From NCBI GenBank assembly GCA_028282545.1, contig JANQHT010000088.1:1-64000 (forward strand): a stretch of 64,000 nt of DNA, in the 5' to 3' direction. The notes below the pieces were generated by a model. The model ran no database searches, was not told the origin of the DNA, and was given only the letters and a program-made list of their open reading frames with translations. The DNA is from Spirochaetales bacterium (lineage in GTDB: Bacteria > Spirochaetota > Spirochaetia > DSM-27196 > Alkalispirochaetaceae). Of the stretch, positions 1 through 64,000 are shown piece after piece. The first letter of the stretch is position 1. Each line of letters begins with the position of its first letter. A program made the position numbers and the translations under genes.

Positions 1-925
1 GGGAGAGGTCGCCGACGGGCCCCTCCGGTTCCTCCGGCAGAACCAGGGCGTCGATCTCGGACGATAGAGACCCTCGTTCCGCCGGGCGCACCGCCGTGCC
101 GGAGCAAACCACCGGCGAGTTGTCTTCAAGGCTCGCCGCAATAACCCGGGCGATGCCCGCCGTTGACGGGAAGCGCGGAAAACCGGCCCGCTCGGCGAGC
201 GCCCTGTGGTACCGTGACGTGTCCAGCAGCACCACCGGAACGCGCGCCCAGGACGCCTCGTAGGCGGTGAGGCCGAAATGGGTGATCACCAGGTCGAACT
301 CCGCCAGGTGCTCCCGGAGGGTTCCGGGAGCAGAGAGAACATCGACGGTCCCGTCCGGTTCGATTGTGCTACCGGCGGCGTAGAAGCGCAGCTTTTTCCG
401 GTGGTGCGGCGGTAGAGCCCGGGCGACTTCGTGCGCCGTTGACAGCGAGAAGCGCCCCCCGTCGGCGCCGCCGATCGCAACGAGCACCCGTTCCGTCCGG
501 TTCGGCCAGGCGGAGCGAACGGTCTCCGGCAACGGCAGATAGGAGGTGGAGGCGACGTTCGGTCCGTGCCGTGACAACGACGGAAGCGCATCGATGCAGT
601 AATGGTGGTATCGACGACCCGGCTCCGCGGCGTCCAAAGCCACCGTACAACCGAAGCGTCTCAGCCGGCACGCTTCATCGACATCCATTCTGCGTCGATC
701 CACGAGGATCACGTCGTACCCCGCGGTCTCGTCGTCCACCCAGGTAAATCGTTCGGGCGGCTTGCCGCAGATCTCCGCAACCTGTTCAGTCGAAATCGAA
801 TCGCCTGCGTCACGTTTCCAGGCGACAGTTCCAACGAGGTTCTCGGCCAGGTGGGAGCACCGCATTAGGTGGCCCGCCCCGTTGTTTCGTCCCATCTCCG
901 CGACGATGAGGTAACGTCGGCTCAT
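1..925 (-). CDS. SpsG/PseG-like sugar hydrolase or glycosyltransferase, 3' end cut by window edge
   Basis: This frame stays open to the left window edge, so its C-terminus is missing; about 308 residues are visible. It begins at ATG 925 (GTG 928 is also possible), a few bases after the stop of the SpsF-like gene, so it is the last visible gene of the minus-strand sugar operon. Near the N-terminus is GAGHLMRC, the nucleotide-sugar loop motif of the PseG/SpsG family. The central part reads VLVAIGGADGG, and later ITHFGLTAYEA resembles the C-terminal donor-binding motif of MurG/PseG GT-B folds. PseG removes UDP from a diacetamido-trideoxy sugar before nonulosonic acid synthesis. An SpsG-type role in surface or flagellar glycan synthesis fits the neighbours. 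The exact substrate cannot be read from the sequence. Confidence 0.75.
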   Translation of the reverse strand, partial: MSRRYLIVAEMGRNNGAGHLMRCSHLAENLVGTVAWKRDAGDSISTEQVAEICGKPPERFTWVDDETAGYDVILVDRRRMDVDEACRLRRFGCTVALDAAEPGRRYHHYCIDALPSLSRHGPNVASTSYLPLPETVRSAWPNRTERVLVAIGGADGGRFSLSTAHEVARALPPHHRKKLRFYAAGSTIEPDGTVDVLSAPGTLREHLAEFDLVITHFGLTAYEASWARVPVVLLDTSRYHRALAERAGFPRFPSTAGIARVIAASLEDNSPVVCSGTAVRPAERGSLSSEIDALVLPEEPEGPVGDLS

Positions 926-930
926 CACGA

Positions 931-1599
931 TTATCGCCTCGACGCTATGCCCAGCGCGGCCACAAGCCCGTCGATCTCGGGTACATCGTGTCGTTTCCGA
1001 AGAATGCGCTCGATCCGTTTTAGGTCCTCCGGAGTATCAATCGTCACCGAGTCCGGTGCGCGGTACTCCCTCTCCACCGGCACGATGTTGAGCCGGAACG
1101 CTTCGGGATGCCGGTACAGGTACGGCGTAACGTGTTCACGATCGTAGGGGTCGTCGGTGGTCGAATCGGCGATCTTCAACGCCCCGGTCCGGACCACTTC
1201 AACCCCAGTTCCCAGGGGAAGCCCGTCGAATCGACTGTAATCCGCGGATGCGTCGAGGTGCATGCGAACGATCCGGTCCGCCATGCGCGCCGATACCAGG
1301 GGGTTATCGCCGGTAGCACGCACGGCGGTGGCGACGTTGAAGCGTTCCGCGGCGGCAATGTACCGGGAGAGAACGTCATCGGGATCGCCCACAAACAGCG
1401 CGAACCCACAGGCTCCGGCGACCGGACCAAGGGATTCCTCGCTGTCACCGTCGGTAAGGAGCGCGTGCACGTCCGCCTCGATACGCCGGCACGCCCGCAA
1501 CACGTGCTCGATGATCGGAGTTCCTCTTAGGAGCGCCAGCGCTTTCCGCGGAAATCGTGCGGAAGCGAGGCGCGCCTGTACAAAGACGCCGACCGTCAC
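931..1599 (-). CDS. SpsF-like cytidylyltransferase family protein
   Basis: About 222 aa. The N-terminus VGVFVQARLASARFPRKAL matches the nucleotide-binding signature of SpsF/NeuA-type cytidylyltransferases (QaRl.StRlP.K.l). It is followed by a conserved Asp-containing segment (VGDPDDVLSRY), RATGDNPL and DPYDREHVTPYLYRHP, all typical of the SpsF branch. These enzymes activate acidic sugars with CTP or resemble such enzymes. I chose GTG 1599 because it overlaps the upstream TGA (GTGA) and places the motif right at the N-terminus; a longer frame to 1674 would run deep into the upstream gene. With the SpsG-like gene downstream and a GT2-like gene upstream it probably makes an activated sugar for glycosylation. 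The precise sugar is unknown. Confidence 0.8.
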   Translation of the reverse strand: MTVGVFVQARLASARFPRKALALLRGTPIIEHVLRACRRIEADVHALLTDGDSEESLGPVAGACGFALFVGDPDDVLSRYIAAAERFNVATAVRATGDNPLVSARMADRIVRMHLDASADYSRFDGLPLGTGVEVVRTGALKIADSTTDDPYDREHVTPYLYRHPEAFRLNIVPVEREYRAPDSVTIDTPEDLKRIERILRKRHDVPEIDGLVAALGIASRR

Positions 1600-2525
1600 G
1601 CAATCCGCTCCGACCAATCCCGTACGACAGATCGAGCTTCCTTCAAAAACCGCTCCCGATTTGCGTCGATCCACCGCCGCACGTCACGAACCGTTCCACG
1701 GGAACCCAATACGCCGCGGCGCAACCCCACGGCAAGACGTATTGCCTCGGTCCAGGGCAAGAACCCCCCGTCGCTTCGAACGCGAACCGCAAGACACTTC
1801 GCGAAAAAGAGTGCGTAGCCACCATCGGGCGTCTGGTCTTCCGGTTCCGGTGGCGTCCGGTAATCGATGCGGATCCCCGTATGGAGGCAGATTCGTTCGC
1901 CCCATTGATGTGCACGCATACCGAAATCCATCTTCTGCCAGAAGGGATGGTCTATGCGCCCGTCGTACCCTCCGATGTCCAGATACCGCGCACGATCGTA
2001 CAGTCCAGCGAAATCGGACGGGAAGAGTGAGGCCGTCCCGTCGACACGGGGCTCCTGCACTTCGACGCGGAGCGTTCTCCGGTTCACCCGCGGCACGACT
2101 ACGGAGGGAATCACACCGCCGTTTTCGTTTCGCAGCAGGGGGGATACCACAACCGCGCGCCACTCCCCCGCTTTTGCCAGCGCATTCGAGGTAATCCTTG
2201 CAGGAACCATCGTGCTCCAGACCACCAATACGTATTCAGAGGACATCTCCGAGAGCGCCGCGTTGATCTGCTCGCCGGCGTTGATTTCCCGTTCGAGCAG
2301 GAGAAATCGAAACTTGGGATGGTCACGAACGAGAGCTTCTACCGTGTAGCTGTTGGCCTGCGGCTCAACGAGCATCACTTCGGAAAAACCGTTCCGCGCG
2401 ATCGAAGCGAGATAGGCTTCACGGTTGATACGGCTGCTCCTGTTCACGACCAGCAAACCGATTCGGGAACGTTCCGGTGCGCGGGTGCTGCCGACAACGG
2501 TATAGACGCGACCGGTCCTAGGCAT
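1596..2525 (-). CDS. GT2-like glycosyltransferase/nucleotide-sugar transferase
   Basis: About 309 aa. The start ATG 2525 overlaps the end of the spiro-SPASM gene (AATGCCTAG), so the two are translationally coupled. The N-terminus (IGLLVVNRSSRINREAYL) and the following LLLEREINAGEQINAAL...EYVLVVWS resemble the beta-alpha-beta core of GT-A glycosyltransferases, where an aspartate-rich metal site is expected. The later DHPFWQKMDFGMRAHQWGE is a recognisable family-2-like segment. I see no clear DXD motif, so catalysis may differ from classical GT2 enzymes. There are no membrane segments, which implies a cytoplasmic enzyme acting on a sugar-nucleotide or protein acceptor in the same pathway as the SpsF/SpsG-like neighbours. 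Confidence 0.6.
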   Translation of the reverse strand: MPRTGRVYTVVGSTRAPERSRIGLLVVNRSSRINREAYLASIARNGFSEVMLVEPQANSYTVEALVRDHPKFRFLLLEREINAGEQINAALSEMSSEYVLVVWSTMVPARITSNALAKAGEWRAVVVSPLLRNENGGVIPSVVVPRVNRRTLRVEVQEPRVDGTASLFPSDFAGLYDRARYLDIGGYDGRIDHPFWQKMDFGMRAHQWGERICLHTGIRIDYRTPPEPEDQTPDGGYALFFAKCLAVRVRSDGGFLPWTEAIRLAVGLRRGVLGSRGTVRDVRRWIDANRERFLKEARSVVRDWSERIA

Positions 2526-4014
2526 TGACGGTGTAGTACTCATCGCACCCGGGACAGATGCCGCCGTAGTCGCCGCTGATCTGATGAACGTACTCCGTGC
2601 TGCCGTTCTCCCAGATCGTCTCGAGTTCCTGGTGAAAGGCGTTTCCACGCGCTTCCGATGCATCGATGTCCTGCATGCACTTGGGAACGGTGCCGTCGGC
2701 CAGGATCACCATGTCGCGCTGCAGGTGTCGGCAGGCGTGGCGGTGAATCGGTGCCAGTTCCGCTACCTTCCGGTCCGGCAGGCGCCCGGCGAAGGAGTTG
2801 TACTTCTCGATGATGACGCCGGCGCACCGATCCTTCCAGGAGTGGTAGAACGAACGTAGATGCTCCTCCGACTCGGGCAGTCGCGTTGCCTGAACGTAGG
2901 TGCGGTCCGGTGCAACGGTAACTGCCCACTCCGCGAATTGGTGCGCTTCCTCGAAGCCCTCACCCCGCAGGGCGTGGTAGATGTGCGGGTCGTCGGCATC
3001 GAGAAAAACGATCACCTTCCCGTTGACAAATGCGAACTCCTGCAAGCGGGTCCGGTCGTCATCACTCCACCCCACGCCGGATGTTTCGATATAGAAGGGG
3101 AGCCCCGATTCATGGAGCGCAGAGAGCACCGTCCCGATCTCGCTGTGAAGCGCAGGCTCGCCTCCGGCTCCGAGCGATACGGTCGCGCCCGGGGCGAAGG
3201 ACTTGATGCGATTTAGAAGATCGCGAAAGGCGGCGGCGGGCATCTCGGTCCCATCGCCGCGAGACCACGGTTCGTAGCTCACGTCCTGGGAAAGGGCGGC
3301 AGTGATCTGGACGTCGATCCAGGCCGGCAGGGTGCGCTGAATCGATCCGTCCCGGCCGATCGCTGCGACCACGTCGCCGAGTTCGCGGTTTCCCGTGGCG
3401 ATGAGGCGCCGGCACGCCTCGAGATTTCGCCTCGAATCTGCCGCGAGAACGACTCGCAGCGCTCGAAGATCAACGTCGGATACCTCCGTCTCAATGTCGA
3501 AGGCGTTGATATCTTTTTGAATCGTCTCAAAGAGGAAACCCCGGGCAAAACCGCTTTCGTCCGACAGGACCAGCAGCGCCCCGAGCGCTTCGTGCCTGAG
3601 GATCTCCGGAGCGAGGCCCTGCGGGTATCCATCGGCAAAGGTGTAGTCACACCACCATTCCCGGTGCAAATCGACGAGTCCTAGGGCCAGTTCCTCCTGC
3701 ACGCAGGGCTGATCGATCCACGAAACCACGAGCGTATCCGCGTTTTCGTCTCCCACCCGCTGCAACGCCCGCAGGTACGCAGCGGAAGAGCGGGCGTCCT
3801 CTACTTCGAAAGAGGTCCAGTCCGGCGGGATAGCGCGTGACACGCACTCAAGCGCGGAAGACGTTCCGACGACCGCGCACCCCTCCGCTCCAAGCCGCAT
3901 TGCCAGGCGCGTTGACCGGTCAACGGCGATCTGAACCGCGTTTCTCCCGTTCGAGATCGTCTCAAAGGCGAAATTGAGCAACTCCGGTACGATATTTACG
4001 ATTCGAACTGCCAT
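2518..4014 (-). CDS. Spiro-SPASM-like protein: NTP-transferase-like N-terminus, radical-SAM-like domain without its cluster cysteines, SPASM-type C-terminus
   Basis: 498 aa from ATG 4014, which has GGGGAAAG just upstream; the frame extends to 4053 without a better start. Residues 1-170 look like a nucleotidyltransferase fold (DQPCVQEEL, DGYPQGLAPEIL). The middle, from WIDVQIT (about 233-238), aligns with the start of radical SAM domains, but the three cysteines expected in CxxxCxxC are replaced (TAALSQDVSYEPW; Leu241, Val245, Glu248). The rest of the barrel looks intact, including GAGGEPALH in place of the GGEP motif. The C-terminus keeps Cys428, Cys446 (within GTVPKC), Cys487 and Cys490, as in SPASM/twitch domains. 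I recall a spirochaete-restricted family called spiro-SPASM and believe this is a member. It heads the sugar operon, so a role in glycan or protein modification is inferred. Confidence 0.7.
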   Translation of the reverse strand: MAVRIVNIVPELLNFAFETISNGRNAVQIAVDRSTRLAMRLGAEGCAVVGTSSALECVSRAIPPDWTSFEVEDARSSAAYLRALQRVGDENADTLVVSWIDQPCVQEELALGLVDLHREWWCDYTFADGYPQGLAPEILRHEALGALLVLSDESGFARGFLFETIQKDINAFDIETEVSDVDLRALRVVLAADSRRNLEACRRLIATGNRELGDVVAAIGRDGSIQRTLPAWIDVQITAALSQDVSYEPWSRGDGTEMPAAAFRDLLNRIKSFAPGATVSLGAGGEPALHSEIGTVLSALHESGLPFYIETSGVGWSDDDRTRLQEFAFVNGKVIVFLDADDPHIYHALRGEGFEEAHQFAEWAVTVAPDRTYVQATRLPESEEHLRSFYHSWKDRCAGVIIEKYNSFAGRLPDRKVAELAPIHRHACRHLQRDMVILADGTVPKCMQDIDASEARGNAFHQELETIWENGSTEYVHQISGDYGGICPGCDEYYTVNA

Positions 4015-4040
4015 GCTTTCCCCATTCGTATCGACACCCG

Positions 4041-4069
4041 TTGAGTCTACCATGAGCGACCGGTAAGCT
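4041..4069 (+). promoter_or_regulatory. Predicted xseA promoter giving a leaderless transcript
   Basis: TTGAGT at 4041-4046, a 17 bp spacer and TAAGCT at 4064-4069 are followed 6 bases later by the GTG of xseA (4076). The expected start site seven bases past the -10 is the start codon itself. No Shine-Dalgarno sequence precedes the GTG. Confidence 0.5.
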
Positions 4070-4075
4070 TAACCT

Positions 4076-5263
4076 GTGCAACCGGAGTTGATCACCGTTA
4101 CGCAACTGACAAGCACGATTAAGACCGCGCTCGAATCGAGCTTTCCCGAGGTGTACGTGGAAGGCGAGATATCGAACTTCCGGCCCGCTGCCTCCGGTCA
4201 CTGGTACTTCACGCTCAAGGACCGGGACGCGCAGATAGAGGCCGTTCTTTTTCGCGGTTCACAGCGAAACGTCACGGCCACGCCCCGGGACGGGCAACTC
4301 GTCCGCGTCCGGGGAGCGCTTTCGGTGTACGCGAAGCGCGGTCGGTACCAGGTCATCTGTACGACCCTCGAGCCGTCGGGAGAGGGCGCGATTCTCGCGA
4401 TGCTGTCGGAGCGCCGCCGTCGTCTCGCCGCCGAGGGACTCTTCGACCGGGAGCGCAAACGGGAACTGCCCCGGTATCCCCGGCGCGTCGCCGTGGTGAC
4501 TTCGGCGACCGGTGCGGCTATTCGCGATTTCCTCTCGGTTCTGCGACGACGATCGGTCAACGTAGGGGTGGTCGTCTATCCGACACCGGTCCAGGGTGAC
4601 GACGCCGCGCCGAGAATCCGTACTCAGATTCTGCGGGCCGGCCGGCAAGATGACACGGACGTAATCGTCGTGTCTCGCGGCGGCGGTTCCATCGAGGATC
4701 TGCTTCCGTTCAGCGACGAAAGCGTGGTGCGCGCGATCTCCGAAGTTTCCACCCCGACCATCTCCGCCGTCGGCCACGAAATCGACTATTCCCTGGCGGA
4801 CCTCGCCGCGGACCTTCGCGCCCCCACCCCCACGGCCGCGGCGGAAATCATCGCCGGTCTCGTCGATTCACTCCGTGACTCCGTTCTCGAGTCGGGGCGA
4901 TCGATCGGGCTTCGGTGTATTACCGCCCTGAGGCTCGCCCGGCGTCGTGTGGAGGCATTTTCGACCGAGGAAATTCTGTACCGATACCGAAATTACATTC
5001 AGCCCTGGAACCAGCGACTGGACGAGGGACGATACCGCCTCCAGTCGCAGATGACCGCGCTCCTGGAACGGACGGGGAGTCGGGTCCGTACCGCCCGCGC
5101 CCAAATTGACGCCCTGTCGCCTCGCAAGGTTCTGGAGCGGGGGTTTGCCATCGTTCGCGACGTATCGGGGAGACGCATCATCGACGGTGCGGGAGCGGCG
5201 AGTTCGCAGCAATCGGTCGAAATCGAGTGGCACGACGGACATCGGCGCGGGCACATCGAATGA
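4076..5263 (+). CDS. xseA: Exodeoxyribonuclease VII large subunit
   Basis: 395 aa. The N-terminal OB-fold domain is clear (VTQLTSTIKTALESSF, VYVEGEISNFRPAASGHWYFTLKD). The catalytic part carries RVAVVTSATGAAIRDFL, the IVVSRGGGSIEDL motif, AVGHEIDYSLADLAAD and RAPTPTAAAE. A helical region and GFAIVRD complete the C-terminus. With XseB it degrades single-stranded DNA to oligonucleotides in repair. It is slightly short for the family (about 400-450), mostly through a short coiled-coil section. It starts with GTG, divergent from the spiro-SPASM gene, and appears to be leaderless. xseB follows 28 bp downstream. Confidence 0.95.
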   Translation: MQPELITVTQLTSTIKTALESSFPEVYVEGEISNFRPAASGHWYFTLKDRDAQIEAVLFRGSQRNVTATPRDGQLVRVRGALSVYAKRGRYQVICTTLEPSGEGAILAMLSERRRRLAAEGLFDRERKRELPRYPRRVAVVTSATGAAIRDFLSVLRRRSVNVGVVVYPTPVQGDDAAPRIRTQILRAGRQDDTDVIVVSRGGGSIEDLLPFSDESVVRAISEVSTPTISAVGHEIDYSLADLAADLRAPTPTAAAEIIAGLVDSLRDSVLESGRSIGLRCITALRLARRRVEAFSTEEILYRYRNYIQPWNQRLDEGRYRLQSQMTALLERTGSRVRTARAQIDALSPRKVLERGFAIVRDVSGRRIIDGAGAASSQQSVEIEWHDGHRRGHIE

Positions 5264-5291
5264 CAACGACCGGGGAGAAGCGAGAGAAAAG

Positions 5292-5531
5292 ATGAAAGAG
5301 ACGTTTGAAGAGCGGCTACAGAGACTCGAGGAGATCGGTGAGATCCTGCGGGACGGCGCGGTACCGCTGGACAAGGCGGCAGACCTGTTCCAGGAAGGGG
5401 TAACGCTGGCGCAGAAACTGGAAGCGGAACTTCGCTCCATCGAGAAGAAGGTCGAGATGGTGATCAACAACGAGGGGGGACTCGAGGAGTCCCCGGTGCT
5501 GGAGTTGTTTCCGGAGCTGGACGAGGGATAG
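5292..5531 (+). CDS. xseB: Exodeoxyribonuclease VII small subunit
   Basis: 79 aa, normal for XseB. The sequence FEERLQRLEEIGEILRDGAVPLDKAADLFQEG matches the family pattern (leucine-rich helix, then LE.G...L...l..yeeG), and the acidic C-terminus is usual. The ATG at 5292 follows a purine-rich stretch (GGGGAGAAGCGAGAGAAAAG). It binds the large subunit encoded just upstream; the genes form an operon. Confidence 0.9.
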   Translation: MKETFEERLQRLEEIGEILRDGAVPLDKAADLFQEGVTLAQKLEAELRSIEKKVEMVINNEGGLEESPVLELFPELDEG

Positions 5532-5555
5532 CGGCACCGCCGGGCGGCGCCCGGC

Positions 5556-5996
5556 CTACTCCTGAAACGAAGCGACGTCGATGAGGTCCCCCGGACGGAT
5601 TCCCGCTCGCTCGAAGTAGCCCCTTGGAACCTCGAGCGCGTACCGGGCCGGGCGCGACGATCGAACCGGCGCGAGCGACTCCGGTTCCATATCGTGTATC
5701 TCGAGGATTCTCCCGCTACGATCGGCGTAGGCGACGCTCAAGGGCACGTAGGTGTTTTTCATCCAGAAACTGAGGATCTCTTCGCGTTCGAAAACAAAGA
5801 GCATGCCTGTGCCTTCCGGAACCTCTTCCCTGAACATCAAGCCCTGGGCTCTCTCATCCGGAGTACGTGCTATTTCAACGTGAACGACTGCATCGCCAAC
5901 GTGAACCGGCACCAGCGCCCCGTCCCGGGAACACGCGGCAACGCCGGTGACCGCTATAGACAGGACCGCGAGTACCCTCGCTCTAAAACTCTTCAA
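5556..5996 (-). CDS. DUF192 family lipoprotein
   Basis: About 146 aa from a TTG at 5996. An ATG at 6035 in the same frame would overlap the upstream gene by 53 bp and put extra residues before the signal peptide. The signal sequence ends VTGVAAC, a plausible lipobox. The mature part carries the DUF192 motifs: ARTPDERAQGLMFR, GMLFVFEREEILSFWMKNT and LSVAYADRSGRI. Members are small periplasmic or lipid-anchored proteins of unknown function. It is the last gene of a four-gene minus-strand cluster and converges on xseB with a 24 bp gap. Confidence 0.85.
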   Translation of the reverse strand: MKSFRARVLAVLSIAVTGVAACSRDGALVPVHVGDAVVHVEIARTPDERAQGLMFREEVPEGTGMLFVFEREEILSFWMKNTYVPLSVAYADRSGRILEIHDMEPESLAPVRSSRPARYALEVPRGYFERAGIRPGDLIDVASFQE

Positions 5997-6522
5997 GAAA
6001 GCGATCCCGTTCCTCCGAGCCGATGGCGCGTTCAATTCCCACGCGGCTTCCCAACTCCTGCAGCACCTGCCGGTCCAGGTATCGCACCGTCAACGGGCGC
6101 TCCAACTCGATTCGTGTGCGGTCATCTTCCCATCGAGCCCATCGCGGGGTCAACTCCGGCGGGTCGCCGTAGCGCGAAACGAGCTGTTCGAACATCTGGA
6201 AGTAGTCCAGTTGCGTCTGGTCGAGGTAGAGCGTCAATATGTAGAGTCGGTCGCTGGAGAACTGCAGCAGCCCGCGGTCGACGAATCCGCGACCCTCTGA
6301 ATCGATCACCGATTCGGACCGTGACAGCGACATGGACAGGTCCGGTTCGCCCCGATAGGCGAAGGCGCCCTCCGATGCCAGCCGTTCCTGAGCCTCTTGA
6401 AAGGTGGAACCCAACTGAATGTCGCGAAAGCCGCGCCTCAGTGTGGATTCCTGTGCAGCGATGGTCGATACCGGCACAACAAGCAGGAGCGTGCACCACA
6501 CCGCGGCGCCGATACTCTTCAC
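5983..6522 (-). CDS. Exported protein of unknown function
   Basis: 179 aa with a clear Sec signal peptide (MKSIGAAVWCTLLLVVPVSTIAAQ, cut near residue 23). The mature domain begins LRRGFRDIQLGSTFQEAQERL, a short repeat-like pattern seen in several small periplasmic proteins where a helix follows a 'gi.lG.s.eev...l' strand. It then alternates predicted strands and helices, with no catalytic motif visible. It overlaps the DUF192 start and follows the zinc-ribbon gene by 1 bp, so these are co-transcribed. I do not recognise the family. Confidence 0.75.
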   Translation of the reverse strand: MKSIGAAVWCTLLLVVPVSTIAAQESTLRRGFRDIQLGSTFQEAQERLASEGAFAYRGEPDLSMSLSRSESVIDSEGRGFVDRGLLQFSSDRLYILTLYLDQTQLDYFQMFEQLVSRYGDPPELTPRWARWEDDRTRIELERPLTVRYLDRQVLQELGSRVGIERAIGSEERDRFLEEF

Positions 6523-6523
6523 G

Positions 6524-6847
6524 TTACCCCAACCTCACGTAGACGCGACTCAACAGGACAAACGAGAGCAGCAGCGTCGCCAGGGCCGCCCAGAACACCC
6601 AGGCCGGCATGGGACGACGCGCTCTTGCCGCTCGGCCCTCGTTGCGAACTCGACGAAAAGCCGTCTCGAAACCGGTTCGCTCCGCGAGATAACCGCATTT
6701 CGGGCACCCCCTAAAAAACTCGTGTTTTTTTCCGCGGTAGCGACAGCGGGGACACTTGATCGCCACGAAAAAGGCACCGCAGTGATGGCAAACGTCTTCC
6801 TTTTCGGAAACCTCTTCGCCGCAATTCTCGCAAAAAAACCGCCGCAT
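6524..6847 (-). CDS. Small zinc-ribbon membrane protein
   Basis: 107 aa. The N-terminal 55 residues hold three CxxC pairs (FFCENCGEE, CHHCG, KCPRCRY) plus GCPKCGY, consistent with one or two zinc ribbons. One transmembrane helix (about residues 82-101, WVFWAALATLLLSFVLLSRV) ends the protein, so the ribbons face the cytoplasm if the C-terminus is outside. No enzyme motif is visible. It sits between the hydrolase and the exported protein. Confidence 0.75.
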   Translation of the reverse strand: MRRFFCENCGEEVSEKEDVCHHCGAFFVAIKCPRCRYRGKKHEFFRGCPKCGYLAERTGFETAFRRVRNEGRAARARRPMPAWVFWAALATLLLSFVLLSRVYVRLG

Positions 6848-6883
6848 CCCTTGCTTGAGTATCGACCATCCGGGTCGAGCCGA

Positions 6884-7669
6884 TTAGCCGCTGCCGAGCG
6901 TTTCGAGCCAGCCGATGGCCCGTTCCGCGACGATGTCACGGTCGACACCGACCGTGACGGTGTGCCCCGACTTCTCCAGGATCATGGAATCAACGCGGTC
7001 GGGGCCCACCGTGTCGACAACGAGGGGCGCAACACGGACCGGAACGGCTTCATCCGCCCGCGAGGCGACCACCAGCGTGGGGCACGTGACGTTGCGCAGG
7101 GCCCGACGACCCCTGCGTTGCAGGTGCAGCAGTTCCGCGCCGGCTCCGGGCCACGACCAGTTCCAGTACTCCCGCGCAAGAACCTCTTCGTCCGCCGTTT
7201 CCGCGATCGCCGGTTGCCGTTTGCGGAACTTTCCACCAAGGGGCCGGAGAAGCGGCGTAAACGGCAGCAGCCTGTTGTGGGCATAGAAAGCCGGCGCGAA
7301 GAGCATGAGACCTGAAACGGAGAAGCGAGCCGCAAGGATGGTAGCCAGGATTCCGCCCATGGAGAGACCCGCCACGACAATGGAATTTGCCCGGCCCGAA
7401 AGGTCGAGGTAACTGTCGATCGTCCGACGGAGCCAATCGCGCCGGCCGGTCTGAAGGAAGTCGGCGCCGGTCGTCCCGTGACCGGGAAGGCGCGGCATCG
7501 AGACCGTATACCCCTCCTCGTGCAGCCTCTCGCCGAGGTATCGAACACGGCCCACGTACCCGGTGAACCCGTGTATCAGGAGAACGGCACAGTCCCGAGT
7601 TCCCACCAGGAAATCGGGCCGAGCGGACGGTACGGTTCGTGCATCAGGTTCGATCGGGCCGGGGCGCAT
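6884..7669 (-). CDS. Alpha/beta hydrolase (carboxylesterase/monoacylglycerol lipase-like)
   Basis: 261 aa from ATG 7669. Motifs are LLIHGFTGYVG (oxyanion region), LPGHGTTGADF, the nucleophile elbow GLSMGG (Ser near residue 104), an acid in ASRADEAVP and the histidine in EKSGHTVTVG. The pattern resembles Est30-type carboxylesterases that hydrolyse short or medium acyl esters in the cytoplasm. A TATAAT lies only 2 bp upstream of this ATG on the minus strand; if it is the real -10, translation would have to begin downstream, for example at GTG 7606 just before the first strand. A TTGACA further upstream with a poor -10 would instead keep ATG 7669. Confidence 0.85.
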   Translation of the reverse strand: MRPGPIEPDARTVPSARPDFLVGTRDCAVLLIHGFTGYVGRVRYLGERLHEEGYTVSMPRLPGHGTTGADFLQTGRRDWLRRTIDSYLDLSGRANSIVVAGLSMGGILATILAARFSVSGLMLFAPAFYAHNRLLPFTPLLRPLGGKFRKRQPAIAETADEEVLAREYWNWSWPGAGAELLHLQRRGRRALRNVTCPTLVVASRADEAVPVRVAPLVVDTVGPDRVDSMILEKSGHTVTVGVDRDIVAERAIGWLETLGSG

Positions 7670-7794
7670 TGATTATAGATGCTGAAACACCAAGCGTGCC
7701 GTGTCAAGCAACCCCAATCGGACATCCGCTTACAGCGGTAATTCATCCGCTCTGGGACGATTGTTATTGTCCACGAAACGAAGTCAACTTTGCT

Positions 7795-8115
7795 ATGGCC
7801 TTCTTGGTCCAGCATCTCCTGGCGGCCAACATCAAACGGATGCGACGCGCTCGGCGTATCAGCCAGAAAACCCTCGCCGACCGGTGCGGGTTTTCAGACA
7901 CTCACGTTGCCGACATCGAAGGCGCGCGCAAGTTCCCATCCGCCGCAAAACTGCAGGCGCTTGCGGACGGATTGGCCTGCCACCCAGCGGATCTTTTTGC
8001 GCCAATCGCCGACGAAGTCAGGGAAGACCCCTACGCCGAAGAGGATCTGATAGCGTCCCTCCAGAAATCGGTGCGAACCATGGAGCGTACGATCGACTTC
8101 CTGGCCAACCGATAA
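7795..8115 (+). CDS. XRE-family helix-turn-helix regulator
   Basis: 106 aa from ATG 7795. Residues 10-66 form a Cro/CI-type HTH (NIKRMRRARRISQKTLADRCGFSDTHVADIEGARKFPSAAKLQALADGL). The last 40 residues form an acidic, probably coiled-coil tail that could dimerise. There is no ligand domain. It is the first gene of a plus-strand run, but the cupin gene after it has its own promoter, so it may be monocistronic. Targets are unknown. The 125 bp divergent spacer to the hydrolase is the likely site of autoregulation. Confidence 0.85.
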   Translation: MAFLVQHLLAANIKRMRRARRISQKTLADRCGFSDTHVADIEGARKFPSAAKLQALADGLACHPADLFAPIADEVREDPYAEEDLIASLQKSVRTMERTIDFLANR

Positions 8116-8132
8116 ACCGGGTATCCACACGG

Positions 8133-8161
8133 ATGACACCTTTCGCGTGAGACACTATCCT
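8133..8161 (+). promoter_or_regulatory. Predicted promoter of the cupin-ankyrin operon, leaderless
   Basis: ATGACA at 8133-8138, a 17 bp spacer and TATCCT at 8156-8161 lie 7 bases before ATG 8169. There is no Shine-Dalgarno sequence in the gap. Confidence 0.45.
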
Positions 8162-8168
8162 CTCTGTA

Positions 8169-8537
8169 ATGAAACCGTACCACCAATCTTCCCCGACGAT
8201 GATTCCCGTTCCCGACGGTAAGCTCATAGAAGAGCATTTTGGGCGCGTCGCAACTGCAAGTGAGTCGCTCAGTGTCGCCCGAATGGAGGCGCCTCCCGGC
8301 TGGACCGAACCCGGTCAGCGCCCCTCCTTCGGCGAGTACACGCTCATGGTCCGCGGGACGTTACGAGTGGAACTTCCCGATGGACCGATCGATCTACGGG
8401 CGGGTGAGTCACTGTACGTCCCTCCCGACACGCGGGTACGGTACGGGAATCCCTTTTCCGATTCGTGCTCATATTGGGCCGTCTGCGTGCCGGCGTTTTC
8501 ACCGGAAGCGGCCAACCGCGAGGGGGGAGCCGAGTGA
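8169..8537 (+). CDS. Cupin-domain protein
   Basis: 122 aa. A single cupin barrel is suggested by GEYTLMVRGTLRVELPDGPIDLRAGESLYVPPDTRVRYGNPF, which matches the second-half cupin motif G(x5)PxG less strictly and lacks the usual His-x-His metal pair. It therefore may bind a ligand without metal or with altered ligands. It overlaps the next gene by 4 bp (GTGA), so the two are co-translated. Function unknown. Confidence 0.7.
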   Translation: MKPYHQSSPTMIPVPDGKLIEEHFGRVATASESLSVARMEAPPGWTEPGQRPSFGEYTLMVRGTLRVELPDGPIDLRAGESLYVPPDTRVRYGNPFSDSCSYWAVCVPAFSPEAANREGGAE

Positions 8538-9412
8538 AAATCGTAATGGTCACCGACGATCCCACGGGAGACCCCCCCGTTCCAATCGAATCTGTTGTCT
8601 CAGGCGCAGAGGTCGTGGTCGCCGATAGTACCGCGCGGCTGGATCTGCGCGACGACCTGCTTTCGCCCGATTTTTCAGCAGACTGCTGTATCGTTGTTTT
8701 GCCCCTCCTTATCACCGCACCGCCGGATGCGTTGATGACCGGGTACATTCTGGCCCGGTCCCGCCACTGCGTCGCCGTTGGCCGGGGGCGCCTCCCGCCC
8801 TTTGTTCCCGCCATGCGTCATTTCACGGTGGCCAAGGATGCGATTCCGTGGCTTCAGGCGCAATGCAACCTCGAAAAAAAACGCGCCCGCGCCCGCGACG
8901 ACAAACGTCGAATCCTCACGGCGGGATACGGACTCTCCAAAGAGGGGTTGTTCCAGGCGATCGGCGGCAGCGACGACGCGGTTGTCGAGAGTTTCCTTTC
9001 AATCGGCCTCTCTCCGAACCTGTGCGATCGCGACGGTATTCCGATTCTCCACATAGCAATTCGGAATCGTCACGTCGGAATTGCGATGCGCATCCTTGCC
9101 GCCGGTGCAGACCCGAACTTAAAGGCGACGGACCGCGCCAACTCACCCCTGGCGGAAGCGGCGGCGTCGCGCTCCCCGGAACTCGTGGCCGCCCTGGTCG
9201 AGGCCGGTGCGGAGATCGACACGCTGACCGCTGATGGGCAAAGCGCACTCATGATCGCGGTCGGCGAAGGCGACGTGGATACCGCGAAAATCCTGATCAA
9301 CGCCGGAGCCTCCACCGCGCCAACGGACAAACTCGGGATGACCGCGATAAAATACGCGCGCCTCTTCGGGAACACCACGCTGATCAAACTCGTGGAGGGG
9401 TCGGGCGGTTAG
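8534..9412 (+). CDS. Ankyrin-repeat protein with a deoxyribosyltransferase/TIR-like N-terminus
   Basis: 292 aa from GTG 8534, overlapping the cupin stop and preceded by AGGGGGGAGC. Residues about 135-290 contain four ankyrin repeats (for example GIPILHIAIRNRHVGIAMRILAAGADPN and GQSALMIAVGEGDVDTAKILINAGA). The N-terminal 115 residues (IVMVTDDP, GAEVVVADSTARLDL, DCCIVVLPLL, DALMTGYILARSRHCVAVGR) have the order of elements seen in nucleoside 2-deoxyribosyltransferase or TIR-like folds, but without an obvious catalytic glutamate in the usual place. That resemblance is inference. A basic linker (KKRARARDDKR) joins the parts. It probably acts by protein-protein contact in the cytoplasm. Confidence 0.75.
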   Translation: MKIVMVTDDPTGDPPVPIESVVSGAEVVVADSTARLDLRDDLLSPDFSADCCIVVLPLLITAPPDALMTGYILARSRHCVAVGRGRLPPFVPAMRHFTVAKDAIPWLQAQCNLEKKRARARDDKRRILTAGYGLSKEGLFQAIGGSDDAVVESFLSIGLSPNLCDRDGIPILHIAIRNRHVGIAMRILAAGADPNLKATDRANSPLAEAAASRSPELVAALVEAGAEIDTLTADGQSALMIAVGEGDVDTAKILINAGASTAPTDKLGMTAIKYARLFGNTTLIKLVEGSGG

Positions 9413-9479
9413 CAACCCTCATTTTCTAGACGGAGGGCGACGAGACAACATGCGAACCGCTGTCAGACGGTCGGTCGAC

Positions 9480-9508
9480 TTGACACCGCCCGCGGGCGCC
9501 CATACTTT
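9480..9508 (+). promoter_or_regulatory. Strong predicted promoter, leaderless
   Basis: A perfect TTGACA (9480-9485), a 17 bp GC-rich spacer and TACTTT (9503-9508) are followed 6 bases later by ATG 9515, the expected transcription start. Confidence 0.6.
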
Positions 9509-9514
9509 TTCCCT

Positions 9515-10267
9515 ATGCAGCAACCCGGAGTCGCCACGATCTACCATGTACAAAGAAAAGGCGGCCGATCACTCTTTCTCCACCGATTTACACGATCTCA
9601 GAGCACCTTGCAGATACGCGAGTCGGACACCATCCGCGGTCTGTACGGCGCGGAGCCAAGGGTCGAGTCGCTGACGGTCCTGCGGAACGAATTGTATCGC
9701 CGCGTTGAAACAGATGTGCGAGACTGGGTGTACGAACAGCGCTTTGTCCCGCGGTTCCTGCTCTCCGCGGCGGCATTTGTGGTGGTGTATCTTTTCCTTT
9801 CCCTGGTGATTCGCGATCCGATCCCCCTTGTGGATGAATTGCTCATCGCCCTGGTCGCGGGAGGCGGAGCGTTTTTCCTGCTCGGCCGTCGATACGAGCA
9901 ATCGAAAGGAGCTGCCGAGCGGCGCGCGGAACTGCGGAGCAAAATCGATTCCATCACCTTCGAAGAGAGTTCCTTTGTTCACACGCTTGAAACGGTGTTG
10001 CATCGTTTTGAAGAGCGTTCGCCGGAAGCGCTTTTCGAAGCGGACGACCTTGCGGAGGAGTTGTCCGCCATCACAGAGGACCATCGCGAAGAGGCGGTTC
10101 TGTTTCTCGAAGTACTCCAGCAGATGCTGACCGGTCGCTCCCGCAAGGCGGTCGCGGAAGTTCGCCGCCGTGCCCCCTCTGCCCGTACCGTCAGAACGGC
10201 GGAACGAGGCGATATTGATCTGCCGCTGGCGGCGCTTGCCGCCTACTTGGAACGCTCGCTCGTGTAA
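9515..10267 (+). CDS. Membrane protein of unknown function
   Basis: 250 aa. Two hydrophobic helices near residues 88-125 (FLLSAAAFVVVYLFLSLVI and ELLIALVAGGGAFFLLGRR) separate a basic N-terminal region from a long charged, helical C-terminal domain (about 126-250). That domain is rich in Glu and Arg and likely cytoplasmic. No catalytic motif or known domain is seen. It is monocistronic and its stop lies 8 bp from the stop of the convergent SpoIIE gene. Confidence 0.75.
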   Translation: MQQPGVATIYHVQRKGGRSLFLHRFTRSQSTLQIRESDTIRGLYGAEPRVESLTVLRNELYRRVETDVRDWVYEQRFVPRFLLSAAAFVVVYLFLSLVIRDPIPLVDELLIALVAGGGAFFLLGRRYEQSKGAAERRAELRSKIDSITFEESSFVHTLETVLHRFEERSPEALFEADDLAEELSAITEDHREEAVLFLEVLQQMLTGRSRKAVAEVRRRAPSARTVRTAERGDIDLPLAALAAYLERSLV

Positions 10268-10275
10268 CTCCCCCG

Positions 10276-13200
10276 CTACGTTCGTTCAACGGCAAGCAGT
10301 GTGATGTCGTCATACTGCTCGTCTTCCTGCAGGTATGTAAACTCCGCGTACTCTTCGTCATCCCCGCGAACGGGTGAGCCAAAGTAGTCGCTATACTGCA
10401 GGAAATAGTTCTGCAGAAACGTATCGATCACCTTGTCCACGCGGATTTTTGTATCGGCGCCGGCAGTGGGCGAGCGGTACAGGCGAAAAAGCTTTTCCAC
10501 GGCCACCACGGCCATCACCGCGTCTTTCACGCCGCCGTCGGAGGCGGAAAAATCGAGGACGAGAGTCTCGTCCCGGGCGGGGTTCAACACCTTTTGCAGT
10601 TCGAACCGGCCCCGGCTCCGCACCGCGGAGACGATCTGGTGGATTCGTCCAATGCCCAACTCCTCGTGCCCGGCTCCAACCTCCGCCGTTTCCGCCGGCA
10701 GTCCCGGCGGTTTCAACAACCCGGAGGTGTTGTGCTCTTCGGTCGCCTGAATCAATCCGTAATCACCGCCGCGCAGTTTTCGCTGCGCCTCTTCGAGACC
10801 GTCCGTGAACAGCAACAGGATGTCGCCGCGGTTGAGCAGAAGCTCTTCCTGGGGGAACCCGATGGGGCTCATCTCGGTGGGGAATACTCCCGCCGCCGGC
10901 GTCCGTGACAATGAAGATTGCTCTACCGTTCCGTCCGCGGCGCGGTAGATGTGAATCTGGTTGTCGCCTGCGTTCGACAGGTACATTTTGCCCGTCCGGG
11001 CGTCCAGGATTCCCGTTGTCAGCGCCGCGAAGCGCCCCTTGAAACCGCGTTCCTCGATAAGATCGTTCATTCGCTCCACCATGGAGCTGATCTGGAAGCC
11101 GGGGTTCTTTCGCGTCCAGGCGCGGAAGTAGTCCAGAAACACCGTTGCAACCTGCACCATGATGAGCGAAGCTGGTATTCCCTTGCCTGCCACGTCGCAC
11201 TTGATCATGGCGTAGTGGCGATCGTCCAAGGGTTCATAGGCGAAGTAGTCGCCGGAAACACCCTTCGCACCCTCGTAGTATCCAAAAAAGTGCACATTAT
11301 CTGAGACGAGTTCTCCGGTTGTACGTTTTCGGTCGTCGGTGACCTTCTCGAGGGGGATAAACATCTTCTGAGTCTCTTTACCGAACATCAGGTCTTTGTT
11401 CGCTTCCGCCGCCTTTACCAGTCCCGCCGTCATATCGTTGATTGAGTCCGCAAGCAATCTCAGTTCGTCCCGGGAGCGTAGATCGAGCGTCACGCCTTTG
11501 AGCTGTTCCTTGTTTTCCGTCGCGCTGATCTGCGTTACCAGGTCAACCAGGCGGTTGATCGGTACGACAACGAGAGTAGCCAGAACGTACGCTCCGACGA
11601 TACCGAACACAACGGTCAAAGCGGCAACGATTGAGGTGCTCGTTATGATGTCGCGACGAGTAGCCGCCACTTCATCAACGATGAGCTGCGTACTCACGGC
11701 GACGCGTACGGTTCCGCGGTAGTAGTCGGAAAAATCCTCGCCTGCGCCGGCAACGAGGTTGAGCACCGGCTTGTAAAACAGGTACTCCCGCCGGCTGGGA
11801 TCAAGTTCGGTCGCGTTGTATTCGGGAAAGCTCTGAATGCCCCCCCCAATCACGCTGAGTGCCTCCCGGGCCTGCCTGAGAAGCGACGTCCTTACCTCGT
11901 CGATCGCCTGTATATCCGCCTCGGAGGCACCGGCCAGGATAAGGCGCTGCGCCTCGACCGAGAGCTCCGCCAGTTGAATCGGAATGGCACCTACCTGATC
12001 GCGCGCCGCGGTGTTGACCTCGCCGGCGAGACGCTCAATTTCGTCGCTGATCTCGTCCTGTACCCGGGAGATCCCAACGATGTACGTATCGGTATCGATC
12101 CTGTCACCGCCCTCCCCGCTCGGTTCGCTATCACCGAGCAGCGCGATGATCTGTGGATCATTCGTCGCGTACACCGCTCCGACGCTGCCGTCCACCTGCC
12201 CCAACCCGGTTATCGTGGCGTACAGCGCATCGTCCATCGCGTCGGCCTGGTCGGCGAACGTTTGCAGTTGTTCAATGGTGAGCTGAGGATTGTCCAGAGC
12301 GGTTCGCGATCCGGTCGCCATTCCCTCGACGAGCAGTTCCGCCCGTTCCTTGAGGCCCGCCACCAGGATGCGCTCCTGCCGGTCAAGGATGCTTCGGCCC
12401 AATACAACGGCAACCATCAGAACGACACTGAAGACGAGAAGGACGATAAAAAAGGCGAACTTCCCTCTCAAGCCTATGCCTGCTACTTTCATACGCGTTC
12501 CCATCTCCTCAAGTTGTAACTGGTCGGGACGTTTCCGTTCCAAGAGCGCCCGCGCCTCGAGTTGGAACACCTTCGCTTCCCGGCCGATGGATACGAGCCG
12601 AAGAACCGACAGGAGCGCCAGTGCGGCCCCAACCGCGACCAGCGAATACACCAGGGCGTCGGTTGTGGAAAGTGAAAAGCGACTTGGTTGTACCCTGTTG
12701 AAAGCCGGTAGAAAGGCGATCGAAAAGTCGCCGAACTTCACCGTACCGCGCGATTCGAATACCACGGGAAGCGCCGCGATATAGGGGCCCCGCTCCTCGT
12801 GGATGAGCCCCAATTGGTACGTACCTGCGGTAACCTCCTCGATGAGGAGGTCCTCGATCTCCCGGTCGCCGGTAACCGCGTAGTCGCCACGACGCAGTTT
12901 GTACTCGTACTCGTACGGTTCAACCCCGTCGCGATCGAAGAACACCGTGTGTATTGTCCCGTTCGCATCAAAGCCCCGGCCCGCGATTGAAAAGACGTAT
13001 CGTCCGAGCGGATCCCGCTCCACCCCGGTCGAGTATACCTCGGTTACCGGTACGTACTTGTTCAATCGTACCGGTAGGGACGCCGGCTCACCCACGTTCC
13101 CAACGCCGTCCACCGGGGCTACCGTCAGGAGCCACAAACCGTCGTCGATGTTTGTCCTGCTCAGCCTGGGCTGGGAGAGATCGATTGAACCGCTCACCGG

Positions 13201-14883
13201 CAGCGCGGGAATCGAGACGATTTCCAGGTCGGTTTCGAGCCCAAGGTAGTCAAAGCGGACGCTGTATCCGGCTAGGTCGTCCACGTCCGGCTGGTTCCAC
13301 TCGAGGTCAAAGGTGTTGGACGCGAGATAGGCGTTCTCGTCGATGGGCGGCGGCGGGAAGGTCACTGCGGGCGGCGGTGTTGTATCGCGTTCGTATGCAA
13401 ACACCGCCGGTTCCGACCAGTTCCCGGCGAAATCGTTCGCCCGGACGAGAAGAAACCACTCTCCATCTTCGTCGGCGTCTTCGGTGATCCGGCGATCCGG
13501 AACGACGAGACGTGCCGTCTCAGGAACGTTCACCGTGGAACGCCGCGCCCATTCGTACGCGTAGGCGCGGATTCCCGAGACGTCCGGCGGGTCTACCAGC
13601 CGAAATTGCGGCAGCGTTACCGCGCTTTTTTCACCGGCACGGAAGTTTTCCGCCACGATAGACGGTGGGTTAACGCGCTGATCCGGCTCGAGGTACACCA
13701 CGCGCGACACCTCGTCCCCTTCACGGCGCTGCCACGTTACGTGCAGCCGGCCCCGGTACGCCGCGATCGACGCGAAGGTCGCCTCCGTCCGATCGGAGCT
13801 CACCGTCCGCGTCCGCCAGCGAACCTGACCGCGCTGCCCCAGGATGACACGGCTCACGCCGCGTGGATTGGTGAACCATACCAGGACTCGCTCATCGCCG
13901 TCGAAAGCAATACGGGGGAAGCGGGCGAGGTCAAATCGCCCCGTCACTTCCTCGACAAACCCGGTAAGTTCTCCGGTTGGACTGAGTTCAGCCAGGAAGA
14001 GCTGGGGACTGCCGCCCTGGAAGCGACGCTCCCAAAGAAGGGAGAACCCGTCTCCCTCCGGATTCGCCACAAAATCGGCGCGCTGGTTGTCGTACTCTTC
14101 GGGGTCCACGGTCTGCGATGGGTCGACAAAGGTCGTTATCCGTTTCGTATCGCCCCAGGTGCGGCCCCCATCTGTACTTGCTTTTACATAGAGCTGGTAC
14201 GTGGTCGTCACCCCCAGGTTGATGCCCTGGAATACCACGTAGTCCGCCGAGTCGTTGGACGCAACAATCGGGAGAAACGTGAGTCCCACTTCCGCCGAAG
14301 GCTCCAACGTGAAGGGTGAACCCCAGGTGGAACCGTCGGCGCTGTGAACGCCTACGATCGTTTGGAGACCGCCGACGTTTTCGTTCACAAAGAGGACGAC
14401 CGATCCATCGCGCATCTCGAACAGGCGCGGCGCAACGTTGGTGCGTTCGGTTCGCAGTTCGTGAACCTCGCGAAACGACGCCCCTTCGTCGGCGGAGCGG
14501 TAGATGACGGTGCGGTCCGCCGACTCGGTGACGGCTATGTAGATCGTGCCGTTTTTGGTGACAAGCGCGGCGTACACAAACGGCTCCGTTGCGCCGGAAA
14601 AGGGCACCGGTCCAATCTTTCGGGAAAACGACTGCCACACGACGCCGTCCGCAGAAGCGTCGAAACTGACGTAGATCTCACCGCGTTCGGGTCCGGTTTC
14701 CTCCGATTCCTGGTAAAAACGGTACAGCCTGGATTCAGTCGAAAGGAGCTGCGGGAAGCGAGCGCTGTCACCGGCTACGACGACCGGCTCCTCGAAGAAC
14801 AACGGAGCCTGCCCCGCCGCGGGAAGGGCCAGGCAGAGAAGAATCGCGACGCCGGGAAGCGTCAGATGCCGAGACGAAGCGAT
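10276..14883 (-). CDS. Large transmembrane SpoIIE-type phosphatase with sialidase-like extracellular region
   Basis: About 1535 aa. After a signal-peptide-like start comes a long exported region (to about 740) with repeated S/T-x-D-G-G-x-T/S-W segments (SADGSTWGSP, STDGGRTWGD) as in sialidase/BNR propellers, then fibronectin-like segments. A helix near 743-763 and another near 808-830 lead to a second exported sensor region, then a helix near 1081-1104 and a HAMP domain. The C-terminus (about 1209-1535) is a PP2C/SpoIIE phosphatase: GVSGDYFA, KCDVAGKGIPASL, LSNAGDNQ, LLLFTDGLEEA and final DDITLLAV. It would dephosphorylate an anti-sigma antagonist (STAS) in response to an external signal. The only canonical start is TTG 14802, which would remove the signal peptide. 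An AGGAGG lies 5 bp before an ATC at 14883, the start adopted here with caution; CTG 14865 is another option. Confidence 0.85.
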   Translation of the reverse strand: MASSRHLTLPGVAILLCLALPAAGQAPLFFEEPVVVAGDSARFPQLLSTESRLYRFYQESEETGPERGEIYVSFDASADGVVWQSFSRKIGPVPFSGATEPFVYAALVTKNGTIYIAVTESADRTVIYRSADEGASFREVHELRTERTNVAPRLFEMRDGSVVLFVNENVGGLQTIVGVHSADGSTWGSPFTLEPSAEVGLTFLPIVASNDSADYVVFQGINLGVTTTYQLYVKASTDGGRTWGDTKRITTFVDPSQTVDPEEYDNQRADFVANPEGDGFSLLWERRFQGGSPQLFLAELSPTGELTGFVEEVTGRFDLARFPRIAFDGDERVLVWFTNPRGVSRVILGQRGQVRWRTRTVSSDRTEATFASIAAYRGRLHVTWQRREGDEVSRVVYLEPDQRVNPPSIVAENFRAGEKSAVTLPQFRLVDPPDVSGIRAYAYEWARRSTVNVPETARLVVPDRRITEDADEDGEWFLLVRANDFAGNWSEPAVFAYERDTTPPPAVTFPPPPIDENAYLASNTFDLEWNQPDVDDLAGYSVRFDYLGLETDLEIVSIPALPVSGSIDLSQPRLSRTNIDDGLWLLTVAPVDGVGNVGEPASLPVRLNKYVPVTEVYSTGVERDPLGRYVFSIAGRGFDANGTIHTVFFDRDGVEPYEYEYKLRRGDYAVTGDREIEDLLIEEVTAGTYQLGLIHEERGPYIAALPVVFESRGTVKFGDFSIAFLPAFNRVQPSRFSLSTTDALVYSLVAVGAALALLSVLRLVSIGREAKVFQLEARALLERKRPDQLQLEEMGTRMKVAGIGLRGKFAFFIVLLVFSVVLMVAVVLGRSILDRQERILVAGLKERAELLVEGMATGSRTALDNPQLTIEQLQTFADQADAMDDALYATITGLGQVDGSVGAVYATNDPQIIALLGDSEPSGEGGDRIDTDTYIVGISRVQDEISDEIERLAGEVNTAARDQVGAIPIQLAELSVEAQRLILAGASEADIQAIDEVRTSLLRQAREALSVIGGGIQSFPEYNATELDPSRREYLFYKPVLNLVAGAGEDFSDYYRGTVRVAVSTQLIVDEVAATRRDIITSTSIVAALTVVFGIVGAYVLATLVVVPINRLVDLVTQISATENKEQLKGVTLDLRSRDELRLLADSINDMTAGLVKAAEANKDLMFGKETQKMFIPLEKVTDDRKRTTGELVSDNVHFFGYYEGAKGVSGDYFAYEPLDDRHYAMIKCDVAGKGIPASLIMVQVATVFLDYFRAWTRKNPGFQISSMVERMNDLIEERGFKGRFAALTTGILDARTGKMYLSNAGDNQIHIYRAADGTVEQSSLSRTPAAGVFPTEMSPIGFPQEELLLNRGDILLLFTDGLEEAQRKLRGGDYGLIQATEEHNTSGLLKPPGLPAETAEVGAGHEELGIGRIHQIVSAVRSRGRFELQKVLNPARDETLVLDFSASDGGVKDAVMAVVAVEKLFRLYRSPTAGADTKIRVDKVIDTFLQNYFLQYSDYFGSPVRGDDEEYAEFTYLQEDEQYDDITLLAVERT

Positions 14884-17855
14884 ATCCGCCTCCTCAGGTC
14901 TACCAGCGGCGGGTAATTGGCGTTGGTTTCGTTGGAAACGAGCCGTTCAACGATCGACAGCGCCTGGAGCACCCGTCCCTGGCTGAAGAGCGTCTCGGCT
15001 CGTCGGTACTGCTGGTCATCGGCCGAACTCAGGGCCACCTGCGCCTGCCCGCCCAGTTGAATACGAAGGTCATCCAGCAGGAACTGGGCATCTCCATCGC
15101 CGGGGTTGATCGTCACCGCTTCTTCCAGCAGGGATACCGCGACCACCAGTGCATCCCGACCGCCGCTGGCGACAAGGTCCTCCGCCCGGGCAACGAGTGA
15201 CGCCGCCTGGTTGATCCGCGCCTGATCGACGGGGTCTTCCCTGAGGTTCAGTTGTATTTCGAGCTCCACAATCTGCCCCTGGAGACCGGGGAAATCGGGG
15301 TTGATCTCTGACAGGACTTCCAGCTCGGCGTACACGGCGACAGGACCCGCTTCATTTAGGCGTTCCAGCGCCTGGTTGTACCGAGATTCGAACACCGCCT
15401 CAAAACCTTCGTCACTTCGGAGTTGGGCAATGCGAAGTTCCAGGATCCGCGCTTCCCAGTTCAACGGGCGTACGTCACGAACGTTCCGCAAATTTTCCAG
15501 GGAACGATCGAAGAAACGGTCCGCTCGAGAGGCTTCGCCGTCGGCCAGCAGCCCTTCCGCCACGGCGAAGTCTTCTTTCGCCAGGCTCAGATAATTGCCC
15601 AGGATCGGATAGAGGGGGTCGGTAACGGTCAGTTCGCGGCCCTCTTCAAGGTTCAACGCGGCCGTGACAAGGCGCAAGAGGCGTCCAATCTCCGCGTTCG
15701 GATCGACGTTTGTCTGCTCCCACAGTTGGGTAGCCTCGAGTAATACGTCCCGGGCGCCGGTGTATTCGTCGCGATTGTAGAGCGCCTGGGCATCGATCAG
15801 AAGTTCCCGCACCCGCCGGACGACGATTACGTTCTCGGCTTCCTGGATGTCCGCCCCGAGTTCCAGGATCAGCGCATCCACGGCCGCCCGGAACTCTTCG
15901 TCTTCGCGAAACTCCAGCGCGGCATAGTACGCTTCACGGGCCGCGTTCCAGTTGTCCTTGGCGGTCGTTACGAGGAGTCCAGCAATTGCCGCGCGGGCAT
16001 CCGCGACCCGGTTGTCCCCGGTTTCGCGAAGCGCATCCGACTGCTGAATCAGGTCCTGGGCCGCTGTCCGCGTCTCGCCCACCGATTGCTGAACGACCTC
16101 CAGCCTCCGGCCCAGTTCACTGACCAGTTCAAGTTCGTCCCGATACTGCGAAATTCCCTGGATGCTCGCCGGCAGCGCGAGGAAGTCGTCGCGTAGACCG
16201 GCAAACTCTTCCTGCGCATTCGAAACGCGTTGATTCACCCCTATCATCGTATTTATTACGTCGTCGGGAAACCGCGAGATTCGGATTGTAACGGTATCGT
16301 CTTCTCCCGGCACTTCGATCTCAACGCCGTCCAACAACGGCCGGCTCTCGTCGATCCTGGCGATCTCCGCGTTGACGGCTTCCACAACGTCAAGCCGTCG
16401 CCGTTGCGCGATATCGACGGTCAGATCCGCCGCCAGGGACGCAACGTCGGAGAGTCTCCGTGTCCACTCGTTCGTAGTGCTTGCAAGGATCACCGCGCCG
16501 GCCGTATCTAGAGCGCCCGTGGATTCGATGGCTTCGGCCGTATCACGCCATGCCGAGAAGTCTCGCTCCATCACTGCGTAGATGCTGAGAACCGCGTCCT
16601 GCCGACTCCTCAGGGAGAAGAGCGTGTTCGCCCGGTCTTCTCCACCGGCGGCAACGGCGCCGAGCGCTTCGTACAGGTTAACCAGCGACGCCGACGACGA
16701 GCGCCGCGCCCGGAGTTGGATCAACCGGTTCGCGTTGCTCACATCGATGTCCAAGAGCGCGATCTCCGCAATGGTGGGATCTTCAGCGGCCGCGTACACG
16801 GATAGGCGCACCTCTTCCTCACCCGATGCCGTCCGGTCGATTGACTCGTGGATCCGTGCCGCCGCGTCGTACCGGGCCATGCGGACGTGCTCCGACGCCG
16901 CGGCGAGGTCCGCATCCAAGCGGGCCGCGAAGGCGCCATAGACCGAGTCAACGTTCGCTTCGAAAGCGGTTTGCTGCGCAAAGAGCATCCCTTCGTCGTT
17001 TCGGAACTCGCTTCTACCACGGAGGGTGACGTCCTTGAAGTTCAGGTACCAGTCCACCGGGTTGTCCGGAAACTGCAGTCCCACCTGAGAGCGCAGGACG
17101 GACAGTTCATTGGCGGCTGTTTCAGACGATTCGACAATTGCCTGGGCCGCGACCCTGCTGTCGATAAACGGCGCGATCTCCTCATCGGCGGGGACGCGCG
17201 AGGACTGTTCCAACACCGCCACGAGATCGCGTGCGGCGCTATCGTTGCCGGCCAACACCGCGGCGAAGGCATCGGCAGCCGCGAGGTACGTTGCCACGGC
17301 GTCGTCGACGCTGTTCCGGAATATGTCGCCGTAGCCGCGGTCGTCAAACACCCGGCGCTGAAGATCGTTCACGCTGACGTATTGCTGTACGGCGGCCGTA
17401 TACTCGTTTGAGGCGAGCAGGCTCCGGGCGGCGTCCATGGCGCGCTCCAGCAAGGAGCGATCGTAGGCGAGCTGGGCGACAACTCGCGCGTCCTCGACCT
17501 GTTGCACTACACGTTCGTTTGGAAACTCGTCGAGCGCTTCCATCCGTTCGATGATATCCAGGGTGGTTTCGATATCGTCGGGGCTGTTCACGAGGTTGTC
17601 TATCAGTTGTTCGAAGAGGATATTGTACTCACCCCGGATTTCGCGGATCGTCTTGAGCAACGATTCCGCTTCGTCGATCCGCTCGGGATCGTCGCGAACC
17701 GTCTGCTCCAGGAGGAGAATTGCGTCGTTTATTCGGTTTTCCATCACCAGTTCACGCGCCTGGCGAATCGGGTCCTCCCGTTGCCCCATGGCGGCGGCAA
17801 ACCACGGTGTCATGAACGTGACGAACATGATGGTGAGGACAACACGCGTTTGTAT
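14862..17855 (-). CDS. Large exported TPR/helical repeat protein
   Basis: About 997 aa if translation begins at ATA 17855, which sits 8 bases after GGGAGG and gives a signal peptide (QTRVVLTIMFVTFMTPWFAAA). ATG 17828 is an internal alternative, and the frame is open up to ATG 17939, which would overlap the divergent promoter region. The mature protein is almost wholly alpha-helical, acidic and alanine-rich. It has TPR-like pairs at both ends (AILLLEQTVRDDPERIDEAESLL near the N-terminus; SLLEEAVTINPGDGDAQFLL and TLFSQGRVLQALSIVERLV near the C-terminus). It overlaps the SpoIIE gene, so both are made together. It may be a periplasmic partner of that sensor. I do not recognise a characterised family. 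Confidence 0.8.
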   Translation of the reverse strand: MQTRVVLTIMFVTFMTPWFAAAMGQREDPIRQARELVMENRINDAILLLEQTVRDDPERIDEAESLLKTIREIRGEYNILFEQLIDNLVNSPDDIETTLDIIERMEALDEFPNERVVQQVEDARVVAQLAYDRSLLERAMDAARSLLASNEYTAAVQQYVSVNDLQRRVFDDRGYGDIFRNSVDDAVATYLAAADAFAAVLAGNDSAARDLVAVLEQSSRVPADEEIAPFIDSRVAAQAIVESSETAANELSVLRSQVGLQFPDNPVDWYLNFKDVTLRGRSEFRNDEGMLFAQQTAFEANVDSVYGAFAARLDADLAAASEHVRMARYDAAARIHESIDRTASGEEEVRLSVYAAAEDPTIAEIALLDIDVSNANRLIQLRARRSSSASLVNLYEALGAVAAGGEDRANTLFSLRSRQDAVLSIYAVMERDFSAWRDTAEAIESTGALDTAGAVILASTTNEWTRRLSDVASLAADLTVDIAQRRRLDVVEAVNAEIARIDESRPLLDGVEIEVPGEDDTVTIRISRFPDDVINTMIGVNQRVSNAQEEFAGLRDDFLALPASIQGISQYRDELELVSELGRRLEVVQQSVGETRTAAQDLIQQSDALRETGDNRVADARAAIAGLLVTTAKDNWNAAREAYYAALEFREDEEFRAAVDALILELGADIQEAENVIVVRRVRELLIDAQALYNRDEYTGARDVLLEATQLWEQTNVDPNAEIGRLLRLVTAALNLEEGRELTVTDPLYPILGNYLSLAKEDFAVAEGLLADGEASRADRFFDRSLENLRNVRDVRPLNWEARILELRIAQLRSDEGFEAVFESRYNQALERLNEAGPVAVYAELEVLSEINPDFPGLQGQIVELEIQLNLREDPVDQARINQAASLVARAEDLVASGGRDALVVAVSLLEEAVTINPGDGDAQFLLDDLRIQLGGQAQVALSSADDQQYRRAETLFSQGRVLQALSIVERLVSNETNANYPPLVDLRRRISLRLGI
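14889..14894 (-). promoter_or_regulatory. Shine-Dalgarno sequence deciding the SpoIIE gene start
   Basis: AGGAGG on the minus strand, spelled by two rare AGG arginine codons at the end of the upstream TPR gene, is followed by five bases and then ATC at 14883. No ATG, GTG or TTG occurs at a usable distance. Confidence 0.5.
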
Positions 17856-17863
17856 GGAAAGGC

Positions 17864-17869
17864 CCTCCC
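17864..17869 (-). promoter_or_regulatory. Shine-Dalgarno sequence of the TPR gene
   Basis: GGGAGG on the minus strand, 8 bases before ATA 17855 and 35 bases before the first downstream ATG (17828). It argues against the far-upstream ATG 17939 as the start. Confidence 0.4.
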
Positions 17870-17947
17870 TGGAAAAAAGTCTACCACACGGGGCGATGTA
17901 CCGACTACAAACCAATACCCTACATAGATTAATCGGCATCCCCGCTG

Positions 17948-17953
17948 TACAAT
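17948..17953 (+). promoter_or_regulatory. Predicted -10 element of the UPF0164 gene
   Basis: TACAAT at 17948-17953 lies 10 bases before ATG 17964; a weak TAGATT sits 17 bp further upstream. The ATG at 17952 overlaps this hexamer and so is unlikely to be transcribed, which favours ATG 17964. Confidence 0.4.
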
Positions 17954-17963
17954 GTATCGACGA

Positions 17964-19250
17964 ATGAAGGTATTCGCGGCGATTGTCCTCACGCTGGCCG
18001 TTTTCCCCGCGTATCTCGCCGCGTCGGGCCTCTCAGAGGACGAATTCAGTACCTGGTTCAACGACATCGGCAATCGTTTCGCCGTGGACGACGTGGAAAA
18101 CACCGGTCTCACCGTGTTCCCCACCCTCAATATCCCCATGGGCGGCGAATATGAGGCGATGGGAACCGCCTACACCGCGGTTTCCCGCGAATCGAGTTTT
18201 TTCGAGGCGAATCCGGCGGGCAGCTCAGACCTGCGGTACACCGAACTTGCCCTCTATCACAACAACCTGATCGCCGATACCAACATGGAGAGTATTGTCT
18301 ACACTACCCGTCGTGACGATTTCGGGGTCGGCGTGGGCGGAAAGTTCCTCTACGTTCCCTTCACCGAATATGACGATTTCGGCGTCCAGCAGGGTACCGC
18401 CAGGTACACGGAGACGATCGTCGGTGTAAACGCCTCGTACAACTTTCTCAACAGCTTTTACTTCAACGGCGTGTCGGTGGGCGCCAATGCGAAGGTTGCG
18501 TACCGGCATATCTCCGAGGTCATCGCGTCCGACCTGAGCGCGCCGGGGATCATGTTCGACGTGGGTCTTCTCTCGCGTTTCAATGTTCTCAAGTTTTTCT
18601 CCGCCCGTGAACGAAACGCGGCGGCTGGGCTGACCGTTCGAAACCTGGGGCCAAACGTCCTGGGGGAACCGCTCCCGTCGGAAATCGCCGTTGGTGTTGC
18701 GTATAAGCCGCTCCGGCCGTGGCTCATCTCGGCCGATACCACGATCCCGGTCACGCCGTTTTCATCGCAGCCTGCAGCGCCCCTCGGCTACGCCATGGGA
18801 AGTGCCGTATCCGTTACCGATTTTTTTACCGCCCGGGGCGGTTTCGGCATCGACGGGGGAAACCCGCGCGTTTCAATGGGTGGGGCGGTTACGGTGGAAC
18901 AACTCATCGTTTCGCTGAACTACACGCTGGACATGACCACCCAGCTCTCATCGTTCGATCGCATCAGCCTCAACGTCCGGTTCAACTTCGGTGACCAGGG
19001 ACGGGCGGCCCGGGAGGCGCGCGTACGGGAACTCTACCTGGACGCTCTCGTTGCGTTCGCCGCGGGTGACCTGGAGCGGACGATAGCCCTCTGTGAAGAG
19101 GCGCTGGAACTGGACCCGACCTTTCAACCGGCCCGGGAAACGCTCACCACGGCGGCGCTCTCCCTGGACCTCCAAAACGAGATGGAGTCTATACGAAGCG
19201 GTGAACAGGCCGACGCGTCCGCTATAGGAGCGCCGGAAGCGACCGAATAA
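17964..19250 (+). CDS. UPF0164-family outer-membrane beta-barrel protein (FadL/PorV-like)
   Basis: 428 aa from ATG 17964 with a signal peptide (MKVFAAIVLTLAVFPAYLAAS). The mature N-terminus has PTLNIPMGGEYEAMGTAYTAVSRESSFFEANPAGSS in overlapping pieces, the plug-like segment of UPF0164/PorV-type proteins ('...a.g.A..a.a.d..a...NPAg'). Many amphipathic strands then end in an aromatic terminal strand (SFDRISLNVRFNF). A C-terminal tail of about 80 residues holds one TPR (AFAAGDLERTIALCEEALELDP). In Treponema this family is thought to form FadL-like transport barrels. Its 3' end overlaps the convergent oxidoreductase by 29 bp. Confidence 0.85.
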   Translation: MKVFAAIVLTLAVFPAYLAASGLSEDEFSTWFNDIGNRFAVDDVENTGLTVFPTLNIPMGGEYEAMGTAYTAVSRESSFFEANPAGSSDLRYTELALYHNNLIADTNMESIVYTTRRDDFGVGVGGKFLYVPFTEYDDFGVQQGTARYTETIVGVNASYNFLNSFYFNGVSVGANAKVAYRHISEVIASDLSAPGIMFDVGLLSRFNVLKFFSARERNAAAGLTVRNLGPNVLGEPLPSEIAVGVAYKPLRPWLISADTTIPVTPFSSQPAAPLGYAMGSAVSVTDFFTARGGFGIDGGNPRVSMGGAVTVEQLIVSLNYTLDMTTQLSSFDRISLNVRFNFGDQGRAAREARVRELYLDALVAFAAGDLERTIALCEEALELDPTFQPARETLTTAALSLDLQNEMESIRSGEQADASAIGAPEATE

Positions 19251-20217
19251 CGCGCATCGCCGCCAAGGCGTCTTCCGCGGTTGACACCGGGCGCCTGGTG
19301 CGGTCATCCAGGCACGCCACCGCGTCCGCCACCATCCCCGCGAAGTAATCCGTCGGCTCCGGAACCGTTCGATGGCGGTTCAGCAAGGAGCGGTAGCCAC
19401 CGTAGTGGTGGCTGGGGAGGCTCTCTTCCCAGGCGAAGCGCCCGTTGCCAAGATGGATACGACCGGCTGCGAAACTCAGGATCATGTCGAACTGGAGGTA
19501 GGTACGCTCGGAGCCGATTTCGATCACCACGGGGACACCGGACCGTTGGAGAGTACCGTGCAGGAACGAAGACGACAGGCGCCGCCGGAGGGAGCCCACG
19601 CGCTTCCGGGCCACGACGGTATCGGTACAGACGAAGTTGACGGCGTCTACGAGATGAGTGCCGTCGTGCCGCAACACGTCGCGGTGACGCGCCCGGTTGC
19701 CGAAGTGAAGTGTGCCGTACACCGACAGGAGGCGTCCAAACCGCTGTTCCGCCACGGCGGAGCGAACGAGGCGGTAGTCACGGGAGTAGCGACGTTCGTG
19801 GTTGACGATAACCCGGGACGCCGGAAACCGCCTGGCCGCGGCAATGATGCCCTTTGCGTCGCGCATCGTGTTCGCCAGCGGTTTCTCGCAGATAACCACG
19901 GGCACACCTCCCCGTAGCGACGCCTCCGCGTACGGCCGGTGGGTGTCGGCGTGGGTAGCGACCACGACGATATCTGGACGCGACTTTAGGAGCCGGTCCA
20001 TGGAATCGGTCACCTCCGAAACGCCCCACCGCCGGGCAAACGCTTCCCGCCGAGAAGCGTCGTTGTCCAGCCCCGCCACCAGTTCGCACCGGGGATTGCC
20101 GGTCAGGGCGCCCGCGTGGGACGCCGGTTTCTCCCGAAGTTCATCGTCCTCGAGTTTCGAGGCGATCCGGCCCAACCCGACGATAGCCGCACGATAGACC
20201 CTGCCGCTCACACCCAC
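19222..20217 (-). CDS. Gfo/Idh/MocA-family oxidoreductase
   Basis: 331 aa. The Rossmann start AAIVGLGRIASKLEDD is followed by PDIVVVATHADTHRPYAEASLRGGVPVVICEKPLANT, the family EKP motif, with the catalytic-domain segment HDGTHLVDAVNF after it. These NAD(P)-dependent enzymes oxidise or reduce sugars and related polyols in the cytoplasm. GTG 20217 or GTG 20211 overlaps the aminopeptidase stop, so the pair is co-translated. Given nonulosonate-type genes elsewhere in the window it could act on an amino sugar, but nothing in the sequence fixes the substrate. Confidence 0.85.
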   Translation of the reverse strand: MGVSGRVYRAAIVGLGRIASKLEDDELREKPASHAGALTGNPRCELVAGLDNDASRREAFARRWGVSEVTDSMDRLLKSRPDIVVVATHADTHRPYAEASLRGGVPVVICEKPLANTMRDAKGIIAAARRFPASRVIVNHERRYSRDYRLVRSAVAEQRFGRLLSVYGTLHFGNRARHRDVLRHDGTHLVDAVNFVCTDTVVARKRVGSLRRRLSSSFLHGTLQRSGVPVVIEIGSERTYLQFDMILSFAAGRIHLGNGRFAWEESLPSHHYGGYRSLLNRHRTVPEPTDYFAGMVADAVACLDDRTRRPVSTAEDALAAMRVIRSLPALL

Positions 20218-21425
20218 CGCCCATTCCGCATGATTGGGACCTCGTCTCCCGCACCGTCGATTCCATCAACGTCGAGATCGGGAGAGCCGATCATGACGTC
20301 TTCATGGTAGAGGCTCTGATTGACGCCGGTGCGTATCAACTCCTCGGTGGTCATGGCGTTGCCCCCTTCCACACCGGTTGCGTATCCAAAGCCCAGGGCT
20401 ACGTGGCTCGCGGCGTTTTCATCGAGAAGGGTGTTGCCGAACACGAGGCCGCTCTGGAAGATCGGAGAGGTCGCCTCCACCAGCGCGATCTCCCCGAGCC
20501 GTCCCGTGCCGTCATCGGCATGGAGATAGGCGGAAAGCGCTTCCCGGCCCGACCGGCATGCGAAATCGACCACCGCGCCGTCACGAAATTCGAACACCGC
20601 TCCTTGAACGAGTTGGTCGAACACGCGAAAAGGCCTGGTAGACACCATCCGCCCCTCCGTTGCACCCGCCAGGGGCGTTGTGAATACCTCCTCCGACGGC
20701 ACGTTGGGGAGAAATTCGTTGCCCGCGGTTGAACGGGATACGCCTCCCAGCCACACCGCGTTGGGTGATAGGCGAATCGTTAGATCGGTGTCCCCGCCCC
20801 GGAGCCGAAGCACCTGTAATTTTTTCGTCGTCAGGGTCGCGGCCCGGGATTCCAGGTCCCGTGCACGATCCCACCAAAACCGTGCGGGGTCGCCGTGTAG
20901 GCGGTAGATCCGCTCCAGTATATCGGCCAGTCTTTCGTAGGCGTCGCTCTCACCGGGAAAGAGGTGGGTAGCCCACCCCGGAGTTGGGAAGGTGAGAACG
21001 CTCCACTGGAAATGGTCGATGCGCACCCCCTGTCGCCATCGTGCCTTGGCTTCCGCGAAAGCGTTTGTGACGGTTGTTACCCGCCCGCTGGAAACGCCGT
21101 CGAACGCGACGGGGTCCTCCGGCGCGTGGATGCTCACGTAGCACCAGCGCTCGTCGAAGTACTCGTCATACCGGGCGCGCTCGTACCCGGGGAGAAACTC
21201 CAGGTGCGCCGATTGCGACCGGTCGAGCCTGGCACGGCGCATTACCGCGTGATCCGGGAGGAAATCCACGTACCGGGCTCCCCGGTCGTAGGCAGCCGCC
21301 GCGATAGAAGCCACCAGGGCGTGCTGGGCCGGCTCCGCCTTCACCGCGAGGTTCTGCCCCGGCTTGATACCAACCGCCGAAACCGCCAGGTCCGCCCAGG
21401 CGGATAGCATGGCCCCTTGTTCCAT
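20208..21425 (-). CDS. M29-family metallo-aminopeptidase
   Basis: 405 aa. The family signatures are present: GIKPGQNLAVKAEP near the start, NVPSEEVFTTPL, a GRLGEIALVE metal-ligand segment, SGLVFGNTLLDENAASHVALGFGY and NQSLYHEDVMIGSPDLDVDG. Together these give the Glu, His and Asp ligands of a two-metal aminopeptidase such as AmpS/aminopeptidase T. It releases N-terminal residues from peptides in the cytoplasm. The next gene begins within its last 10 bp. It diverges from the PPP phosphatase, whose start lies 65 bp away. Confidence 0.9.
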   Translation of the reverse strand: MEQGAMLSAWADLAVSAVGIKPGQNLAVKAEPAQHALVASIAAAAYDRGARYVDFLPDHAVMRRARLDRSQSAHLEFLPGYERARYDEYFDERWCYVSIHAPEDPVAFDGVSSGRVTTVTNAFAEAKARWRQGVRIDHFQWSVLTFPTPGWATHLFPGESDAYERLADILERIYRLHGDPARFWWDRARDLESRAATLTTKKLQVLRLRGGDTDLTIRLSPNAVWLGGVSRSTAGNEFLPNVPSEEVFTTPLAGATEGRMVSTRPFRVFDQLVQGAVFEFRDGAVVDFACRSGREALSAYLHADDGTGRLGEIALVEATSPIFQSGLVFGNTLLDENAASHVALGFGYATGVEGGNAMTTEELIRTGVNQSLYHEDVMIGSPDLDVDGIDGAGDEVPIMRNGRWV

Positions 21426-21489
21426 GGCCGCGATCCTACCACTATCGCGCGCTTCCCGTACACGCGGCGTTGTGCGACAATTCCGTTCC

Positions 21490-22263
21490 GTGGATCCCGT
21501 AGTCGTTGTAAGCGACGTTCACGGCTGCTTTGCAGAACTGATCGAACTGGAACAACTCGTCTACGAACGGGCGGGACCGTCCGCGTATCTCGTTTTTGTC
21601 GGAGACCTCGTTGACCGCGGTCCCGCGAGCGCCCGGGTTGTAAGCCACGTTCGACACCTGGTCCGGGCCGGGGGGGCCGCCTGCGTAATGGGCAATCACG
21701 ACGACATGTTCCTGCGAAACGTCTTTGCCAATCAGCCCGATTGGTGTCGAAACGCCGGCGTCCCCGGCGATGTGATCTCCGCCGGTACGATACCGGACCC
21801 GGTTCGCCCCGCGTTTTTCCGGAACTGGTTCATCCAGGGCGGAAAGGAAACGCTCGCGTCGTACGGAATCCATTCCCACGACAGGACTCCCTGGGACGTT
21901 GACCCGGACGACGTTGCGTTCCTGGCGTCTCTGCCGTTGATCTGGGAGAACGAGCGAGTTGTGGTTACCCACGCCCTTGCGGACGAGAAGCTGTTGACCG
22001 CTACGCGCTCAGCGGAATCCCAATGGGACGTGGATGAGGCCGCCCGGGAGATGGTGCTTTGGAACCGCGGTGAGCCGGCCGCGCGGGCCGACCCGGTTCG
22101 GACGCACGTGTCCGGACACACCCCGAGGAACACGCCGCTCGTAAGGAGGGAACAGGGGGCCGTCCAGATCGACACGGGCTGTGTGTACGGGAACGCACTC
22201 ACCGCGTACGATCCGCAGCGGGACCAGTTCATGCAGGTTCGATCCCGTAGGCCCTCGTTTTGA
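21490..22263 (+). CDS. PPP-family metallophosphatase (Ser/Thr or bis-nucleotide phosphatase)
   Basis: 257 aa from GTG 21490. The phosphoesterase motifs are VVVSDVHGC, FVGDLVDRGP, MGNHDDMFLR and, later, VVVTHA and VSGHTP, providing the metal and phosphate ligands of the PPP family. Relatives include PrpA/PrpB and ApaH-type enzymes; a protein or dinucleotide substrate cannot be chosen here. A TGCGACAAT extended -10 lies 8 bases before the GTG with no Shine-Dalgarno sequence, so the mRNA may be leaderless. The frame is open further upstream, but that part overlaps the divergent aminopeptidase. Confidence 0.85.
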   Translation: MDPVVVVSDVHGCFAELIELEQLVYERAGPSAYLVFVGDLVDRGPASARVVSHVRHLVRAGGAACVMGNHDDMFLRNVFANQPDWCRNAGVPGDVISAGTIPDPVRPAFFRNWFIQGGKETLASYGIHSHDRTPWDVDPDDVAFLASLPLIWENERVVVTHALADEKLLTATRSAESQWDVDEAAREMVLWNRGEPAARADPVRTHVSGHTPRNTPLVRREQGAVQIDTGCVYGNALTAYDPQRDQFMQVRSRRPSF

Positions 22264-22342
22264 TAAGGTCGAACGCAAGAGCATACTTGCCAATGGACGG
22301 AAAAACGGAGAAATTATCGGTAGTCCAAAATAGGAGGAGAAG

Positions 22343-23353
22343 ATGAGAAGACTACTCGCTACGTTGGTTGTTCTAACCATGGTTGCCGCATTCGTGTTTG
22401 CCGGCGGTGAACAGGAAGGGGGCGGAACACGATTCGTGACAATCGGTACCGGCGGCGTGACCGGCGTGTACTACCCGACCGGCGGCGCAATCAGCCGCAT
22501 GGTGAATGCCAAGAGCGACGAATACAACATTCGCGCCTCCGTTGAGTCCACGGCCGGCAGTGTGTACAACATCAACTCGGTCCTGAACGGTGACCTCGAT
22601 TTCGGTATCGCCCAGTCTGACCGCCAGTACCAGGCGTCCAACGGTCTTGCGGAATGGGAAGCCACCGGCGCCCAGGAGGACCTTCGATCGGTATTCAGCA
22701 TCCATCCCGAGTCGATTACGCTGATTGCCGCTGCCGAGACGGGCGCGGAATCGATAGCCGACTTGGCGGGTCTGCGCGTCAACATCGGGAACCCCGGCTC
22801 CGGCCAGTTGCAGAACAGCATCGACGCCCTCGAAGCGGTCGGCATCGACGTGGAGAACGACATCCAGGCCGAGCAGGTCAAGGCGGTTGAGGCGCCGGGC
22901 TTGCTGCAGGACGGTCGGTTGGACGCGTTCTTCTACACCGTGGGCCATCCCAACGGAAATATCCTGGAAGCGACAAGCGGCCGCATCCCCGTGAAAATCC
23001 TTGACATCACCGGTCCCGGTATCGACGATCTGCTCTCGCGGCTTCCCTACTACGCGCCCGCTTCGATTCCGGCCGCGCTGTACCCGCAGTCCGCAAATAC
23101 CGCCGATGCCCGGACATTCGGCGTAAAGGCTACCCTGGTAACCGCGGCATCGGTTCCGGAAGACGTGGTCTACGCGATTACCAAAGAGGTTTTCGAGAAC
23201 TTTGAGGACTTCAAGTCGCTCCACCCGGCGTATCAGGTGCTTACCCCGGAAAGCATGCTCCAGGGCCTTTCGGCGCCGCTCCACGACGGAGCGATCCGTT
23301 ACTACGAAGAAGCGGGTATGATCGGAATGATCAACCCCGAGCTGCTTCCATAA
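22343..23353 (+). CDS. TAXI-family TRAP transporter solute-binding protein
   Basis: 336 aa with a signal peptide (MRRLLATLVVLTMVAAFVFAGG) and an excellent ribosome-binding site (TAGGAGGAGAAG). The mature protein starts RFVTIGTGGVTGVYYPTGGAI, the hallmark of TAXI binding proteins, followed by STAGSVYNINSVLNGDLDFGIAQSD in pieces and ADLAGLRVNIGNPGSG. It binds a small organic acid in the periplasm and delivers it to the fused permease encoded next. A terminator-like hairpin separates the two genes, which would raise the ratio of binding protein to permease. Confidence 0.95.
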   Translation: MRRLLATLVVLTMVAAFVFAGGEQEGGGTRFVTIGTGGVTGVYYPTGGAISRMVNAKSDEYNIRASVESTAGSVYNINSVLNGDLDFGIAQSDRQYQASNGLAEWEATGAQEDLRSVFSIHPESITLIAAAETGAESIADLAGLRVNIGNPGSGQLQNSIDALEAVGIDVENDIQAEQVKAVEAPGLLQDGRLDAFFYTVGHPNGNILEATSGRIPVKILDITGPGIDDLLSRLPYYAPASIPAALYPQSANTADARTFGVKATLVTAASVPEDVVYAITKEVFENFEDFKSLHPAYQVLTPESMLQGLSAPLHDGAIRYYEEAGMIGMINPELLP

Positions 23354-23371
23354 CCGGAGCGTAGATTAGCG

Positions 23372-23406
23372 ACCGGACCGGCGTGGCGGCCGGTCCGGTT
23401 TTTTTT
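23372..23406 (+). terminator. Intercistronic rho-independent terminator
   Basis: A perfect 10 bp stem (ACCGGACCGG 23372-23381 with CCGGTCCGGT 23390-23399), an 8-base loop and eight Ts. It lies between the binding-protein and permease genes, so termination must be partial if the permease has no other promoter. Confidence 0.85.
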
Positions 23407-23435
23407 ATCAGGCCGACCAAAGGACCGTGGTGTAG

Positions 23436-25475
23436 ATGTCTGACAAGAACAACGAGTACGAACAGTTCCTAGACCAGGAAACGGGCGTAACCCGGTCGGC
23501 ACCGGGTTTCCACAACACCGTCATCGTTATTCTGAGTCTCGCCTGGGCACTCTTCCAGCTCTCCCTGCCCCGTTTTGTCATTCTCGACAGCGTAACCATC
23601 AGGGCGATCCACCTGGCGTTTGCCATGGCGCTCGTATTCCTGGGGGTACCCTTCACTAAAAAGAACACGCGGGAAATTCCGTTCCTTCACTCCACGGTAC
23701 GGACCCCCGCGATCGACTATCTCATCGCGATCGCCGGTGCCTTTGCGGCCCTCTACATCGTGCTCGATTGGCAGGGAATTACCACGCGCCTTGGAATGCC
23801 CATTTCGCGCGACGTCGTATTGAGCGTGTTCCTCATCGTTCTGCTCTTTGACGCATCACGGCGCGGCATCGGTATTCCAATGGTGGTCATCGCCGTCCTG
23901 TTCACGATCTACGCCTTTTTCGGGCCCTACATGCCGGGCATCCTCGCCTTTCGGGGCGTGAGCGTCACCAAGTACATCAGCCAGATCGTTCTATCCACGG
24001 AGGGTATCTACGGGATACCCCTCGATGTTTCGGCGCGAACCGTATACCTCTTTGTTCTTTTCGGTGCAATGCTCGAGCGTTTTGGCGCGGGCCAGTTTTT
24101 TAACGACCTCGCCATTTCACTTCTGGGCCGCTTCAAGGGGGGGCCGGCAAAAGCGGCCGTCGTCTCAAGCGGCTTCACCGGGCTTGTCAGCGGCTCCAGC
24201 ATCGCCAACGTGGTTACCACGGGAACGTTTACGATTCCCCTGATGAAGAAGGTGGGCTACCCGGGAAAAACTGCAGCGGCCACCGAGGTTGCGGCGAGCA
24301 CCAACGGTCAGCTCATGCCGCCGATTATGGGTGCCGCCGCCTTTATTATCGCCGAGTACCTGGCGATGTCCTATTTCGACGTTATCCGGGCGGCAATCGT
24401 ACCCGCCGTTGTGAGTTACATCGCGCTTTTCTACATCACGCACCTGGAAGCGAGCAAACTCGATCTCCGCGGGCTGCCGCCGGAGGACGTTCCCCGGTTT
24501 TCCTCTGTGTTGGCCCGGGGCTACCACCATTTGATTCCCCTGATGATGCTCATATGGGAACTTGCCGTTCTGCGACGATCCCCAAACTTGGCGGTCTTCA
24601 ACGCGATCCTCACCCTGCTGGCGATCTACCTTGTGCGGGAGACCTGGATTGCGTTCCGTGCCAAACGGTCGCTTCTCGACACGTGGAAGGGCGTGGTGCT
24701 GCAGACCGGTCGGGGGTTGATCGCGGGCAGCAAAAATATGCTCCCCGTGGCATTGGCGACGGCCACGGCGGGTATCATCGTGGGCATCGTCAACATGGGA
24801 ATCGGTTCGATGATCGTTCAGATCGTCGAAACGCTTGCTCGGGGCAACGTCTTTCTCCTACTGGGAATCACAGCGATCGTGAGCCTGATCATCGGCATGG
24901 GGCTGCCCACGACGGCCACGTACATCGTCATGGCGTCGATCACCGTACCGGTGATACTCCAACTGGGCGCCGGTATCGGTTTGATCATACCCGCCATCGC
25001 CGCGCACCTCTTCTGCTTCTACTTCGGAATTCTCGCCGACGACACACCGCCGGTTGGGCTCGCCGCCTACGCCGCGGCGGCCATCGCGAAGTCCGACCCG
25101 ATCCCAACGGGTATCAAGGGCTTTATCTACGATCTCAGAACCGCGGTTATCCCCTTTATGTTCGTCTTTAACCCGATGCTGCTTCTGATTGGAGTTGATA
25201 ACTGGGGCCTGGGGCTGCTCGTTTTTGTCGCCGCGATCGGCGGCATGCTCGCCTTCACGAACGCGGTGCAAGGATGGGGAATCACCCGGAACAAGTGGTA
25301 CGACATACCCCTGTTCCTACTGGCTTCGTTCATCTTCTTCCTTCCCGATCGCGCCGCGAACCTACTTGGTCTCGAATCGGCCAACTACGTGCTCTTCTTC
25401 CTGATCGGCGCGGTAGTGTACGCTCTCGCCTTTGGGGTCCAGCGCGTACGGGTCCGCTTCGAAGCCGCCGCGTAA
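23436..25475 (+). CDS. TRAP transporter fused permease (DctQ-DctM)
   Basis: 679 aa with many hydrophobic helices. The first part (about 1-200) matches the small-subunit DctQ-like helices. The rest is DctM-like, with GLVSGSSIANVVTTGTFTIPLM, AASTNGQLMPPIMGAAAFI and GMGLPTTATYIVMASI, signature loops of TAXI-linked TRAP permeases. These are secondary transporters driven by a cation gradient. It works with the TAXI binding protein upstream. The start ATG 23436 follows the terminator by 29 bp, with AGGACCGTGG upstream as a weak ribosome-binding site. Confidence 0.95.
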   Translation: MSDKNNEYEQFLDQETGVTRSAPGFHNTVIVILSLAWALFQLSLPRFVILDSVTIRAIHLAFAMALVFLGVPFTKKNTREIPFLHSTVRTPAIDYLIAIAGAFAALYIVLDWQGITTRLGMPISRDVVLSVFLIVLLFDASRRGIGIPMVVIAVLFTIYAFFGPYMPGILAFRGVSVTKYISQIVLSTEGIYGIPLDVSARTVYLFVLFGAMLERFGAGQFFNDLAISLLGRFKGGPAKAAVVSSGFTGLVSGSSIANVVTTGTFTIPLMKKVGYPGKTAAATEVAASTNGQLMPPIMGAAAFIIAEYLAMSYFDVIRAAIVPAVVSYIALFYITHLEASKLDLRGLPPEDVPRFSSVLARGYHHLIPLMMLIWELAVLRRSPNLAVFNAILTLLAIYLVRETWIAFRAKRSLLDTWKGVVLQTGRGLIAGSKNMLPVALATATAGIIVGIVNMGIGSMIVQIVETLARGNVFLLLGITAIVSLIIGMGLPTTATYIVMASITVPVILQLGAGIGLIIPAIAAHLFCFYFGILADDTPPVGLAAYAAAAIAKSDPIPTGIKGFIYDLRTAVIPFMFVFNPMLLLIGVDNWGLGLLVFVAAIGGMLAFTNAVQGWGITRNKWYDIPLFLLASFIFFLPDRAANLLGLESANYVLFFLIGAVVYALAFGVQRVRVRFEAAA

Positions 25476-25530
25476 GAGCGTTACGCGCGCTCAGTTCGTG
25501 TATTGGTCCACTGTGCACTCCGTATTTCGT

Positions 25531-25558
25531 TTGATTCGGTGTATCATGGGCCTATACT
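25531..25558 (+). promoter_or_regulatory. Predicted promoter of the 25581 gene
   Basis: TTGATT (25531-25536), a 16 bp spacer and TATACT (25553-25558). The start codon ATG 25581 is 22 bases beyond, so this transcript would have a short leader. Confidence 0.45.
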
Positions 25559-25580
25559 ATTATTACCGGGATATGGTGCG

Positions 25581-27308
25581 ATGACACCTGACTTTGTTAC
25601 GTACGACGACAAGCAGCGCGAATCGTTTCTCTCGCAACTGGGGAACTTCTCGCCGGGCGAACGCGAACTGTTCCGACAGTTGTGCCGGGCCTGGCAGGAA
25701 AAGATCCCGTTTACCCGTTTCTCCGCCATGTCCGGGGTAGACAGTTCCGGCAATTCTGAAATCGTCTCGCTCATCAACAAACTCCGGCGCGAACGGATCG
25801 GCGTTCTCCGAACAAAGATGGTCGAGGAGAGGCGTTTGCCGGACCACATCGTCCTGGCTACCCAGAACAGCACGGAGTTCTTCACGGCCCTCGTTGACGA
25901 GTACTTCACGGACCTCCATGAGTCGCTGATGAACTCCATGCCTTTGGAGTCGGTGGTGCAGCAGGAAGTATCGCGAATTCCGCGGGAGTCCGTTGAACCG
26001 GTAGACGTAGAGACGCTTTCCGAATACGTCTCTGAACGCAGGAAGAGCGACAAGATCCTCCGCGTAGCCGCGATCAACGAGGACGCTCTCCTGATTACGC
26101 AGGTCAACCTCAAGAGCTTTGTCAGTTTTGCTATCCTCAAACTGCGCTTCTACTTCTCCAATCCCAATCTTCTCGGGGCGGTCGCGAAACTGCGCGGAAG
26201 CAGTTTGCTGGAGCTAAAGAAGCTCGTATCCGGGAAGGATCCCACGTTCTGGCTGGAACTGACCAAAACGATCGACGAACATCGCACGGAGTTGATATCG
26301 TCGCGCAACCTTTCGGTGGAAACGGGGTTCTTCCACGCAGCTACCCTGCTGCGCCGGTTCGTCGAGAGCCAGATCCACGCCGCGAACGTGAAGAGACAGG
26401 AGCGGGAGGAACGCGATCTGGACCTCAAAGCGGTTGCACTGGCCATCAAAGAGGACCCCGATGTTTTCGTGGATCAGATGGAAGTCACGCGCGTCTTGGA
26501 CAATCAGCGCGAGAAATACGGCGATGAGTTCGAGAGGTTCCGTGAAGAGTTCTACGAACGATACGTCAAGGCGCGTGAACGCAATTCCCTGCCTGAAGTG
26601 ATCCTCATGAGCAACCGGTACATTCACCGGGACAACGTCTTCCCGACGTTCATCGGGAGTTTTAAGGACCTGGAACCGGCGTTGAGGGCGCACTACCGGG
26701 CACTCATGGTGCGCCAGCTCAAGAGCAGCCAAGGGAATCCGGTGTTTTTCAGCCTTGACAACCTGGATGAATCGATCACGAACGAGGTTGCCCAGCGTGA
26801 TCCCCTCATCGGCGCGCTTATGCAAAAACCGGCGATTCTGGCGGAAGCGCTCATTTACCACGCCAAGAAAAACAAGCTTGTCAAGACCGTTGCAGACATA
26901 AAACATCGCCTGGCGCTCTATTTCGACCCGGCCTCTTTGAAACCGTTGCGACCCCACCAGTGGTTCGGAATACGCCTCACAGAGGTGTTTGACGCCGCCT
27001 TCGACGAACTGCCCATTATCAGGCGTATATGGATGCGGATTACCGGCAAACACAAAAACCTGAAGAAGCTCTTTGCGGGTCGTTCCGAAGCGCTCCCCGT
27101 ACCGGTGATACCAAAACCCGCTCCGGCACGATCAAACCGCGATTTCGAGCGCGACGAGCGACGAGAACGGCCCCGCCGTCGCCCCCAGTCTCGACGCCCG
27201 GCCCCTCATAGGACGCGCTCGGCGCCGCCGACAAAATCCAAAGAATACACACAGAAACAGGTAGACTCCGCCTGGGAGTCTTTTGGCCAGACCCTGAGCG
27301 ATGACTGA
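25581..27308 (+). CDS. Conserved-looking cytoplasmic protein of unknown function
   Basis: 575 aa from ATG 25581; the frame opens at 25503, but that would place the start before the predicted promoter. The protein is soluble, highly charged and mostly helical, with a very basic disordered tail (about 500-560: RPRRRPQSRRPAPHRTRSAPP) ending in an acidic helix. There is no signal peptide, membrane helix or catalytic motif. The basic tail could bind nucleic acid or an acidic partner. It overlaps the FAD protein by 8 bp (ATGACTGA), so the two are co-translated. I do not recognise the family. Confidence 0.75.
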   Translation: MTPDFVTYDDKQRESFLSQLGNFSPGERELFRQLCRAWQEKIPFTRFSAMSGVDSSGNSEIVSLINKLRRERIGVLRTKMVEERRLPDHIVLATQNSTEFFTALVDEYFTDLHESLMNSMPLESVVQQEVSRIPRESVEPVDVETLSEYVSERRKSDKILRVAAINEDALLITQVNLKSFVSFAILKLRFYFSNPNLLGAVAKLRGSSLLELKKLVSGKDPTFWLELTKTIDEHRTELISSRNLSVETGFFHAATLLRRFVESQIHAANVKRQEREERDLDLKAVALAIKEDPDVFVDQMEVTRVLDNQREKYGDEFERFREEFYERYVKARERNSLPEVILMSNRYIHRDNVFPTFIGSFKDLEPALRAHYRALMVRQLKSSQGNPVFFSLDNLDESITNEVAQRDPLIGALMQKPAILAEALIYHAKKNKLVKTVADIKHRLALYFDPASLKPLRPHQWFGIRLTEVFDAAFDELPIIRRIWMRITGKHKNLKKLFAGRSEALPVPVIPKPAPARSNRDFERDERRERPRRRPQSRRPAPHRTRSAPPTKSKEYTQKQVDSAWESFGQTLSDD

Positions 27309-28491
27309 CTCGCCCTTCGGATGGGCGATAGTAGGAACCGGCATCCACGGATCGTTCCTCGTACGGACAATGGTGGAGGACCTCGGCATATCCCCCGGTT
27401 CGATCGTCGCTTTTGACCCGCACAGCGAGCCCTTGGCGCTTTGGCGGCGGCGCTCACGGAACATCATGATGACCCATCTTCGATCGCCGGCGAGCCACGG
27501 CTTGCACACCGATTTCCGTACGATCCGGCGATTCGCAACAGCCCGGGGCCGAACGGACTTCACCCTGCCCTATCACCGGCCGTCGGCAGAGCTGTTTGAC
27601 GATCACGCCCGCACCGTCCTGGCGGACACATGGTCTCGCGTGGCGCGCCGGGTCGAATCGGTTCGTGCCGTCTTTCCCGTTTCCGGCGGCTACGTCCTCA
27701 GTGGTGAATCGACCGAGGCGACCGCGAAACGCGTCATTCTCGCCCCGGGACAACCGGCGCCCCGCGTTCCCGAATGGGCGGCCGCCGGAGGCGTCTCGAT
27801 TCCCCATATCTATGACGACGGCTTTGACGTATCGCGCTTTTTGACCGCCTCATCGGCGGCCATTGTCGGCGGCGGCTTGGGCGCCGTTACGCTGGCCGTT
27901 ACCGCGGCGGAGCGAGGCTGCAAGACGACACTGATCACCCGCGACCCCCGTACGGTGCACTACTTCGACAGCGACCCCGGCTATATCGGGCCGCGATGCG
28001 GTCCACGCTTTGCCGCCATACGGAGGTGCCGGGACCGCCGTGAGCTGATTCGGGCCGCCCGGCGAACGGGCTCGGTCCCCCCCGACGCTGAGCAGCGCCT
28101 GACGGCGGCGATCCGGGCCGGCGCCGTTTCCGAGGTCCGCGACGAAGTGGTCGATAGAGTCAACGCACCAGGTCGGGTCGAACTAATCGGGAGAAGCGGC
28201 CGTTACGGCCCCTTTGAACGAGTGGTACTGGCCACGGGATTTGCCGACGCCCCACCCGCGGGCGCACTTATTCGGCAGATCGCGCGTGCCACCGGCGCGC
28301 GCCTCGCTCCGGACGGCTTCCCCCTGGTGGACGAATCGCTGCAGTGGACAATGGACCTCTACGTATCCGGAGCTCTTGCGGAACTGACCGTAGGTCCGCC
28401 GGCGCGGAATATCATCGGCGCCCACCTGGCGGCGCGACGCATGTTCGGGGCTTACCCTTCGAGTACTTCCAGTTCTTCCTGTGAAGCCTGA
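27301..28491 (+). CDS. FAD/NAD(P)-binding oxidoreductase
   Basis: 396 aa. The N-terminus WAIVGTGIHGSFL is a dinucleotide-binding loop. RPSAELFDDH and a second Rossmann motif, AAIVGGGLGAVTLAVTAAERG, indicate a two-nucleotide flavoprotein related to lysine/ornithine N-monooxygenases or thioredoxin-reductase-like proteins. ERVVLATGFADAPP matches the C-terminal ATG motif. There is no redox-active CxxC. Substrate unknown. Its 3' end overlaps the convergent cyclase by 40 bp, and its last residues are low-complexity (SSTSSSS), perhaps shaped by that overlap. Confidence 0.8.
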   Translation: MTDSPFGWAIVGTGIHGSFLVRTMVEDLGISPGSIVAFDPHSEPLALWRRRSRNIMMTHLRSPASHGLHTDFRTIRRFATARGRTDFTLPYHRPSAELFDDHARTVLADTWSRVARRVESVRAVFPVSGGYVLSGESTEATAKRVILAPGQPAPRVPEWAAAGGVSIPHIYDDGFDVSRFLTASSAAIVGGGLGAVTLAVTAAERGCKTTLITRDPRTVHYFDSDPGYIGPRCGPRFAAIRRCRDRRELIRAARRTGSVPPDAEQRLTAAIRAGAVSEVRDEVVDRVNAPGRVELIGRSGRYGPFERVVLATGFADAPPAGALIRQIARATGARLAPDGFPLVDESLQWTMDLYVSGALAELTVGPPARNIIGAHLAARRMFGAYPSSTSSSSCEA

Positions 28492-29864
28492 TACTCGAGT
28501 ATGGCCCCCCGAAAACTCTCGAACACCATCGGGTAGACAACGTTGAAGAAGTAAGCTCGTTGGGCCATTTCCGACTTGATTGACTCGTAGTACTTGATGT
28601 GTTCCGTCCTGACCAGGTCAACGTAGTGGACAAAATCCGAGTAGGGAATAAACTCCGGCAGTTCCGCGGTACTCTGTTTTATGATGTCCTGGTAGCGTCC
28701 CAGGCGATTCATTAACTCAAAGATCGGGATATCCGCTGCGAGCCGGCGCTCTACCGCCTGGGCGTCGCCGTTCGCTTCCGCCACCATCTGTTCATAGCGC
28801 TTTGGGTACATCAGCTCGAAACTGTTCGACAGCCGGAAGTGGATGCCGATCCCGACGAGCGCTTCCTCGATCGCCTCTATGACGTACTGGTTCCCGCGAT
28901 AGTACTCCATCATTTCGACGATCATGTTTGCCCCGATTCGCCCGTGTTCCAGTAGAGCGACACACTGCTTTGCGATCTGTTCCGGTAGTTCCGGATTCAC
29001 CTGGACGCTGTACGTGCAAAAGCTTGCGTTCTTCTTGTCCTTGAGATCAACGCGTTTTTGGCTGAAGACCTCTTCTTCCTGGATTTTGGCGTAGCGACTT
29101 CCCAGAGCGGCAGCTTCCCGTCGGAAACGCTCGTAGTACTCGGTGGCAATGCCGTTCTCTTTAAGAATATCGTAATACGGACCGGCGATCCGCAATCCGC
29201 CCACCGGCGCCGTTGACTCCATCCGTTTCGCGTCGATCACCGGGAGCCCTATGACGTCCCACTGGCGTGCCCCTTCGGGTCCAAAGTTCCCGATCGTTAC
29301 CTCACCCAGATTCGCGCCGATTCGGATGCGAACCTGAAACATGGCGGTCATCGTGGAAGAGAGTTCCGAGTCGCTCCTGAGACGCTGAACGATCTTGAAC
29401 GCCTGTTCAAGGGCCGCCCTGTCCGTGTGTGTGGCGGCATCGTCGAGGAAACGCGAATCCGCCTGGTTGAAACGGACCGCCACGCGCTGCATCTCCACGC
29501 ACGTATAAAAGAGCTCCCGCGCGATATAGAGGCGCGTTTCCGCCGGATCCTCGCTGTTCCGAACTTTCGGATCGATCAGTCCCCCGTAGTGAAACATGAG
29601 GGAATCGCCCTCGATTTTGTTCAGGTATCCGCCGTGTTTTCGGAGAACGCTGTTGAACGCGGTGTACAGCCCGTTCAGGACGAGCTGGTTTTCCTTCGGC
29701 GTCAGGAATTTGGACAGGAACGTGTAGTCGGCAATGTCTATGAACCCGATCCCGATATCTACTTCTTCGCTGTCTTCCGGGATGCCGCCGAATTCGAGTA
29801 TCGCATCGACGAGCTGTTTTGGGAGATAGAAGTCCTCAATGCGTTCCCGTAATCGGTCGCTCAT
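28452..29864 (-). CDS. Class III adenylate/guanylate cyclase-domain protein
   Basis: 470 aa. The cyclase homology domain spans about residues 35-255: GFIDIADYTFLSKFL (first metal Asp), KIEGDSLMFHYG (second metal Asp) and IGANLGEVTIGNFGPEGARQWDVIG. In the next segment, VIDAKRMES, the transition-state Arg is kept but the Asn expected four residues before it is Ile. The C-terminal 200 residues are helical, charged and of unknown function. There are no membrane segments. The start ATG 29864 overlaps the ligA stop (ATGA), so it is co-translated with ligA. Confidence 0.85.
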   Translation of the reverse strand: MSDRLRERIEDFYLPKQLVDAILEFGGIPEDSEEVDIGIGFIDIADYTFLSKFLTPKENQLVLNGLYTAFNSVLRKHGGYLNKIEGDSLMFHYGGLIDPKVRNSEDPAETRLYIARELFYTCVEMQRVAVRFNQADSRFLDDAATHTDRAALEQAFKIVQRLRSDSELSSTMTAMFQVRIRIGANLGEVTIGNFGPEGARQWDVIGLPVIDAKRMESTAPVGGLRIAGPYYDILKENGIATEYYERFRREAAALGSRYAKIQEEEVFSQKRVDLKDKKNASFCTYSVQVNPELPEQIAKQCVALLEHGRIGANMIVEMMEYYRGNQYVIEAIEEALVGIGIHFRLSNSFELMYPKRYEQMVAEANGDAQAVERRLAADIPIFELMNRLGRYQDIIKQSTAELPEFIPYSDFVHYVDLVRTEHIKYYESIKSEMAQRAYFFNVVYPMVFESFRGAILEYQASQEELEVLEG

Positions 29865-31756
29865 CGATCAAAATCATAGCTGCCAGGGGCCAAACCATCA
29901 ACCAGCCGCCAAAACGCATCTTCGTCGATCACGGGAACCTCCAGTTCTCGGGCCCGGCGGTTTTTGGACGAGCCCGATTCCGGAGAATTGGTTACCAGAT
30001 AGGAGAGCCCCGCGGTTACCGAACTCTTCGTTTCGCCTCCCAGGCGCCGGACGAGCGACTCCGCATCGCTCCGTTTGGCTCGCTCTAGGGAGCCGGTGAA
30101 ACAGAAACTGATGCCGGCCATCGGTTTGTCCTCCGTATCGGAGGCGAGAAGCGTCACGTACCCGGCGTCGATGAGTCCTTCCATCTCTCCCCGAAGCGAT
30201 AGTAGGCCCTCCCTGATCACTTCCGCTTTCACCGGGCCAATCCCCTTTACGGCGGCAAGCTCCTCCGCGGTAGCTTCAAAGAGGCGTTGAATTGTACCAA
30301 ACCCGCCTTCCACGAGTTTCTCAACGGTGAGCTGAGCCACGCCGTCGATGTCGAAGCCGGCCACAAACCGGGGCAGTCCGATTTCGCTCGCCCCTGCGAG
30401 GTTGTCCAGGATCTTACGGGCGCTCTTCTCCCCGACCCCCTCGAAGGTCACCATCTCTTCTACCGTCAGGCGATAGAGGTCCGCGATGTTCTGTACACGC
30501 CCGCTGTCGAAAAGTTTCCGCAGGAGCGCGTCTCCGAAGTCGCGTACCTCCAGGACAACGATCCAGCGGTGAACACGGTGATACCGACGCCGGGGGCACT
30601 CGGGATTGGGACAGTAGACACGATTGCCTTCGTTCGTGACCGGTGAACCGCAGGTTGAACACACGTCGGGAGGAACGATCGACGCCGCCCCCTCGGGTAC
30701 GTGTACTACCGATTCCACCTTGGGTATGATATCGCCCCGTTTGCTGATCACGACTTCGGCCCCGATCTTGAGGCCCAGTTCAGCTATGAGGTCCGGATGG
30801 ACCAGGCTGGCCCGTCGAACGGTGGTCCCGGCGATTCGCACCGGTTCAACGATGGCCACCGGTGTATAGAGATGGCCCGATTCACTCCATTCGACCTCTA
30901 TGAGGCGGGTGAGCGCCTCCTGCCGGGCGAACTTGAAGGCGATCTGCTTCTGAGGCCTGGCGCGTCGCATGTCGGTCAGGTCAATCTCGTTTCCCTTTAC
31001 CACCAAGCCGTCGATGTCGTACCCAAGGGACCCCCGGATCGCTGCAACCGAATCGCGGTACTCCACGACGTCGCCGGGATTGAGGAACTCCCTGCATTCC
31101 GCCGTATGAAAACCGTTGCGAGAAAGCCATTCCAGTTTTGCCCTTTCGTCAGGGAAGGCCCCTTCTGTACGGAACGCGTCGTATACCAGGACACTCAAGT
31201 GCTCGCTGCCTGCGCCGTCTTTTCTACGCATCAAGCCGTTTGCGGCGTTCCGACAGTTTGCCTTGTCGGAGTAGTACCGGGAATGGATGTCGTGGGTCAT
31301 GATGACTTCACCCCGAACAGCGCCGGAAAAGGAGTCACCCACCTCGGCCACCACCCCCGCCATCCGACGGGCGTTTGCGGTTATGTCGTCCCCTACGTTT
31401 CCGTCGCCCCGCGTCACCGCGTGCTGGAGGTGCCCCTGCTCGTACTGGAGTTCGATGCTGGCGCCGTCGAGCTTGTACTGGACGAGGAGCGTCTCGTGCC
31501 CGATTTTTTCGGCCCACTGAAGGAACTCATCGGCGCTCGAAGCCTTTTCCTGGCTGTTCATCGGGATGAGGTGCGCCCGTTTCGAAAAGGCCGGTGATTC
31601 GTCCGCACCGACCCGGGAAAAGACCGGGCTCTCCGGTGCGCGATCACGGAGCTCATCCCAGAGCAGATCAAACTCCGCATCGCTGATCTCCGGCACGCCG
31701 TTGTAGTAGAGATCCTGGTGGTACGCGATCAGCGCTTCCAGTTCCTGAATAGTCAT
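29861..31756 (-). CDS. ligA: NAD-dependent DNA ligase
   Basis: 631 aa, a little shorter than usual (about 670). It starts with the Ia-type segment (YHQDLYYNGVPEISDAEFDLL), then the adenylation site YKLDGAS with its lysine, TRGDGNVGDDIT, RGEVIM, GLMRRKD and VAFKFA-like IAFKFA. After the OB fold come a four-cysteine zinc finger (CSTCG...YCPNPEC), helix-hairpin-helix repeats and a BRCT domain (GISFCFTGSLERAKRSDAE). It seals nicks during replication and repair. It is the first gene of a pair with the cyclase. Its start lies 21 bp from that of divergent thpR, leaving very little room for two promoters. Confidence 0.95.
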   Translation of the reverse strand: MTIQELEALIAYHQDLYYNGVPEISDAEFDLLWDELRDRAPESPVFSRVGADESPAFSKRAHLIPMNSQEKASSADEFLQWAEKIGHETLLVQYKLDGASIELQYEQGHLQHAVTRGDGNVGDDITANARRMAGVVAEVGDSFSGAVRGEVIMTHDIHSRYYSDKANCRNAANGLMRRKDGAGSEHLSVLVYDAFRTEGAFPDERAKLEWLSRNGFHTAECREFLNPGDVVEYRDSVAAIRGSLGYDIDGLVVKGNEIDLTDMRRARPQKQIAFKFARQEALTRLIEVEWSESGHLYTPVAIVEPVRIAGTTVRRASLVHPDLIAELGLKIGAEVVISKRGDIIPKVESVVHVPEGAASIVPPDVCSTCGSPVTNEGNRVYCPNPECPRRRYHRVHRWIVVLEVRDFGDALLRKLFDSGRVQNIADLYRLTVEEMVTFEGVGEKSARKILDNLAGASEIGLPRFVAGFDIDGVAQLTVEKLVEGGFGTIQRLFEATAEELAAVKGIGPVKAEVIREGLLSLRGEMEGLIDAGYVTLLASDTEDKPMAGISFCFTGSLERAKRSDAESLVRRLGGETKSSVTAGLSYLVTNSPESGSSKNRRARELEVPVIDEDAFWRLVDGLAPGSYDFDR

Positions 31757-31760
31757 CCCG

Positions 31761-31769
31761 TGCTAATAT
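31761..31769 (+). promoter_or_regulatory. Extended -10 of thpR
   Basis: TGCTAATAT at 31761-31769, with no good -35, lies 8 bases before GTG 31778. It suggests a leaderless thpR mRNA and shares its 21 bp spacer with the ligA start on the other strand. Confidence 0.4.
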
Positions 31770-31777
31770 ACACTCCC

Positions 31778-32311
31778 GTGCGTCTCTTTGTTGCGCTCTT
31801 CCCCAGGCACGATTCGTTTGCGACCTGGCTCTCCGACCTGCGCGCATCCGCCGCGGTGCCGGATCTGCGGTGGGTTCCTCAGGAAAACGTGCACATGACC
31901 CTGCTCTTTGTGGGCGAAACCCATGATGCCCGGCGGTATCGCGACGCCCTTGAGCGCGCCGCCGCGAACCACCCCGTTCCGAGCAGCCTTGTCACGCGTT
32001 CCGTGGGGCCATTCCCGAACGGGCGCAAACCGCGGGTCCTCGCCCTGCACATCGAAGATGGGACCGGGCCGATTCGGTCGTTGCGGGCGGGTATCATCGC
32101 CGAATGCGAGGAGAGAGGTCTCCCGTTTGATCGCAAGGCGTTTCGCCCTCACGTGACGCTCGCCTACGTGCGGCGCGGGTCACGAAGTGTGGACTGGACC
32201 TTTTGCTCTTCCATCGTGCCTCCGGAGAGTATTCCCTTGAGCGGTCTTTCACTGGTCGGAAGCGAACTGACGCCCGCCGGGGCGCGCTATACACCCATTT
32301 TTCAACTGTAA
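31778..32311 (+). CDS. thpR: RNA 2',3'-cyclic phosphodiesterase (2H family)
   Basis: 177 aa from GTG 31778; the longer frame would overlap ligA. It begins RLFVALFP and contains the two 2H motifs HMTLLFVG (near residue 43) and HVTLAYVRRG (near 127), which form the catalytic site. The rest, RWVPQENVHMT and VGPFPN, is also typical. The enzyme opens 2',3'-cyclic phosphates on RNA. No Shine-Dalgarno sequence precedes the start. An A-rich element 5 bp after the stop is the tail of a minus-strand terminator rather than a terminator for this gene. Confidence 0.9.
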   Translation: MRLFVALFPRHDSFATWLSDLRASAAVPDLRWVPQENVHMTLLFVGETHDARRYRDALERAAANHPVPSSLVTRSVGPFPNGRKPRVLALHIEDGTGPIRSLRAGIIAECEERGLPFDRKAFRPHVTLAYVRRGSRSVDWTFCSSIVPPESIPLSGLSLVGSELTPAGARYTPIFQL

Positions 32312-32315
32312 CCAT

Positions 32316-32355
32316 AAAAAAAGCCCGCCGAGGAAAGGAGGCAACCTCGACGGGC
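32316..32355 (-). terminator. Rho-independent terminator, minus strand
   Basis: An 11 bp stem with an 11-base loop and a T7 tail on the minus strand. No minus-strand protein gene lies to its right, so it must end a non-coding or antisense transcript. Confidence 0.75.
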
Positions 32356-32391
32356 ACAGGCAAAAACATGCTGACTCACTTAATAAACAAC
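32316..32391 (-). ncRNA. Candidate small RNA with anti-Shine-Dalgarno terminator loop, copy 1
   Basis: Read on the minus strand: the box GTTGTTTATTAAGTG (32391-32377), 21 bases, then an 11 bp stem (GCCCGTCGAGG with CCTCGGCGGGC, 32355-32345 and 32333-32323) with loop TTGCCTCCTTT and seven Ts (32322-32316). The single non-Watson-Crick pair is U.G in minus-strand RNA but C.A in plus-strand RNA, and only the minus strand has a T tract, so this strand is the transcript. The loop contains CCTCCTTT, the sequence at the 3' end of 16S rRNA. A second element with the same box and loop core lies at 49589-49675. The 5' end is unknown and could lie further right. Confidence 0.5.
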
Positions 32392-32419
32392 GGAATCGGC
32401 AAAAGGTAACACCTGTGAA

Positions 32420-32598
32420 GCGGTTCTCGTTGTGGAAATCCGATGACCGGCGCACGATTCTCGTCGTGACTGCCACCTGAAGGAAGAACAAAACGCTTGG
32501 CTTCGCTGCGCTGCAGAGACGCGTTTTGCTCTTCCTTCCGGGCGCGACCGGTGCCATTCAAATCCAACCAGCCAACTGCGCTCTACAACGAGAACCGC
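32420..32598. repeat. Perfect 14 bp inverted repeat around a nested hairpin
   Basis: GCGGTTCTCGTTGT (32420-32433) and ACAACGAGAACCGC (32585-32598) are exact reverse complements 151 bp apart. They enclose the long hairpin at 32479-32538. Confidence 0.7.
32479..32538. repeat. Long intergenic hairpin, 18 bp stem
   Basis: GAAGGAAGAACAAAACGC (32479-32496) pairs with GCGTTTTGCTCTTCCTTC (32521-32538) with one mismatch around a 24-base loop containing a GCTGC doublet. No T tract follows on either strand, so it is not a simple terminator. Confidence 0.75.
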
Positions 32599-32683
32599 CC
32601 GGCGTCTTGATAAGCCCAACGTCGTCGGAGGTCTCATCACCCTCCGTCCATACCGAGAGGTCCTGAACACCTGTGAGGCTACC

Positions 32684-32712
32684 TTGACACCGTTCGGAGG
32701 CGCCAATAGGGT
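32684..32712 (+). promoter_or_regulatory. Predicted rhomboid promoter, leaderless
   Basis: A perfect TTGACA (32684-32689), a 17 bp spacer and TAGGGT (32707-32712) lie 6 bases before ATG 32719. The -10 is poor but the spacing equals that of the other leaderless promoters in the window. Confidence 0.45.
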
Positions 32713-32718
32713 GCACAC

Positions 32719-33279
32719 ATGCGCGTTCGATACAACGCCCCGGCTACCCTGACCTTTGCGCTCGTCTCGTCCCTGGTTCTGGTACTGGACCAGACGGTTG
32801 CGCCGCACCTCATTGGAAACCTCTTTGTGGTACGGGGAACGATGAGTATAGTCGCGCCGCTCGACTACGTTCGGCTCTTTACCCACGTCATTGGTCATCA
32901 CAACTGGGCGCATTTGATGGGTAATTTTGCCTTTGTTCTCCTCCTCGGCCCCATTCTCGAAGAGAAGTACGGCCCGGGGCGCCTGCTCTTTATGATGGCC
33001 GTCACCGCGATCGTTACGGGCCTCGTCAACGTTGTGTTCCTGCAGACGGGTCTACTCGGAGCGAGCGGCGTGGTGTTTATGATGATCCTTCTCGTCTCAT
33101 TTACCAATATTCGCCAGGGCGAGATTCCCTTGACGTTTATCCTGATCGTCATCCTCTACCTGACTCAGGAGGTCGCGAACTCCCTGAGAAACGACTCGGT
33201 CGCGCAGTTCGCCCATATCATCGGCGGCGTCGTCGGCAGCATCTTCGGTTTCTACTCATCCGGAAAGAGGGCGTCCTAG
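32719..33279 (+). CDS. Rhomboid-family intramembrane serine protease
   Basis: 186 aa with about six hydrophobic helices. [11 protein letters not shown] matches the rhomboid HxxxN helix, LLGASGVVF carries the catalytic Ser (GxSG), and [17 protein letters not shown] supplies the catalytic His and the GxxxG packing motif. It cleaves membrane proteins within the bilayer; substrates are unknown. It overlaps prfA by one base (TAGTG), so translation of the release factor is coupled to it. Confidence 0.9.
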
Positions 33280-34340
33280 TGGAAGAACGTATCGAACGGA
33301 TCAAAAAGCGGGCCGCAGAATTGGATACGCTCGTTGCGGATCCCGACCTCCACCGCGACCAGGGGCACGCCGCGGAGGTGTTGCGCGAACACGCCCGCGT
33401 CACGGAGGTACTCACCGCCTGGGGTGAACTCACCGCGGCCCGGGAAGCGCGCGCCGACAGTGAGGAGATGGCCCGGGCCGAGGAAGACGAAGAGATAGTT
33501 GAACTCGCCCGGACCGAGGTCGAGTCGTTGACCGCCACGATCGAAACACTGGAGAAGCGGATTCAGGTGCTGCTGGTCCCGCCGGACCCCCTCGATCAGA
33601 AGAACATCATTATGGAGGTGCGCGCCGGCACCGGCGGGGACGAGGCAGCGCTCTTTGCCGCGGACCTCTACCGGATGTACCAGCGGTTCGCAGAAAAGAT
33701 GGGGTGGCGTACGGAGATTATCGAATCCAACGCCACAGAGATCGGGGGATTCAAAGAGGTGATCTACTCGATCAGCGGCAAGGACGTCTACAGTTCCCTC
33801 AAATTCGAGAGCGGCGTGCACCGCGTACAACGGGTACCGACGACGGAGAGCGGGGGTCGCATCCATACCTCGGCGGTAACCGTCGCCGTGCTGCCGGAAG
33901 CGGAAGAGACCGATGTCGAGATCCGCACGGAGGAGTTGCGCATCGACGTGTTTCGCTCGTCGGGACCGGGGGGACAGAGCGTCAACACGACCGATTCCGC
34001 CGTCCGGGTTACCCACATCCCGACCGGCCTTGTGGTGAGCTGCCAGGACGAAAAAAGCCAGCACAAGAACAAGGCAAAGGCCCTGCGCGTCCTCAAGGCG
34101 CGACTCTTCGAACTGGAAGAACGAAAGCGCCAGGAGGAGATGGCGGCCGAGCGCCGCAGCCAGGTAGGCAGCGGCGACCGGAGCGAACGGATTCGCACGT
34201 ACAATTTTCCTCAGAATCGAATCTCCGATCATCGAATCAACCTGACGCTCTACCGGCTCGAGTCGGTCCTGCAGGGAGAACTCGACGAAGTCATTGAGGC
34301 GTTGAAAATCCAGTCCAGCCACGAGAAGCTCCAGAACTGA
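33279..34340 (+). CDS. prfA: Peptide chain release factor 1
   Basis: 353 aa from GTG 33279, normal length. It has the stop-codon recognition region [20 protein letters not shown], where PTT is the PxT tripeptide of RF1, and the peptidyl-transferase motif [15 protein letters not shown] with GGQ near residue 231. It terminates at UAA and UAG. prmC, whose product methylates the GGQ glutamine, follows directly. A large open frame on the opposite strand is a shadow. Confidence 0.97.
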
Positions 34341-34346
34341 GTTGCC

Positions 34347-35231
34347 GTGACGCTTCGTGAGTTCATCGTCGAGGCGGAGGGTCGGATCGGATCGGACTCC
34401 TCGTGGCTTGATACTATCGTATTGACGGAGTGGGCCTCGGGAATCCGCCGGGAACGCCTCCTGGCGGAATTGTCACGTCCGCTCGACGCCGTTCTTGAAT
34501 CTGACGCCGCGGTACGACTCGACGAGGCGATCGGAAAACGGGCCGCCGGTGTGCCGGTGGCCTACATCACGGGAAGCCGCGAGTTCTACGGCCGTCTCTT
34601 CGCCGTGAACCCGGCGGTCCTGATCCCCCGTCCGGAAACGGAATTGCTGGTTGAACGGGCGCTGGAGGCGGCCGAAAAGCGAGCCGCCGCGCTTATGCGG
34701 AGCGTCACGATTCACGACCTGTGCACCGGGTCGGGGTGTGTCGCGGTTTCATTGGCGGCCGAGCTTCACCGGGATGCGTACTCCGTCTCAATGTCCGATA
34801 TCAGTTCCGCGGCGCTTGAGGTGGCCCTCGATAACGCCCGGTCGCTCCTGGGTTACGATCTTGATGCGTGGGTTTCCGACCTGGGACTCCTCCATCCGCC
34901 GCGTCGATTCGACGTTGTCACGGCTAATCCGCCCTACCTCTCCTCCTCCGAGACACGGAATGTACTGTCAAAGGGCTGGGGAGAGCCGCCGAACGCTCTT
35001 GACGGTGGCGCCGACGGGTTTGAGATGTTGCAGCGGCTCGCCCGGGGAGCTCCGGCTACGATTAACCCCGGGGGAACGCTTCTGGTAGAGTGCGCGCCGA
35101 ACCAGGTGGAACGGCTCATGTCCGTGATGTACGAAGGTGGATTCCAGGACGTATACTCCTACCAGGATTTGTCCGGCGCCGATCGCGTCGTTGCAGGAGA
35201 GGTATTCGGTGGCACTGACCACGATTCGTGA
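34347..35231 (+). CDS. prmC: Release factor glutamine methyltransferase
   Basis: 294 aa. The N-terminal helical domain leads to PVAYITGSREFYGRLFAVNPAVLIPRPETELLVE, then the SAM-binding IHDLCTGSGCVAVSLA and the catalytic ANPPYLS (NPPY). It methylates the GGQ glutamine of RF1, encoded 6 bp upstream. GTG/ATG context: the start at 34347 is an in-frame GTG-type initiation after TTGCC. Its last 23 bp overlap the RelA/SpoT gene. Confidence 0.95.
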   Translation: MTLREFIVEAEGRIGSDSSWLDTIVLTEWASGIRRERLLAELSRPLDAVLESDAAVRLDEAIGKRAAGVPVAYITGSREFYGRLFAVNPAVLIPRPETELLVERALEAAEKRAAALMRSVTIHDLCTGSGCVAVSLAAELHRDAYSVSMSDISSAALEVALDNARSLLGYDLDAWVSDLGLLHPPRRFDVVTANPPYLSSSETRNVLSKGWGEPPNALDGGADGFEMLQRLARGAPATINPGGTLLVECAPNQVERLMSVMYEGGFQDVYSYQDLSGADRVVAGEVFGGTDHDS

Positions 35232-37218
35232 ACTCGAAGAGGCGATCTCCGATTATTCCACGGAAGATCAGAAGCTGATTGTCTCAGCCGCCAATCGAGC
35301 ACGCAAACTGCACGCCGGCCAAGCCCGGGAAAGCGGTGAACCCTACTTCACCCACCCCCTCCAGGTTGCGGAGATCCTGATAGGCGTTCGCCTCGACCAG
35401 GACACGATCCGTGCCGCGCTTCTCCACGATTGTCTCGAGGACACGCGTCTCAGCAGGAGCGAACTCCGCCGTGAGTTCGGCAAAGAGGTGGAAAACCTCG
35501 TCAACGGCGTAACGAAAATTTCGATCGTCAAGGCGAAGCACAAGTCGGTGCAGGAATCTGAGACGATTCGAAAGATGTTGCTCGCCATGGTGAAGGATAT
35601 TCGGGTGATCCTGATCAAGCTGGCGGACAAACTGCACAACATGCGCACCCTCGATTACAAACCCGATTCCCAACGCCGCCGGGAGATCGCCCAGGAGACG
35701 TTGGACATCTACGCTCCCCTGGCGGGACGCCTGGGAATCAGTTGGATGAAGGATGAATTGGAGGACCTGGCGCTCAAGCACGTCAACGCAAACGCCTATC
35801 GGACGATCAAGGAGTACGTGGCGGAGAAAAAAACGCAGCGCGCCGGTTACCTCCAGCGCGTGAAGGATGCGATCGACGCCGCCGCACGGGAGGAGGGGCT
35901 TTCAATTGAAGTAACCGCCCGGGCGAAACACTTCTTCTCGATCTACCAGAAGATGAAGAAGCTCGGGAAAGACCTGGACGAAATTTACGATTTGCTCGGC
36001 ATTCGCCTTCTTGTGGACACGACAAACGAGTGCTACCAGGTGCTGGGACTCGTACACCGCCTGTGGCCGCCCATTGAAGGTCGCTTCAAGGACTACATCG
36101 CGATGGCCAAGACCAACCAGTACCAGAGTCTTCACACAACGGTGCTGTGTTTCGAGGGGAAAATAATCGAAATACAGATCCGAACCCGGTCCATGCACAA
36201 CACGGCGGAGTTCGGTGTCGCCGCGCACTGGCTCTACAAACAACGGTCGCTCTCCGGTCGAGCCCTCCCGCAGGATATCGCTATCGTCAATCAGGTTCGC
36301 GGCCTCACGGACGCACGCATCACCTCCGGCGAGTTCCTCGAAGAGATCAAGCGCGAAATCCTGCGCGATTCCATCTACGTCTTCACTCCCAAAGGTGACG
36401 CAATCCAGCTTCCCAAGGGCGCGACCGCCATCGATTTCGCCTACCACATCCACACGGAAGTCGGGAACCACACCAACGGCGCCAAGGCGGACGGGAGTAT
36501 CGTTCCCCTACGGGAACCGCTGAAGAATACTCAGGTAATCGAAATTCTCACCAGCCCCAACGCGAAACCACACGTCAACTGGCTTCGGTACGCCCGGACG
36601 TCCCGGGCACGCAACAAGATTCGAAACTGGCTCAACAAGCACGACGAAACGTTGATCATCAATCAGAGCATAATCGCGCGTAAACAGCCCGAACCGCCGG
36701 TGCAGGCGGAACCCCGCCCGGTCTCGAACGAGACATCGGAGATTCTCGACCGGCACAAGGTGGCGGTGCGCGTCGGCGACGAACGGAACATGATGATTCG
36801 TTTTGCCCAGTGCTGCAAGCCGCGGACCGGTGACGAGATCGTCGGATACGTCTCGCGGGGACGCGGGATCATCATCCACCGTCGGAACTGCCGGAACCTG
36901 AGCAGTATCGCCGAGGTGGAAGAGCGTCTGATCGATGTCGAATGGGAGACCGTATCCCCGAAAACGACCAAGCGGTACCGTGTACGGTCGCGGCCGACGA
37001 ACGATCTGTTCAGCGAGATCGAAGGAGCGGTCCGAAAGTTCGGCGGGCACCTTATCGAGGGACGCGTGGACGAGGAACCGTCGGGCAACCTGGAGGCGCT
37101 CTTCACGCTCGAGATCGAACGCCGCCAAGATCTCCGGAAAGTCACCAAGTGCATTCGCGCGATCCCGTCTATCATGTCCCTGAGCGAAGGCGGTGCAGAT
37201 CGCGCCGCGGCCGTATAG
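35209..37218 (+). CDS. Bifunctional (p)ppGpp synthetase/hydrolase, RelA/SpoT family
   Basis: 669 aa from GTG 35209, which has AGGAGAGG about 7 bases upstream; a longer frame from 35137 would sit inside prmC. The HD hydrolase domain is intact (HPLQVAEILIG, AALLHDCLEDT). The synthetase domain shows RAKHFFSIYQKMKK, LGIRLLVDT and YQSLHTTVLCFEGKIIEIQIRT. The TGS domain (YVFTPKGDAIQLPKGATAIDFAYHIHT) and a C-terminal ACT domain complete a long RSH protein. It makes and degrades the alarmone in amino-acid starvation. As the only RSH in this window and with both sites intact it is probably bifunctional. Confidence 0.95.
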   Translation: MALTTIRELEEAISDYSTEDQKLIVSAANRARKLHAGQARESGEPYFTHPLQVAEILIGVRLDQDTIRAALLHDCLEDTRLSRSELRREFGKEVENLVNGVTKISIVKAKHKSVQESETIRKMLLAMVKDIRVILIKLADKLHNMRTLDYKPDSQRRREIAQETLDIYAPLAGRLGISWMKDELEDLALKHVNANAYRTIKEYVAEKKTQRAGYLQRVKDAIDAAAREEGLSIEVTARAKHFFSIYQKMKKLGKDLDEIYDLLGIRLLVDTTNECYQVLGLVHRLWPPIEGRFKDYIAMAKTNQYQSLHTTVLCFEGKIIEIQIRTRSMHNTAEFGVAAHWLYKQRSLSGRALPQDIAIVNQVRGLTDARITSGEFLEEIKREILRDSIYVFTPKGDAIQLPKGATAIDFAYHIHTEVGNHTNGAKADGSIVPLREPLKNTQVIEILTSPNAKPHVNWLRYARTSRARNKIRNWLNKHDETLIINQSIIARKQPEPPVQAEPRPVSNETSEILDRHKVAVRVGDERNMMIRFAQCCKPRTGDEIVGYVSRGRGIIIHRRNCRNLSSIAEVEERLIDVEWETVSPKTTKRYRVRSRPTNDLFSEIEGAVRKFGGHLIEGRVDEEPSGNLEALFTLEIERRQDLRKVTKCIRAIPSIMSLSEGGADRAAAV

Positions 37219-37265
37219 ACACAACGCCGATTCGATTATTATTTTTCGCGGTAAGGAGTTCATAC

Positions 37266-37772
37266 ATGGCAACCATCACCTTGAAAGGCGCTCCGGTACA
37301 CACCTCCGGAGACCTTCCGGCAAAAGGCTCAACGCTTCCGGACTTCGTGCTGACTGATTCCGACCTGCAGGACAAGAGTCTCGCGGATTTCGCCGGGAAG
37401 AAGAAAATCCTGAATATCACCCCCAGTCTCGATACGGGGATTTGCGCCGCCAGTGCGCGAGCGTTCGACAAGAAGGTGTCGGAACTGGACAACACCGTCT
37501 GTATCAATATCAGCGCGGACCTTCCCTTCGCAACGGACCGCTTCTGCAAGAGTGAAGGTGTAGAAAACGTGATCACCCTCAGCCAACTCCGCACGCGGGA
37601 CTTTGGCCGCGACTACGGTGTTGAACTCGTTGACGGACCGTTGGCGGGGCTGCTCAGTCGCGCGGTTGTCGTGGCCGACGAGAACAACAGGGTCGTGTAC
37701 ACCGAACAGGTGCCCGAGATCGCGCAGGAACCGGACTATTCCGGGGCGATCGCAGCCGTTACCTCGATTTGA
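37266..37772 (+). CDS. tpx: Thiol peroxidase
   Basis: 168 aa from ATG 37266, preceded by AAGGAG. PSLDTGICAASARAF contains the peroxidatic Cys of Tpx, and ATDRFCKSEGVENV the resolving Cys. Length and the start (TLKGAPVHTSGDLP) match the family. It reduces peroxides with thioredoxin in the cytoplasm or periplasm; no signal peptide is visible. bioY starts in its last codons (TTGA). Confidence 0.95.
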   Translation: MATITLKGAPVHTSGDLPAKGSTLPDFVLTDSDLQDKSLADFAGKKKILNITPSLDTGICAASARAFDKKVSELDNTVCINISADLPFATDRFCKSEGVENVITLSQLRTRDFGRDYGVELVDGPLAGLLSRAVVVADENNRVVYTEQVPEIAQEPDYSGAIAAVTSI

Positions 37773-38323
37773 CCGGTTCATTTCGCCGGACCACGCGCGT
37801 CTACGCCGCGGGAATGCTCGCGGCGCTAATTGCGGTGGGGGCCTTCCTTTCGATTCCCATACCCTTCTCGCCGGCGCCGATAGTCCTTCAAAACCTGTTT
37901 GTCATCCTGGCGGGGCTGCTTCTTCCGCCGGTGTGGGCATTCCTTTCGGTAGCCGCGTACCTGGTGCTCGGCGCGATTGGACTTCCCATTCTCTCCGGCG
38001 CCTCGGGTGGTCTGGCCCATTTCGCCGGCCCCACCGGCGGCTACCTCTTAGGCTTCGCCGTAGCGGCACCTCTAACGAGCCTGGTGGCCGGAGAACGCCG
38101 CGTGCTCTGGCGCACTGTGACGGCCGTGGCTTCCGCAATCGTTGTTACCTACGCGTTCGGCGTCCCCTGGCTCGCCCGGGTCGCGTCCCTACCGGCACGG
38201 GCGGCTCTGGTAGCCGGGATGGTCCCATTTCTCCCCGGCGATATCGCCAAGGGAATCGTGGCGGTACTGCTGGTACGGGCTCTTCCAGAGGAAACGTGGC
38301 GAACCTTGCGCTCGACGGCGTAG
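37769..38323 (+). CDS. bioY: BioY biotin transporter substrate-binding subunit
   Basis: 184 aa from TTG 37769 overlapping the tpx stop. Six hydrophobic segments and the family motifs PIPFSPAPIVLQNLFVILAGLLLPP, GLPILSGASGGLAHFAGPTGGYLLGF and FLPGDIAKGIVA are clear. BioY binds biotin in the membrane. The downstream ATPase and T component complete an ECF transporter. Confidence 0.93.
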   Translation: MTGSFRRTTRVYAAGMLAALIAVGAFLSIPIPFSPAPIVLQNLFVILAGLLLPPVWAFLSVAAYLVLGAIGLPILSGASGGLAHFAGPTGGYLLGFAVAAPLTSLVAGERRVLWRTVTAVASAIVVTYAFGVPWLARVASLPARAALVAGMVPFLPGDIAKGIVAVLLVRALPEETWRTLRSTA

Positions 38324-39003
38324 CTCTCGACCTCGGGGGCGTCCGCGTCCTCCAGCCAATATCGACCGCCTTTGCCCGCAGCCGGGTGCGCTTGGTCCTG
38401 GGGGCCAACGGCAGCGGGAAATCGGTCCTCCTCTTGAGTGCCTTGGGACTGATTGAACCAACCGAGGGGCGCGTCACCTGGAACGGCCGCCCCCTGCAGC
38501 AATCGGAACGGCAGATGCGCAGGCGGACCACCACCGTCTTTCAGCGCGGGGCCAACCAGATCCTTGGCGAAACGGTTCGCGATGATCTCCAGATCAGTCT
38601 CGCCGCCGGCGGCGTGGACGCCCCGGAGTGGCCGGGGCGCATCGCCGCCGCGGCAAAACGATTCGGGTTGGAACCGTGGCTCGACCGTTCGCCGCAATCG
38701 CTTTCGGGCGGTTTTCAGCAGCGCCTCGTTCTTGCGGCTGCAACGATCGCTTCGCCGGATATCCTCTTCCTGGATGAACCTCTGCTCGAACTCGACTATT
38801 GCGGCCGGACGTTCTTCGTGGAACACCTGACCGAACAGGCGCAATCGGGAATGGGCTTGGTGATCGCCACCCACAATTACCGGATGTTCTGGGGCATCGC
38901 CGATGAGGTGCTCATCCTGGTGAACGGAACCGCGGTCTTCGACGGACGGCCGGAGGCGGCAATTCCCCACATCACTCGGGAAAACGGGTTGGAGCCGTGG
39001 TAA
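38296..39003 (+). CDS. bioM: BioM-type ECF transporter ATPase
   Basis: 235 aa from GTG 38296 (AGAGG upstream), overlapping bioY by 28 bp. It has Walker A GANGSGKS, the Q-loop VFQRGANQ, signature LSGGFQQR, Walker B ILFLDEPLLELD and the switch histidine in ATHN. It energises BioY with BioN. The frame is open much further upstream but that part lies within bioY. Confidence 0.92.
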   Translation: MANLALDGVALDLGGVRVLQPISTAFARSRVRLVLGANGSGKSVLLLSALGLIEPTEGRVTWNGRPLQQSERQMRRRTTTVFQRGANQILGETVRDDLQISLAAGGVDAPEWPGRIAAAAKRFGLEPWLDRSPQSLSGGFQQRLVLAAATIASPDILFLDEPLLELDYCGRTFFVEHLTEQAQSGMGLVIATHNYRMFWGIADEVLILVNGTAVFDGRPEAAIPHITRENGLEPW

Positions 39004-39704
39004 CGCGGAGCATCTTCACGGGAGACTCGGCAACATCGCTTGCGCCCCGCGACGCAACCGGCTCTATACTCCTTACGTTTCTGCTGTTCCAGGTGTTTCT
39101 TCTGCGTTCACCTCTGCCGGTACGCGTGGTTGCCGCGTGCATTGCCGTTTCCGGCGCGGTACGACTCGCTTCCCTCCGGTCGGTGGTCCTTGCCGGTGTA
39201 CCCGTTCTCATCTGGGCCGGGTTCGTTACGCTCGGGGGCGTCCTCATGGGCTCCGGTACGCCGGCAGGTGTACGGCTCGGAGTGACGCTCTTTGCCATGG
39301 TCGCAGCGGCGATCTGGTTCTATCGTCTGGTGGGCCCCGCCCGAATCCGGGCCTGCATTCGGACCCTTACCGGGCGTACGCGGATACCGATGCTGAAAAC
39401 GCTCGGAGAGGTCATGGCGTCGTTCTTCGAGGTTCTCCCGGAGGTAGAGTCGATTCTCCGGGGCACCCTCATCGCCGCCCGTGTCCGCGCCGGGAACCGG
39501 CCGTTTCGCGTTCGTGTGGTGGCGCTCCGGCGCGCTCTTGTCCTGCTTGCCTCCACGCCGGCCCGGCGCGCCCGGGTGCTTGCAGTTCGCGATGCCGGCG
39601 AGTACGGGAGTGACCAGCGCCTGTTCCGTCGCGGCCGGTACGTCTTGGCCGGCCTGGGGGCGATCGCGATTCAGGAAATCCTGCGGGCGACCTTTGCACG
39701 ATGA
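38997..39704 (+). CDS. bioN: BioN/EcfT-like transmembrane component
   Basis: 235 aa from GTG 38997, overlapping bioM by 7 bp. Hydrophobic helices in the first 110 residues are followed by the coupling region (VMASFFEVLPEVESILRGTLIAARVRAG), which includes a short A-R-G/A-R-A type motif contacting the ATPase, and a final hydrophobic helix. Sequence similarity to EcfT is modest; position between bioM and trmL supports the call. Confidence 0.8.
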   Translation: MVTRSIFTGDSATSLAPRDATGSILLTFLLFQVFLLRSPLPVRVVAACIAVSGAVRLASLRSVVLAGVPVLIWAGFVTLGGVLMGSGTPAGVRLGVTLFAMVAAAIWFYRLVGPARIRACIRTLTGRTRIPMLKTLGEVMASFFEVLPEVESILRGTLIAARVRAGNRPFRVRVVALRRALVLLASTPARRARVLAVRDAGEYGSDQRLFRRGRYVLAGLGAIAIQEILRATFAR

Positions 39705-40162
39705 TCCACGTGGTCCTCTTCGAACCGGAGATCCCGCCGAATGCCGGGAATATCGCCCGGACCTGCGCAGCCACAGGCGCGGCACTGCATCTGATAGAAC
39801 CTCTGGGCTTCTCCCTGGATGATCGCCACCTTCGCCGGGCCGGACTCGATTATTGGCCGGAGGTCGACCTTTCCGTGCACCCCACGTTTGATACGTTCCG
39901 TGACACCGCCCGACCCACCCGCCTCTGCGCCCTCAGCACGCGTGGCAACAGGTTCCACACGGAAATACCCGTTGAGCGTGACACCTTTCTGCTTTTTGGG
40001 CCCGAGACACGGGGGCTTCCGGAAGCGATACTTGAGCAAGTAAACCCCCACGTTTATCGTATTCCCATGCGTGAACGCCAACGGTCCATCAACCTGTCCA
40101 ACGCCGTGGCGGTGGTCGTCTATTCAGTGCTCACCCGGGGCGGCCTGGACGGGCTTGTATGA
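39701..40162 (+). CDS. trmL: tRNA (cytidine/uridine-34 2'-O)-methyltransferase
   Basis: 153 aa starting at ATGA overlap with bioN. It is a minimal SPOUT enzyme: IHVVLFEPEIPPNAGNIARTCAATGAALHLIEPLGF, LFGPETRGLP and IPMRERQRSINLSNAVAVVVY, which form the knotted SAM site. It methylates the wobble base of specific leucine tRNAs. Confidence 0.95.
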   Translation: MIHVVLFEPEIPPNAGNIARTCAATGAALHLIEPLGFSLDDRHLRRAGLDYWPEVDLSVHPTFDTFRDTARPTRLCALSTRGNRFHTEIPVERDTFLLFGPETRGLPEAILEQVNPHVYRIPMRERQRSINLSNAVAVVVYSVLTRGGLDGLV

Positions 40163-40184
40163 TCGCTGCAACGAGAGGAGTACT

Positions 40185-40967
40185 ATGAAACGAGTTGCCT
40201 GTATCGGAGTCGGGTTTATGGGTTCCGCCGTCGCCGCCGCGATCCGTCGCACCGCGGTAGTCGAAATCGGTGTTGTCGACCGCTACGAGGAGCGCCGGGC
40301 ACGGGCAACGACGCAACTCGGTGCCCGCGATTTTGTCACCGACGCCGCCGCGGCCGCCGATTGGGCGGATATCGCGATCCTCGCAATCAAACCGCAGGAT
40401 CTTGACGACCTTTCGGGTGCGTTCGACGCGCACGATGCCGTGGTCAGCGTGTTGGCGGGAACGTCGATCGCCACGATCCGGGATACGACCGGTTCTCGGC
40501 GTGTGGCGCGGATCATGCCCAACCTCGCCGCTGAGATCGCGCAGGCAACGGTGGGGCTTACCCTCCCGGACGGCGCGGACGACGATCTCGTAGCGGGCGC
40601 CCGGAGCGTGGCGAGCGCGCTCGGAACCGTTCTGGAAGTCCCTGAACGCCTGATGCACGCGGTGACCGCCCTTTCCGGCAGCGGCATCGCCTACGTCTTT
40701 CGCTTTATCAACGCAATGGCGATGGCGGCGGTCCGCGAAGGGCTCCCCTACGACCAGGCGCTGCAGGGGGCGATTTCCGTGGTTTCCTCCGGCGCGCAGC
40801 TTCTCGATCACACCGGTGTGCACCCGGACGAGATGGTGGCGCGGGTCTGTTCCCCCGGGGGAACCACCGTGGCGGGAATTGCCGCCCTTGACCGGCACCG
40901 CTTTAACCACGCGGTCCATGAAGCGGTGGCAGCTGCAGCGCGAAGATCGCGCGAACTTGATACCTGA
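40185..40967 (+). CDS. proC: Pyrroline-5-carboxylate reductase
   Basis: 260 aa from ATG 40185 with GAGAGGAG upstream. It has the Rossmann start VACIGVGFMGSAVAAAI, AIKPQDL, RIMPNLAAEIAQA and the family signature region VTALSGSGIAYVF plus CSPGGTTVAGIAAL. It makes proline from pyrroline-5-carboxylate using NAD(P)H. The gene end contains the -35 of the serS promoter. Confidence 0.95.
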   Translation: MKRVACIGVGFMGSAVAAAIRRTAVVEIGVVDRYEERRARATTQLGARDFVTDAAAAADWADIAILAIKPQDLDDLSGAFDAHDAVVSVLAGTSIATIRDTTGSRRVARIMPNLAAEIAQATVGLTLPDGADDDLVAGARSVASALGTVLEVPERLMHAVTALSGSGIAYVFRFINAMAMAAVREGLPYDQALQGAISVVSSGAQLLDHTGVHPDEMVARVCSPGGTTVAGIAALDRHRFNHAVHEAVAAAARRSRELDT

Positions 40968-40985
40968 ACGGGCGACCGGTACTAT
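40957..40985 (+). promoter_or_regulatory. Predicted serS promoter, leaderless
   Basis: TTGATA (40957-40962), a 17 bp spacer and TACTAT (40980-40985) lie 6 bases before ATG 40992. The -35 is inside the proC coding end. Confidence 0.55.
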
Positions 40986-40991
40986 AGCGCC

Positions 40992-42281
40992 ATGCTTGAC
41001 CTCAAGTACGTTCGTGCCAACGCGGACGCGGTTCGGAAAAACGCCGCCGATCGCGCCGTGGACGTCGATGTAGACGCCGTTATCGCCCTCTACGATAGCC
41101 GCAACGATCTTATTCAGCGCGTGGAAACGCTGCGCACAGAGCGCAACGACAACGCCCGCGCTATGAAGGCCAAACTCGAACCGGAGGAGCGGTCCCGGCT
41201 CATCGACGAAGGACGGCGGATCAAGGAAGAGATCACACGCCTTGAGGAAGAGCTCACCCGTGTCAAGGGAGAACTCGACACCCAGGCGGCGCGCCTTCCC
41301 AACATGACGCACCCGGACGCGCCCATTGGTCCCGGGGAAAGCGCGAACCGCGTCGTTGAGGTCCTAGGAACGCCGACTGCGTTCGCCTTCCAGCCACGGG
41401 ATCACGTGGAAATCGCTACCGATCTGGATCTGGTCGATTTCGAAACCGCCGCACGCGTCTCCGGGCCCAAGTTCTACTACCTAAAGAACGAAGCGGTCTT
41501 CCTGGAGTTAGCCCTCTCACGGTTCGCCCTCGACATCGTGCAATCCCACGGATTTACGCCCACGATTACTCCAGATATCGCGAAGACCGAGATCGTCAGC
41601 GGCATCGGATTCTCGCCGCGAGGCCCCGAGTCAAACATATACGCCCTGGAAGGTGAGAACGCGTGCCTGGTGGGCACGGCGGAGATCACCCTGGGCGGGT
41701 ATCACGCGGGACACACCTTCTCTTCCGACGACCTTCCCGTTCGCCTGGCGGGCCTTTCGCACTGCTTCCGGCGCGAGGCGGGGTCCGCCGGTCAGTTTTC
41801 CCGCGGTCTCTACCGGGTTCACCAGTTCAGCAAGGTGGAGATGTTCGTATACGCCATGCCTGATCAGTCGGAAGAGATCCACGCGCAGATGGTAGGAATC
41901 GAGAAGGAGATCTTTGAACGCCTGGAAATTCCCTTCCGCGTGGTTGACATCGGCTCCGGTGATCTCGGTGGTCCCGCATACCGTAAGTTCGATATCGAAG
42001 CGTGGATGCCGGGGCGCGGCGACGGCGGTGAGTGGGGAGAAGTAACGAGCGCTTCGAACTGCACCGACTACCAGAGTCGCCGCCTGGGCATCCGCTACAC
42101 GCAAACCGTGGAGGGTCGTAAGGAACGCGGTTTTGTTCACCTTTTGAACGGTACCGCGGTTGCCGTGTCGCGGGCGATCATCGCGATCCTCGAAAACCAC
42201 CAGCGCGCCGACGGATCGGTGGCCATCCCGGAAGCGCTCGCACCCTACACCGGCTTTGCGAGGATAGACAAACGGTTGTAA
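40992..42281 (+). CDS. serS: Serine-tRNA ligase
   Basis: 429 aa. The N-terminal coiled-coil arm (about 25-110) is followed by the class II core: GTAEITLGGYHAGHTF, LPVRLAGLSHCFRREAGSAG (motif 2), VHQFSKVEMFVY, EVTSASNCTDYQSRRLGIRY and the motif 3 region LNGTAVAVSRAIIAILENHQ. It charges tRNA-Ser and tRNA-Sec. The mRNA appears to be leaderless. The NeuB gene follows with overlap. Confidence 0.97.
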   Translation: MLDLKYVRANADAVRKNAADRAVDVDVDAVIALYDSRNDLIQRVETLRTERNDNARAMKAKLEPEERSRLIDEGRRIKEEITRLEEELTRVKGELDTQAARLPNMTHPDAPIGPGESANRVVEVLGTPTAFAFQPRDHVEIATDLDLVDFETAARVSGPKFYYLKNEAVFLELALSRFALDIVQSHGFTPTITPDIAKTEIVSGIGFSPRGPESNIYALEGENACLVGTAEITLGGYHAGHTFSSDDLPVRLAGLSHCFRREAGSAGQFSRGLYRVHQFSKVEMFVYAMPDQSEEIHAQMVGIEKEIFERLEIPFRVVDIGSGDLGGPAYRKFDIEAWMPGRGDGGEWGEVTSASNCTDYQSRRLGIRYTQTVEGRKERGFVHLLNGTAVAVSRAIIAILENHQRADGSVAIPEALAPYTGFARIDKRL

Positions 42282-43369
42282 ATCGTCCCCCGCGAATAAT
42301 CGCGGAGATCGGGACCTCCCACGGCGGAAGCATCGACCACGCCCTAAAACTGGTGGACGCCGCGGCCCGGGCAGGGGCGGATACCGTCAAAACCCAGATC
42401 GTCCTAGCGGACGAGATTCTCCATCCGCGAACGGGGTCCGTTTCCCTTCCGGGCGGTTCCGTTGACCTGTACAGCCGCTTTTCCATGCTCGAGCGGGATA
42501 TCGTTTTCTACCGGCGCCTGAGCGAAGCGTGTGAATCGGCGGGAGTGACCTTCCTGGCGTCGGTCTTCGGGAGTACCGGCGCGCAAATGCTGCGACGCCT
42601 CGATCCCCGGGAGATCAAGATCGCCAGTCCCGAACTGTCCCACATACCGCTGCTCCGGGAGATCGCCACCTACGGCGTTCCGGTGCTGCTTTCGACGGGT
42701 GTTTCAACTTTGGCGGACATCCACGAAGCGCTCACCGCCCTTGAATCTGCAGATAGCGTCACCCTCCTCCATTGCGTCACCGCCTACCCGGCGCCGCCGG
42801 AACAGTACAACCTGAGGGTTGTCTCCAGTCTGCGCGGTACCCTGGGCGTACCGGTTGGTGTCTCCGACCACTCCCTCGATGCGGAACTGGTACCGATGTT
42901 GGCGACGCTTCAAGGTGCCGCGGTCATAGAGAAGCACCTGACGCTTTCAAATGCCGCCGATGGTCTGGACGATCCGGTGGCGCTCACCCCGGACCGCTTT
43001 GCCCTCCTCGTTCGGAGCGTACACGCAGCGGCCGAGAGCCTGCCGGCGGGACGCGATCGTATCCTTGATGAGATAACGGTTAGGTACGGCAAGGACACGG
43101 TCAAGGCGGTACTGGGAGATGGAATCAAACGCGTAGCCGCCTGCGAAAGGGGCAACTACGGGCGGACCAACCGGTCCATCCACGCTCTGGTGGATATCGA
43201 GGCCGGCGCAACGATCTCGAAGGAGAACTGCGCGATACTCCGCACGGAGAAAGAACTCCAGCCGGGACTTCACCCGCGCTACTGGGACCAGATAATGGGG
43301 TGCCGCGTGACCTCTCCCGCCGGGGCGGGTGACGGCATCACCTGGCACCACCTTTTAACGCGCCGGTAG
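42272..43369 (+). CDS. N-acetylneuraminate synthase family protein (NeuB/SpsE)
   Basis: About 365 aa. The family's first strand, PRIIAEIGTSHGGSIDHALKLVDAAARAGADTVKTQ, starts upstream of the only canonical start (GTG 42353), so translation must begin earlier. I place it at ACG 42272, 8 bases after GAGG and overlapping the serS stop; ATA 42296 is another option. The TIM-barrel shows IKIASPELSHIPLL, LLSTGVSTLADI, TLLHCVTAYPAP, VGVSDHSLD and AAVIEKHLTL. A C-terminal SAF/antifreeze-like domain follows (NRSIHALVDIEAGATISKENC). It condenses an N-acetyl hexosamine-type sugar with phosphoenolpyruvate to give a nonulosonic acid, fitting the SpsF/SpsG-like genes at the start of the window. Confidence 0.88.
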   Translation, partial: TVVNRPPRIIAEIGTSHGGSIDHALKLVDAAARAGADTVKTQIVLADEILHPRTGSVSLPGGSVDLYSRFSMLERDIVFYRRLSEACESAGVTFLASVFGSTGAQMLRRLDPREIKIASPELSHIPLLREIATYGVPVLLSTGVSTLADIHEALTALESADSVTLLHCVTAYPAPPEQYNLRVVSSLRGTLGVPVGVSDHSLDAELVPMLATLQGAAVIEKHLTLSNAADGLDDPVALTPDRFALLVRSVHAAAESLPAGRDRILDEITVRYGKDTVKAVLGDGIKRVAACERGNYGRTNRSIHALVDIEAGATISKENCAILRTEKELQPGLHPRYWDQIMGCRVTSPAGAGDGITWHHLLTRR

Positions 43370-43400
43370 ACCGCGGACGCGCCCCCGGGCGACGCGCGGT
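43370..43400. repeat. GC-rich hairpin between convergent genes
   Basis: ACCGCG (43370-43375) and CGCGGT (43395-43400) flank inner CGCCC/GGGCG complements. It could slow transcription from both sides, but there is no T tract, so terminator function is doubtful. Confidence 0.3.
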
Positions 43401-43415
43401 TACGGCACAAGCCCG

Positions 43416-46133
43416 TTACGCCACGAACTTGCGGAGCACCGTGTGGAGAATGCCGCCGTTCCGGTAGTACTCGACCTCTACCGGTGTATCGATTCGGCAA
43501 AGCGTCTCAAACCGCACCGCCTTTCCCTCCGCCCCGGTGGCGGTAACGGTTACCGTCTGGCCCGGCTGCAACGAGTCATCGACGGCAATTGCATACTCCT
43601 CGCTTCCGTCAAGCCCGAGGGTCTCCGCCGATTCGCCGTCCCGGAACTGCAGGGGAAGAACGCCCATCCCGACGAGATTGCTCCGGTGAATCCGTTCATA
43701 ACTCTCCGCAATCACCGCGCGTACGCCGAGCAGGAAGACGCCCTTCGCGGCCCAGTCGCGGCTCGAGCCCATTCCGTAGTCCTTGCCCGCAAGAACAACC
43801 GTGGGAACGCCGGCGTCGCGGTAACACGAGGCGGCCTCAAAGATGCTCATCTCCCGGTGGTCCGGCCAGAACACGGTCCAGGAACCCTCCGTGCCGGGAA
43901 CCAGTTGGTTCCGAAACCGAATGTTCGCAAAGGTACCGCGCGTCATGATTCGGTCGTTGCCGCGTCGACTACCGTAGGAGTTGAAATCGCGCCGCTCGAT
44001 ACCGCGTCCGGCGAGATAGGTACCGGCAGGACTGTCCGGCGCGATCGCTCCGGCAGGGCTAATGTGGTCGGTGGTTATGCTGTCACCGGTTTTTACCAGG
44101 ACGCGGGCCTTTTCAATGGCAGCGATGGGCGCAACTTCGCGTCCCATGTCGACAAAAAACGGCGGCTCCTGGATATACGAGGAGGCCTCTTGCCACGGAT
44201 AGAGACTTCCTTCGCTCACGGGGATCGCGTTCCACTCTTCGTTGGACGATTCGATACCGGAGTAGCTTTCGATAAACGCCTCGCGATCGAGCGCCTTCGC
44301 CTCGTACGCCTTGAGTTCATCCGGGGCCGGCCAGATGTCGCGGAGGAAGACGGGATCGCCGCCCGTGTCGGTGCCGATCGGTTCCGAAGCAAAGTCGATT
44401 CCAACGCGTCCCGCCAGGGCGTAGGCAACGACCAGCGGCGGTGACATGAGGAAGTTGGCCCGCGTGTGCGGGTTGATCCTGCCTTCGAAGTTGCGGTTTC
44501 CGGACAGAACGCCGGCCACGACGAGATCGCCCTCCTCCACGGCTGCGACGACGTTGTCCGGCAGGGGGCCGCTGTTCCCGATGCAGGTCGTACAACCGTA
44601 TCCGACGAGGTGAAAACCCAACCGTTCCAGGTACTCCATGAGACCGGTTCGCTGTAGGTATTCGGTGACGACGATTGAACCGGGGGCGAAACTCGTTTTG
44701 ACCCACTCTTTCCGGGTGAGTCCCCGTTCGACGGCGTTCTTCGCCAGTAGCCCGGCGGCGAGGAGGACGCTCGGGTTGCTCGTGTTGGTGCAACTGGTGA
44801 TTGCAGCCAGAACGACATCCCCGTGCGTGAGTTCCACCCGATCACCGGAATCGAGGTGTACGGAAGCGCGCGCACCTTTGGCGCCGTCGTCGAGAGCGTA
44901 GCCGCGCTCATCAATCGGCGCGTCAAGGAGCCTTTCCCACTCCCCTTTCGCCTCGGTAAGCTCGATCCGGTCCTGGGGACGCTTGGGTCCGGCGATGCTG
45001 GCCTGTATCGTTGAGAGGTCGAGTTCCAGAACCGCTTCGAACTGGGGGTCCGCGGTTTCATCGGTCCGGAAGAGCCCCTGGGCGCGCGCATACGCCTCCA
45101 CGGTGCGAATGTGCTCTTCCGCCCGGCCCGTAGCCCACATGTATTCCAGGGTGCGGTGATCGACCGGGAAATACCCGACGGTTGCCCCGTACTCGGGCGC
45201 CATGTTGGAAATCGTGGCGCGATCCGGCACCGACATTGCCGAAAGGCCCGAGCCGAAAAACTCGACGAACTTGCCCACTACGCCGTGGTTGCGAAGCATC
45301 TCCGTAATGCGGAGCACAAGGTCGGTGGCTGTGATTCCCGGTTCCATTTTCCCGGTAAGCTTCACGCCGACTACCGCCGGCGCAAGGACGTACAGGGGCT
45401 GTCCGAGCATGGCAGCCTCCGCTTCTATACCGCCGACGCCCCATCCTACAACGCCAAGGCCGTTAATCATCGGCGTGTGAGAGTCCGTACCGACCAGGGA
45501 GTCAAAGAACGCCACCGCGCCGCCGCCATCGCTCCGCGTTTGAACCACCTTCCCCAGGTACTCCAGGTTCACCTGGTGGCAGATACCGCTCGCGGGGGGC
45601 ACGACGGAAAAGTTCTCGAAGGCACCCTGTCCCCACCGAAGGAACTCGTAGCGCTCCCGGTTCCGTTTGAACTCGAGTTCAGCGTTTTGTCGCAGTGCCG
45701 ACGCGTGGTTGAAGAAATCCACCTGTACGGAATGGTCGATCACCAAGTCAACGGGCAAAACCGGATTGATACGCCCCGGGTCGCCCCCTAAGCGCGCCAT
45801 GGCGCTACGCATCGCCGCCAGGTCCACAACGCTCGGCACGCCGGTGAAGTCCTGCAGGAGGACTCGCGCCGGTTTGAACGGGACTTCGTCACGGCCCGGC
45901 GCGGTCGGATTATAGGCCCCCAACGTTTCAATATGGTGTTTTGTTATAGAGAATCCGTCCTCGTTCCTCAGAATCGATTCAAGAAGAATCTGAATGGAAA
46001 AGGGCAGGCGCGAAACGCTCTCAAAACCGTTCTCCGCAAACGCTGGTAGGCTGAAATATGAGACCTCTCCCGTTTCCGTGGCGAGCGTTCTTCGTACCCC
46101 GAATGAATCTTTTGACTGAGTTGTCACTATCAT
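43416..46133 (-). CDS. acnA: Aconitate hydratase
   Basis: 905 aa from ATG 46133, which follows GAGGAGAAA; a frame to 46205 would cover the divergent region. It is an AcnA/IRP1-type enzyme: [42 protein letters not shown] in pieces, the cluster cysteines in [12 protein letters not shown] and [14 protein letters not shown], and the swivel domain [12 protein letters not shown]. It isomerises citrate to isocitrate with a 4Fe-4S cluster. It diverges from the E1-lipoyl-FabH gene over an 86 bp spacer. Confidence 0.97.
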
Positions 46134-46219
46134 TTTCTCCTCGATTCCGAATATACGTGAATTATGCAAGGCTCGACTACATTGAGCACCTGTGCTATAT
46201 TCCACGGAGGAGACGGTCC

Positions 46220-49200
46220 ATGACCGACAAAAACAAAAATTCAGACAACGATCTGCATAATATCTATTTCGACATGTACGCGGCGCGGCAACTGGACCTG
46301 CTCGAACAGAGCTATACCGGCCGTGGCGAAGCGTTCTTTCACGTATCCGGAGCCGGCCACGAGGCGACCGCGGCGCTTGCCCCGCATCTGATCGCGGACG
46401 ACTGGCTGCACTGCCACTACCGCGACAAGGCGCTGATGATCGCCCGCGGCGTCACCAGCGAAATGTTCTTCATGGCGCTTTTCAACAAGGACGGATCCCA
46501 CTCGCGGGGGCGCCAGATGAATGCGCACATGAGCGCCCCGGAACACCGGGTTCTCAGCATCGTGGGGCCGGTCGGCAACAGCGCCTTGCAAGCGGTTGGT
46601 GTCGCCGCATCGGTTCGAGCCGACGTCTCACGGCCAATCGTGCTGTGTTCGCTCGGCGAGGGGACAACGCAGGAGTCGGAGGTCACGGAAGCGATTGGCC
46701 ACGCAGCCCGGGAGAACCTGCCCGTCCTGTTCCTGATCCAGGATAACGCCTTTGCAATTTCGACCGACACCCGGGGCAAAACGTTCTATGGAACGCCGGA
46801 CCGGGAGTTTGACTCGTTCTGGGGTATCCCCATCACCAGGGTGGACGGGCGCGATGCCCGGAACGCGCACGGGGTGTTCGCGGAGGTGGTGCGCACGATT
46901 CGCGACGATCGCGCACCGCAAATCGTGGTGTTTTCCGTTGAGCGCCTCCACAGCCACACCAATGCGGACGATCATCGCGTCTATCGCAGCGAAGAGGAGA
47001 TCACGGCGATGGCGCAGCGATCAGACCCGGTCGCGCTGTTGCGGCGGGAACTGATCGACAACGGAGCCAAGGAAGACGATCTATCCGCGGAGGAAGATAG
47101 GATCAAGGAGCGCCTCACCGCCGAGGCGCGTGCGGTTCAGCGATCCGCCGAACCGGCGGTCGAAGCCCCCACGAAAAAACCCCTTCCCGCCGCCCTCACG
47201 GACAGGGATGCCGAGTACCGCGGAACCGGAGAGCAGGCCGTAACGATGCTGGAGGCGATCCGGGGTGTCCTCGACGCCAGGATGGCGGCCGATCGGCGGG
47301 TAGTTCTCTTCGGAGAGGACATCGCCGACCCCAAGGGTGACGTCTTCGGTGTAACCAAAGGACTTACCGGGAAGTACCCCGGCCGCGTGGAAAACAGCCC
47401 ACTCAGCGAGTCACTCATCGTGGGCACTTCAATAGGACGGGCCCTCGCGGGGGACCGACCCGTGGCCTTTCTGCAATTTGCCGACTTCCTTCCTATTGCC
47501 TACAATCAAATCTTCGCCGAACTCGGAAGTATGTACTGGCGAACCGACGGCAAGTGGCAGGCGCCGGTAATCGTGATGGTAACGACCGGCGGGTATCGTC
47601 CGGGCTTGGGTCCCTTCCACGCGTCGTCGATGGAGGCGGTTGCCGCACACACCCCCGGTGTAGACGTTGTTTTTCCGTCAACCGCGGCGGACGCCGCGGG
47701 CCTTCTCAACGCCGCCTTTGACTCGGAACGTCCGACGATCTTCTTCTACCCCAAGAACCAGCTCAACGATCGCGTCACGGCAACGAGTCCGGACGTGCAG
47801 AAACACCTGGTGCCGCTCGGCATCGCGAAAACGGTGCGAGAGGGCGCCGATATCACCTTTGTCACCTACGGGAACACGGTCCCCCTGGCCGGGCGGGCGG
47901 CCGTCGACCTTGCTGAAGCGGGAATCGAGGCGGAGATTATCGATCTCCGATCCCTCGTCCCCTGGGACAAGGACGCGGTGGTAGCTGCGGCCGAGAAAAC
48001 GGGCCGCCTGATCGTCACCCACGAAGACAGCCACACCGCCGGATTCGGGGCGGAGGTGCTGGCCACCGTTGGCGAACGAGCACGGAGAACCGTCCAGATG
48101 CGGCGCGTCACCCGGGACGATACGTATGTGCCGTGCAATTTCGCGAACCAGTTGGCGGTGCTGCCGAGCTACCAACGACTCGTGGAAAGCGCCGTGGAGA
48201 TGTTCGGCGGTACCACCGTGTGGAAGAAAGATGCCGCAAACGTGAGCGGTTTCTTCCAGATCGAGGCGATCGGGTCGAGCCCATCCGACGAGACGATCAC
48301 GGTGGTCGAATGGCACTGCGCCCCGGGAGATACGATTGAAGAGGGCCAACTCATCGCCGATCTGGAGGCAGACAAGGCGGCGGTGGAGCTCAAGAGTCCC
48401 GTCGGCGGGACCGTCAAGGAATTAATCATCGGCGAAGGCGATTCCGTACCGGTCGGGGCGCCGATCGTAGCGGTCCACACCGGCGGCGGCGATTCCGAGG
48501 ATTACGTCAAACCGGTAACACGGGAAGAGCCGGGCCGGCCCGTCATCTCGGGCGTCGTCAAGAGCGGTACGGTTGTCCATACGACGGCGGCCTCGGACGG
48601 CGCCACTTGTTCCATTGTGGGTGTGGCGGTCCGCCGCGGTTCCCGGCTCGTCACAAACGAAGAGATAGCACGGCTCAGTTCCTGGGACGCGGAAGATATC
48701 GAGAAACGCACCGGAATCGCGCAGCGATACTGGGTTACTGACGGTGAAGACGCGGTGACCCTCGCGCGGGACGCATCGTTCGAACTGTTCGATACGCACG
48801 GAATCGATCCTGCCACCCTGGACCTGATCGTCTTCTCGACCGGAACGCCGGTCAGCACCACACCGTCCATGGCAACGCTGCTCCACCGGGCGATCCTCGA
48901 CAGCTATGACGATTTCGAAGTCCAGGCGTTCGACGTGAACGCAGCCTGTTCGGGGTATCTCTACGCGCTCCAGGTTGCCCACGATTTTCTCAGCAATCAG
49001 CCCGATGCGAAGGTACTGGTGGTGACGAGCGAGGTCCTCAGTCCCCGTCTCGACATGGGGGACGCCGGCACGGCACCGATCTTCGGCGACACCGCCACAG
49101 CGTCCCTGCTCGTCGGTTCAGCCTACGACGGGTCCGCGGGCAAACCCCGTGTCGCGGTTCGCCGGCCGGCGCTCAGCGCGCACGGTGAAACGGGCGAGAC

Positions 49201-49570
49201 GCTCCGCGTTCCCATAGACCCGGAAGACTTGATTTCCATGGATGGGCCATCGGTCTACCTCGCAGCGGTGAAAGCGATGATGGCGAGTCTCACCCGCGCA
49301 GCCGAGATAGCGGGTGTCAACGTTGCCCGTCTGGATCGATATATCCCGCACCAAGCCAATCAGAGGATCATCAACGCCGTTCGGCAACGCATGAAGGTCG
49401 ACAAGGAACGCATGTACAGCAATATACGCGAAAACGGGAATACCTCATCCAGCACGATTCCCATCTGCCTGAGTGAATTGATTCCGACCGCGGCCTCGGG
49501 CGAATTGTGGGGCCTCACCGCCTTCGGCGGCGGATACACCTACGGCGGAGCTATCTTGGAGACGTTGTAA
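46220..49570 (+). CDS. Fusion: 2-oxo acid dehydrogenase E1alpha - E1beta - lipoyl domain - 3-oxoacyl-ACP synthase III (FabH)
   Basis: 1116 aa in one uninterrupted frame from ATG 46220, with GGAGGAG 7 bases upstream. Residues 1-310 are E1alpha ([12 protein letters not shown]...QDNAFAIS, the thiamine-diphosphate motif). Residues 335-665 are E1beta ([38 protein letters not shown]). Residues 692-755 are a lipoyl domain with the attachment lysine in LEADKAA (Lys719). Residues 797-1116 are a complete [15 protein letters not shown], Cys910 in AACSGY, His1044 in IPHQANQRI and Asn1074 in GNTSSS. No E2 acyltransferase or E3-binding domain is present. E1 would load an acyl group on the lipoyl arm, and FabH would use it to prime fatty-acid synthesis, perhaps from branched-chain 2-oxo acids. 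It is distinct from the four-gene PDH operon at 58874-63546. Confidence 0.93.
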
Positions 49571-49588
49571 CGCTCGGTGTCAGGGCAT

Positions 49589-49629
49589 AAAAAAGCCCCG
49601 GGGCAAAGGAGGTCAAAATCCCCGGGGCT
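49589..49629 (-). terminator. Rho-independent terminator after msrB
   Basis: A 10 bp GC stem followed by six Ts on the minus strand, 62 bp past the msrB stop. It stops msrB transcription before the convergent fusion gene. Confidence 0.8.
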
Positions 49630-49675
49630 GCAACCGAATATAATGTAGGTGGTCGCGTTCACTTTAATAAACAAC
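49589..49675 (-). ncRNA. Candidate small RNA with anti-Shine-Dalgarno terminator loop, copy 2
   Basis: On the minus strand: the box GTTGTTTATTAAAGTG (49675-49660), 30 bases, then a perfect 10 bp stem (AGCCCCGGGG with CCCCGGGGCT; 49629-49620 and 49603-49594) with a 16-base loop containing GACCTCCTTT and a T6 tail. The shared box and loop core with 32316-32391, with otherwise different sequence, suggest selection. It begins 16 bp after the msrB stop and could be cut from the msrB mRNA 3' end, or could simply be the msrB terminator. Confidence 0.5.
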
Positions 49676-49690
49676 AAACGCTGCCGGAGG

Positions 49691-50185
49691 TTACAGTTTC
49701 TCCGGCGCTTCCTTCCCTTCGGGAACGAACTCCAGCGAGGCTGAGTTGATGCAGTAGCGGAGTCCCGTTGGGTCCGGCCCATCGGGAAAGACGTGACCCA
49801 GGTGAGATCCGCTTCGGCTATCCACGACCTCCACTCGAACCATTCCGTGGCTCCGATCGACCCGGTACCGAACCGAGTCGGGGTCAATCGGCTCGTAAAA
49901 GCTGGGCCATCCGGACCGGGAATCGTACTTGGAGTCTGATGAGAAGAGCGGTTGGCCCGTCGCCTTCGAGTAGTAGGTACCGCGCTCGCTGTTCTTGTGC
50001 AATTCACCTGTAAAGGCGCGTTCCGTTCCCTGTTCCCGGAGTACCTGGTATTCGAAATCGGAGAGCCGTTCGCGCCACTCTTCCTCGGAAAGAGAAACGG
50101 GAAAGGACTCCGGCGCTTCCCTGCCTTGAAACATCCGTTTTTCGCGTTCCGACAAGAGGTCGAACGCATCCTTTGCAGTGCTCAT
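49691..50185 (-). CDS. msrB: Peptide methionine (R)-S-oxide reductase, zinc-less and single-cysteine
   Basis: 164 aa from ATG 50185. [24 protein letters not shown] and the catalytic Cys in [11 protein letters not shown] identify MsrB. The two zinc CxxC pairs are replaced (YSKATG, DSRSGS) and the catalytic Cys is the only cysteine, so it is a zinc-less form without a resolving Cys. It reduces methionine-R-sulfoxide in proteins; no signal peptide is seen. A TATATT lies 8 bases before the ATG, with no Shine-Dalgarno sequence. Confidence 0.93.
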
Positions 50186-50220
50186 GGGAAGGAAATATAC
50201 GTGCCGGTGTGCTCTCGCGG

Positions 50221-52710
50221 CTATTCCGGCAGAGACCGGACGAACACAATAACGCGTTCCGCTTCGGCTTTGACGTCCTTGAACAGTTCCAGCGAACGGT
50301 GGTACTCGCCGGCGTTGGTCGAATCTTCGAGCAGTTTCGCCGCGTCGCCGAGAGCCTGAGCCGAGAGATTCCACGAACCGCCCTTAATCGCGTGCGCTTC
50401 GATCCGTGCTCGCGGAAAATCGTTCTCTTCGATGGAAGTCGCAATAAGGTCCAACTGCGGTCCCAGGCGGTCCGCGTATCCCGAGAGTACGCGTTTCAAC
50501 ACGTCGGCGTCACCCATAAACGATTCGAGTGCCGCCCCGTAGTTTAGGGGCGGGGGACCATCCTCGGCGGGCGCCGAAGCGTCGGCCGGTTCCTCCACGT
50601 CTTCCACGTCGTCAAGCAGCTCTTCAACGGCGGAGATGTCGTCCACGGGAGCGTCGTCATCGTTGCCGTCGAGGATGGCGGTGTTCACGCGCGATTCCTC
50701 GGGAACTTCAGCGACACCTCCCAGGGTGAGTTCGTCCTGTTCAAACTCCCCTTTCCCCAGGCGCTCCAGGAAATAGACGACATCCTGACGTTTGAAGGGT
50801 TTGGACATATAGTCGTTCATTCCCGACCGGAGGCACCGCTCCCGTTCGCCCTTTAGCGCGTTTGCCGTAACGGCGACTACCGGCATTGACAGACCTCGCC
50901 GGCGGATCGCTCTGGTAGCCTCGTAGCCGTTCATCTCCGGCATCTGGACGTCCATGAACACCAAGTCAACCTCTTCCGAGATAGCTTTCTCTACCGCCTC
51001 CAGGCCGTTGCTCGCAAGGAAGACGTTGCACCCCTCTTTTTCGAGGATGGCCCTGAAGAGCTGCTGGTTCACGAAGTGATCTTCCGCTACGAGGATGGTT
51101 CGTTCGTGCCCCGTCGATTCAAGTTCTTCAGCGCCGTCCACCGCTTCAACGGTTACCGCCTCGAGTTCTTCGATGTCCGTAATCTGCGTTCGTTCGATCG
51201 CGTCCGCCAGTTCGAGCATCTTCACGGGCTTGTTGATATAGGCGTCAAACCACCGTAGCAATTTCATCTTGGCCTCACCGGTACTCATTCCGGAGGGGCT
51301 CATAAGGATAAGCGTGCCGAAGTTTTGCCGGGCAGAATCGTGCAGTTCGCTTGCAAACTGCCATCCATCCATGGTTGGGAGCCGGAGATCGATCAGGGTC
51401 ACGACGAACTCCCGGACAGGGCCCTTCTCCAGCATCTCCAGGGCCAGCGGCGCGTCGGTCGCTTCGTGGATATCGCACCCCCACATGGTGAGAATCTGCC
51501 GTATCGTCTCGCGACTCGACTCGCTGTCGTCCACGATCAGGACCGGCGCTCCCGCTTCGAGGCCCTCCGGCCTGCGGTCCATTCGGTCGCTCTCACGGAC
51601 AACGTCCAGCGGAATAGAGAACCAGAAGTTGGATCCAACCCCTTCCCGGCTTCTGACGCCGATCGTTCCGCCCATCATCTTGATGAGGTCCCGCGATATG
51701 GAAAGCCCCAGCCCGGTACCGCCGAACTTGCGAGTGGTGGAGGCGTCCACCTGGCTGAAGGGTCTGAAGAGCTGTTTCTGGCGCTCCTCGGGAATACCGA
51801 TCCCGGTGTCCCGGACCTGAAGCAACAGATGGACGGCGCCGTCAACCATCGCCCGCTCCGCACTCACCTTGATTTCGCCTTCGCCGGTGAACTTGGTGGC
51901 GTTGTTCACTAGATTGACAAGTACCTGCCGTATTCGACTCGGATCGCCGGTTACCACGGCGGGAAGATCGGGATCCACGGACAGGACGAGTTCAAGGCCC
52001 TTCCGGTGCGCCTGAATGCTCACCAGATCTACCGCTTCTTCGAGCATCCCCGGGAGATCGAACTCGATGCTCTCCAGGTGGAGCTTGCCGGCCTCTATCT
52101 TGGAAAAATCGAGGATGTCATTGATGAGCCCCAACAGCGCTTCCCCGGCAAAACGGATCGAATTGACGTATTCCGCCTGTTCCTCGTTCATATCGGTTTC
52201 GAAGAGGAGTTCCGACATCCCGTTGATCGTGTGCAAAGGCGTCCGGATCTCGTGACTCATGTTGGCAAGGAACGCGCTTTTGGTCTGCGTTGCCTCCTCA
52301 GCGAGTTCTTTTGCCCGTCGCAGTTGCGCTTCATCTTCTTTCTGGTCGGTGACGTCGTCCACAACGGCCAGGATAAACGGTGACTGTCCCTTGCTTTGTA
52401 CACTCCGCGTGTCCACCCGCCAATAGGCGACGTCGCCGTTTTTTTTTCGACATCGACCGGTAATCTGAAAGGTTCGCCGCTCGCCCTCTACCAAGGCCGA
52501 GTAATGGCTGCGAAAGGTCTCCGCATCGTCGGGATCCGCGTAGTTGACCAGGTAGGTCGTGGCCAATTCAGAATCGTTGTATCCGAGGAAGCGTTGAAGA
52601 GCCTGGTTTGTATAGAGTATGCACCCGGTACCGTCCATGACGACGATGCCGATCGGTGCGTGTTCGAAGATAACCTGGAACTGACGCCCGAATCCGGTGC
52701 TCCTGGTCAT
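50221..52710 (-). CDS. Hybrid sensor histidine kinase (PAS-HisKA-HATPase-REC-REC-Hpt)
   Basis: 829 aa from ATG 52710 with GGGGAAG upstream. A PAS domain (about 8-125) leads to HisKA ([19 protein letters not shown], His near 158), HATPase ([26 protein letters not shown]), a first receiver ([22 protein letters not shown]), a second receiver ([23 protein letters not shown]) and a C-terminal Hpt domain ([13 protein letters not shown]). It has no transmembrane segments, so it senses a cytoplasmic signal. It is co-transcribed with the double-receiver gene 18 bp upstream, its likely partner. Confidence 0.95.
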
Positions 52711-52728
52711 GAACGCTTCCCCGGCGAA

Positions 52729-53985
52729 TCAGAAGTTGGCCCGAAGCACTTCCGAAGCCTTCTTCCGCAACACCTGTGGTTTCAGCGGTTTGATCATGTA
52801 GCTCGAGACGCCCTGTTTCAACGCCTGAGCCACCGTCTCGCGTTTCGAAAGCGCCGAGAGGACGATAATCGGCAGTTTGATCTCCTGTCGTCGCAATTCC
52901 TGGAGCACTTCGAAGCCGTTCATTTCGGGCATCATCAGATCGAGGAAAACCAAGTCGGGGTTCAGATCCGGCGCGGCGTCTACGAATTCGCGTCCGTTGT
53001 TGAACGCTTTGATCTGGAACTTCGTGTCGGAAAAAGCGGTCTTGATGAGCTCTTGGATGATGATATCGTCGTCTACGATTATGATCTCAACCGTATCACC
53101 CAGATCCGCCAGTTCGACTGCACCCTGCTCCTGCTGAAAACGGAGGTTGATCGCTTCACCCTTCTGCTTCTTCGGAGCGCTGGTAGACAGAACGCCCTCC
53201 ATCGAATCGGTGTTCCGTTCCAGGATGGGGCCGTCGGATCGCACGTTGAGAAGCCCGTCCATCGCCCGTTCCAAGTTTGACGTCACCTCGATCGCACTCA
53301 GATCCGAGCGTCCCATGAAAAACTCTTTCACATAGTCGCTGTTTGTCAGGAATTTTACATTTTTAGGATGTGCACCGCTCCCTTCAACGACGGTTGTAAC
53401 GAGGGCGGAGAGCTTGTCCGTATCCGCCGTGGAAACCTCAATGCTCGTCATGATCACGAGAATCCGCGGTTTCCTGATAGTGTACAGATCCAAGAGTTCC
53501 CGAATCTTGTAGCGAAGCAGGTCCACTTTCTCGCGGTTGAGCCCCTGTGCCACTTCGATGAAGACGATTTCGTCGTTTACGTGGGCTTCGACGATGCACG
53601 GCGTTGTATCGATACTGACCGGAACGTTCAGCGTCTCGGAAACGGCCTCCAGGAGAGCGTCCACACGAATCGGTTTTGTCAGGAATTTTTTTACGTTGTA
53701 ACGGGCAACTTGGACCAGGGCGTCGCGGTCTATCTTGGTGGACGCCATAATAACGGGGATGTCGGCCGTGTTTGGATGCGCCTGTTTTTCCGCAAGCACC
53801 TCCAAGACAGACTTCCGCGTCAAATGGTAGTCGGTGATAAGAAGGTCCGGCATCTCGCTCCGCAGCTTGGATATCGCGTCCAAACCGCTGACACCCACGG
53901 AGACCTCGAACCCGTAGTCCTCGAGTTTGCGCTTGAGGTAATCCCTGAACAGTTGAGATTCGTCAATGACAAGAATGCTCTTCAT
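52729..53985 (-). CDS. Double-receiver protein, REC - STAS-like domain - REC
   Basis: 418 aa from ATG 53985. The first receiver (about 1-120) has ILVIDESQ, acceptor Asp in LLITDYHLT and Lys in FLTKP. The middle (about 130-245; EVAQGLNREKVDLLRYKIRELL...RILVIMTSIEVS...NLERAMDGLL) follows the strand/helix order of STAS anti-anti-sigma domains; this is inference. The second receiver has IIIVDDDI, VFLDLMMPEMNG and MIKPL. There is no DNA-binding output. Together with the hybrid kinase it forms a phosphorelay module. Its promoter is at 54002-54030. Confidence 0.9.
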   Translation of the reverse strand: MKSILVIDESQLFRDYLKRKLEDYGFEVSVGVSGLDAISKLRSEMPDLLITDYHLTRKSVLEVLAEKQAHPNTADIPVIMASTKIDRDALVQVARYNVKKFLTKPIRVDALLEAVSETLNVPVSIDTTPCIVEAHVNDEIVFIEVAQGLNREKVDLLRYKIRELLDLYTIRKPRILVIMTSIEVSTADTDKLSALVTTVVEGSGAHPKNVKFLTNSDYVKEFFMGRSDLSAIEVTSNLERAMDGLLNVRSDGPILERNTDSMEGVLSTSAPKKQKGEAINLRFQQEQGAVELADLGDTVEIIIVDDDIIIQELIKTAFSDTKFQIKAFNNGREFVDAAPDLNPDLVFLDLMMPEMNGFEVLQELRRQEIKLPIIVLSALSKRETVAQALKQGVSSYMIKPLKPQVLRKKASEVLRANF

Positions 53986-54001
53986 GACGCGTTCCGGCTC
54001 C

Positions 54002-54030
54002 ATTATCACCGGGGCCTTGCACATAATCAA
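54002..54030 (-). promoter_or_regulatory. Predicted promoter of the double-receiver/kinase operon
   Basis: On the minus strand TTGATT (54030-54025), a 17 bp spacer and GATAAT (54007-54002). The start codon is 16 bases past the -10, after a GGAG, so this mRNA has a short leader, in contrast to the leaderless genes. Confidence 0.5.
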
Positions 54031-54052
54031 GACAAACCGCTACCGTCCTGCC

Positions 54053-55846
54053 ATGCTGGAAGAATTCGACACAGAACGTTCGAACCGGCGAAACGCGTTC
54101 GCCCGGTCCATGATTCTCAGCGCCTCCGGTTGGCGAGCGGTCTTCGGCGACGGGGACCACGGTCTGGCCGAGTCTATCGGCCTCGAAGCGCGGGATGCGG
54201 TGGTTGTTGCTGCCACGCTCTTTGCGGAGGCCCTTACTTCAGCGGGTGACACGATCTGCGTCGGCACCGACACTCGTCCTACCGGCGCCGTAATCGCTGA
54301 AACTGCAATACGTTCCATCCTCGCGGCCGGTCGTGAAGTTGCGTTTCTCGGACGAGTCGCATCGCCGGAGCTCATGGCGTTTGTGAAAAACTCGCCGGAG
54401 ATCGATGCGTTTTTCTACGTCACCGCCAGCCACAATCCGCCGGGACATAACGGTTTCAAACTGGGCGGTTCAGACGGCGCCGTGATCTCCCGGGACCGGG
54501 CGCTCCCGCTTATCGAACGGTTCATAAAGGTAATCGCGGACGACGATTCAGTGCATCCCGTTGTTGCCGAAGCGGATGCGGTCCAGCGGTCACGCCTTGA
54601 CGCGGTATATCGCCGGCAGATCTCCCTCAAGGCGGCCGCCGAAGCGCGGTATCGCGAATTTGCCCTCTCCGTCGCCTCGGGGCACGACGATGATGAGGCA
54701 AACCAGCGGTTTGTCGATGACCTTCGCTCCCATTACCTGAACGCTCCCCTTGGAATCGTTGCCGAATTGAACGGAAGCGCCCGGGCGCTCTCGGTTGATC
54801 GCTCGCTTCTGACGGAACTCGGTGTTCGCCTCTCCGTACACAACGACAAACCGGGCCTGTTCGCCCACGAAATCGTTCCCGAAGGGGCGTCGCTCGCGCC
54901 GGCAGCGGCCATACTCGAAGAATGTGCCCGGTTCGATCCCGCCTTCAAACTCGCCTACGTCCCCGACAACGACGGTGACCGGGGAAACCTCGTCTTCCTG
55001 AACTCGGACGGAGCCGCCACGGTCCTGGAGGCGCAGGAGGTGTTTGCTCTGGCCCTTACGGCGGAACTCGCCTGGACTCGGCGACGCGGGCAAAAACGTC
55101 CCGTGGCGGTCGCGATCAACGGACCGACGTCCATACGGATAGACCGTATCGCCCGCGCCTTCAACGCCGAAGTATTCCGGGCGGAAGTGGGAGAGGCGAA
55201 CGTGGTCAACCTGGCGGCAGAATTGCGGGAACGCGGCTATCTTGTGCCTATCTGCGGCGAAGGCAGCAACGGCGGCACGATCGTTCATCCAGCAACGGTA
55301 CGTGATCCGCTGAACACGCTCCTGACCGTACTCAAGTTCCTCCGCCACCAGTTGTACAGGGAGTGGAGCGCCGTGTCGGGCGGAGGCACGGTCTGGGCGC
55401 AGGAGCCTTCTCTCGTTGACGTTGTCAACTCCCTTCCGGCCTTTTCGACGACCAATGCCAACGACGGGGATGCGAAAATGAAGGTCCGGACGAGTGACCA
55501 GGGCCGGCTCAAAGGTCGATACGAGGCGATTCTCCCGGAGCGCGTTGGAACGGCCCTGGCGATTCTCGAACCTCACTTCGGGAAACTTGCCTGGCGGGAA
55601 ACGAACCTCGAAGGAACTCAGGAACGGGTCGGTTCCGGGCCGGGAGTCCGCAGCGGCGCGGAACGCGGCGGCCTACGCGTCGTATTTTCCGCCGCCGACC
55701 GGGACTGCGCGGCGGTCTGGATGCGCGGAAGCGGCACCGAACCGCTGTTTCGTATCCTCGCCGACGTTGAGGGTGCCCACCCCGAGGTGGAGCGGGCCCT
55801 GCTCGACTGGCAACGCAGCCTCGTTTTGGAGGCAGACGTAGGTTAG
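54053..55846 (+). CDS. Phosphohexomutase (phosphoglucomutase/phosphomannomutase family)
   Basis: 597 aa from ATG 54053. It has the phosphoserine loop VTASHNPPGHNGFK, the metal loop VPDNDGDRGNL (a variant of DGDxDR), a sugar loop ICGEGSNGGT and the phosphate loop MRGSGTEPLFR. The protein is longer than usual (450-550), with an insertion in the middle. It converts hexose 1- and 6-phosphates for glycan and storage metabolism. A weak TTGCAC/TACCGT promoter would again start at the ATG. The 3' end overlaps MutY by 4 bp. Confidence 0.9.
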   Translation: MLEEFDTERSNRRNAFARSMILSASGWRAVFGDGDHGLAESIGLEARDAVVVAATLFAEALTSAGDTICVGTDTRPTGAVIAETAIRSILAAGREVAFLGRVASPELMAFVKNSPEIDAFFYVTASHNPPGHNGFKLGGSDGAVISRDRALPLIERFIKVIADDDSVHPVVAEADAVQRSRLDAVYRRQISLKAAAEARYREFALSVASGHDDDEANQRFVDDLRSHYLNAPLGIVAELNGSARALSVDRSLLTELGVRLSVHNDKPGLFAHEIVPEGASLAPAAAILEECARFDPAFKLAYVPDNDGDRGNLVFLNSDGAATVLEAQEVFALALTAELAWTRRRGQKRPVAVAINGPTSIRIDRIARAFNAEVFRAEVGEANVVNLAAELRERGYLVPICGEGSNGGTIVHPATVRDPLNTLLTVLKFLRHQLYREWSAVSGGGTVWAQEPSLVDVVNSLPAFSTTNANDGDAKMKVRTSDQGRLKGRYEAILPERVGTALAILEPHFGKLAWRETNLEGTQERVGSGPGVRSGAERGGLRVVFSAADRDCAAVWMRGSGTEPLFRILADVEGAHPEVERALLDWQRSLVLEADVG

Positions 55847-56700
55847 TCGCCTATGCGCAGCTTCCCGTCGTCATCCCGCCGAACCAGCCCGTCCCGGACC
55901 AGGGTCGACAGGGCCCGGGAGATGCGTTCCGCGCTGAGCCCGGTGAAAGACGGCACCTCTTCCGCCGCCACCATTCCGCGATCGGTGAGGACGCGGAGGA
56001 TCGCTCCGCGCGCCTCACGGTTGCTTTCGCGAAATGGAGCCTGCCTCTGGTATTCGCGGCTCCGCCGATTGGGATTCTCAACGACGCTTTTGACAAACGC
56101 ACCGTAGTCCATAAACGCCCAGTACCATTCGCGCGGTCGTTCAACGTCCAGTGAATGTTTCACAACCGGCATGACCCGCGCGTCCGGGACGTCCTGTTCG
56201 TCCGGGAAGAACTCGTGGAGCACCGCGCGGCGTATGTTTGTTTCAATAAACACAACGGGGCGATTGTAGGCGAAGGCGACGATTGAACCGGCGGTATTCC
56301 GTCCTATCCCCGGAAACGTGACCAACGTATCCGGTTCATCCGGGAGCACACCGTCGTGTTCACGTACGATGATTCCGGCGGTTTGATGCAGGAAGCGGGC
56401 GCGACGGTTGTACCCGAGCCCCTGCCACGTTTCAACCACCGCAAACAGAGAAGCCTCCGATAGGTCTCGTAAGGAAGGGAATCGTTCCACAAAACGCGGG
56501 AAATGGTTCAGCACTCGGGGAACCTGCGTCTGCTGGAGCATGATTTCGGACACAAGAATCCAGTACGGATCGGTGTTGCTCCGCCACGGCATGGGGCGTG
56601 CGGCGGTGCGGTAGTGCTCCCACACCTTCGCGCGGAACGAGGTAATGGCCTCTTCGGAACGGGCTCCGGCCGGGGGCCCGTTCCACGGCGACTCTTTCAA
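55843..56700 (-). CDS. MutY-like HhH-GPD DNA glycosylase lacking the iron-sulfur cluster
   Basis: 285 aa from TTG 56700, overlapping the trpS stop (TTGA). The HhH-GPD domain is clear: PWRSNTDPYWILVSEIMLQQTQV in pieces, WQGLGYNRRARFL and FPGIGRNTAGSIVAFAY. The catalytic loop reads FIETNIRR where MutY normally has LDGNVKR. After MDYGAF the four cluster cysteines of MutY are missing (KSVVENPNRRSREYQRQ). The C-terminus is a winged-helix-like segment (EEVPSFTGLSAERISRAL) instead of the NUDIX-like domain. It likely removes a mispaired base such as adenine opposite 8-oxoguanine, but specificity is uncertain. Confidence 0.85.
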   Translation of the reverse strand: MKESPWNGPPAGARSEEAITSFRAKVWEHYRTAARPMPWRSNTDPYWILVSEIMLQQTQVPRVLNHFPRFVERFPSLRDLSEASLFAVVETWQGLGYNRRARFLHQTAGIIVREHDGVLPDEPDTLVTFPGIGRNTAGSIVAFAYNRPVVFIETNIRRAVLHEFFPDEQDVPDARVMPVVKHSLDVERPREWYWAFMDYGAFVKSVVENPNRRSREYQRQAPFRESNREARGAILRVLTDRGMVAAEEVPSFTGLSAERISRALSTLVRDGLVRRDDDGKLRIGD

Positions 56701-57749
56701 TGCTCTTTGGCGGAGATTTTGGCTGCCTTCTCCGCCTTGCGACGGATTCCGTTCCACACGCCGGCGAGCCCCATCGCTTTTCGTACTTCGGAGAGGGTAG
56801 CTCTCGCCTCCTCCTTCATCCGCTGCGTCCCGGCGAAGATGATCGATTCAACGAGTCCCTTTTCTTCCGCAAACGCGGCGCGTCGTTCGCGAATCGGATC
56901 CAGAAAGGCGTTCATGGCGCGGGTGAGTTTCTCTTTGACCTCCACGTCCCCTACTCGCCCCGCCCGGTACCGCTCCTTGAGATCCTCGACCTCAACCGTG
57001 TTGTCGTTGAACACGTCGTGATACACAAAGACGGGGTTGCCTTCTACGGTTCCGGGAACGTCGGCCCGCACACGATTCGGATCCGTGTACATCCCGCGCA
57101 CCTTCCGTTCAACAACGTCGGCCGGGTCAGAGAGGAAGATGGTGTTGTCCAGGGACTTCGACATCTTTGCGCCGCCGTCGGTCCCGACCAGGGTCGGCAC
57201 GTCCCCCACCAACACGTCCGGGATCGGAAAAACCTCGTCGTACTGGCCGTTGAAACGACGGGCGATCTCCCGCGTCATCTCCACGTGCGCCTCGTTGTCC
57301 TTGCCGACCGGCACCAGATGCGCCCTGGGAAGAAGGATATCGGCGCTCTGAAGGATCGGGTACCCTAGGAGGCCAAAGGGCATCTCGTTCAACTGAGCCG
57401 ACCTGGCCATATCCTTGAGACCGGGAAGGCGCTGCAGACGGGGAACAGTGACAAGCATCTCAAAGATCAAGTTGAGTTCGTAGACTTCGGGCACGGCCGA
57501 CTGGAGGTAGATCGTCGACACGGCGGGATCAATCCCGACCGCGAGATAGTCGAGAACTATATCCCGACTGTTTCGTCCGATCTCCTCGATTGACGCCTTG
57601 TCGGGACGCGTCGTGAGCATGTGGAGGTCCGCGATGATAAAATAACACTCGTACTCCCGCTGCAGCCGAACACGGTTTGTTAGGGACCCTACGTAGTGAC
57701 CGATATGCAACTTCCCGGTGGGTCGGTCACCGGTGAGAATGCGTTTCAT
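56697..57749 (-). CDS. trpS: Tryptophan-tRNA ligase
   Basis: 350 aa from ATG 57749, 9 bases after AAGGAAAGGA; a TTG 9 bp upstream is possible. The class I motifs are KLHIGHYVG and KMSKS (GAKMSKSLDN), with PVGKDNEAHVEMTREIARRFN between them as in TrpRS. It sits in the long minus-strand run after the AI-2E transporter gene. Confidence 0.97.
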   Translation of the reverse strand: MKRILTGDRPTGKLHIGHYVGSLTNRVRLQREYECYFIIADLHMLTTRPDKASIEEIGRNSRDIVLDYLAVGIDPAVSTIYLQSAVPEVYELNLIFEMLVTVPRLQRLPGLKDMARSAQLNEMPFGLLGYPILQSADILLPRAHLVPVGKDNEAHVEMTREIARRFNGQYDEVFPIPDVLVGDVPTLVGTDGGAKMSKSLDNTIFLSDPADVVERKVRGMYTDPNRVRADVPGTVEGNPVFVYHDVFNDNTVEVEDLKERYRAGRVGDVEVKEKLTRAMNAFLDPIRERRAAFAEEKGLVESIIFAGTQRMKEEARATLSEVRKAMGLAGVWNGIRRKAEKAAKISAKEH

Positions 57750-57767
57750 GGCGCTCAATCCTTTCCT

Positions 57768-58856
57768 TTAGTCCCGCCGCTGCGCGGCGGCGTTCCGACG
57801 AAGCTGAACTTCCCGAAAACTGCCGGTCCCCATGAGAATACTGACCGGCTGCATGCCCGGCGTGTTCTCGAAGATGATCTTCAAAACCACGGTAAGGGGT
57901 ACCGCCAGGAAGAGTCCCGCCGTGCCCCACAGCCAGCCCCACGTCAGGAGCGAGAAGAGTATCACAACGGGGCTCAGATTCAAGCGATCACCGAGCATCT
58001 TCGGATCGAGAATGTTCCCGATGATAAGCTGCGCAATTGAGATGGAAAGCGCCGCGGCGATGGCGCTGTTCCAGTCCGGGACAAACTGAACGATCGCGAA
58101 AATACTCGCCAAAAACGAAATCGCGATCGATCCGATGGTCGGAATGAAGTTGAAAAGAAAGGTGAGGAGCCCCCAGATAAACGCAAAATCAACACCTATC
58201 AGCGTAAACGACACCAACACGATGCTCCCGGTCAAGGCGCTCACGAAGAGTTTTACCGCCAGATACCGCGATATCTGCTGGTTTGTGTGCGCCAGGATCA
58301 ACGCAATCGTGCGTGTCGAATGACGCTTCAGGGCGTTTCGCGTTTTCCGGCGCAGGTACGGCTGTTCCAGAAGCAGAAACAGAAGGTAGATCAGGACCAC
58401 CAGGAAACCGGTCAGAAAATCGAAGAAGTTCCCCGATGCGGAAAGGACCACGTTGCCGATGCCCCGGCGAATGCCCAGTTCTTCCAGCAAGTTATCGGGC
58501 AGCTCAAAACGGACGATCAGTGCCTGTACAAGCTGCAATAACCGCTCCTGGTACTTGGGGAACTCCCGGAGCAGGCTCTGGAAACTCTCGTAGACCACGA
58601 AGGCGATCAGGAATCCGAAGGCGAGAAAGGCGGTGAGAATTATCGCTACCGCCACACCCCGGGGGATGCGCCGTTTGACCATGTATGTCATGACCGGCCC
58701 CAGGACAAACGACAACAGCGTGGCGATGATAAACGGAGTCAGAATGCTCGCCATGAGTCGCAAAACGGCTCCAATGGCCACGAGTGCTATGATCAGGAGG
58801 TACGTTGTCCGGCGACGTCCCGTTTTGTCGATTCCCACCATCTCGCTATCGCTCAC
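57768..58856 (-). CDS. AI-2E family transporter
   Basis: 362 aa with seven or eight hydrophobic segments. The family pattern is clear: a pair of N-terminal helices, a central amphipathic domain, then FLFNFIPTIGSIAISF, LSISIAQLIIGNILDPKMLGDRLNLSPVVILFSLLTWGWLWG in pieces. PF01594 proteins export AI-2 or drive Na+/H+ exchange; the substrate here is unknown. It follows lpdA by 17 bp and precedes trpS by 18 bp. Confidence 0.9.
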   Translation of the reverse strand: MSDSEMVGIDKTGRRRTTYLLIIALVAIGAVLRLMASILTPFIIATLLSFVLGPVMTYMVKRRIPRGVAVAIILTAFLAFGFLIAFVVYESFQSLLREFPKYQERLLQLVQALIVRFELPDNLLEELGIRRGIGNVVLSASGNFFDFLTGFLVVLIYLLFLLLEQPYLRRKTRNALKRHSTRTIALILAHTNQQISRYLAVKLFVSALTGSIVLVSFTLIGVDFAFIWGLLTFLFNFIPTIGSIAISFLASIFAIVQFVPDWNSAIAAALSISIAQLIIGNILDPKMLGDRLNLSPVVILFSLLTWGWLWGTAGLFLAVPLTVVLKIIFENTPGMQPVSILMGTGSFREVQLRRNAAAQRRD

Positions 58857-58873
58857 TGCGTTTCCCCATCCCC

Positions 58874-60265
58874 TTAGGCGTGAATCGCCCAGCCCTCGAT
58901 GGCACGGGCCGCTTCCATGACCGCTTCAGAAATCGTCGGGTGCGCGTGAACCATGGTGGCAACGTCTTCCGGCAGCAACTCAGCGCTCTTGGCGAGAAGC
59001 AACTCGTGGATGATCTCCGTTGCATCTTTTCCAACCGCGTGGGCGCCCAGGATCTCGCGACTTGCGGCGTCCACGATCACCTTCACGTGCCCTTCCGCCT
59101 GGTCGATTGCGACCGTTTTGCCGGCACCGCGATACGGGAAGAGCTGTGTTTCAATGGTGCGTCCCGCCTCCCGGGCGGCCTTTTCGGTCAGGCCGAAGCT
59201 GCCCACCTGCGGCTCGCAGTAGACCGCCCCGGGGATAAGCCCGTCGCCGATTCGCGGCTCGGGATCGTGCCCGGCGATCGTTTCCACCGCGATCTCCCCT
59301 TCCTTGCTCGCCACGTGTGCAAGCAACGGTGTCGCGACGACATCTCCGATGGCGAAGATCGTATCCACGGCGGTTCGGTAGTAGTCACCAACGACGATGA
59401 AACCACGGTCTACCTGGACTCCGACGCGATCGAGCCCCAAGCCTTCACTGTTGGGGGCGCGCCCGACCGCAACAAGGAGCTTCTCCGCCGAGAGGTCCTC
59501 CGTTTTCCCCGACGAATCCTCCACCGTCACCGTGACGCCCTTGGCGGTGGTGGCCAGTTTTGTCGCCCGGGTGCCGGTACGCGTCACGATCCCGTACCGC
59601 TTGAACGCTTTCTCGACCACCGACACGGAATCGGCGTCTTCAAGAGGAAGCAGTTGGTCTAGCATCTCCACCACGGTTACCTCAACCCCGAAGGCGTTCA
59701 TCACGTAGGCAAACTCCATCCCGATGGCGCCCGCCCCGAGAATGATGAGGCTCTTCGGAAGCGAATTTAGGGCAAGGATATCGCGCGACGAAATAACGCG
59801 GTCCTGGTCGAAGGCGAAGCCCGGTACTTCCCGGGGTCTGGAACCGGTGGCGATGATTACGTTGGCCGCGGTCACCGCGTCCTTTCCGTCGATAACCACT
59901 TCGTGGGCCGACTTGAACTCGGCCGTACCGGTGATGTACTCGACGTTGTTTTTCTTCAGGAGGAACTGAATCCCTTTGGAGAGCTTCGAAGCGGCCTGCC
60001 TCGATTTTTTGTGTACTTTCCCGTAGTCAATGCTCGAAAGGTCAACCGACGCGCCCATGTCGGCAAGGGCGGCCGAATCGTGAACGAGTTCCGCCTGGCG
60101 AATAAGCGCCTTGGACGGTATGCATCCCCAATTGAGACATACGCCCCCGGGTTGGTCCTTTTCCACGACCGCCGCTTTGAGCCCCAGTTGAGACGCTCGA
60201 ATAGCCGCCACGTAGCCGCCGGGTCCGGCGCCTATCACAAGAACGTCGTATTGATAGTCACTCAT
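58874..60265 (-). CDS. lpdA: Dihydrolipoyl dehydrogenase (E3)
   Basis: 463 aa from ATG 60265 with AAGGAGTACC upstream. It has the FAD loop VLVIGAGPGGYVAAIRA, the redox disulfide GGVCLNWGCIPSKAL, the NAD loop LIILGAGAIGMEFAYV, IFAIGDV and the C-terminal HAHPTISE. It reoxidises dihydrolipoamide of the PDH complex encoded upstream. The lipoyl domain of the FabH fusion could use it too. Confidence 0.97.
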   Translation of the reverse strand: MSDYQYDVLVIGAGPGGYVAAIRASQLGLKAAVVEKDQPGGVCLNWGCIPSKALIRQAELVHDSAALADMGASVDLSSIDYGKVHKKSRQAASKLSKGIQFLLKKNNVEYITGTAEFKSAHEVVIDGKDAVTAANVIIATGSRPREVPGFAFDQDRVISSRDILALNSLPKSLIILGAGAIGMEFAYVMNAFGVEVTVVEMLDQLLPLEDADSVSVVEKAFKRYGIVTRTGTRATKLATTAKGVTVTVEDSSGKTEDLSAEKLLVAVGRAPNSEGLGLDRVGVQVDRGFIVVGDYYRTAVDTIFAIGDVVATPLLAHVASKEGEIAVETIAGHDPEPRIGDGLIPGAVYCEPQVGSFGLTEKAAREAGRTIETQLFPYRGAGKTVAIDQAEGHVKVIVDAASREILGAHAVGKDATEIIHELLLAKSAELLPEDVATMVHAHPTISEAVMEAARAIEGWAIHA

Positions 60266-60277
60266 GCAGGTACTCCT

Positions 60278-61570
60278 TTACAGAACCATTCGCGCCGGTT
60301 CTTCAATAAGCTGCGTCAATTCTCGGAGGAACCGCGCCCCCAGGGCTCCATCGATTACCCGGTGGTCGCAGGACAACGTTAGTTTCATCAGGTTTGCTAC
60401 GACGATGTCTCCGTCCTCGTCAACCACAGGCGTGGCGATCGTCTTTCCTACCGCCAGGATCGCCGAACCGGGCGGGTTAATGATCGCCGTAAACTCCTCG
60501 ATCCCGAAAGAACCCAGGTTGCTGATCGTGAACGTTGCACCGTTGTACTCCTCCGGTGCGAGGGCGTTGTTACGGGCCTTCTCTATCAGCACCTGCAGTT
60601 CGGCGTCGATCGCCACCACGCCCTTGTTGGCGCAGTTCCGGACGATCGGTGTGATCAACCCGTTCCCAACGTCAACGGCGAGTCCAATATCAACGCTGCC
60701 GAACTGGAGTATCTCGGTCTCCTGCCAACCGGCGTTAACGGCGGGATGGCGGCGCAACGCTTCAGCGGCGAACTTCATCAGGTACGCGTTGAAGGATACC
60801 TTGGAATCGAGTTCCCGGTTTGCCGAAGAGCGGGCCCGAACCAGGGCGGAAACCTCCGCGGAGCTCTTTAGGTAGAAATGGGGCGCACTGAACTTGCTCT
60901 CCGACAGGCGCCGGGCGATGACCGACCGTATCTTGGTTACGGGAATGCGCTCATCGGCTCCGGGCAGGCCCGCAACCGCGCCGGCGGAAACGGGTCTCGC
61001 CGTGGGAACGCCCCGGAAATTTTCCACGTCCGCTTTGGTAACTCTGCCGTCGGGGCCGGAGCCCGGTACCAGCAAAATGTCGACGTTCCGCGCCGCGGCG
61101 AGTTTTCGGGCCACCGGCGTCGCCTTGATGCGGCCGGAGGCGGCCGGCGTCGGAGAGACCTGCGGGGGAACCGCAGCGGGTGCGGAGGACGGCGCTGGAA
61201 CGCCGGCGGGTCCATCCGCGGCGGGTACGCCGGCAGATTCTCCGGCGGGCGTCGTCTCTGCGGTGGATGGTTCCTCCGGTGCGGGAGGTGCCGCGGCGGG
61301 GGCGGAGGCGAGAAGTTCTTCAAAACTCTCTCCCGATTCACCAAGAACGGCGATGGTGTCCCCGACGCGGGCGGAAGAACCCTCGGTTACTACGATCTTG
61401 AGGAGCGTCCCCTCCTGGGTCGCTTCGTACTCCATGGTCGCCTTGTCGGTCTCTACCTCGCACAGGACGTCCCCGGTGCTGACCGTGTCGCCCTCTTTTT
61501 TGCTCCATGACGCAATGGTTCCCTCCTCCATCGTTGGGGAGAGCGCAGTCATCAGTACAAGTTCCGCCAT
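60278..61570 (-). CDS. pdhC: Dihydrolipoamide acetyltransferase (PDH E2)
   Basis: 430 aa. One N-terminal lipoyl domain (ETDKATMEYEA) is joined by an Ala/Pro-rich linker to a peripheral-subunit-binding domain (ATPVARKLAAARNVDILLVPGSGPDGRV in pieces). The catalytic domain ends in SCDHRVIDGALGARFL, the HxxxDG active site. The start ATG 61570 overlaps the end of pdhB within GGAGTAGAAGATG. Confidence 0.96.
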   Translation of the reverse strand: MAELVLMTALSPTMEEGTIASWSKKEGDTVSTGDVLCEVETDKATMEYEATQEGTLLKIVVTEGSSARVGDTIAVLGESGESFEELLASAPAAAPPAPEEPSTAETTPAGESAGVPAADGPAGVPAPSSAPAAVPPQVSPTPAASGRIKATPVARKLAAARNVDILLVPGSGPDGRVTKADVENFRGVPTARPVSAGAVAGLPGADERIPVTKIRSVIARRLSESKFSAPHFYLKSSAEVSALVRARSSANRELDSKVSFNAYLMKFAAEALRRHPAVNAGWQETEILQFGSVDIGLAVDVGNGLITPIVRNCANKGVVAIDAELQVLIEKARNNALAPEEYNGATFTISNLGSFGIEEFTAIINPPGSAILAVGKTIATPVVDEDGDIVVANLMKLTLSCDHRVIDGALGARFLRELTQLIEEPARMVL

Positions 61571-61573
61571 CTT

Positions 61574-62554
61574 CTACTCCATGTAACAGACGCGCTTCGT
61601 CGCGTCCACGATCTTTTCGATGGTCGGCTGGACAGCCAGCTCGAGCCGGTGATTGTACGGCATCGGAACGTCCTCGCTTGCAACGAGTTCAACCGGTGCG
61701 TCCAGGTCGTCAAAACAGTTCCGCGAGATCATCCACGCCACGTGAGAACCGACGCTGGCCACCGGCCACGACTCTTCAACAACGACGGCGCGGTTCGTCT
61801 TTCGCACGGAGGCGTAGATCGTCGATTCGTCGATGGGCCTGAGCGAACGCAAATCCACCACTTCCGCCGATACGCCGAGTTTCTCTAATTCGCCCGCGGC
61901 GGCGAGCACCATGCGAACGGGTTTGGAATAGCTGATGAGGGTAACGTCCGCACCCTCTCGTTTTACGTCGGCTTCGCCGAAGGGGATCAGGTACTCCTCC
62001 TCCGGCACGTCACCGGTCCATCCGTATGACATCTCGCTCTCGAGAAAAACGACCGGGTTGTCGTCGCGAATGGCCGTCTTCAAGAGGCCTTTCGCATCGT
62101 AGGGAGTACTGGGGGCAACCACTTTCAATCCCGGGATGTGGGCGTAGTAGCTCTGGAACGCCTGCGAATGCTGCGACGAGAGGTATTCGGCCGGGCCGTT
62201 GGGACCACGGAGAACCATCGGGACCTTGAGCTGCCCCCCCGACATGTGACGCAGCTTGGCGGCGTTGTTCACCACCTGGTCCAAGGCCAGGAGCGAGAAG
62301 TTGAACGTCATCCACTCAACAATGGGCCGGAGCCCCACCGATGCCGCACCGACCCCGATACCGGTGAAACCAAGCTCCGTTATCGGCGTATCCCGAACTC
62401 GCTTGGGACCGTACTTGTCCAGCAGCCCCTTGGTTACCTTGTAGGCACCGTTGTACTCCCCGACCTCCTCGCCCATGATAAAGACGGTTTTGTCGCGGGC
62501 CATCTCCTCGTCGATTGCTTGGCGTAGCGCTTCGCGCATCTGAATTTCAGGCAT
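61574..62554 (-). CDS. pdhB: Pyruvate dehydrogenase E1 component, beta subunit
   Basis: 326 aa from ATG 62554 with GGAGGGAGAACG upstream. It has FIMGEEVGEYNGAYKVTKGLLDKYG in pieces, RDTPITELGFTGIGVGAA and VVEESWPVASVGSHVAWM. With PdhA it forms the thiamine-dependent E1 that decarboxylates pyruvate. Confidence 0.96.
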   Translation of the reverse strand: MPEIQMREALRQAIDEEMARDKTVFIMGEEVGEYNGAYKVTKGLLDKYGPKRVRDTPITELGFTGIGVGAASVGLRPIVEWMTFNFSLLALDQVVNNAAKLRHMSGGQLKVPMVLRGPNGPAEYLSSQHSQAFQSYYAHIPGLKVVAPSTPYDAKGLLKTAIRDDNPVVFLESEMSYGWTGDVPEEEYLIPFGEADVKREGADVTLISYSKPVRMVLAAAGELEKLGVSAEVVDLRSLRPIDESTIYASVRKTNRAVVVEESWPVASVGSHVAWMISRNCFDDLDAPVELVASEDVPMPYNHRLELAVQPTIEKIVDATKRVCYME

Positions 62555-62568
62555 CGTTCTCCCTCCGC

Positions 62569-63546
62569 CTAGGCAAGGATGTCTTCGTACATGGTGTGCA
62601 ACGCCGGTTCTTCACTCGATTCGGCGAACTCGACGGACTCGTTGACGCGTTTTTTGGCCTTCTCATCGATCGAAGCGTACGCTTTGTCATCGATGAATCC
62701 CGCGTCGATCATACGGGACTTGAGCTGAAGGATCGGGTCCTGCTTCTTGTAGGCCTCGAGTTCCTCCTTGGTGCGATACTTACCGGGATCGCTCATGCTG
62801 TGTCCCTTGTAACGGTACGTTTTGATGTCCAGCAGCCAGGCTGTCCCGCTCTTTCGTGAATCCGTAGCAACCTCTTTGATCCCTTCGTATATCGCTATAA
62901 AGTCCATTCCATCGATCGTCTTCCCGGGCAGGTCGTAGCCGGCCGCCTTGATCGAGAAGTCCTCAACGCCCGATACGCGCGTGACCGCCGTACCCATGCC
63001 GAAGTGGTTGTTTTCAACGATAAGGATGACCGGTAATTTCCAGATCTTTGCCAAGTTCAGCGTCTCATGGAAGGCACCCTGGTGAATGGCGCCGTCCCCG
63101 AAGTAGCACAGGGTGACGCCACCATCGCCGTCGTACATCTGCTTGAACGCCACGCCGGCGGCAATGGGGATCTGTGCCCCCACGATCCCGTTTCCACCGA
63201 GAAAATGGCGCTCCGCATCGAACATGTGCATCGAACCGCCCTTGCCCCGGGAACAACCGGTAACCTTCCCGTACAGCTCGGCCATAACGACGTTCGGATC
63301 CATACCTACCGCCAGGGCGTGGCCGTGGTCACGGTAGGAGGTAAGGATATAGTCTTTTTTGAGGTCCAGGGCCGCGACGCTTCCCACCGCAACCGCTTCC
63401 TGGCCGTTGTAGAGGTGGCAAAAACCACCGATCTTCCGGAGACCGTACATCTGCGCGGCCTTTTCTTCGAAGCGTCGAATGAGGACCATGTCTTCAAGGG
63501 CCTTCACCAGGAAGTTCTTTTTGTACGAACTGAGATCACTCATCAC
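62569..63546 (-). CDS. pdhA: Pyruvate dehydrogenase E1 component, alpha subunit
   Basis: 325 aa. GGSMHMFDAERHFLGGNGIVGAQIPIAAG in pieces and YFGDGAIHQGAFHETLNLAKIWKLPVILIVENNHFGMGT contain the thiamine-diphosphate GDG...NN motif, and YRYKGHSMSDPGKYRT the phosphorylation-loop region. It starts at GTG 63546 or ATG 63543, a few bases after the PNPOx-like stop. Confidence 0.96.
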   Translation of the reverse strand: MMSDLSSYKKNFLVKALEDMVLIRRFEEKAAQMYGLRKIGGFCHLYNGQEAVAVGSVAALDLKKDYILTSYRDHGHALAVGMDPNVVMAELYGKVTGCSRGKGGSMHMFDAERHFLGGNGIVGAQIPIAAGVAFKQMYDGDGGVTLCYFGDGAIHQGAFHETLNLAKIWKLPVILIVENNHFGMGTAVTRVSGVEDFSIKAAGYDLPGKTIDGMDFIAIYEGIKEVATDSRKSGTAWLLDIKTYRYKGHSMSDPGKYRTKEELEAYKKQDPILQLKSRMIDAGFIDDKAYASIDEKAKKRVNESVEFAESSEEPALHTMYEDILA

Positions 63547-63552
63547 GGCCCC

Positions 63553-63996
63553 CTAGACGTTGTCGAATGATGCGGAAAAACGCTCGCCCTTGGTTGGACG
63601 AAAGTAGTCCAACTGGTCGATTCGCGTTTCTACGATGACAAAGTCCGCCGTATCGGAGTTGATTCGCCAAAAGATCGTCATGTGCCCGCCGATCGCCTCG
63701 AGAACGTCCGATTTCAGGCTCGGATTGTCGATAATCTGCGCGTGGCCACGGGCGGTGACAATTTCGCTCAATGACCTCGTTTGGATCAGCCACTCCACAC
63801 GCGGGTTCGCCTCTATCTGCGCCACTTTGGCGAAAGACGGGACCGTCACGGTGTAGATAAAACCGTCACGACCGCGTAGTACAGCGGGTGTGACCCATCG
63901 CGATCGCGGTTCCCCCTCTGTAACGGTGGAAAGCACCGCGGTGTGGGAGTCGTCAATCACCTTCTCGAGAACGGCCAGGATGGCCTTTACATCCAT
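63553..63996 (-). CDS. Pyridoxamine 5'-phosphate oxidase-like flavin/heme-binding protein
   Basis: 147 aa. It resembles the general-stress split-barrel proteins (HTAVLSTVTEGEPRSRWVTP, FIYTVTVPSFAKVAQIEANPRVEWLIQ, ARGHAQIIDNP, FVIVETRIDQLDYF). These bind FMN, F420 or heme; the ligand here is unknown. ATG 63996 is only 5 bases from the window edge, so its ribosome-binding site and promoter are not visible. It precedes pdhA by 6 bp and is probably the first visible gene of the PDH operon. Confidence 0.8.
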   Translation of the reverse strand: MDVKAILAVLEKVIDDSHTAVLSTVTEGEPRSRWVTPAVLRGRDGFIYTVTVPSFAKVAQIEANPRVEWLIQTRSLSEIVTARGHAQIIDNPSLKSDVLEAIGGHMTIFWRINSDTADFVIVETRIDQLDYFRPTKGERFSASFDNV

Positions 63997-64000
63997 CGTT

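Follow-up and report, generated by a model that had tools for sequence, protein, structure and literature searches.

Organization of the fusion gene

The window analysed here is a stretch of 64,000 nucleotides from a Spirochaetales bacterium (contig JANQHT010000088.1, positions 1 to 64,000). Within it, a single 1116-residue frame at 46220-49570 on the forward strand joins E1-alpha, E1-beta, a lipoyl domain and a complete KAS III (FabH). The frame starts with an ATG and, on direct reading, is preceded by GGAGGAG at the usual distance of a ribosome binding site. An ordinary pyruvate dehydrogenase (PDH) operon, separate from the fusion, lies on the opposite strand. The features are listed below.

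46220..49570, forward strand: whole fusion gene, E1-alpha/E1-beta/lipoyl/KAS III, 1116 amino acids plus stop; conserved over almost its full length in 48 of 297 class genomes, its own included
46280..47158, forward strand: E1-alpha (thiamine diphosphate) domain, residues 21-313; PF00676 (E1_dh), 119 bits
47237..48157, forward strand: E1-beta domain, residues 340-646; PF02779 (Transket_pyr) at 340-516, PF02780 (Transketolase_C) at 536-646
48296..48472, forward strand: lipoyl domain, residues 693-751, with attachment Lys719 in E-A-D-K-A; PF00364 (Biotin_lipoyl)
48473..48607, forward strand: linker from lipoyl domain to KAS III, residues 752-796, rich in Ala, Gly and Pro; without a Pfam match
48608..49567, forward strand: KAS III (FabH) domain, residues 797-1116, with Cys910, His1044, Asn1074 and Arg1049 (E. 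coli Arg249); PF08545, PF08541
58874..63546, reverse strand: ordinary PDH operon (NCBIfam)
62569-63546, reverse strand: PDH E1-alpha (NCBIfam)
61574-62554, reverse strand: PDH E1-beta (NCBIfam)
60278-61570, reverse strand: PDH E2 (NCBIfam)
58874-60265, reverse strand: PDH E3 (NCBIfam)

The Pfam matches in the KAS III domain extend over residues 904-970 (ACP_syn_III) and 1031-1114 (ACP_syn_III_C). Neither the E2 acyltransferase domain (2-oxoacid_dh, PF00198) nor an E3-binding (peripheral subunit) domain was found in the chain by Pfam search at E<=0.01. An earlier note, made from the letters of this DNA, had described an E1alpha-E1beta-lipoyl-FabH fusion without an E2, and this description was borne out, with one frame and no PF00198. 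Among NCBIfam models, those for FabH matched residues 797-1114 and those for PDH E1 matched the first part; none of the best 25 of the 34 matched models reached its curated cut-off, and the KAS III domain scored 242.7 against 249 bits and 215.2 against 292.1 bits for FabH.

In an alignment of 45 fusions, Lys719, Cys910, His1044 and Asn1074 were each identical in all 45, in agreement with the earlier reading that the catalytic residues are intact. The same was true of R68, G146, G148, N176 and H246 in E1-alpha and of E397 and H467 in E1-beta, which we take to be thiamine-site or catalytic residues of E1, and of the lipoyl motif from E716 to A720. The linker following the lipoyl domain ranges from about 42 to 77 residues and is the least conserved region (mean identity to the window 32%). 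A strict linker motif was seen in only 31 of the 45 fusions, and we claim none. AlphaFold2 runs on two-row alignments (window and L003) gave mean pLDDT values of 41.6 and 33.3.

Genomic surroundings

The PDH operon contains E1-alpha, E1-beta, E2 and E3, which confirms that the fusion is an extra enzyme near a complete PDH. This operon is a possible source of E3 for the fusion, and the window's own genome has additional E2 loci besides it. Besides the fusion itself, no gene family recurred by BLAST in more than five of 18 neighbourhoods (the window and 17 others, two of them around the broken copies of genome G008). The aconitase gene adjoining the fusion in the window recurred in only one of these, that of G059, and no biosynthetic cluster was seen among twelve fusion neighbours read by eye. 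Promoter-like sites numbered 2 compared to 1.1 (sd 1.0) in shuffled sequence, and terminator-like sites 3 compared to 3.6. No viral contig was confirmed to carry the fusion, and of 1,025 plasmid records matching it none covered more than 80% of the query.

Distribution of the fusion

To follow the fusion through its class we used an evenly drawn sample of 297 genomes, the window's own included, of which 68 matched at E<=1e-90. Forty-eight of these, from 13 families, contained one stop-free match over at least 1,046 of the 1,116 residues; in the remaining 20 the match was partial, split into at least two pieces, broken (G008) or confined to the E1-lipoyl part (G170). The window's genome is a 165-contig draft, which leaves room for an assembly artefact or a chance joining of separate genes. 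We consider this explanation excluded for practical purposes because the same stop-free single frame recurs in 48 of the 297 genomes and 13 families, three of the genomes (G052, G071 and G077) consisting of a single contig. The earlier note had called for a check of other genomes for the same domain order, and this recurrence answers it: the frame is not an assembly artefact. Distribution is nonetheless patchy: in genus g2, for instance, five of seven genomes carry the fusion and two near-complete ones (G001 and G002) do not.

In a phylum sample, 10 of 296 genomes matched at E<=1e-100, nine of them within this class. The tenth, G467, holds a distant relative (L044) with an E2 domain at the place of the fusions' KAS III. 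Outside the phylum, the fusion was found in Marinobacter halodurans (genome G494). A class sample centred on G494 gave four matches among 369 genomes at E<=1e-120 (G494 itself, G610, G532 and G814), of which the G532 match begins inside E1-alpha and the G814 protein is E1-lipoyl only; a phylum sample centred on the same genome gave two among 398 at E<=1e-110 (G494 and G1209). Among the open-access papers listed by searches aimed at the fusion, none mentioned it in the title or the opening of the abstract, and PMC9239090 turned out to concern something else.

Separate FabH and E2 proteins in genomes with the fusion

The earlier note had expected genomes with the fusion to lack a separate FabH or E2. 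The opposite was seen in a test set of 65 genomes, 41 with the fusion (the broken G008 copies counted) and 24 without. A separate KAS III frame was present in at least 39 of the 41, the two exceptions being G092, where the fusion stood alone, and G030, whose second match fell outside the matches listed; 19 of the 24 others had a KAS III match. An E2 was present in all 41 genomes with the fusion compared to 12 of the 24 without it. Replacement of FabH or E2 by the fusion is thus ruled out. Because separate FabH and E2 proteins are retained, the fusion is an extra in genomes where lipoyl enzymes are already in use.

Only a single E2 match was present in five of the 41 genomes (G012, G057, G082, G114 and G091). 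G091 is unclassified as to type. In the other four, the E1-alpha adjoining the sole E2 passes the NCBIfam PDH cut-off, and the E2 itself falls below its own (402.5 to 440.5 against 445 bits). These four genomes therefore seem to be without a branched-chain E2. In six of the 41 (G000, G003, G004, G006, G052 and G077) the fusion and an E2 match share a contig and are within about 17 kb of each other, possibly a sign that they use one E3.

Loss of the CoA-adenine site in the KAS III domain

A FabH fed by a tethered lipoyl arm would no longer be expected to keep its CoA site, which should therefore decay, with catalysis and ACP docking staying in place. For CoA-bound E. coli FabH, a passage of PMC4606726 describes Thr28 hydrogen-bonding the adenine and the adenine lying between Trp32 and Arg151, and names Arg36 for the phosphopantetheine side of CoA. 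We aligned the KAS III domains of 48 fusions (44 from the class, Marinobacter, G610, G532 and G1209) with 41 stand-alone FabHs of the class and E. coli FabH. All three adenine contacts were absent from every fusion: Thr28 was found in 0 of 48 (Trp in 45) compared to 40 of 41 stand-alone FabHs, Trp32 in 0 of 48 (Asp in 35, Glu in 9, Gly in 3, Ala in 1) compared to 40 of 41, and Arg151 in 0 of 48 (Pro in 32, Lys in 6, others in 10) compared to 41 of 41. The Cys112/His244/Asn274 triad (E. coli numbering) was kept in 48 of 48 fusions, as was Arg249 (40 of 41 stand-alone FabHs), which we take to be an ACP-docking residue. Position 36 is Arg in 40 of 48 fusions and His in 36 of 41 stand-alone FabHs. 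Lys256, presumably among the basic residues that contact ACP, is replaced by Gln in 41 of 48 fusions. A smaller alignment of 45 fusions gave the same site pattern.

A KAS III domain with the triad and the ACP-docking Arg but without the CoA-adenine contacts suggests direct handover of the starter. Since the adenine contacts are lost and the triad and Arg249 kept, the domain probably receives its acyl group from the dihydrolipoyl arm of the same chain. The Arg at position 36 and the Gln at position 256 speak against this reading, and the loss is compatible with weak CoA use by the fusion KAS III. The earlier note had proposed a bypass of CoA; that an otherwise intact FabH has lost its adenine site in every fusion aligned lends this proposal independent support from sequence.

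As a control for general divergence, 22 other KAS III sequences were read at the same positions, 20 from the class and two from the Marinobacter genome, including L097, which looks like the ordinary FabH of that genome; L098, which is the fusion itself, and L100, without a frame passing the profile, were left out. Fourteen of the 22 were without the triad, and Trp32 and Arg151 were often absent among the 22. Of the eight that bear the triad, five have Trp32 and six have Arg151; the paralogues L112 and L120 have the triad without Trp32 and Arg151, and in them Arg249 is absent as well. None of the 22 combined the triad and Arg249 with loss of both Trp32 and Arg151, and the pattern of the fusions is therefore not merely that of a divergent KAS III. 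In a quick tree of 90 rows, 26 of them fusions, the fusion KAS III domains formed one clade with an SH-aLRT of 99; long branches, including L126, were flagged. Loss of Trp32 and Arg151 may therefore be one old event, and the 48 sequences should not be read as 48 independent ones. At the level of the alignment, the informative part is that the adenine site stays lost, its positions filled by varied residues, in domains that all keep the triad.

Clues to the substrate

A passage of PMC3734052 associates bulky Phe87 with acetyl-CoA and Thr87 with long acyl groups. In our full alignments position 87 is a gap in all fusions, and the residue before the P-x-x-A motif (E. coli Phe87) was read instead, a reading that depends on the alignment. 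The motif search gave answers for 37 of 47 fusions (L126, a false one, was dropped) and for 27 of 42 stand-alone rows, E. coli included (L072 and L079, also false, were dropped). The 36 fusions read have Thr (31) or Ser (5), compared to Phe (14), Leu (7), Tyr (3) or Ile (1) in the 25 stand-alone rows. Among solved structures, 1um9 ('2-oxo acid dehydrogenase', which we take to be a branched-chain enzyme) and human branched-chain E1 rank above PDH as matches to E1-alpha, and the branched-chain 1qs0 and 2bp7 rank below it. The best solved relative of E1-beta is 1um9 chain B ('2-oxo acid dehydrogenase beta subunit'), and the E1-beta matches do not separate the branched-chain and PDH kinds.

Both fusion copies of G008, presumably Salinispira pacifica, are in pieces. 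According to PMC4511686, S. pacifica has iso-C15:0 at 11.7%, S. africana is implied to have it, and S. asiatica and S. dissipatitropha are without it. The broken copies count against a role in branched starters, because that species still has iso-C15:0. The earlier suggestion that the enzyme makes branched-chain starters thus remains plausible on evidence that is indirect and in part mixed: the Thr or Ser at position 87 and the four genomes with only a PDH-type E2 speak for it, and G008 and the ranks of 1qs0 and 2bp7 against it. On balance a branched 2-oxo acid, giving iso and anteiso starters, appears the likelier substrate.

Proposed mechanism and alternatives

Transfer of the acyl group from dihydrolipoyl to CoA is normally the task of E2, as stated in PMC5986005. 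We propose that the fusion is a 2-oxo acid dehydrogenase without E2 in which the ketosynthase replaces CoA as acyl acceptor, with branched substrates the likeliest, and we give this reading a probability of about 0.6. Judging from the intact residues, E1 would decarboxylate a 2-oxo acid on thiamine diphosphate and reductively acylate the lipoyl group on Lys719. The lipoyl arm, on its flexible linker, would pass the acyl group to Cys910 by transthioesterification, a step to which the loss of the adenine site also points. Through His1044 and Asn1074, KAS III would then condense it with malonyl-ACP, consistent with the kept triad and ACP-docking Arg, and the 3-oxoacyl-ACP would enter elongation. 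E3 acting in trans, for example from the PDH operon, would reoxidise the dihydrolipoyl group with NAD+. The net reaction would be 2-oxo acid + malonyl-ACP + NAD+ giving 3-oxoacyl-ACP + 2 CO2 + NADH, without acyl-CoA. Acetyl-CoA made by PDH would serve the separate ordinary FabH, and the fusion would be an extra initiator. Points against this proposal are the absence of an E3-binding domain from the chain, the patchy distribution, and the retention of an E2 and nearly always of a separate FabH. The term 'self-contained' in the earlier note is too strong, in that E3, malonyl-ACP and an enzyme to attach lipoate have to be supplied by the cell.

The KAS III domain might still use acyl-CoA, made from the fusion's lipoyl domain by a PDH or branched-chain E2 acting in trans. 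Each of the 41 genomes has at least one E2 that could do so, six have one near the fusion, and the pantetheine-side Arg36 is mostly Arg; but the three adenine contacts are gone from 48 of 48 domains that keep the triad and Arg249, and the chain has neither an E2 nor an E3-binding domain, which makes this route improbable. A better candidate, still a tentative one, is direct transfer of an acetyl group derived from pyruvate, which would be a short route to acetoacetyl-ACP. The NCBIfam models matched by E1 carry the name pyruvate dehydrogenase, though their scores are far under the cut-off, the window's fusion lies near a PDH operon, and the E1-beta structure matches do not favour branched-chain enzymes. 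PDH and ordinary FabH already perform this route, however, and both the best E1-alpha matches (1um9 and human branched-chain E1) and the small Thr or Ser at position 87, read in 36 fusions, point away from acetyl, none of these being decisive.

It is also conceivable, if rather unlikely, that what the KAS III domain produces is no primer for membrane fatty acids but a specialised compound of a secondary pathway, formed by condensing the acyl group with a different carrier or extender. The mostly Gln residue at Lys256 would fit such a role, as would two relatives: the E1-alpha/beta-lipoyl protein of G814, without KAS III, adjoins SET, WelO5-like and weakly matched ATP-grasp genes, and in Streptomyces xanthii a lipoyl-E2-ACP-KS megasynthase follows a related E1. 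A specialised product would hardly be expected in 13 families, however, and the fusion's neighbourhoods show neither a family shared by more than five of the 18 nor, among the twelve neighbours read by eye, a biosynthetic cluster. Setting these alternatives against direct handover to the ketosynthase, we regard the odds as slightly better than even that one polypeptide, found in many families of one class and in a second phylum, carries out CoA-free initiation of fatty-acid synthesis from a (branched) 2-oxo acid and malonyl-ACP to 3-oxoacyl-ACP, with the ketosynthase in place of E2.

Relation to known systems and significance

With the branched-chain 2-oxo acid and pyruvate dehydrogenase complexes, the fusion shares both E1 halves with their thiamine-site residues and the lipoyl domain with its lysine; unlike them, it has no E2 catalytic or E3-binding domain and carries KAS III in the place of E2. 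With the FabH (KAS III) of type II synthesis, it shares the triad, Arg249 and family matches (Pfam and PDB sequences), whereas its KAS III domain is without the CoA-adenine site (48 of 48) and is joined to its acyl supplier. A single-chain E1-alpha/E1-beta-lipoyl-E2 protein from the same phylum (G467) is 39% identical to the fusion over the E1-lipoyl part but ends in a 2-oxoacid_dh acyltransferase domain and not in KAS III. A Streptomyces xanthii plasmid carries an E1-alpha/beta gene with 36% identity, followed by the gene for the lipoyl-E2-ACP-KS megasynthase. In contrast to the fusion, E1 is encoded there on its own, the lipoyl domain and the KS are separated by an E2-like domain and an ACP, and the KS is a much better match to ketoacyl-synt than to KAS III. 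Here too a lipoyl arm is part of a chain-building enzyme, and CoA may likewise be bypassed. Given E2 in G467, KAS III in the fusions and lipoyl-E2-ACP-KS in S. xanthii, the E1-lipoyl unit seems to have been combined with acyl acceptors of more than one kind.

To our knowledge, all known type II initiation by FabH starts from acyl-CoA. If the proposed mechanism is correct, a ketosynthase fed by a lipoyl arm would open a new way into the fatty-acid pathway, and the E2 step would be replaceable by an enzyme that forms C-C bonds. Branched starters could then be kept apart from the CoA pool, and the fusion would offer, in one transferable gene, a means of producing branched fatty acids from 2-oxo acids.

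Genomic context of the fusion

Window 43416-46205: aconitase gene, in divergent orientation to the fusion
Window 46220-61570: span from the fusion to the E2 gene

The aconitase-fusion pair, along with further neighbours, is common to the window and another genome, G059 (L039). An E2 gene lies on the same contig as the fusion, at most about 17 kb away, in 6 of the 41 fusion genomes (the window's own, G003, G004, G006, G052 and G077).

Broken and possibly transferred copies

L042 6826-10342: fusion copy, G008
L043 6671-8893: second fusion copy, G008
L003 7577-11050: fusion copy, Marinobacter halodurans

Both G008 copies are broken, with fusion pieces in different frames. The Marinobacter halodurans copy is adjoined by transposase-like frames (neighbours read by eye), and in a quick KAS III tree it formed one group with the copy of G012, from the window's class, with a support of 100. 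This grouping suggests that the Marinobacter copy derives from a spirochaete by transfer, or else sits on a stray contig.

Related proteins

L102, L106, L108, L110, L114, L115: a group of KAS III-like paralogues found in the class
L125 9626-11968: E1-alpha/beta-lipoyl protein, 781 aa, G814
L044 1602-4835: single-chain E1-alpha/beta-lipoyl-E2 acyltransferase, G467
L054 17929-22962: E1-alpha/beta gene, then megasynthase, Streptomyces xanthii plasmid NZ_CP061282.1

The paralogues, marked by a FDMEAMCGSMMA motif, keep the Cys, and the catalytic His and Asn are missing from their usual places. The G814 protein contains neither E2 nor KAS III, and is adjoined by SET-domain, WelO5-like, amidohydrolase and ATP-grasp genes (the last a weak match). 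In the Streptomyces xanthii cluster, which we take to resemble a streptogramin cluster, the megasynthase begins with lipoyl, E2-like (2-oxoacid_dh), ACP and KS domains, in that order from the N-terminus. Here, a lipoyl-borne acyl group is apparently loaded onto the assembly line.
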